DNA of 31,202 nucleotides from Utricularia gibba. Its lineage: Eukaryota > Streptophyta > Magnoliopsida > Lamiales > Lentibulariaceae. The notes under the pieces were generated by a model, which ran no database searches, was not told where the DNA came from, and saw only the letters and a list, made by a program, of their open reading frames with translations. Below, in pieces: positions 1 through 31,202 of the stretch. Numbering within the stretch: position 1 is the stretch's first letter; each line of letters opens with the position of its first letter. Both the position numbers and the translations under genes were made by a program. The stretch is taken from positions 1 to 31,202 of the forward strand of contig NEEC01000331.1 in NCBI GenBank assembly GCA_002189035.1. Direction: 5' to 3'.

Positions 1-60
1 AAAATTCGGTGTGCCACGAGGGAAAGGACGTGGCACCGACGCGCGCGCCGCTTTGACAAC
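1..60. repeat. Shortened monomer at the left window edge
   Basis: The window opens inside a unit at AAAATTCGGTGTGCCACGAG. The following GGAAAGGACGTGGCACC shows that the GGGGTTTTCA segment is missing, and GCCGCTTTGACAACC shows loss of GCACGCACG. A very similar loss (CGAGGGCAAGACGTGGCACC) occurs beside the A24 interruption at 16011-16030. Confidence 0.8.
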
Positions 61-2280
61 CCGATGGCGTGCCGCATAAAGAAAAAAAAAGAAAAAGAAA
101 AAAAAAAAAAAAATGCAACACGAGGACTCCAGGGGGTTAGAAAATTCGGTGGCCACGAGGGCAAGAGGGGTTTTCACGTGGAACGCGCGCGCCGCTGCAG
201 CGCACGTTGAGATGGCGTGCCGCATAAAGAAGAAAAAAAAAAAAAAAAAAAAAAGGGATTTCCAGGGGGTTAGAAAATTCGGTGTGCAAGGGCAAGAGGG
301 GTGATGCGGCCCAGCACGTTGACAACCGATGACAAAAGAAAAAAAAAAAGGGATGCAACACGAGGACTTCCCAGGGGGTTAGAAAATTGGTGTGCCACGA
401 GGGCAAGAGGGGTTTTCACGTGGCCGACGCGCGCGCCGCTGCACGCACGTTGACAACCCGATGGCGTGCGCATAAAGAAGAAAAAGAAAAAGAAAAAAAA
501 AAAAGGGATGCAACACGAGGACTTCCAGGGGTTAGAAAATTCGGTGTGCCACGAGGGCAAGAGGGGTTTTCACGTGGCACCGACGCGCGCGCCGCTGCAC
601 GCACGTTGACAACCGATGGCGTGCCGCATAAAGAAAAAAAGAAAAAGAAAAAAAAAAAAAAAGGGATGCAACACGAGGACTTCCAGGGGGTTAGAAAATT
701 CGGTGTGCCACGAGGGCAAGAGGGGTTTTCACGTGGAGACGCGCGCGCCGCTGCACGCACGTTGACAACCCGATGGCGTGCCGCATAAAGAAGAAAAAGA
801 AAAAGAAAAAAAAAAAAGGATGCAACACGAGGACTTCCCAGGGGGTTAGAAATTCGGTGTGCCACGAGGGCAAGAGGGGTTTTCACGTGCACCGACGCGC
901 GCGCCGCTGCACGCACGTTGACAACCCGATGGCGTGCGCATAAAGAAAAAAAAGAAAAAAAAAAAAAAAAAAAGGGATGCAACACGAGGACTTCCCAGGG
1001 GTTAGAAAATTCGGTGTGCCACGAGGCAAGAGGGGTTTTCACGTGGACGCGCGCGCCGCTGCACGCACCGATGGCGTGCCGCATAAAGAAGAAAAAGAAA
1101 AAGAAAAAAAAAAAAAGGGATGCAACACGAGGACTTCCCAGGGGGTTAGAAAATTCGGTGTGCCACGAGGGCAAGAGGGGTTTTCACGTGGCACCGACGC
1201 GCGCGCCGCTGCACGCACGTTGACAACCCGATGGCGTGCCGCATAAAGAAGAAAAAGAAAAAGAAAAAAAAAAAAAAAAAGGGATGCAACACGAGGACTT
1301 CCAGGGGGTTAGAAAATTCGGTGTGCCACGAGGGCAAGAGGGGTTTTCACGTGGCACCGACGCGCGCGCCGCTGCACGCACGTTGACAACGATGGCGTGC
1401 CGCATAAAGAAGAAAAAGAAAAAGAAAAAAAAAAAAAAGGGATGCAACACGAGGACTTCCCAGGGGGTTAGAAAATTCGGTGTGCCACGAGGGCAAGAGG
1501 GGTTTTCACGTGGCACCGACGCGCGGCCGCTGCACGCACGTTGACAACCGATGGCGTGCCGCATAAAGAAAAAAAGAAAAAGAAAAAAAAAAAAAGGGAT
1601 GCAACACGAGGACTTCCCAGGGGGTTAGAAAATTCGGTGTGCCACGAGGGCAAGAGGGGTTTTCACGTGGCACCGACGCGCGCGCCGCTGCACGCACGTT
1701 GACAACCCGATGGCGTGCCGCATAAAGAAGAAAAAGAAAAAAAAAAAAAAAAAAGGGATGCAACACGAGGACTTCCCAGGGGGTTAGAAAATTCGGTGTG
1801 CCACGAGGGCAAGAGGGGTTTTCACGTGGCACGACGCGCGCCGCTGCACGCACGTTGACAACCCGATGGCGTGCGCATAAAGAAGAAAAGAAAAAAAAAA
1901 AAAAAAAGGGATGCAACACGAGGACTTCCCAGGGGGTTAGAAAATTCGGTGTGCCACGAGGGCAAGAGGGGTTTTCACGTGGCACCGACGCGCGCGCCGC
2001 TGCACGCACGTTGACAACCCGATGGCGTGCCGCATAAAGAAAAAAGAAAAAGAAAAAAAAAAAAAAGGGATGCAACACGAGGACTTCCCAGGGGGTTAGA
2101 AAATTCGGTGTGCCACGAGGCAAGAGGGGTTTTCACGTGGCACCGACGCGCGCGCCGCTGCACGCACGTTGACAACCCGATGGCGTGCCGCATAAAGAAA
2201 AAAAGAAAAAGAAAAAAAAAAAAAAGGGGATGCAACACGAGGACTTCCCAGGGGGTTAGAAAATTCGGTGTGCCACGAGG

Positions 2281-2343
2281 GCAAGAGGGGTTTTCACGTG
2301 GCGACGACGCACGTTGGATGGCGTGCCGCATGCAACACGAGGA
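2281..2343. repeat. Monomer lacking the entire purine tract
   Basis: GTGCCGCATGCAACACGAGG (about 2324-2343) joins the CCGCAT end of one unit directly to ATGCAACACG of the next, removing the whole A-rich tract and GGG. The junction carries AT on both sides (CCGC-AT-AAAG and GGG-AT-GCAAC), consistent with a microhomology deletion. The same unit has also lost the CG core (GGCGACGACGCACGTTGGATGG). It shows that the tract is dispensable for persistence of a unit in the array. Confidence 0.8.
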
Positions 2344-5300
2344 CTTCCAGGGGGTTAGAAAATTCGTGTGCCACGAGGGCAAGAGGGGTTTTCACGTGTG
2401 CACGCACGTTGACAACCCGATGGCGTGCCGCATAAAGAAGAAAAAGAAAAAAAAAAAAAAAAAAAAGGGATGCAACACGAGGACTTCCCAGGGGGTTAGA
2501 AAATTCGGTGTGCCACGAGGGCAAGAGGGGTTTTCACGTGGCACCGACGACGCGCGCGCCGCTGCACGCACGTTGACAACGATGGCGTGCCGCATAAAGA
2601 AGAAAAAGAAAAAGAAAAAAAAAAAAAAGGGATGCAACACGAGGACTTCCAGGGGGTTAGAAAATTCGGTGTGCCACGAGGGCAAGAGGGGTTTTCACGT
2701 GGCACCGACGCGCGCGCCGCTGCACGCACGTTGACAACCCGATGGCCCGCATAAAGAAAAAAAAAGAAAAAGAAAAAAAAAAAAAGGGATGCAACACGAG
2801 GACTTCCCAGGGGGTTAGAAAATTCGGTGTGCCACGAGGGCAGAGGGGTTTTCACGTGGCACCGACGCGCGCGCCGCTGCACGCACGTTGACAACCGATG
2901 GTGCCGCATAAAGAAGAAAAAGAAAAAGAAAAAAAAAAAGGGATGCAACACGAGGACTTCCCAGGGGGTTAGAAAATTCGGTGTGCACGAGGGCAAGAGG
3001 GGTTTTCACGTGGCATGCACGCACGTTGACAACCCGATGGCGTGCCGCAAAAGAAGAAAAAGAAAAAAAAAAAAAAAAGGGATGCAACACGAGACTTCCA
3101 GGGGGTTAGAAATTCGGTGTGCCACGAGGGCAAGAGGGGTTTCACGTGGCACTGCGCGCCGCTGCACGCACGTTGACAACCGATGGCGTGCCGCATAAAG
3201 AAGAAAAAGAAAAAGAAAAAAAAAAAAAAGGGATGCAACACGAGGACTTCCAGGGGGTTAGAAAATTCGGTGTGCCACGAGGGCAAGAGGGGTTTTACGT
3301 GGCCGACGCGCGCGCCGCTGCACGCACGTTGACAACCGATGGCGTGCCGCATAAGAAGAAAAAGAAAAAGAAAAAAAAAAAAAAGGGATGCAACACGAGG
3401 ACTTCCAGGGGTTAGAAAATTCGGTGTGCCACGAGGGCAAGAGGGTTTTCACGTGGCACCGACGCGCGCGCGCTGCACGCACGTTGACAACCCGATGGCG
3501 TGCCGCATAAAGAAAAAAGAAAAAGAAAAAAAAAAAAAAAAGGGATGCACACGAGGACTTCCAGGGGGTTAGAAAATTCGGTGTGCCACGAGGGCAAGAG
3601 GGGTTTTCACGCCGCGCGCGCGCGCTGCACGCACGTTGACAACCCGATGGCGTGCCGCATAAAGAAGAAAAAGAAAAAGAAAAAAAAAAAGGGATGCAAC
3701 ACGAGGACTTCCCAGGGGGTTAGAAAATTCGGTGTGCCACGAGGGCAAGAGGGGTTTTCACGTGGCACCGACGCGCGCGCCGCTGCACGCACGTTGACAA
3801 CCCGATGGCGTGCCGCATAAAGAAAAAAAAGAAAAAGAAAAAAAAAAAAAAGGGATGCAACACGAGGACTTCCCAGGGGGTTAGAAAATTCGGTGTGCCA
3901 CGAGGGCAAGAGGGGTTTTCACGTGGCACCGACGCGCGCGCCGCTGCACGCACGTTGACAACCCGATGGCGTGCCGCATAAAGAAGAAAAAGAAAAAGAA
4001 AAAAAAAAAAAAGGGATGCAACACGAGGACTAGGGGGTTAGAAAATTCGGTGTGCACGAGGGCAAGAGGGGTTTTCACGTGGCCGACGCGCGCGCCGCTG
4101 CACGCACGTTGACAACCCGATGGCGTGCCGCAAAAAAAAAAAGAAAAAGAAAAAAAAAAAAAAAGGGATGCAACACGAGGACTTCCCAGGGGGTTAGAAA
4201 TTCGGTGTGCCACGAGGGCAAGAGGGTTTTCACGTGGCAGCGCGCGCGCCGCTGCACACGTTGACAACCGATGGCGTGCCGCATAAAGAAGAAAAAGAAA
4301 AAAAAAAAAAAAAAAAAGGGATGCAACACGAGGACTTCCCAGGGGGTTAGAAAATTCGGTGTGCCAGAGGCAAGAGGGGTTTTCACGTGGCACCGACGCG
4401 CGCGCCGCTGCACGCACGTTGACAACCCGATGGCGTGCCGCATAAAGAAGAAAAAGAAAAAGAAAAAAAAAAAAAAGGGATGCAACACGAGGACTTCCCA
4501 GGGGGTTAGAAAATTCGGTGTGCCACGAGGGCAAGAGGGTTTTTCACGTGGCACCGACGCGACGCACGTTGACAACCCGTTGGATGCAAAAAAAAAGAAA
4601 AAGAAAAAGAAAAAAAAAAAAGGGATGCAACACGAGGACTTCCCAGGGGGTTAGAAAATTCGGTGTGCCACGAGGGCAAGAGGGGTTTTCACGTGGCCGA
4701 CGCGCGCGCCGCTGCACGCACGTTGACAACCCGATGGCGTGCCGCATAAAGAAGAAAAGAAAAAGAAAAAAAAAAAAAAAAGGGATGCAACACGAGGACT
4801 TCCCAGGGGTTAGAAATTCGGTGTGCCACGAGGGCAAGAGGGTTTCACGTGGCACCGACGCGCGCGCCGCTGCACACGTTGACAACCCGATGGCGTGCCG
4901 CATAAAGAAAAAAAGAAAAAGAAAAAAAAAAAAAAAGGGATGCAACACGAGGACTTCCAGGGGGTTAGAAAATTCGGTGTGCCACGAGGGCAAGAGGGGT
5001 TTTCACGTGGCACCGACGGCGCGCCGCTGCACGCGCACGTTGACAACCCGATGGCGTGCCGCATAAAGAAGAAAAAGAAAAAGAAAAAAAAAAAAAGGGA
5101 TGCAACACGAGGACTTCCCAGGGGGTTAGAAAATTCGGTGTGCCACGAGGGCAAGAGGGGTTTTCACGTGGCACCGACGCGCGCGCCGCTGCACGCACGT
5201 TGAAACCGATGGCGTGCCGCAAAAGAAAAAAAGAAAAAGAAAAAAAAAAAAAGGGATGCAACACGAGGACTTCCCAGGGGGTTAGAAAATTCGGTGTGCC

Positions 5301-8300
5301 ACGAGGGCAAGAGGGGTTTTCACGTGGCACCGACGCGCGCCGCTGCACGCACGTTGACAACCCGATGGCGTGCCGCATAAAGAAGAAAAAGAAAAAGAAA
5401 AAAAAAAAAAAAGGGATGCAACACGAGGACTTCCCAGGGGTTAGAAATTCGGTGTGCCACGAGGGCAAGAGGGGTTTTCACGTGCGACGCGCGCCGCCGC
5501 TGCACGCACGTTGACAACCCGATGGCGTGCCGCATAAAGAAGAAAAAGAAAAGAAAAAAAAAAAAAAAGGGATGCAACACGAGGACTTCCAGGGGGTTAG
5601 AAAATTCGGTGTGCCAGAGGGCAAGAGGGGTTTTCACGTGGCACCGACGCGCGCGCCGCTGCACGCACGTTGACAACCCGATGGCGTGCCGCATAAAGAA
5701 GAAAAAGAAAAGAAAAAAAAAAAAAAGGGGATGCAACACGAGGACTTCCCAGGGGGTTAGAAAATTCGGTGTGCCACGAGGGCATTTTCACGTGGACGCG
5801 CGCGCCGCTGGCACGTTGACAACCCGATGGATAAAGAAAAAAAAAGAAAAAGAAAAAAAAAAAAAGGGATGCAACACGAGGACTTCCCAGGGGGTTAGAA
5901 AATTCGGTGTGCCACGAGGGCAAGAGGGGTTTTCACGTGGCACCGACGCGCGCGCCGCTGCACGCACGTTGACACCCGATGGCGTGCCGCATAAAGAAGA
6001 AAAAGAAAAAGAAAAAAAAAAAAAGGGATGCAACACGAGGACTTCCCAGGGGGTTAGAAAATTCGGTGTGCCACGAGGGCAAGAGGGTTTTCACGTGGCA
6101 CCGACGCGCGCGCCGCTGCACGCACGTTGACAACCGATGGCGTGCCGCATAAAGAAAAAAAAAAAAAGAAAAAAAAAAAAAAAGGGATGCAACACGAGGA
6201 CTTCCCAGGGGGTTAGAAAATTCGGTGCCACGAGGGCAAGAGGGGTTTTCACGTGGCACGCGCGCGCCCGCTGCACGCACGTTGACAACCCGATGGCGTG
6301 CCGCATAAAGAAAAAAAAGAAAAAGAAAAAAAAAAAAGGGATGCAACACGAGGACTTCCCAGGGGGTTAGAAAATTCGGTGTGCCGAGGGCAAGAGGGTT
6401 TTCACGTGGCACCGACGCGCGCGCCGCTGCACGCACGTTGACAACCGATGGCGTGCCGCATAAAGAAGAAAAAGAAAAAAAAAAAAAAGGGATGCAACAC
6501 GGACTTCCCAGGGGGTTAGAAAATTCGGTGTGCCACGAGGGCAAGAGGGGTTTTCACGTGGCACCGACGCGCGCGCCGCTGCACGCACGTTGACAACCCG
6601 ATGGCGTGCCGCATAAAGAAGAAAAAGAAAAAGAAAAAAAAAAAAAAAAAGGGATGCAACACGAGGACTTCCCAGGGGTTAGAAAATTCGGTGTGCCACG
6701 AGGGCAAGAGGGGTTTTCACGTGGCACCGACGCGCGCGCCGCTGCACGCACGTTGACAACCCGATGGCGTGCCGCATAAAGAAAAAAAAAAGAAAAAGAA
6801 AAAAAAAAAAAGGGATGCAACACGAGGACTTCCCAGGGGGTTAGAAAATTCGGTGTGCCACGAGGGCAAGAGGGGTTTTCACGTGGCAGACGCGCGCGCC
6901 GCTGCACGCACGTTGACAACCGATGGCGTGCCGCATAAAGAAGAAAAAGAAAAAGAAAAAAAAAAAAAAGGGATGCAACACGAGGACTTCCCAGGGGTTA
7001 GAAAATTCGGTGTGCCACGAGGGCAAGAGGGGTTTTCACGTGGCACCGACGCGCGGCCGCTGCACGCACGTTGACAACGATGGCGTGCCGCATAAAGAAG
7101 AAAAAAAAGAAAAAAAAAAAAAGGATGCAGGGGTTAGAAAATTCGGTGTGCACGAGGGCAAGAGGGTTTTCACGTGGGAATTGACAACCCGATGGCGTGC
7201 CGCATAAAGAAGAAAAAGAAAAAAAAAAAAGGGATGCAACACGAGGACTTCCCAGGGGGTTAGAAAATTCGGTGTGCCACGAGGGCAAGAGGGGTTTTCA
7301 CGTGGAACCGACGCGCGCGCGCCGCTGCACGCACGTTGACACCGATGGCGTGCCGCATAAAGAAGAAAAAGAAAAAGAAAAAAAAAAAAGGGATGCAACA
7401 CGAGGACTTCCCAGGGGTTAGAAAATTCGGTGTGCCACGAGGGCAAGAGGGGTTTCACGTGGCACCGACGCGCGCCGCGCGCTGCACGCACGTTGACAAC
7501 CCGATGGCGTGCCGCATAAAGAAAAAAAAGAAAAGAAAAAAAAAAAAAAGGGATGCAACACGAGGACTTCCCAGGGGGTTAGAAAATTCGGTGTGCCACG
7601 AGGGCAAGAGGGGTTTTCACGTGGCCGACGCGCGCCGCTGCACGCACGTTGACAACCCGATGGCGTGCCGCATAAAAAGAAAAAGAAAAAGAAAAAAAAA
7701 GGGATGCAACACGAGGACTTCCCAGGGGTTTAGAAAATTCGGTGTGCCACGAGGGCAAGAGGGGTTTTCACGTGGCACCGACGCGCGCGCCGCTGCACGC
7801 ACGTTGACAACCCGATGGCGTGCCGCATAAAGAAGAAAAAGAAAAAAAAAAAAAAAAAAAAAAGGGATGCAACACGAGGACTTCCCAGGGGGTTAGAAAA
7901 TTCGGTGTGCCACGAGGGCAAGAGGGGTTTTCACGTGGCACCGACGCGCGCGCCGCTGCACGCACGTTGACAACCCGATGGCGTGCCGCATAAAGAAGAA
8001 AAAAAAAAGAAAAAAAAAAAAGGGATGCAACACGAGGACTTCCCAGGGGGTTAGAAATTCGGTGTGCCACGAGGGCAAGAGGGGTTTTCACGTGGCACCG
8101 ACGCGCGCGCCGCTGCACGCACGTTGACAACCGATGGCGTGCCGCATAAAGAAGAAAAAGAAAAAGAAAAAAAAAAAAAAGGGATGCAACACGAGGACTT
8201 CCCAGGGGTTAGAAAATTCGGTGTGCCACGAGGCAAGAGGGGTTTTCACGTGGCACCGACGCGCGCGCCGCTGCACGTGACAACCCGATGGCGTGCCGCA

Positions 8301-8520
8301 TAAAGAAGAAAAAGAAAAAGAAAAAAAAAAAAAGGGATGCAACACGAGGACTTCCCAGGGGTTAGAAAATTCGGTGTGCCACGAGGGCAAGAGGGGTTTT
8401 CACGTGGCACGACATGCGACAACAACCCGATGGCGTGCCGCATAAAGAAAAAAAGAAAAAAGAAAAAAAAAAAAAAAGGGATGCAACACGAGGACTTCCC
8501 AGGGGGTTAGAAAATTCGGT

Positions 8521-8555
8521 GTGCCACGAGGGCAAGAGGGGTTTTCACGTGGCAC
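8521..8555. repeat. 8-bp inverted repeat in every intact monomer
   Basis: GTGCCACG (8521-8528) and CGTGGCAC (8548-8555) are exact reverse complements separated by 19 bases (8529-8547). The same arms sit at unit positions 44-51 and 71-78 in every intact monomer, so the array could form a hairpin or cruciform about every 160 bp, in DNA or in a transcript of either strand. Many short monomers lose one arm through a single-base deletion (GTGCACGAG for GTGCCACGAG), so the pairing is not strictly kept. Function is unknown. Confidence 0.8.
8546..8551. promoter_or_regulatory. CACGTG palindrome, one per monomer
   Basis: CACGTG lies in TTTTCACGTGG at unit position 69-74 in nearly all copies; this is the reference instance. 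CACGTG is the E-box/G-box core known to bind bHLH and plant-type bZIP proteins, including the yeast centromere and promoter factor Cbf1. If such a protein exists here, the array would present close to 200 regularly spaced sites. Binding is inference only. The palindrome overlaps the right arm of the 8-bp inverted repeat, so conservation may reflect either property or simply homogenisation. Confidence 0.4.
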
Positions 8556-8557
8556 CG

Positions 8558-8567
8558 ACGCGCGCGC
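8558..8567. other. Alternating CG core of the monomer
   Basis: ACGCGCGCGC is ten bases of strict purine-pyrimidine alternation, followed by CGCTGCACGCACGTTG. Such tracts can adopt Z-DNA under negative supercoiling and are CpG-methylation targets where CpG methylation exists. This is also the part of the unit most often removed by larger deletions (for example near 2303, 2398, 3013, 10326, 24208 and 30283). Confidence 0.55.
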
Positions 8568-8605
8568 CGCTGCACGCACGTTGACAACCCGATGGCGTGC
8601 CGCAT

Positions 8606-8642
8606 AAAGAAGAAAAAGAAAAAGAAAAAAAAAAAAAAGGGA
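8606..8642. other. Homopurine A-rich tract ending each monomer
   Basis: From AAAGAAGAAAAAG through the terminal A run to the GGGA of the next unit, the plus strand is purine-only for 37 bases in this copy. Tract length and the number of interrupting G residues vary between copies (A5G steps of 6 bases), as expected for slippage. Long poly(dA:dT) disfavours nucleosomes, so with a ~160 bp period the tracts could act as linker or phasing elements. On the minus strand the tract reads as a T run, which resembles a polypyrimidine tract or a Pol III terminator, but nothing here shows transcription. Confidence 0.75.
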
Positions 8643-8829
8643 TGCAACACGAGGACTTCCCAGGGGGTTAGAAAATTCGGTGTGCCACGAGGGCAAGAGG
8701 GGGTTTTCACGTGGCACCGACGCGCGCGCCGCTGCACGCACGTTGACAACCCGATGGCGTGCCGCATAAAGAAGAAAAAGAAAAAGAAAAAAAAAAAAAA
8801 GGGATGCAACACGAGGACTTCCCAGGGGG

Positions 8830-8950
8830 TTAGAAATTCGGTGCCACGAGGCAAGAGGGGTTTTCACGTGTTTGGGTGCCGCATAAAGAAAAAAAGAAAA
8901 GAAAAAAAAAAAAGGGATGCGGACTTCCAGCGGTGTGCCACGAGGGCAAG
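8830..8950. repeat. Two adjacent rearranged monomers
   Basis: After CACGTG (8865-8870) comes TTTGGG and then TGCCGCATAAAG, so the CG core through CCCGATGGCG is missing. The next unit reads GGGATGC-GGACTTCCAG-CGGTGTGCC (8914-8940), lacking AACACGA and GGGGTTAGAAAATT. Two neighbouring compound deletions suggest a local rearrangement or an assembly join. Confidence 0.7.
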
Positions 8951-11900
8951 GGGTTTCACGTGGAACCGACGCGCGCGCCGCTGCACGCACGTTGACAACC
9001 CGATGGCGTGCCGCATAAAGAAGAAAAAGAAAAGAAAAAAAAAAAAAAGGGATGCAACACGAGGACTTCCCAGGGTTAGAAAATTCGGTGTGCCACGAGG
9101 GCAAGAGGGGTTTTCACGTGGCCGACGCGCGCGCCGCTGCACGCACGTTGACAACCGATGGCGTGCCGCATAAAGAAGAAAAAGAAAAAGAAAAAAAAAA
9201 AAGGGATGCAACACGAGGACTTCCCAGGGGTTAGAAAATTCGGTGTGCCACGAGGGCAAGAGGGGTTTTCACGTGGCACCGACGCGCGCGCCGCTGCACA
9301 CGCACGTTGACAACCCGATGGCGTGCCGCATAAGAAGAAAAAAAAAAAGAAAAAAAAAAAAAGGGATGCAACACGAGGACTTCCCAGGGGTTAGAAAATT
9401 CGGTGCCACGAGGGCAAGAGGGGTTTTCACGTGGCGACGCGCGCGCCGCTGCACGCACGTTGACAACCCGATGGCGTGCGCATAAAGAAGAAAAAGAAAA
9501 AGAAAAAAAAAAAAAAGGGATGCAACACGAGGACTTCCAGGGGTTAGAAAATTCGGTGTGCCACGAGGGCAAGAGGGGTTTTCACGTGGCACCGACGCGC
9601 GCGCGCTGCACGCACGTTGACAACCCGATGGCGTGCCGCATAAAGAAAAAAGAAAAAGAAAAAAAAAAAAAAAGGGGATGCAACACGAGGACTTCCCAGG
9701 GGGTTAGAAAATTCGGTGTGCCACGAGGGCAAGAGGGGTTTTCACGTGGCGACGCGCGCGCCGCTGCACGCACGTTGACAACCCGATGGCGTGCCGCATA
9801 AAGAAGAAAAAGAAAAGAAAAAAAAAAAAAGGGATGCAACACGCTTCCAGGGGGTTAGAAAATTCGGTGTGCCACGAGGGCAAGAGGGTTTTCACGTGTG
9901 CAAGTTGACAACCCGATGGCGTGCCATAAAGAAAAAAGAAAAAGAAAAAAAAAAAAAAAGGGATGCAACACGAGGACTTCCCAGGGGGTTAGAAAATTCG
10001 GTGTGCACGAGGGCAAGAGGGGTTTTCACGTGGGACGCGCGCGCCGCTGCACGCACGTTGACAACCGATGGCGTGCCGCATAAAGAAGAAAAAGAAAAAG
10101 AAAAAAAAAAAAAGGGATGCAACACGAGGACTTCCCAGGGGGTTAGAAAATTCGGTGTGCACGAGGGCAAGAGGGGTTTTCACGTGGACCGACGCGCGCG
10201 CCGCTGCACGCACGTTGACAACCGATGGCGTGCCGCATAAAGAAAAAAAAGAAAAAGAAAAAAAAAAAAAAAAGGGATGCAACACGAGGACTTCCCAGGG
10301 GGTTAGAAAATTCGGTGTGCCCACGTGTGTGCACGCACGTTGACAACCCGATGGCGTGCCGCATAAAGAAGAAAAAGAAAAAAAAAAAAAAAAAGGGATG
10401 CAACACGTGGACTTCCAGGGGGTTAGAAAATTCGGTGTGCCACGAGGGCAAGAGGGGTTTTCACGTGGCACCGACGCGCGCGCCGCTGCACGCACGTTGA
10501 CAACCCGATGGCGTGCCGCATAAAGAAGAAAAAGAAAAGAAAAAAAAAAAAAAGGGATGCAACACGAGGACTTCCAGGGGGTTAGAAAATTCGGTGTGCC
10601 ACGAGGGCAAGAGGGGTTTTCACGTGGACGCGCGCGCCGCTGCAGCACGTTGACAACCCGATGGCGTGCCGCATAAAGAAAAAAAAAAGAAAAAAAAAAA
10701 AAAAAGGGGATGCAACACGAGGACTTCCAGGGGGTTAGAAAATTCGGTGTGCCACGAGGGCAAGAGGGGTTTCACGTGGCACCGACGCGCGCGCCGCTGC
10801 ACGCACGTTGACAACCCGATGGCGTGCCGCATAAAGAAGAAAAAGAAAAAGAAAAAAAAAAAAAGGGATGCAACACGAGGACTTCCCAGGGGGTTAGAAA
10901 ATTCGGTGTGCCACGAGGGCAAGAGGGGTTTTCACGTGGCACCGACGCGCGCGCCGCTGCACGCACGTTGACAACCCGATGGCGTGCCGCATAAAGAAAA
11001 AAAAGAAAAAGAAAAAAAAAAAAAAGGGGATGCAACACGAGGACTTCCAGGGGTTAGAAAATTCGGTGTGCCACGAGGGCAAGAGGGGTTTTCACGTGGC
11101 ACCGACGCGCGCCGCCGCTGCACGCACGTTGACCCGATGGCGTGCCGCATAAAGAAGAAAAGAAAAAGAAAAAAAAAAAAAAGGGATGCAACACGAGGAC
11201 TTCCAGGGGGTTAGAAAATTCGGTGTGCCACGAGGGCAAGAGGGGTTTTCACGTGGCCGACGCGCGCGCCGCTGCACGCACGTTGACAACCCGATGGCGT
11301 GCCGCATAAAGAAAAAAAAGAAAAAGAAAAAAAAAAAAAAAGGGATGCAACACGAGGACTTCCCAGGGGGTTAGAAAATTCGGTGTGCCACGAGGGCAAG
11401 AGGGGTTTTCACGTGGCACCGACGCGCGCGCCGCTGCACGCACGTTGACAACCCGATGGCGTGCCGCATAAAGAAGAAAAAGAAAAAGAAAAAAAAAAGG
11501 GATGCAACACGAGGACTTCCAGGGGTTAGAAAATTCGGTGCCACGAGGGCAAGAGGGGTTTTCACGTGGCACCGACGCGCGCGCGCTGCACGCACGTTGA
11601 CAACCGATGGCGTGCAAAAAGAAGAAAAAGAAAAAGAAAAAAAAAAAGGGATGCAACACGAGGACTTCCAGGGGTTAGAAAATTCGGTGTGCCACGAGGG
11701 CAAGAGGGGTTTTCACGTGGCACCGACGCGCGCGCCGCTGCACGCACGTTGACAACCCGATGGCGTGCCGCATAAAGAAAAAGAAAAAGAAAAAAAAAAA
11801 AAAAGGGGATGCAACACGAGGACTTCCCAGGGGGTTAGAAAATTCGGTGTGCCACGAGGGCAAGAGGGGTTTTCACGTGGAACCGACGCGCGCGCCGCTG

Positions 11901-14900
11901 CACGCACGTTGACAACCCGATGGCGTGCCGCATAAAGAAGAAAAAGAAAAAGAAAAAAAAAAAAGGGATGCAACACGAGGACTTCCCAGGGGGTTAGAAA
12001 ATTCGGTGTGCCACGAGGGCAAGAGGGGTTTTCACGTGGCACCGACGGCGCGCCGCTGCACGCGTTGACAACCGATGGCGTGCCGCATAAAGAAGAAAAA
12101 GAAAAGAAAAAAAAAAAAGGGATGCAACAGGACTTCCCAGGGGGTTAGAAAATTCGGTGTGCACGAGGGCAAGAGGGGTTTTCACGTGGCACCGACGCGC
12201 GCGCCGCTGCACGCACGTTGACAACCCGATGGCGTGCCGCATAAAGAAGAAAAAGAAAAAGAAAAAAAAAAAAAGGGATGCAACACGAGGACTTCCCAGG
12301 GGTTAGAAAATTCGGTGTGCCACGAGGGCAAGAGGGGTTTTCACGTGGCACGACGCGCGCGCCGCTGCACGCACGTTGACAACCCCGATGGCGTGCCGCA
12401 TAAAGAAAAAAAAGAAAAAAAAAAAAAAAAAAGGATGCAACGAGACTTCCAGGGGGTTAGAAAACGGTGTGCCACGAGGGCAAGAGGGGTTTTCACGTGG
12501 CACCGACGCGCGCGCCGCTGCACGCACGTTGACAACCCGATGGCGTGCCGCATAAAGAAGAAAAAGAAAAAGAAAAAAAAAAAAAAGGGATGCAACACGA
12601 GGACTTCCCAGGGGGTTAGAAAATTCGGTGTGCCACGAGGGCAAGAGGGGTTTTCACGTGGCACCGACGCGCGCGCGCGCACGCGTTGACAACCGATGGC
12701 GTGCATAAAGAAAAAAAAGAAAAAGAAAAAAAAAAAAAAGGGGATGCAACACGAGGACTTCCCAGGGGGTTAGAAAATTCGGTGTGCCGAGGGCAAGAGG
12801 GGTTTTCACGTGGCACCGACGCGCGCGCCGCTGCACGCACGTTGACAACCCGATGGCGTGCCGCATAAAGAAGAAAAAGAAAAAGAAAAAAAAAAAAAAG
12901 GGATGCAACACGAGGACTTCCAGGGGTTAGAAAATTCGGTGTGCCACGAGGGCAAGAGGGGTTTTCACGTGGCACCGACGCGCGCGCCGCTGCACGCACG
13001 TTGACAACCCGATGGCGTGCCGCATAAAGAAAAAAAAGAAAAAAAAAAAAAAAAAAGGGATGCAAACGAGGACTTCCCAGGGGTTAGAAAATTCGGTGTG
13101 CCACGAGGGCAAGAGGGGTTTTCACGTGGCCGACGCGCGCGCCGCTGCACGCACGTTGACAACCCGATGGCGTGCCGCATAAAGAAGAAAAAGAAAAAGA
13201 AAAAAAAAAAAGGGATGCAACACGAGGACTTCCCAGGGGGTTAGAAAATTCGGTGTGCACGAGGGCAAGAGGGGTTTTCACGTGGACGCGCGCGCCGCTG
13301 CACGCACGTTGACAACCCGATGGCGTGCCGCATAAAGAAGAAAAAGAAAAGAAAAAAAAAAAAAGGGATGCAACACGAGGACTTCCCAGGGGTTAGAAAA
13401 TTCGGTGTGCCACGAGGGCAAGAGGGGTTTTCACGTGGCACCGACGCGCGCGCCGCTGCACGCACGTTGACAACCCGATGGCGTGCCGCATAAAGAAGAA
13501 AAAGAAAAAGAAAAAAAAAAAAAAGGGATGCAAACGAGGACTTCCAGGGGTTAGAAAATTCGGTGTGCCACGAGGGCAAGAGGGGTTTTCACGTGGCACC
13601 GACGCGCGCGCCGCTGCACGCACGTTGACAACCGATGGCGTGCCGCATAAAGAAGAAAAAGAAAAAAAAAAAAAAAAAAAAGGGATGCAACACGAGGACT
13701 TCCCAGGGGTTAGAAAATTCGGTGTGCCACGAGGGCAAGAGGGGTTTTCACGTGGCACCGACGCGCGCGCCGCTGCACGCACGTTGACAACCCGATGGCG
13801 TGCCGCATAAAGAAGAAAAAGAAAAAGAAAAAAAAAAAAGGGATGCAACACGAGGACTTCCGGGGGTTAGAAAATTCGGTGTGCCACGAGGGCAAGAGGG
13901 GTTTTCACGTGGCAACGCGCGCGCCGCTGCACGCACGTTGACAACCGATGGCGTGCCGCATAAAGAAAAAAAAGAAAAAGAAAAAAAAAAAAAGGGATGC
14001 AACACGAGGACTTCCCAGGGGGTTAGAAAATTCGGTGTGCCACGAGGGCAAGAGGGTTTTTCACGTGGCGACGCGCGCGCCGCTGCACGCACGTTGAGAT
14101 GGCGTGCCGCATAAAGAAAAAAAGAAAAAGAAAAAAAAAAAAAGGGATGCAACACGAGGACTTCCCAGGGGGTTAGAAAATTCGGTGTGCCACGAGGGCA
14201 AGAGGGGTTTTCACGTGTGCGCGCCGCTGCACGCACGTTGACCCGATGGCGTGCCGCATAAAGAAAAAAAGAAAAAGAAAAAAAAAAAAAAGGGATGCAA
14301 CACGAGGACTTCCCAGGGGGTTAGAAAATTCGGTGTGCCACGAGGGCAAGAGGGTTTTCACGTGGCCGACGCGCGCGCCGCTGCACGCACGTTGACAACC
14401 GATGGCGTGCCGCATAAAGAAGAAAAAGAAAAAAAAAAAAAAAAAGGGATGCAACACGCTTCCAGGGGGTTAGAAAATTCGGTGTGCCACGAGGGCAAGA
14501 GGGGTTTTCACGTGGCACCGACGCGCGCGCGCTGCAACGACAACCCGATGGCGTGCCGGAAGAAAAAGAAAAAAAAAAAAAAGGGATGCAACACGAGGAC
14601 TTCCCAGGGGTTAGAAATTCGGTGTGCACGAGGGCAAGAGGGGTTTTCACGTGGCACCGACGCGCGCGCCGCTGCACGCACGTTGACAACCCGATGGCGT
14701 GCCGCATAAAGAAGAAAAAGAAAAAGAAAAAAAAAAAAAAGGGATGCAACACGAGGACTTCCCAGGGGGTTAGAAAATTCGGTGTGCCACGAGGGCAAGA
14801 GGGGTTTTCACGTGGCACCGACGCGCGCCGCTGCACGCACGTTGACAACCGATGGCGTGCCGCATAAGAAGAAAAAAAAGAAAAAAAAAAAAAAAAGGGA

Positions 14901-15930
14901 TGCAACACGAGGACTTCCCAGGGGGTTAGAAAATTCGGTGTGCCACGAGGGCAAGAGGGGTTTTCACGTGGCACCGACGCGCGCGCCGCTGCACGCACGT
15001 TGACAACCCGATGGCGTGCCGCATAAAGAAAAAAAAGAAAAAGAAAAAAAAAAAAAGGGATGCAACACGCCAGGGGGTTAGAAAATTCGGTGTGCCACGA
15101 GGGCAAGAGGGGTTTTCACGTGGAACCGACGCGCGCGCCGCTGCACGCACGTTGACAACCGATGGCGTGCCGCATAAAGAAGAAAAAGAAAAAGAAAAAA
15201 AAAAAAAGGGATGCAACACGAGGACTTCCCAGGGGGTTAGAAAATTCGGTGTGCCACGAGGGCAAGAGGGGTTTTCACGTGGCACCGACGCGCGCCGCTG
15301 CACGCACGTTGACAACCGATGGCGTGCCGCATAAAGAAAAAAAAGAAAAAGAAAAAAAAAAAAAAAGGGATGCAACACGAGGACTTCCCAGGGGGTTAGA
15401 AAATTCGGTGTGCCACGAGGGCAAGAGGGGTTTTCACGTGGAACGACGCGCGCGCCGCTGCACGCACGTTGACAACCCGATGGCGTGCCGCATAAAGAAG
15501 AAAAAGAAAAAGAAAAAAAAAAAAAGGGATGCAACACGAGGACTTCCCAGGGGGTTAGAAAATTCGGTGTGCCACGAGGGCAAAGGGGTTTTCACGTGGC
15601 ACCGACGCGCGCCGCTGCACGCACGTTGACAACCCGATGGCGTGCCGCATAAAGAAGAAAAAGAAAAAGAAAAAAAAAAAAAAAAGGGATGCAACACGAG
15701 GACTTCCAGGGGTTAGAAAATTCGGTGTGCCACGAGGGCAAGAGGGGTTTTCACGTGCACCGACGCGCGCGCCGCTGCCGCACGTTGACAACCGATGGCG
15801 TGCCGCATAAAGAAGAAAAAGAAAAAGAAAAAAAAAAAAAGGGATGCAACACGAGGACTTCCAGGGGGTTAGAAAATTCGGTGTGCCACGAGGGCAAGAG
15901 GGGTTTTCACGTGGCACCGACGCGCGCGCG

Positions 15931-16008
15931 CCCCCACGAAAAAAAAAAAAAAAAAAAAAAAACGTGGTAACGGGGCAAAAAACAAGCTGAAACGAAAGAA
16001 TTTTTCCC
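15931..16008. other. Unique 78-bp interruption with a pure A24 run
   Basis: Satellite sequence stops inside the CG core (CGCGCGCGCG) and is replaced by CCCCCACG, 24 uninterrupted A, CGTGGTAACGGGG, CAAAAAACAAGCTGAAACG, and AAAGAATTTTTCCCA. Normal unit sequence resumes at CACGAGGGCAAG (about 16009). The A run is flanked by CCACG and CGTGG, an exact 5-bp inverted repeat. The A run lacks the interrupting G residues of the normal purine tract. It does not match the long-form inserts at 18790-20992. Its origin is not recognised; an insertion with an A tail, a foreign fragment captured during repair, or an assembly junction are all possible. Confidence 0.65.
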
Positions 16009-18789
16009 ACACGAGGGCAAGACGTGGCACCGACGCGCGCCGCTGCACGCACGTTGACAACCGATGGCGTGCCGCATAAAAAAAAAAGAAAAAGAAAAAA
16101 AAAAAAAAGGGATGCAACACGAGGACTTCCCAGGGGTTAGAAAATTCGGTGTGCCACGAGGGCAAGAGGGGTTTTCACGTGGACCGACGCGCGCGCCGCT
16201 GCACGCACGTTGACAACCCGATGGCGTGCCGCATAAAGAAGAAAAAGAAAAAGAAAAAAAAAAAAAGGGATGCAACACGAGGACTTCCCAGGGGGTTAGA
16301 AAATTCGGTGTGCACGAGGGCAAGAGGGGTTTTCACGTGGCACCGACGCGCGCGCCGCTGCACGCACGTTGACAACCCGATGGCGTGCCGCATAAAGAAA
16401 AAAAAAAAAAGAAAAAAAAAAAAAAAGGGATGCAACACGAGGACTTCCCAGGGGGTTAGAAAATTCGGTGTGCCACGAGGGCAAGAGGGGTTTTCACGTG
16501 GACCGACGCGCGCGCGCTGCACGCACGTTGACAACCCGATGGCGTGCCGCATAAAGAAGAAAAAGAAAAAGAAAAAAAAAAAAAGGGATGCAACACGTGG
16601 ACTTCCAGGGGGTTAGAAAATTCGGTGTGCCACGAGGGCAAGAGGGGTTTTCACGTGGCACCGACGCGCGCGCCGCTGCACGCACGTTGACAACCGATGG
16701 CGTGCCGCATAAAGAAAAAAAGAAAAAGAAAAAAAAAAAAAAGGGATGCAACACGAGGACTTCCCAGGGGTTAGAAAATTCGGTGTGCCACGAGGGCAAG
16801 AGGGGTTTTCACGTGGCACCGACGCGCGCGCGCTGCTGCACGTTGACAACCCGATGGCGTGCCGCATAAAGAAGAAAAAGAAAAAAAAAAAAAAAAAAAG
16901 GGATGCAACACGAGGACTTCCCAGGGGGTTAGAAAATTCGGTGTGCCACGAGGGCAAGAGGGGTTTTCACGTGGCACGACGCGCGCGCGCCGCTGCACGC
17001 ACGTTGACAACCGATGGCGTGCCGCATAAAGAAGAAAAAAAAAGAAAAAAAAAAAAAGGGATGCAACACGAGGACTTCCAGGGGTTAGAAATTCGGTGTG
17101 CCACGAGGGCAAGAGGGGTTTTCACGTGGCACCGACGCGCGCGCCGCTGCATTGACAACCGATGGCGTGCCGCATAAAGAAAAAAAAGAAAAAAAAAAAA
17201 AAAAAAAGGGATGCAACACGAGGACTTCCAGGGGGTTAGAAAATTCGGTGTGCCACGAGGGCAAGAGGGGTTTTCACGTTGCCCGGCCCGCGACGCACGT
17301 TGAGATGGCGTGCCGCATAAAGAAGAAAAAGAAAAAGAAAAAAAAAAAAAAAGGGATGCAACACGAGGACTTCCCAGGGGGTTAGAAATTCGGTGTGCCA
17401 CGAGGGCAAGAGGGGTTTTCACGTGGCCCGACGCGCGCGCCGCTGCACGCACGTTGAAACCCGATGGCGTGCCGCATAAAGAAAAAAAAAAAGAAAAAAA
17501 AAAAAAAGGGATGCAACACGAGGACTTCCAGGGGGTTAGAAATTCGGTGTGCACGAGGGCAAGAGGGGTTTTCACGGCCGACGCGCGCCGCTGCACGCAC
17601 GTTGACAACCCGATGGCGTGCCGCATAAAGAAGAAAAAGAAAAAGAAAAAAAAAAAAGGGATGCAACACGAGGACTTCCCAGGGGTTAGAAAATTCGGTG
17701 TGCCACGAGGGCAAGAGGGGTTTTCACGTGGCACCGACGCGCGCGCGCCGCTGCACGCACGTTGACAACCCGATGGCGTGCCGCATAAAGAAGAAAAAGA
17801 AAAAAAAAAAAAAAAAAAGGGATGCAACACGAGGACTTCCCAGGGGTTAGAAAATTCGGTGTGCCACGAGGGCAAGAGGGGTTTTCACGTGCACGACGCG
17901 CGCCGCTGCACGCACGTGGCCGATGGCGTGCCGCATAAAGAAGAAAAAGAAAAAGAAAAAAAAAAAAAGGGATGCAACACGTGGACTTCCAGGGGGTTAG
18001 AAAATTCGGTGTGCCACGAGGGCAAGAGGGGTTTTCACGTGGCACCGACGCGCGCGCCGCTGCACGCACGTGGATGGCGTGCCGCATAAAGAAAAAAAGA
18101 AAAAGAAAAAAAAAAAAAGGGATGCAACACGAGGACTTCCCAGGGGTTAGAAAATTCGGTGTGCCACGAGGGCAAGAGGGTTTCACGTGGCACCGACGCG
18201 CGCGCCGCTGCAGCGCACGTTGACAACCCGATGGCGTGCCGCATAAAGAAGAAAAAGAAAAAGAAAAAAAAAAAAGGGATGCAACACGAGGACTTCCCAG
18301 GGGTTAGAAAATTCGGTGTGCCACGAGGGCAAGAGGGGTTTTCACGTGGCACCGACGCGCGCGCCGCTGCACGCACGTTGACAACCGATGGCGTGCCGCA
18401 TAAAGAAAAAAAAGAAAAAGAAAAAAAAAAAAAAAGGGATGCAACACGTGGACTTCCCAGGGGGTTAGAAAATTCGGTGTGCACGAGGGCAAGAGGGGTT
18501 TTCACGTGGCACCGACGCGCGCGCCGCTGCACGCACGTTGACAACCCGATGGCGTGCCGCATAAAGAAGAAAAGAAAAAAAGAAAAAAAAAAAAGGGATG
18601 CAACACGTGGACTTCCCAGGGGGTTAGAAAATTCGGTGTGCCACGAGGGCAAGAGGGGTTTTCACGTGGCACCGACGCGCGCGCCGCTGCACGCACGTTG
18701 ACAACCCGATGGCGTGCCGCATAAAGAAGAAAAAGAAAAAGAAAAAAAAAAAAAAAGGGATGCAACACGAGGACTTCCCAGGGGGTTAG
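16009..18789. repeat. Satellite block B (~17-18 monomers)
   Basis: Regular units between the A24 interruption and the first long-form segment. The first copy is shortened (CAAGACGTGGCACC). Units with a second CACGTG at unit position 10-15 become frequent here (16594, 17978, 18445, 18604). One copy at 17277-17300 has a divergent core (CGTTGCCCGGCCCGCGACG). The last unit runs to CCCAGGGGGTTAG (18777-18789), where the first insert begins. Confidence 0.9.
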
Positions 18790-19017
18790 GGGGAGTTATG
18801 GGAATTAATGACGCAACCGATCGCGCGACCAAGTGAGGAAGCGACGCTTTGATCCGCAAGCACCCGCATCGTTTCGAAGCTCCTTTGGGCTCGCTTGTGG
18901 AGCACGAAACGATGCTGCGTCCCTCGAAACGCAGCCGCACGGGGGACGACGCAGCAGCGGCGGCGCGTGACGAAGACCGCGATCAGCGAAGATGCGAACG
19001 GATGGGCATGTGGGAGG
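18790..19017. repeat. Long-form insert 1 (228 bp)
   Basis: Non-satellite sequence lies exactly between CCCAGGGGGTTAG and TAGAAAATTCGG. Blocks shared with the other inserts: TGGGAATTAA (insert 4); GACGCTTTGATCCGC at 18843-18857 (insert 2); GCATCGTTTCGAAG and CGAAACGATGCTGCGT (insert 2); CGCAGCCGCACGGGGG and ACGACGCAGCAGCGGCG (insert 3); GCGATCAGCGA (inserts 2 and 3). It is therefore one member of a diverged family. A frame from the ATG at 18912 reads MLRPSKRSRTGDD followed by Ala, Arg and Asp-rich residues. That frame is not kept in the related copies and runs into satellite, so I do not call a gene. Confidence 0.85.
18866..18915. repeat. Two-step hairpin in insert 1
   Basis: GCATCGTTTCG (18866-18876) and CGAAACGATGC (18905-18915) are exact 11-bp inverted repeats. 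Inside them GCTCC (18879-18883) pairs with GGAGC (18899-18903), leaving a 15-base loop and a small asymmetric AA/A internal bulge. The outer arms recur exactly in insert 2 with a different inner stem. Confidence 0.75.
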
Positions 19018-19177
19018 TAGAAAATTCGGTGTGCCACGAGGGCAAGAGGGGTTTTCACGTGGCACCGACGCGCGCGCCGCTGCACGCACGTTGACAACCC
19101 GATGGCGTGCCGCATAAAGAAAAAAAGAAAAGAAAAAAAAAAAAAAAGGGATGCAACACGAGGACTTCCCAGGGGGT
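19018..19177. repeat. Single monomer between inserts 1 and 2
   Basis: A complete unit of 160 bp, from TAGAAAATTCGG through the purine tract to CCCAGGGGGT, bounded on both sides by long-form insert. Together with insert 1 it makes a long repeat unit of about 388 bp. Confidence 0.9.
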
Positions 19178-19372
19178 GGCCAATGGGATGGGGTGCACTG
19201 GCGCACCCGATTGGTGCGCGCGATGAGGCGTCAACAGACGCTTTGATCCGCGTGAAGCACCGCGCATCGTTTCGAAGGAGCCCGACGCAGGGGCTTAGCA
19301 CGAAACGATGCTGCGTTGACGAAGAGATGTTCGCGATCAGCGAAGATGCCACGAGACGGGATGGCAAGAGAC
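19178..19372. repeat. Long-form insert 2 (195 bp)
   Basis: Lies between CCCAGGGGGT and TAGAAAATTCGG, the same phase as insert 1. It has CCAATGGG near its left end and GCGCACCCGATTGGTG at 19201-19216, which contains ATTGG (CCAAT box on the other strand). It also has GACGCTTTGATCCGC (19237-19251), GCATCGTTTCGAAG, CGAAACGATGCTGCGT, GACGAAGAGATGTTCGCG and ATCAGCGAAGATG. Compared with insert 1 it lacks the CGCAGCCGCACGGGGG and ACGACGCAGCAGCGG blocks; GCGT at the edges of the missing piece suggests a direct-repeat deletion. No maintained reading frame. Confidence 0.85.
19264..19311. repeat. Two-step hairpin in insert 2
   Basis: GCATCGTTTCG (19264-19274) and CGAAACGATGC (19301-19311) are exact 11-bp inverted repeats. 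An inner stem AGCCC (19279-19283) with GGGCT (19291-19295) encloses a 7-base loop. The inner stem sequence differs from that of insert 1, yet a stem is possible in both. Confidence 0.75.
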
Positions 19373-20471
19373 TAGAAAATTCGGTGTGCCACGAGGGCAA
19401 GAGGGGTTTTCACGTGGCACCGACGCGCGCGCCGCTGCACGCACGTTGACAACCCGATGGCGTGCCGCATAAAGAAGAAAAAGAAAAAGAAAAAAAAAAA
19501 GGGATGCAACACGTGGACTTCCCAGGGTTTAGAAAATTCGGTGTGCCACGAGGGAAAGAGGGTTTTCACGTGCACGACGCGCGCGCCGCTGCAGCACGTT
19601 GACAACCCGATGGCGTGCCGCATAAAGAAGAAAAAGAAAAAAAAAAAAAAAAGGGATGCAACACGTGGACTTCCAGGGGGTTAGAAAATTCGGTGTGCCA
19701 CGAGGGCAAGAGGGGTTTTCACGTGGCACCGACGCGCGCGCCGCTGCACGCACGTTGACAACCCGATGGCGTGCCGCATAAAGAAGAAAAAGAAAAAGAA
19801 AAAAAAAAAGGGATGCAACACGTGGACTTCCAGGGGTTAGAAAATTCGGTGTGCCACGAGGGCAAGAGGGGTTTTCACGTGGCACGACGCGCGCGCCGCT
19901 GCACGCACGTTGACAACCCGATGGCGTGCCGCATAAAGAAGAAAAAGAAAAAGAAAAAAAAAAAAAAAGGGATGCAACACGAGGACTTCCCAGGGGTTTA
20001 GAAAATTCGGTGTGCCACGAGGGCAAGAGGGTTTTCACGTGGCACCGACGCGCGCGCCGCTGCACGCACGTTGACAACCCGATGGCGTGCGCATAAAGAA
20101 GAAAAAGAAAAAGAAAAAAAAAAAAGGGATGCAACACGAGGACTTCCCAGGGGGTTAGAAAATTCGGTGTGCCACGAGGGCAAGAGGGGTTTTCACGTGG
20201 CACCGACGCGCGCGCCGCTGCACGCACGTTGACAACCCGATGGCGTGCCGCATAAAGAAGAAAAAGAAAAAGAAAAAAAAAAAGGGATGCAAACGTGGAC
20301 TTCCCAGGGGGTTAGAAAATTCGGTGTGCCGAGGGCAAGAGGGGTTTTCACGTGGCACCGACGCGCGCGCCGCTGCACGCACGTTGACAACCCGATGGCG
20401 TGCCGCATAAAGAGAAAAAGAAAAAAAAAAAAAAAAAAAAAGGGATGCAACACGAGGACTTCCCAGGGGGT
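19373..20471. repeat. Satellite block C (7 monomers)
   Basis: About seven regular units between the two insert pairs. Several carry a second CACGTG at unit position 10-15 (19510, 19662, 19819). One further unit at about 20288 has the same A-to-T change with a neighbouring deletion (AAACGTGG). The final unit has GCATAAAGAGAAAAAG, a slightly different start to its purine tract. Confidence 0.9.
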
Positions 20472-20693
20472 CAGCCCAAAGCAAACTTCGGTGCCGGTGC
20501 ACTGCGTTGCGCGCGACAACATGCGTCGAAGCATAATTTCAGACCGGACGCGTGAAGCACCGCGCAAAGCGAGACGGGGCTCGCTTGGTGGAGCAAGAAC
20601 GAAAACGCAGCCGCACGGGGGGACGACGCAGCAGCGGCGCGGCGTGACGAAAGATGTTCGCGATCAGCGAGGATGGGCATTGGCAACTTGAGA
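20472..20693. repeat. Long-form insert 3 (222 bp)
   Basis: Lies between CCCAGGGGGT and AGAAAATTCGG. Shared blocks: GGTGCACTG and CGTGAAGCACCGCGC (insert 2); ACATGCGTCG (insert 4); GGGCTCGCTTG (insert 1); CGCAGCCGCACGGGG and ACGACGCAGCAGCGGCG (insert 1); GATGTTCGCGATCAGCGA (insert 2); ACTTGAGAAGAAA (insert 4). It therefore links the other three. GCATAATTTCAGACCGGACG appears unique to it. A short frame from 20654 reads MFAISEDGHWQLEKK and then enters satellite; indels relative to the other copies break any common frame. Confidence 0.85.
20567..20586. repeat. 7-bp hairpin in insert 3
   Basis: AAGCGAG (20567-20573) and CTCGCTT (20580-20586) are exact inverted repeats with a 6-base ACGGGG loop. 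It lies in the region aligned to the hairpins of inserts 1 and 2, but uses different arms, because the GCATCGTTTCG arm is not present here. Confidence 0.6.
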
Positions 20694-20854
20694 AGAAAAT
20701 TCGGTGTGCCACGAGGGCAAGAGGGGTTTTCACGTGGCACCGACGCGCGCGCCGCTGCACGCACGTTGACAACCCGATGGCGTGCCGCATAAAGAAGAAA
20801 AAGAAAAAAAAAAAAAAAAAAAAAGGGATGCAACACGAGGACTTCCCAGGGGGT
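20694..20854. repeat. Single monomer between inserts 3 and 4
   Basis: One complete 161-bp unit from AGAAAATTCGG to CCCAGGGGGT, bounded by inserts 3 and 4. It mirrors the single monomer at 19018-19177 between inserts 1 and 2. Confidence 0.9.
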
Positions 20855-20992
20855 GTAAGCTTTTGGGAATTAACGCACCCGATTGGTGTTGACATGCGTC
20901 GTGCAAAGCGGCGGCGTTAAAGAACGGGGGCAACGAAACGAAAAAGCCGCACGATGACGAAGAAGAATGAAATGGAGACGGGAAAACTTGAG
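20855..20992. repeat. Long-form insert 4 (138 bp, shortest)
   Basis: Lies between CCCAGGGGGT and AGAAATTCGG. Left part: AAGCTTTTGGGAATTAACG then CACCCGATTGGTG (shared with inserts 1 and 2). Middle: GACATGCGTCGTGCAAAGCG (shared in part with insert 3). Right: ACGAAACG, GCCGCACGATGACGAAG and ACTTGAGAAG (inserts 1 and 3). It keeps both ends of the family but has lost most of the centre, including the hairpin region. Confidence 0.82.
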
Positions 20993-21285
20993 AAGAAATT
21001 CGGTGTGCCACGAGGGCAAGAGGGGTTTTCACGTGGCACCGACGCGCGCGCCGCTGCACGCACGTTGACAACCCGATGGCGTGCCGCATAAAGAAGAAAA
21101 AAAAAAGAAAAAAAAAAAAAGGGATGCAACACGAGGACTTCCCAGGGGGTTAGAAAATTCGGTGTGCCACGAGGGCAAGAGGGGTTTTCACGTGGCACGA
21201 CGCGCGCGCCGCTGCACGCACGTTGACAACCCGATGGCGTGCCGCATAAAGAAAAAAGAAAAAGAAAAAAAAAAAAGGGATGCAA

Positions 21286-22792
21286 CACGTGGACTTCCCA
21301 GGGGGTTAGAAAATTCGGTGTGCCGAGGGCAAGAGGGGTTTTCACGTGGCACCGACGCGCGCGCCGCTGCACGCACGTTGACAACCCGATGGCGTGCCGC
21401 ATAAAGAAGAAAAAGAAAAAAAAAAAAAAAAAAAGGGATGCAACACGTGGACTTCCCAGGGTTAGAAAATTCGGTGTGCCACGAGGGCAAGAGGGGTTTT
21501 CACGTGGCACCGACGCGCGCGCCGCTGCACGCACGTTGCCCGATGGCGTGCCGCATAAAGAAGAAAAAGAAAAAGAAAAAAAAAAAAGGGATGCAACACG
21601 TGGACTTCCCAGGGGGTTAGAAAATTCGGTGTGCCACGAGGGCAAGAGGGGTTTTCACGTGGCACGACGCGCGCGCCGCTGCACGCACGTTGACAACCCG
21701 ATGGCGTGCCGCATAAAGAAGAAAAAAGAAAAAAAAAAAAAAAAGGGATGCAACACGAGGACTTCCCAGGGGGTTAGAAAATTCGGTGTGCCACGAGGGC
21801 AAGAGGGGTTTTCACGTGCACTGCACGCACGTTGACAACCCGATGGCGTGCCGCATAAAGAAGAAAAAGAAAAAAAAAAAAAAAGGGATGCAACACGTGG
21901 ACTTCCCAGGGGGTTAGAAAATTCGGTTGCCACGAGGGCAGAGGGGTTTTCACGTGGCAACCGCTGCACGCACGTTGACAACCCGATGGCGTGCCGCATA
22001 AAGAAGAAAAGAAAAAAGAAAAAAAAAAAAGGGATGCAACACGGGACTTCCAGGGGGTTAGAAAATTCGGTGTGCCACGAGGGCAAGAGGGGTTTCACGT
22101 GGCACCGACGCGCGCGCCGCTGCACGCACGTTGACAACCCGATGGCGTGCCGCATAAAGAAGAAAAAGAAAAAGAAAAAAAAAAAAGGGATGCAACACGT
22201 GGACTTCCCAGGGGGTTAGAAAATTCGGTGTGCAACGAGGGCAAGAGGGGTTTCACGTGGCACCGACGCGCGCGCTGCACGCACGTTGACAACCCGATGG
22301 CGTGCCGCATAAAGAAAAAAAAAAAAGAAAAAAAAAAAAAAAGGGATGCAACACGAGGACTTCCCAGGGGTTAGAAAATTCGGTGTGCACGAGGGCAAGA
22401 GGGTTTTCACGTTGCACGCACGTTGACAACCCGATGGCGTGCCGCATAAAGAAGAAAAAGAAAAAGAAAAAAAAAAAAAGGGATGCAACACGTGGACTTC
22501 CCAGGGGGTTAGAAAACGAGGGCAAGAGGGGTTTTCACGTGGCACACGCGCGCGCCGCTGCACCGTTGACAACCGATGGCGTGCCGCATAAAGAAGAAAA
22601 AGAAAAGAAAAAAAAAAAAAGGGATGCAACACGTGGACTTCCCAGGGGGTTAGAAAATTCGGTGTGCCACGAGGGCAAGAGGGGTTTTCACGTGGCACGA
22701 CGCGCGCGCCGCTGCACGCACGTTGACAACCCGATGGCGTGCCGCATAAAGAAGAAAAAGAAAAAGAAAAAAAAAAAGGGATGCAACACGTG
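21286..22792. repeat. Run of two-CACGTG monomers
   Basis: Nine units here read CAACACGTGGACTT instead of CAACACGAGGACTT, creating a second CACGTG 59 bp upstream of the usual one. Positions: 21286, 21444, 21597, 21894, 22196, 22489, 22630 and 22787, with further copies at 23401, 23842, 24414 and 24569 just beyond and 16594-19819 before. A single A-to-T change shared by so many neighbours marks local amplification or gene conversion. Confidence 0.85.
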
Positions 22793-24179
22793 GACTTCCA
22801 GGGGGTTAGAAAATTCGGTGTGCCACGAGGGCAAGAGGGGTTTTCACGTGGCACCGACGCGCGCGCCGCTGCACGCACGTTGACAACCCGATGGCGTGCC
22901 GCATAAAGAAGAAAAAGAAAAAGAAAAAAAAAAAAGGGATGCAACAAATTCCCAGGGGTTAGAAATTCGGTGTGCAACGAGGCAAGAGGGGTTTTCACGT
23001 GCACCGACGCGCGCGCCGCTGCACGCACGTTGACAACCGAATAAAGAAGAAAAAGAAAAAGAAAAAAAAAAAAAAGGATGCAACACGAGGACTTCCAGGG
23101 GGTTAGAAAATTCGGTGTGCCACGAGGGCAAGAGGGGTTTTCACGTGGCACGACGCGCGCGCCGCTGCACGCACGTTGACAACCCGATGGCGTGCCGCAT
23201 AAAGAAGAAAAGAAAAAGAAAAAAAAAAAAAGGGATGCAACACGAGGACTTCCCAGGGGGTTAGAAAATTCGGTGTGCACGAGGGCAAGAGGGGTTTTCA
23301 CGTGGCACCGACGCGCGCGCCGCTGCACGCACGTTGACAACCCGATGGCGTCCGCATAAAGAAGAAAAAGAAAAAGAAAAAAAAAAAAAAAGGGATGCAA
23401 CACGTGGACTTCCCAGGGGGTTAGAAAATTCGGTGTGCCACGAGGGCAAGAGGGTTTTCACGTGGCACGACGCGCGCGCCGCTGCACGCACGTTGACAAC
23501 CGATGGCGTGCCGCATAAAGAAGAAAAAGAAAAAGAAAAAAAAAAAAGGGATGCAGGACTTCCCAGAGAAAATTCGGTGTGCCACGAGGGCAAGAGGGGT
23601 TTTCACGTGGCACCGACGCGCGCGCCGCTGCACGCACGTTGACAACCCGATGGCGTGCCGCATAAAGAAGAAAAAAAAAAGAAAAAAAAAAAGGAATGCA
23701 ACACGAAGGGGGTTAGAAAATTCGGTGTGCCACGAGGGCAAGAGGGTTTCACGTGACGCGCGCGCCGCTGCACGCACGTTGACAACCCGATGCGTGCCGC
23801 ATAAAGAAGAAAAGAAAAAGAAAAAAAAAAAAGGGATGCAACACGTGGACTTCCAGGGGGTTAGAAATTCGGTGTGCAACGAGGGCAAGAGGGGTTTTCA
23901 CGTGGCACGACGCGCGCGCCGCTGCACGCACGTTGACAACCCGATGGCGTGCCGCATAAAGAAGAAAAAGAAAAAGAAAAAAAAAAAGGGATGCAACACG
24001 GACTTCCCAGGGGTTAGAAAATTCGGTGTGCCACGAGGGCAAGAGGGGTTTTCACGTGGACCGACGCGCGCGCGCCACGCACGTTGACAACCCGATGGCG
24101 TGCCGCATAAAGAAAAAGAAAAAGAAAAAAAAAAAAAAGGGATGCAACACGAGGACTTCCAGGGGTTAGAAAATTCGGT

Positions 24180-24222
24180 GTGCCACGAGGCAAGAGGGGT
24201 TTACGTGGTTGTGCCGCATAAA
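24180..24222. repeat. Monomer lacking the CG core
   Basis: GGGGTTTACGTGGTTGTGCCGCATAAAG joins the CACGTG region (here TACGTGG) to GTGCCGCATAAAG, removing roughly 45 bases including the CG core and GTTGACAACCCGATGG. Confidence 0.75.
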
Positions 24223-27200
24223 GAAGAAAAAGAAAAAGAAAAAAAAAAAAAAGGGATGCAACACTTCCCAGGGGGTTAGAAAATTCGGTGTGCCACGAGG
24301 GCAAGAGGGGTTTTCACGTGGCACCGCGCGCGCGCCGCTGCACGCACGTTGACAACCCGATGGCGTGCCGCATAAAGAAGAAAAAGAAAAAGAAAAAAAA
24401 AAAAGGGATGCAACACGTGGACTTCCCAGGGGGTTAGAAAATTCGGTGTGCCACGAGGGCAAGAGGGGTTTCACGTGCCGACGCGCGCGCGCTGCACGCA
24501 CGTTGACAACCCGATGGCGTGCCGCATAAAGAAGAAAAAGAAAAAGAAAAAAAAAAAAAGGGATGCAACACGTGGACTTCCCAGGGGGTTAGAAATTCGG
24601 TGTGCCACGAGGGCAAGAGGGGTTTTCACGTGGACCGACGCCGCGCCGCTGCACGCACGTTGACAACCCGATGGCGTGCCGCATAAAGAAGAAAAAGAAA
24701 AAAGAAAAAAAAAAAAGGGATGCAACACGAGGACTTCCCAGGGGTTAGAAAATTCGGTGTGCCACGAGGGCAAGAGGGTTTTCACGTGGCACCGACGCGC
24801 GCGCCGCTGCCGCACGTTGACAACCGATGGCGTGCCGCATAAAGAAAAAAAAGAAAAAGAAAAAAAAAAAAAGGGATGCAACACGAGGACTTCCAGGGGG
24901 TTAGAAAATTCGGTGTGCCACGAGGGCAAGAGGGGTTTTCACGTGGCACCGAGCGCGCGCCGCTGCACGCACGTTGACAACCCGATGGCGTGCCGCATAA
25001 AGAAGAAAAAGAAAAAGAAAAAAAAAAAAGGGATGCAACACGAGGACTTCCCAGGGGGTTAGAAAATTCGGTGTGCAACGAGGGCAAGAGGGGTTTTCAC
25101 GTGGCACCGACGCGCGCGCCGCTGCACGCACGTTGACAACCCGATGGCGTGCCGCATAAAGAAGAAAAAGAAAAGAAAAAAAAAAAAAAGGGATGCAACA
25201 CGAGGACTTCCCAGGGGGTTAGAAAATTCGGTGTGCCACGAGGGCAAGAGGGGTTTTCACGTGGCACCGACGCGCGCGCCGCTGCACGCACGTTGACAAC
25301 CCGATGGCGTGCCGCATAAAGAAGAAAAAGAAAAAAAAAAAAAAAAAAAGGGATGCAACACGAGACTTCCCAGGGGTTAGAAAATTCGGTGTGCCACGAG
25401 GGCAAGAGGGTTTTCACGTGGCACCGACGCGCGCGCCGCTGCACGCACGTTGACAACCCGATGGCGTGCCGCATAAAGAAGAAAAAGAAAAAGAAAAAAA
25501 AAAAAAGGGATGCAACGAGGACTTCCCAGGGGTTAGAAAATTCGGTGTGCCACGAGGGCAAGAGGGGTTTTCACGTGGCACCGACGCGCGCGCGCTGCAC
25601 GCACGTTGACACCCGATGGCGTGCCGCATAAAGAAGAAAAAGAAAAAAAAAAAAAAAAAAAGGGATGCAACACGAGGACTTCCCAGGGGGTTAGAAAATT
25701 CGTGTGCCACGAGGGCAAGAGGGGTTTTCACGTGGCACCGACGCGCGCGCCGCTGCACCACGTTGACAACCCGATGGCGTGCCGCAAAAGAAAAAAGAAA
25801 AAGAAAAAAAAAAAAAGGGATGCAACACGAGGACTTCCCAGGGGGTTAGAAAATTCGGTGTGCCACGAGGGCAAGAGGGGTTTTCACGTGGCACCGACGC
25901 GCGCGCCGCTGCACGCACGTTGACAACCCGATGGCGTGCCGCATAAAGAAAAAAAAAGAAAAAGAAAAAAAAAAAGGGGATGCAACACGAGGACTTCCCA
26001 GGGGGTTAGAAAATTCGGTGTGCCACGAGGGCAAGAGGGGTTTTCACGTGGCACCGACGCGCGCGCCGCTGCACGCACGTTGACAACCCGATGGCGTGCC
26101 GCATAAAGAAGAAAAAGAAAAAGAAAAAAAAAAAAAGGGATGCAACACGAGGACTTTCCCAGGGGGTTAGAAAATTCGGTGTGCCACGAGGGCAAGAGGG
26201 GTTTTCACGTGGCACCGACGCGCGCGCCGCTGCACGCACGTTGACAACCCGATGGCGTGCCGCATAAAGAAGAAAAAGAAAAAGAAAAAAAAAAAAAGGG
26301 ATGCAACACGAGGACTTCCCAGGGGGTTAGAAAATTCGGTGTGCCACGAGGGCAAGAGGGGTTTTCACGTGGCACCGACGCGCGCGCCGCTGCACGCACG
26401 TTGACAACCCGATGGCGTGCCGCATAAAGAAAAAAAGAAAAAAAAAAAAAAGGGATGCAACACGTGGACTTCCAGGGGGTTAGAAAATTCGGTGCCACGA
26501 GGGCAAGAGGGTTTTCACGTGGCACCGACGCGCGCGCCGCTGCACGCACGTTGACACCCGATGGCGTGCCGCATAAAGAAGAAAAAGAAAAAGAAAAAAA
26601 AAAAAAGGATGCAACACGAGGACTTCCCAGGGGTTAGAAAATTCGGTGTGCCACGAGGGCAAGAGGGGTTTTCACGTGGCACCGACGCGCGCGCCGCTGC
26701 ACGCACGTTGACAACCCGATGGCGTGCCGCATAAAGAAAAAAAGAAAAAAAAAAAAGGGATGCAACACGAGGACTTCCAGGGGTTAGAAAATTCGGTGTG
26801 CCACGGGGCAAGAGGGTTTTCACTGGCACGACGCGCGTGCACGCACGTTGACAACCCGATGGCGTGCCGCATAAAGAAGAAAAAGAAAAAGAAAAAAAAA
26901 AAGGGATGCAACACGGGACTTCCCAGGGGGTTAGAAAATTCGGTGTGCCACGAGGGGAGGGGTTTCACGTGGCACCGACGCGCGCGCCGCTGCACGCACG
27001 TTGACAACCCGATGGCGTGCCGCATAAAGAAGAAAAAGAAAAAGAAAAAAAAAAAGGGATGCAACACGAGGACTTCCCAGGGGTTAGAAAATTCGGTGTG
27101 CCACGAGGCAAGAGGGGTTTTCACGTGGCACCGACGCGCGCGCCGCTGCACGCACGTTGACAACCGATGGCGTGCCGCATAAAGAAGAAAAGAAAAAGAA

Positions 27201-29039
27201 AAAAAAAAAAGGGATGCAACGAGGACTTCCCAGGGGGTTAGAAAATTCGGTGTGCCACGAGGGGGGGTTTTCACGTGGCACCGACGCGCGCGCCGCTGCA
27301 CGCACGTTGACAACCATGGCGTGCCGCATAAAGAAAAGAAAAAGAAAAAAAAAAAAAAAGGGATGCAACACGAGGACTTCCCAGGGGGTTAGAAAATTCG
27401 GTGTGCCACGAGGGCAAGAGGGGTTTTCACGTGCCGACGCGCGCGCCGCTGCACGCACGTTGACAACCCGATGGCGTGCCGCATAAAGAAGAAAAAGAAA
27501 AAGAAAAAAAAAAAAAAGGGATGCAACACGAGGACTTCCCAGGGGGTTAGAAAATTCGGTGTGCCACGAGGGCAAGAGGGGTTTTCACGTGGCACCGACG
27601 CGCGCGCCGCTGCACGCACGTTGACAACCGATGGCGTGCCGCATAAAGAAGAAAAAGAAAAAAAAAAAAAAAAAAAGGGATGCAACACGAGGACTTCCCA
27701 GGGGGTTAGAAAATTCGGTGTGCCAGGGGCAAAGGGGTTTTCACGTGACCGACGCGCGCGCCGCTGCACCACGTTGACAACCCGATGGCGTGCCGCATAA
27801 AGAAGAAAAAGAAAAAAAAAAAAAAAAGGGATGCAACACGAGGACTTCCCAGGGGTTAGAAATTCGGTGTGCTTTTCACGTGGCACCGACGCGCGCGCCG
27901 CTGCACGCACGTTGACAACCCGATGGCGTGCCGCATAAAGAAGAAAAAGAAAAAGAAAAAAAAAAAAGGGATGCAACACGGACTTCCCAGGGGGTTAGAA
28001 AATTCGGTGTGCCACGAGGGCAAGAGGGGTTTTCACGTGGCACCGACGCGCGCGCCGCTGCACGCACGTTGACAACCCGATGGCGTGCCGCATAAAGAAG
28101 AAAAGAAAAAGAAAAAAAAAAAGGGATGCAACACGAGGACTTCCCAGGGGGTTAGAAAATTCGGTGTGCCACGAGGGCAAGAGGGGTTTTCACGTGGCAC
28201 CGACGCGCGCGCCGCTGCACGCACGTTGACAACCCGATGGCGTGCCGCATAAAGAAGAAAAAGAAAAAAAAAAAAAAAAAGGGATGCAACACTTCCCAGG
28301 GGGTTAGAAAATTCGGTGTGCCACGAGGGCAAGAGGGTTTTCACGTGGCACCGACGCGCGCGCCGCTGCACGCACGTTGACAACCCGATGGCGTGCCGCA
28401 TAAAGAAGAAAAGAAAAAGAAAAAAAAAAAAGGGATGCAACACGAGGACTTCCCAGGGGTTTAGAAAATTCGGTGCCACGAGGGCAAGAGGGGTTTTCAC
28501 GTGGCACCGACGCGCGCGCCGCTGCACGCACGTTGACAACCCGATGGCGTGCCGCATAAAGAAGAAAAAGAAAAGAAAAAAAAAAAAGGGATGCAACACG
28601 TGGACTTCCCAGGGGTTAGAAAATTCGGTGTGCCACGAGGGCAAGAGGGGTTTTCACGTGGCACCGACGCGCGCGCCGCTGCACGCACGTTGTGGCGTGC
28701 CGCATAAAGAAGAAAAAGAAAAAGAAAAAAAAAAAAAAGGGATGCAACACGAGGACTTCCCAGGGTTAGAAAATTCGGTGTGCCACGAGGGCAAGAGGGG
28801 TTTTCACGTGGACCGACGCGCGCGCCGCTGCACGCACGTTGACAACCCGATGGCGTGCCGCATAAAGAAGAAAAAGAAAAAGAAAAAAAAAGGGATGCAA
28901 CACGAGGACTTCCCAGGGGGTTAGAAAATTCGGTGTGCCACGAGGGCAAGAGGGTTTTGGCACCGACGCGCGCGCCGCTGCACGCACGTTGACAACCCGA
29001 TGGCGTGCCGCATAAAGAAGAAAAAGAAAAAAAAAAAAA

Positions 29040-29400
29040 AAAAGGGATGCAACACGACTTCGGGGGTTAGAAAATTCGGTGTGCCACGAGGCAAGGGGTT
29101 TTCACGTGGCACCGACGCGCGCGCCGCTGCACGCACGTTGACAACCCGATGGTGCCGCATAAGAAAAAAAAAGAAAAAAAAAAAAAAGGGATGCAACACG
29201 AGGACTTCCCAGGGGGTTAGAAAATTCGGTGCCACGAGGGCAAGAGGGCACGTGTGCACGCACGTTGAGGCGTGTAAAGAAAAAGAAAAAGAAAAAAAAA
29301 AAAAAAGGGATGCAACACGAGGAACGGTGTGCACGAGGGCAAGAGGGTTTTCACGTGGACGCGCGCGCCGCTGCACGCACGTTGACAACCGATGGCGTGC
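29040..29400. repeat. Cluster of heavily deleted monomers
   Basis: Consecutive units read CACGACTTCGGGGGTTAG (29053-29070), GAGGCAAGGGGTTTTC, GATGGTGCCGCATAAG, AGAGGGCACGTGTGCACGC (29244-29262), TTGAGGCGTGTAAAG and CACGAGGAACGGTGTGC. Several independent deletions in about 360 bp, well above the local background, suggest a decayed patch or poor consensus in the assembly. Confidence 0.7.
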
Positions 29401-30856
29401 CGCATAAAGAAAAAAGAAAAAGAAAAAAAAAAAAAAGGGATGCAACACGAGGACTTCCAGGGGTTAGAAAATTCGGTGTGCCACGAGGGCAAGAGGGGTT
29501 TTCACGTGGCACCGACGCGCGCGCCGCTGCACGCACGTTGACAACCCGATGGCGTGCCGCATAAAGAAGAAAAAGAAAAAGAAAAAAAAAAAAAAAAGGG
29601 ATGCAACACGAGGACTTCCAGGGGGTTAGAAAATTCGGTGTGCCACGAGGGCAAGAGGGGTTTCACGTGGCACCGACGCGCGCGCCGCTGCACGCACGTT
29701 GACAACCCGATGGCGTGCCGCATAAAGAAGAAAAAGAAAAAGAAAAAAAAAAAAAAGGGATGCAACACGTGGACTTCCCAGGGGGTTAGAAAATTCGGTG
29801 TGCCACGAGGGCAAGAGGGGTTTTCACGTGGACCGACGCGCGCGCGCTGCACGCACGTTGACAACCCGATGGCGTGCCGCATAAAGAAGAAAAAGAAAAA
29901 GAAAAAAAAAAAAAGGGATGCAACACGAGGACTTCCCAGGGGGTTAGAAAATTCGGTGTGCCACGAGGGCAAGAGGGGTTTTCACGTGCTGCAACGTTGA
30001 CAACCCGATGGCGTGCCGCATAAAGAAGAAAAAGAAAAAGAAAAAAAAAAAAAAGGGGATGCAACACGAGGACTTCCAGGGGTTAGAAATTCGGTGTGCC
30101 ACGAGGGCAAGAGGGTTTCACGTGGCACCGACGCGCGCGCCGCTGCACGCACGTTGACAACCCGATGGCGTGCCGCATAAAGAAGAAAAAGAAAAGAAAA
30201 AAAAAAAAGGGATGCAACACGAGGACTTCCCAGGGGGTTAGAAAATTCGGTGTGCCACGAGGGCAAGAGGGGTTTTCACGTGGCATGCACGCACGTTGAC
30301 AACCCGATGGCGTGCCGCATAAAGAAGAAAAAGAAAAAGAAAAAAAAAAAAGGGATGCAACACGGGACTTCCCAGGGGTTAGAAAATTCGGTGGCCACGA
30401 GGGCAAGAGGGTTTTCACGTGGCACCGACGCGCGCGCCGCTGCACGCACGTTGACAACCGATGGCGTGCCGCATAAGAGAAGAAAAAGAAAAAAAAAAAA
30501 AAAAAAGGATGCAACACGAGGACTTCCCAGGGGTTAGAAAATTCGGTGTGCCACGAGGGCAAGAGGGGTTTTCACGTGGCACCGACCGCGCGCCGCTGCA
30601 CGCACGTTGACAACCCGATGGCGTGCCGCATAAAGAAGAAAAAAAAAAGAAAAAAAAAAAAAGGATGCAACACGAGGACTTCCCAGGGGGTTAGAAAATT
30701 CGGTGTGCCACGAGGCAAGAGGGGTTTTCACGTGGCACCGACGCGCGCGCCGCTGCACGCACGTTGACCCGATGGCGTGCGCATAAAGAAGAAAAGAAAA
30801 AGAAAAAAAAAAAAAGGATGCAACACGAGGACTTCCCAGGGGTTAGAAAATTCGGT

Positions 30857-30876
30857 GTGCCACGTTTTCGTGGCAC
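30857..30876. repeat. Deletion leaving a near-perfect hairpin
   Basis: GTGCCACG TTTT CGTGGCAC: the 15-base AGGGCAAGAGGGG..CA part of the usual 19-base loop is gone, bringing the two conserved 8-base arms together around a TTTT loop. Both arms are intact. This is what a deletion across an extruded hairpin would leave. Confidence 0.75.
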
Positions 30877-31029
30877 CGACGCGCGCGCCGCTGCACGCAC
30901 GTTGACAACCCGATGGCGTGCCGCATAAAGAAAAAAGAAAAAGAAAAAAAAAAAAAGGGATGCAACACGAGGACTTCCCAGGGGGTTAGAAAATTCGGTG
31001 TGCCACGAGGGCAAGAGGGGTTTCACGTT

Positions 31030-31202
31030 GGCAACACACCGCACATTGACCCATGGGAGAAAAACGCACAACAAGACTTTGAGGCACACAGAGAAAATTC
31101 GGTGTGCCACGAGGGCAAGAGGGGTTTTCACGATTGCCCGATGGCGTGCCGCACGAACGGTGTGCAACGAGGCAAGGGGTGGGCACCGACGCGCGCGCCG
31201 CT
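31030..31202. repeat. Diverged monomers at the right edge
   Basis: TTGGCAACACACCGCACATTG, ACCCATGGGAGAAAAACG, CACAACAAGACTTTGAGG then CACACAGAGAAAATTCGG follow the order of a normal unit (CACGTGGCACC, GCACGTTGAC, CCGATGG, A tract, GCAACACGAGGACTT, TTAGAAAATTCGG). They carry many substitutions and only a five-A remnant of the purine tract. The next copy goes from TTTTCACG straight to ATTGCCCGATGGCGTGCCGC and on to ACGAACGGTGTGCAACGAGG without a purine tract. Substitution-rich, shortened copies are typical of satellite array borders, where homogenisation is inefficient. Confidence 0.7.

What the first reader, a model, noticed from the sequence alone, without database searches (positions are those of the whole stretch)
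18790..20992. A long-form repeat unit hidden in the satellite: four related inserts at one fixed phase
Seen: four segments of 228, 195, 222 and 138 bp share many blocks with one another, and all sit between CCCAGGGGGT and AGAAAATTCGG. Same ends and same phase mean they are not independent insertions. Inference: either an ancestral long unit (about 385 bp or more) existed and the abundant ~160 bp satellite is its deletion derivative, or one insertion into a monomer was then amplified. The greater divergence among inserts than among short monomers favours the long form being the older, relic state.
Basis: partly seen in the sequence, partly recalled or inferred. Interest (0 to 1): 0.8.

Follow-up and report, generated by a model that had tools for sequence, protein, structure and literature searches.

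The report
Gene-less satellite from 5S ribosomal DNA
The repeated DNA here is a shortened copy of the genome's own 5S ribosomal RNA gene repeat that lost most of the gene, and the four odd 'inserts' are remnants of the full repeat, probably eaten into by assembly errors rather than by age.

Summary
In detail: four segments (231, 195, 222, 139 bp) sit between the same two satellite arms and are versions of one sequence. They are pieces of the 5S ribosomal RNA gene repeat. The same genome carries arrays of a ~547 bp unit (consensus 549 bp) with a full 119-nt 5S gene (Rfam RF00001). The window's ~160 bp satellite is that unit minus one clean 386 bp block; it keeps only the last 30 nt of the gene, the poly-T terminator and part of the spacer. 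The inserts are remnants of the missing 386 bp. The inserts' 'divergence' is mostly deletions (105-108 events against 5-7 substitutions at three of four alignment settings; 76 against 40 at the fourth), mostly without microhomology. Genuine relics elsewhere show mainly substitutions. In contig C255, deletions in the same satellite rise about sevenfold away from unique DNA. I read the chewing as a long-read consensus artefact over longer, perhaps intact, 5S units; no reads were available to prove it. C255 also shows the satellite ending in one diverged, nearly full 5S unit.

The parts
1..31202 (-). Satellite array, the whole contig C243; 190 units by tolerant splitting, median 157 bp; strand given is that of the 5S gene remnant in each monomer
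   Evidence: TRF; splitting; exact junction GGTTAGAAAATTCGGTG 164 times in the window
18757..18786 (-). Left arm of the first insert-bearing unit: last 30 nt of the 5S rRNA gene (gene nt 90-119), the only gene part kept in ordinary satellite monomers
   Evidence: Identity to consensus positions 1-30; gene bounds from Rfam RF00001
18787..19017 (-). Insert 1: remnant of the 386 bp block missing from satellite monomers (5S gene nt 1-89 plus upstream spacer); about 60% of positions kept; 26 deletions and 3 substitutions at three settings, 21 and 8 at the fourth
19018..19147 (-). Right arm of the same unit: spacer and A-rich tract (poly-T terminator on the gene strand); matches the 5S arrays except for three one-base gaps in the A-rich tract
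19178..19372 (-). Insert 2: same block, about 51% kept; 19-23 deletions, 1-4 substitutions over the four settings
19501..20441 (-). Six ordinary short satellite monomers between the two pairs of insert-bearing units
   Evidence: unit starts
20472..20693 (-). Insert 3: same block, about 57% kept; 25 deletions, 1 substitution and 1 inserted base at three settings, 20 deletions and 9 substitutions at the fourth
20855..20993 (-). Insert 4: same block, about 36% kept; 34 deletions and 0 substitutions at three settings, 16 and 19 at the fourth

Best explanation
A 5S rDNA repeat of about 547 bp lost one contiguous 386 bp block (5S gene nt 1-89 and the spacer upstream of it) by a blunt deletion. The resulting ~160 bp unit was amplified into a satellite that carries no usable 5S gene. 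The window is part of that satellite, and the four 'inserts' mark positions where full or near-full 5S units sit among the short ones, in two adjacent pairs. In this assembly those units are riddled with deletions because the consensus was built from reads that mostly carried the short unit. Shown: identity of the long unit, exact breakpoints, split gene, colinearity, deletion-dominated difference, array edge in C255. Inferred: single origin of the short unit, amplification by unequal exchange or rolling circles, and the assembly cause of the deletions. The satellite most likely has no coding or transcriptional role (inference).
For: Long-unit arrays at periods of 527-548 bp, 95-99% match; 19 Rfam 5S rRNA hits on 4 of 6 loci searched. 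Joining consensus positions 1-30 to 417-549 gives the satellite junction letter for letter. 228 exact short junctions in the genome (of which 100 were listed): 164 in the window and 64 at the end of C255, which adds up. Long junction: 62 exact copies on C222, C223, C224, C227 and C229. Inserts: 105-108 deletion events, 5-7 substitutions, 779-781 matches at three settings; the C244 relic has 35-44 substitutions with 6-12 gap events, the C1 relic 14-20 with 0-3, the C255 edge unit 12-15 with 3-6, over all four settings. Fisher p 7e-20 against the C244 relic and 3e-9 against the C255 edge unit, at one setting. 63 of 75 deletions of 3 bp or more have no microhomology; mean 0.19 against 0.71 for random placement. 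In C255 the same satellite has 0.57 deletions per monomer nearest unique DNA (n=21) and 3.82 farther away (n=60), while substitutions go from 1.0 to 0.07 (the cut at 9.2 kb was set after seeing the bins). A toy consensus of mixed long and short reads can yield a chewed insert (limits under evidence against).
Against: No raw reads were available, so the artefact is inferred. With a mismatch-friendly setting (-1, gap open -4) the inserts show 40 substitutions to 76 deletions, 19 of the substitutions in insert 4. The toy simulation fits only in part: where 23-65% of the block is kept it gave 45-93 deletion events, against 16-34 per insert observed; it cannot show substitutions, by construction; with linear gaps the arms also lost 5-20% of their bases, unlike the real arms; with affine gaps the arms stayed whole but the chewing appeared only near an even mix of reads. 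The A-to-T variant at unit position 14 clusters around the inserts (17 of 23 T units lie in 17.5-24.5 kb), so the region has real structure and might be a distinct domain. A misjoin of 5S-array reads with satellite reads is not excluded.
Confidence: 0.74

Rival explanations
1. The deletions in the inserts are real: old 5S units inside the satellite decayed after losing selection.
For: Four units differ from one another and from the 5S arrays far more than the short monomers do; seven identical deletions are shared between pairs of inserts.
Against: 5-7 substitutions against 105-108 deletions at three of four settings; genuine relics (C244, C1, C255 edge unit) have mainly substitutions. Arms of the same units are nearly perfect. 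63 of 75 longer deletions lack microhomology. Of the seven shared deletions three are single bases.
Confidence: 0.1
2. Misassembly: reads from the 5S arrays and from the satellite were merged, and no molecule carries 5S units inside this satellite at these places.
For: Contig C243 is satellite from end to end, and I found no unique anchor in it; at all 12 kept cells of the diagnostic sites inside the block the inserts match the canonical 5S unit, not the diverged C255 edge unit.
Against: C255, which runs on into other sequence, does carry satellite joined to a 5S unit, though only at the array edge.
Confidence: 0.15
3. One foreign insertion into a satellite monomer was amplified.
For: Same ends and same phase in 4 of 4 inserts.
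Against: The insert is continuous with the 5S gene whose last 30 nt lie in the arm, and the uninterrupted unit forms the genome's 5S arrays.
Confidence: 0.01

Closest known systems
PLsatB of Plantago lagopus B chromosome
   Same: Plant satellite that arose from amplification including 5S rDNA fragments (passages of the review PMC6210368; the original paper, Kumke et al. 2016, was seen only as a reference).
   Different: PLsatB is described as B-specific; here one array ends on a 3.4 Mb contig. I did not compare sequences.
PcP190 satellite of frogs
   Same: Satellite related to 5S rDNA, unit about 190 bp (start of abstract of PMC11675491).
   Different: PcP190 has a conserved 120 bp region like the transcribed part of 5S rDNA; this satellite keeps 30 nt of the gene and is mostly spacer. 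Sequences not compared.
5S-derived centromeric satellite of the fish Hoplias malabaricus
   Same: Tandem satellite derived from 5S rDNA (reference title in PMC12692304).
   Different: Fish; structure not compared here.
Truncated 5S copies in Tribolium
   Same: 5S copies with a 30-base deletion at one end of the gene inside 5S clusters (passages of PMC11202950).
   Different: Those are described as pseudogenes within 5S clusters; here the short unit forms its own long array.

Membership tests
5S rDNA repeat (long unit) | Complete 5S rRNA gene in each tandem unit | tested here: met
   RF00001 hits up to 113.5 bits, model 1-120, in C224 and elsewhere; 18 of 19 hits cover the whole model; ~547 bp period
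5S rDNA-derived satellite (window's short unit) | Tandem unit made of 5S rDNA sequence | tested here: met
   Unit equals consensus positions 1-30 plus 417-549 of the 5S repeat; 178 of 190 window units (12 longer than 175 bp left out) average 0.26 substitutions from it over 131 bp
5S rDNA-derived satellite (window's short unit) | Array separate from the functional 5S arrays | tested here: inconclusive
   228 of 228 exact short junctions are on C243 and C255, 62 of 62 exact long junctions on C222, C223, C224, C227 and C229. But much of those five contigs is withheld, and the inserts themselves suggest some mixing
Functional 5S gene (window's short unit) | Complete gene with internal promoter | tested here: not met
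   No Rfam hit in the window at gathering scores; only gene nt 90-119 kept. Positions of the plant promoter boxes (about nt 50-97) are recalled
Decayed relic of 5S rDNA (inserts) | Substitutions accumulate along with indels | tested here: not met
   5-7 substitutions to 105-108 deletions at three settings; 40 to 76 at the fourth, still far from the relics' ratio
Centromeric satellite | Bound by the centromeric histone, at centromeres | not testable with these tools
   No chromatin or cytological data

The most novel reading that the evidence does not exclude
The chewed inserts are real, and an erosion process acting on silenced 5S units removes DNA in many small, mostly microhomology-free deletions almost without base changes, stopping sharply at the ends of the block that the satellite lacks.
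Probability: 0.05. Interest if true: 0.8.

Novelty: new member of a known kind. Interest (0 to 1): 0.35.

Why it matters
It gives a clear case of how a satellite is born from a housekeeping gene array: one 386 bp deletion, exact breakpoints, the parent array still present, and an array edge that keeps a fuller unit. If the genome is that of Utricularia gibba (recalled guess, untested), it is of some note, because a paper speaks of the absence of satellite repeats from that plant's putative centromeric regions (passage in PMC8333044). It also warns that deletion-rich 'divergence' in long-read satellite contigs can be mistaken for age.

Tried and rejected
Rejected: a foreign insertion (the insert continues the 5S gene); the long form as relic (the same unit is the genome's 5S repeat); shared deletions as strong evidence of common descent of the inserts (7 identical deletions over six pairs, three of them single bases; overlap of kept positions 1.4-3.3 sd above shifted controls).

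Led nowhere: Rfam on the window (no hit at gathering scores). Two odd stretches tested against the long unit with 200 shuffles: 15940-15995 does not stand out (20.2 against 17.3, sd 2.7); 31028-31120 does (29.8 against 9.3, sd 1.4), but the tested piece includes ordinary arm sequence. C222 near its end is too scrambled to use: two pieces gave 5 and 9 substitutions with 44 and 19 gap events, mostly insertions against the consensus. Paper searches found no paper. Paper searches listed 4 and 3 papers, none on 5S rDNA or satellites of Utricularia by title and abstract start.

The species is not established. Total size 100.09 Mb and 516 contigs, the 21 contig lengths that I saw and a table giving Utricularia gibba a contig N50 of 3.4 Mb with the HGAP assembler (PMC5793159, passage) fit, but that this is the same assembly is recalled and untested. 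Against it: a paper names a 6.8 Mb contig of that plant (PMC8333044, passage), and no contig of that length was among the 21.

Full report
What was checked. The window is the whole contig C243 (31,202 bp) of a 100.09 Mb genome in 516 contigs. It is satellite from end to end, with a period near 158-160 bp; my tolerant splitting gave 190 units, median 157 bp. The four segments are there at 18787-19017, 19178-19372, 20472-20693 and 20855-20993, 231, 195, 222 and 139 bp long, each between the same two arms. They come as two adjacent pairs with six ordinary monomers between the pairs.

What the segments are. Searching the region against its own genome found a related unit in arrays on C222, C223, C224, C227 and C229, with starts about 547 bp apart. 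Where sequence is not withheld, these arrays have periods of 541-548 bp, and 527 in one stretch of C223, at 95-99% match; no array was called in the end piece of C222. Rfam finds 19 5S rRNA hits on 4 of the 6 loci searched, 18 of them over the whole model. I cut 53 units from 12 loci, kept 48 of 530-555 bp, and made a 549 bp consensus. Positions 1-119, read on the minus strand, are the 5S gene. Each of the four segments aligns in order to consensus positions 31-416, 11.5 to 33.7 standard deviations above 200 dinucleotide shuffles, 4 of 4 segments at 4 of 4 settings.

How the satellite unit arose. Joining consensus 1-30 to 417-549 gives the satellite unit and its junction, GGGGGT/TAGAAAATTCGG, letter for letter; 386 bp are missing, and the bases on either side of the two breakpoints show no overlap. 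The breakpoint splits the 5S gene between nt 89 and 90, so the long unit must be the older. The short unit keeps the last 30 nt of the gene, the T-rich terminator behind it and part of the spacer. It has lost most of the positions where plant 5S genes carry their internal promoter (positions recalled, not tested). Of 190 window units, 178 were compared (12 over 175 bp, the four insert units among them, left out): they average 0.26 substitutions over 131 bp from the 5S arrays, and the commonest is A-to-T at position 14 in 23 of 178, so no fixed substitution separates satellite and parent there. That suggests a young origin or continuing exchange; this is inference.

Where the two forms occur. 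The exact short junction occurs 228 times in the genome (the list stops at 100): 164 in the window and 64 at the left end of C255 (48 in L035 and 16 in L036). The exact long junction occurs 62 times, on C222, C223, C224, C227 and C229. These counts are for exact matches in sequence that is not withheld.

The array edge. C255 (3.42 Mb) starts with 81 satellite monomers. At C255:12579-13024 the array ends in one nearly full 5S unit, in the same phase, with 12 substitutions and 81 deleted bases in 6 events at three settings, most of them in one internal loss, and then runs into other sequence. Two further scattered pieces exist: C244 about 1,328,834-1,329,223 and C1 about 2,736,571-2,736,686.

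Why the inserts look so different from each other. At three of four alignment settings the four inserts together show 105-108 deletion events and 5-7 substitutions over 779-781 matched bases; at a setting that favours mismatches over gaps, 76 and 40. Real relics differ the other way: the C244 piece has 35-44 substitutions with 6-12 gap events, the C1 piece 14-20 with 0-3, the C255 edge unit 12-15 with 3-6. Fisher's test at one setting gives p = 7e-20 against the C244 relic and 3e-9 against the edge unit. Of 75 deletions of 3 bp or more, 63 have no microhomology; the mean is 0.19 base against 0.71 for random placement, which does not look like slippage or microhomology-based joining. The arms of the same units are nearly perfect. 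Six of the 12 sites where the C255 edge unit differs from the arrays lie inside the block; the inserts keep 12 of those 24 cells and carry the array's base in 12 of 12, so they derive from the ordinary 5S unit.

Why I read this as artefact. In C255 the same satellite can be followed away from the other sequence at its end. The 21 monomers nearest to it average 0.57 deletions and 1.0 substitutions; the 60 farther ones 3.82 and 0.07 (Mann-Whitney p = 4e-11 and 5e-8; the cut at 9.2 kb was chosen after seeing the bins). Deletions that rise where reads cannot be anchored, while substitutions nearly vanish, suit consensus error, although diverged array edges could add to the substitution difference. 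The 178 window units average 2.5 deletions, and the 48 long units average 3.5 deletions to 0.46 substitutions in 525 bp. A toy majority consensus over a long unit, from noisy reads of which part carry the short unit, gave chewed inserts. It fits only in part: 45-93 events where 23-65% is kept, more than the 16-34 seen per insert; with linear gaps the arms also lost 5-20% of their bases; with affine gaps the arms stayed whole but chewing appeared only near an even mix. It shows that such a pattern can arise, not that it did. If so, the real molecules carry longer, perhaps intact, 5S units at these four places.

Comparison with what is known. Satellites derived from 5S rDNA are known: PLsatB on the B chromosome of Plantago lagopus (review passages, PMC6210368), PcP190 in frogs (abstract start, PMC11675491), a centromeric repeat in Hoplias (reference title). 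Truncated 5S copies are reported in Tribolium (passages, PMC11202950). This one is a new member of that kind. It keeps only 30 nt of the gene, and its one-step deletion can be read exactly beside the parent arrays. My searches listed no paper that describes this satellite, by title and abstract start; they cover open-licence papers only.

Limits. No raw reads, no relatives and no named species were available.

Noticed in passing
window 17500-24500: The A-to-T variant at unit position 14 (GTGGAC for GAGGAC) clusters around the inserts: 17 of the 23 T units lie here, among 35 of the 169 units scored.
   Followed up: partly
window 15929-16000 and 30990-31202: Two scrambled stretches inside the satellite with sequence that is not ordinary monomer; the first does not stand out from shuffles against the 5S unit.
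   Followed up: partly
L036:2579-3024 (C255:12579-13024): Edge of the satellite is a single diverged 5S unit with its own internal deletion, followed by other sequence.
   Followed up: yes
L023:4834-5223 (C244) and L024:4571-4686 (C1): Scattered pieces of 5S repeat: on C244 a stretch 98% like the gene's 3' half beside one 81% like the spacer; on C1 a spacer piece at 83%.
   Followed up: partly
L016:2500-5000 (C222 end): 5S units near this contig end are scrambled, with pieces missing and out of step, as if the assembly were poor there too.
   Followed up: partly
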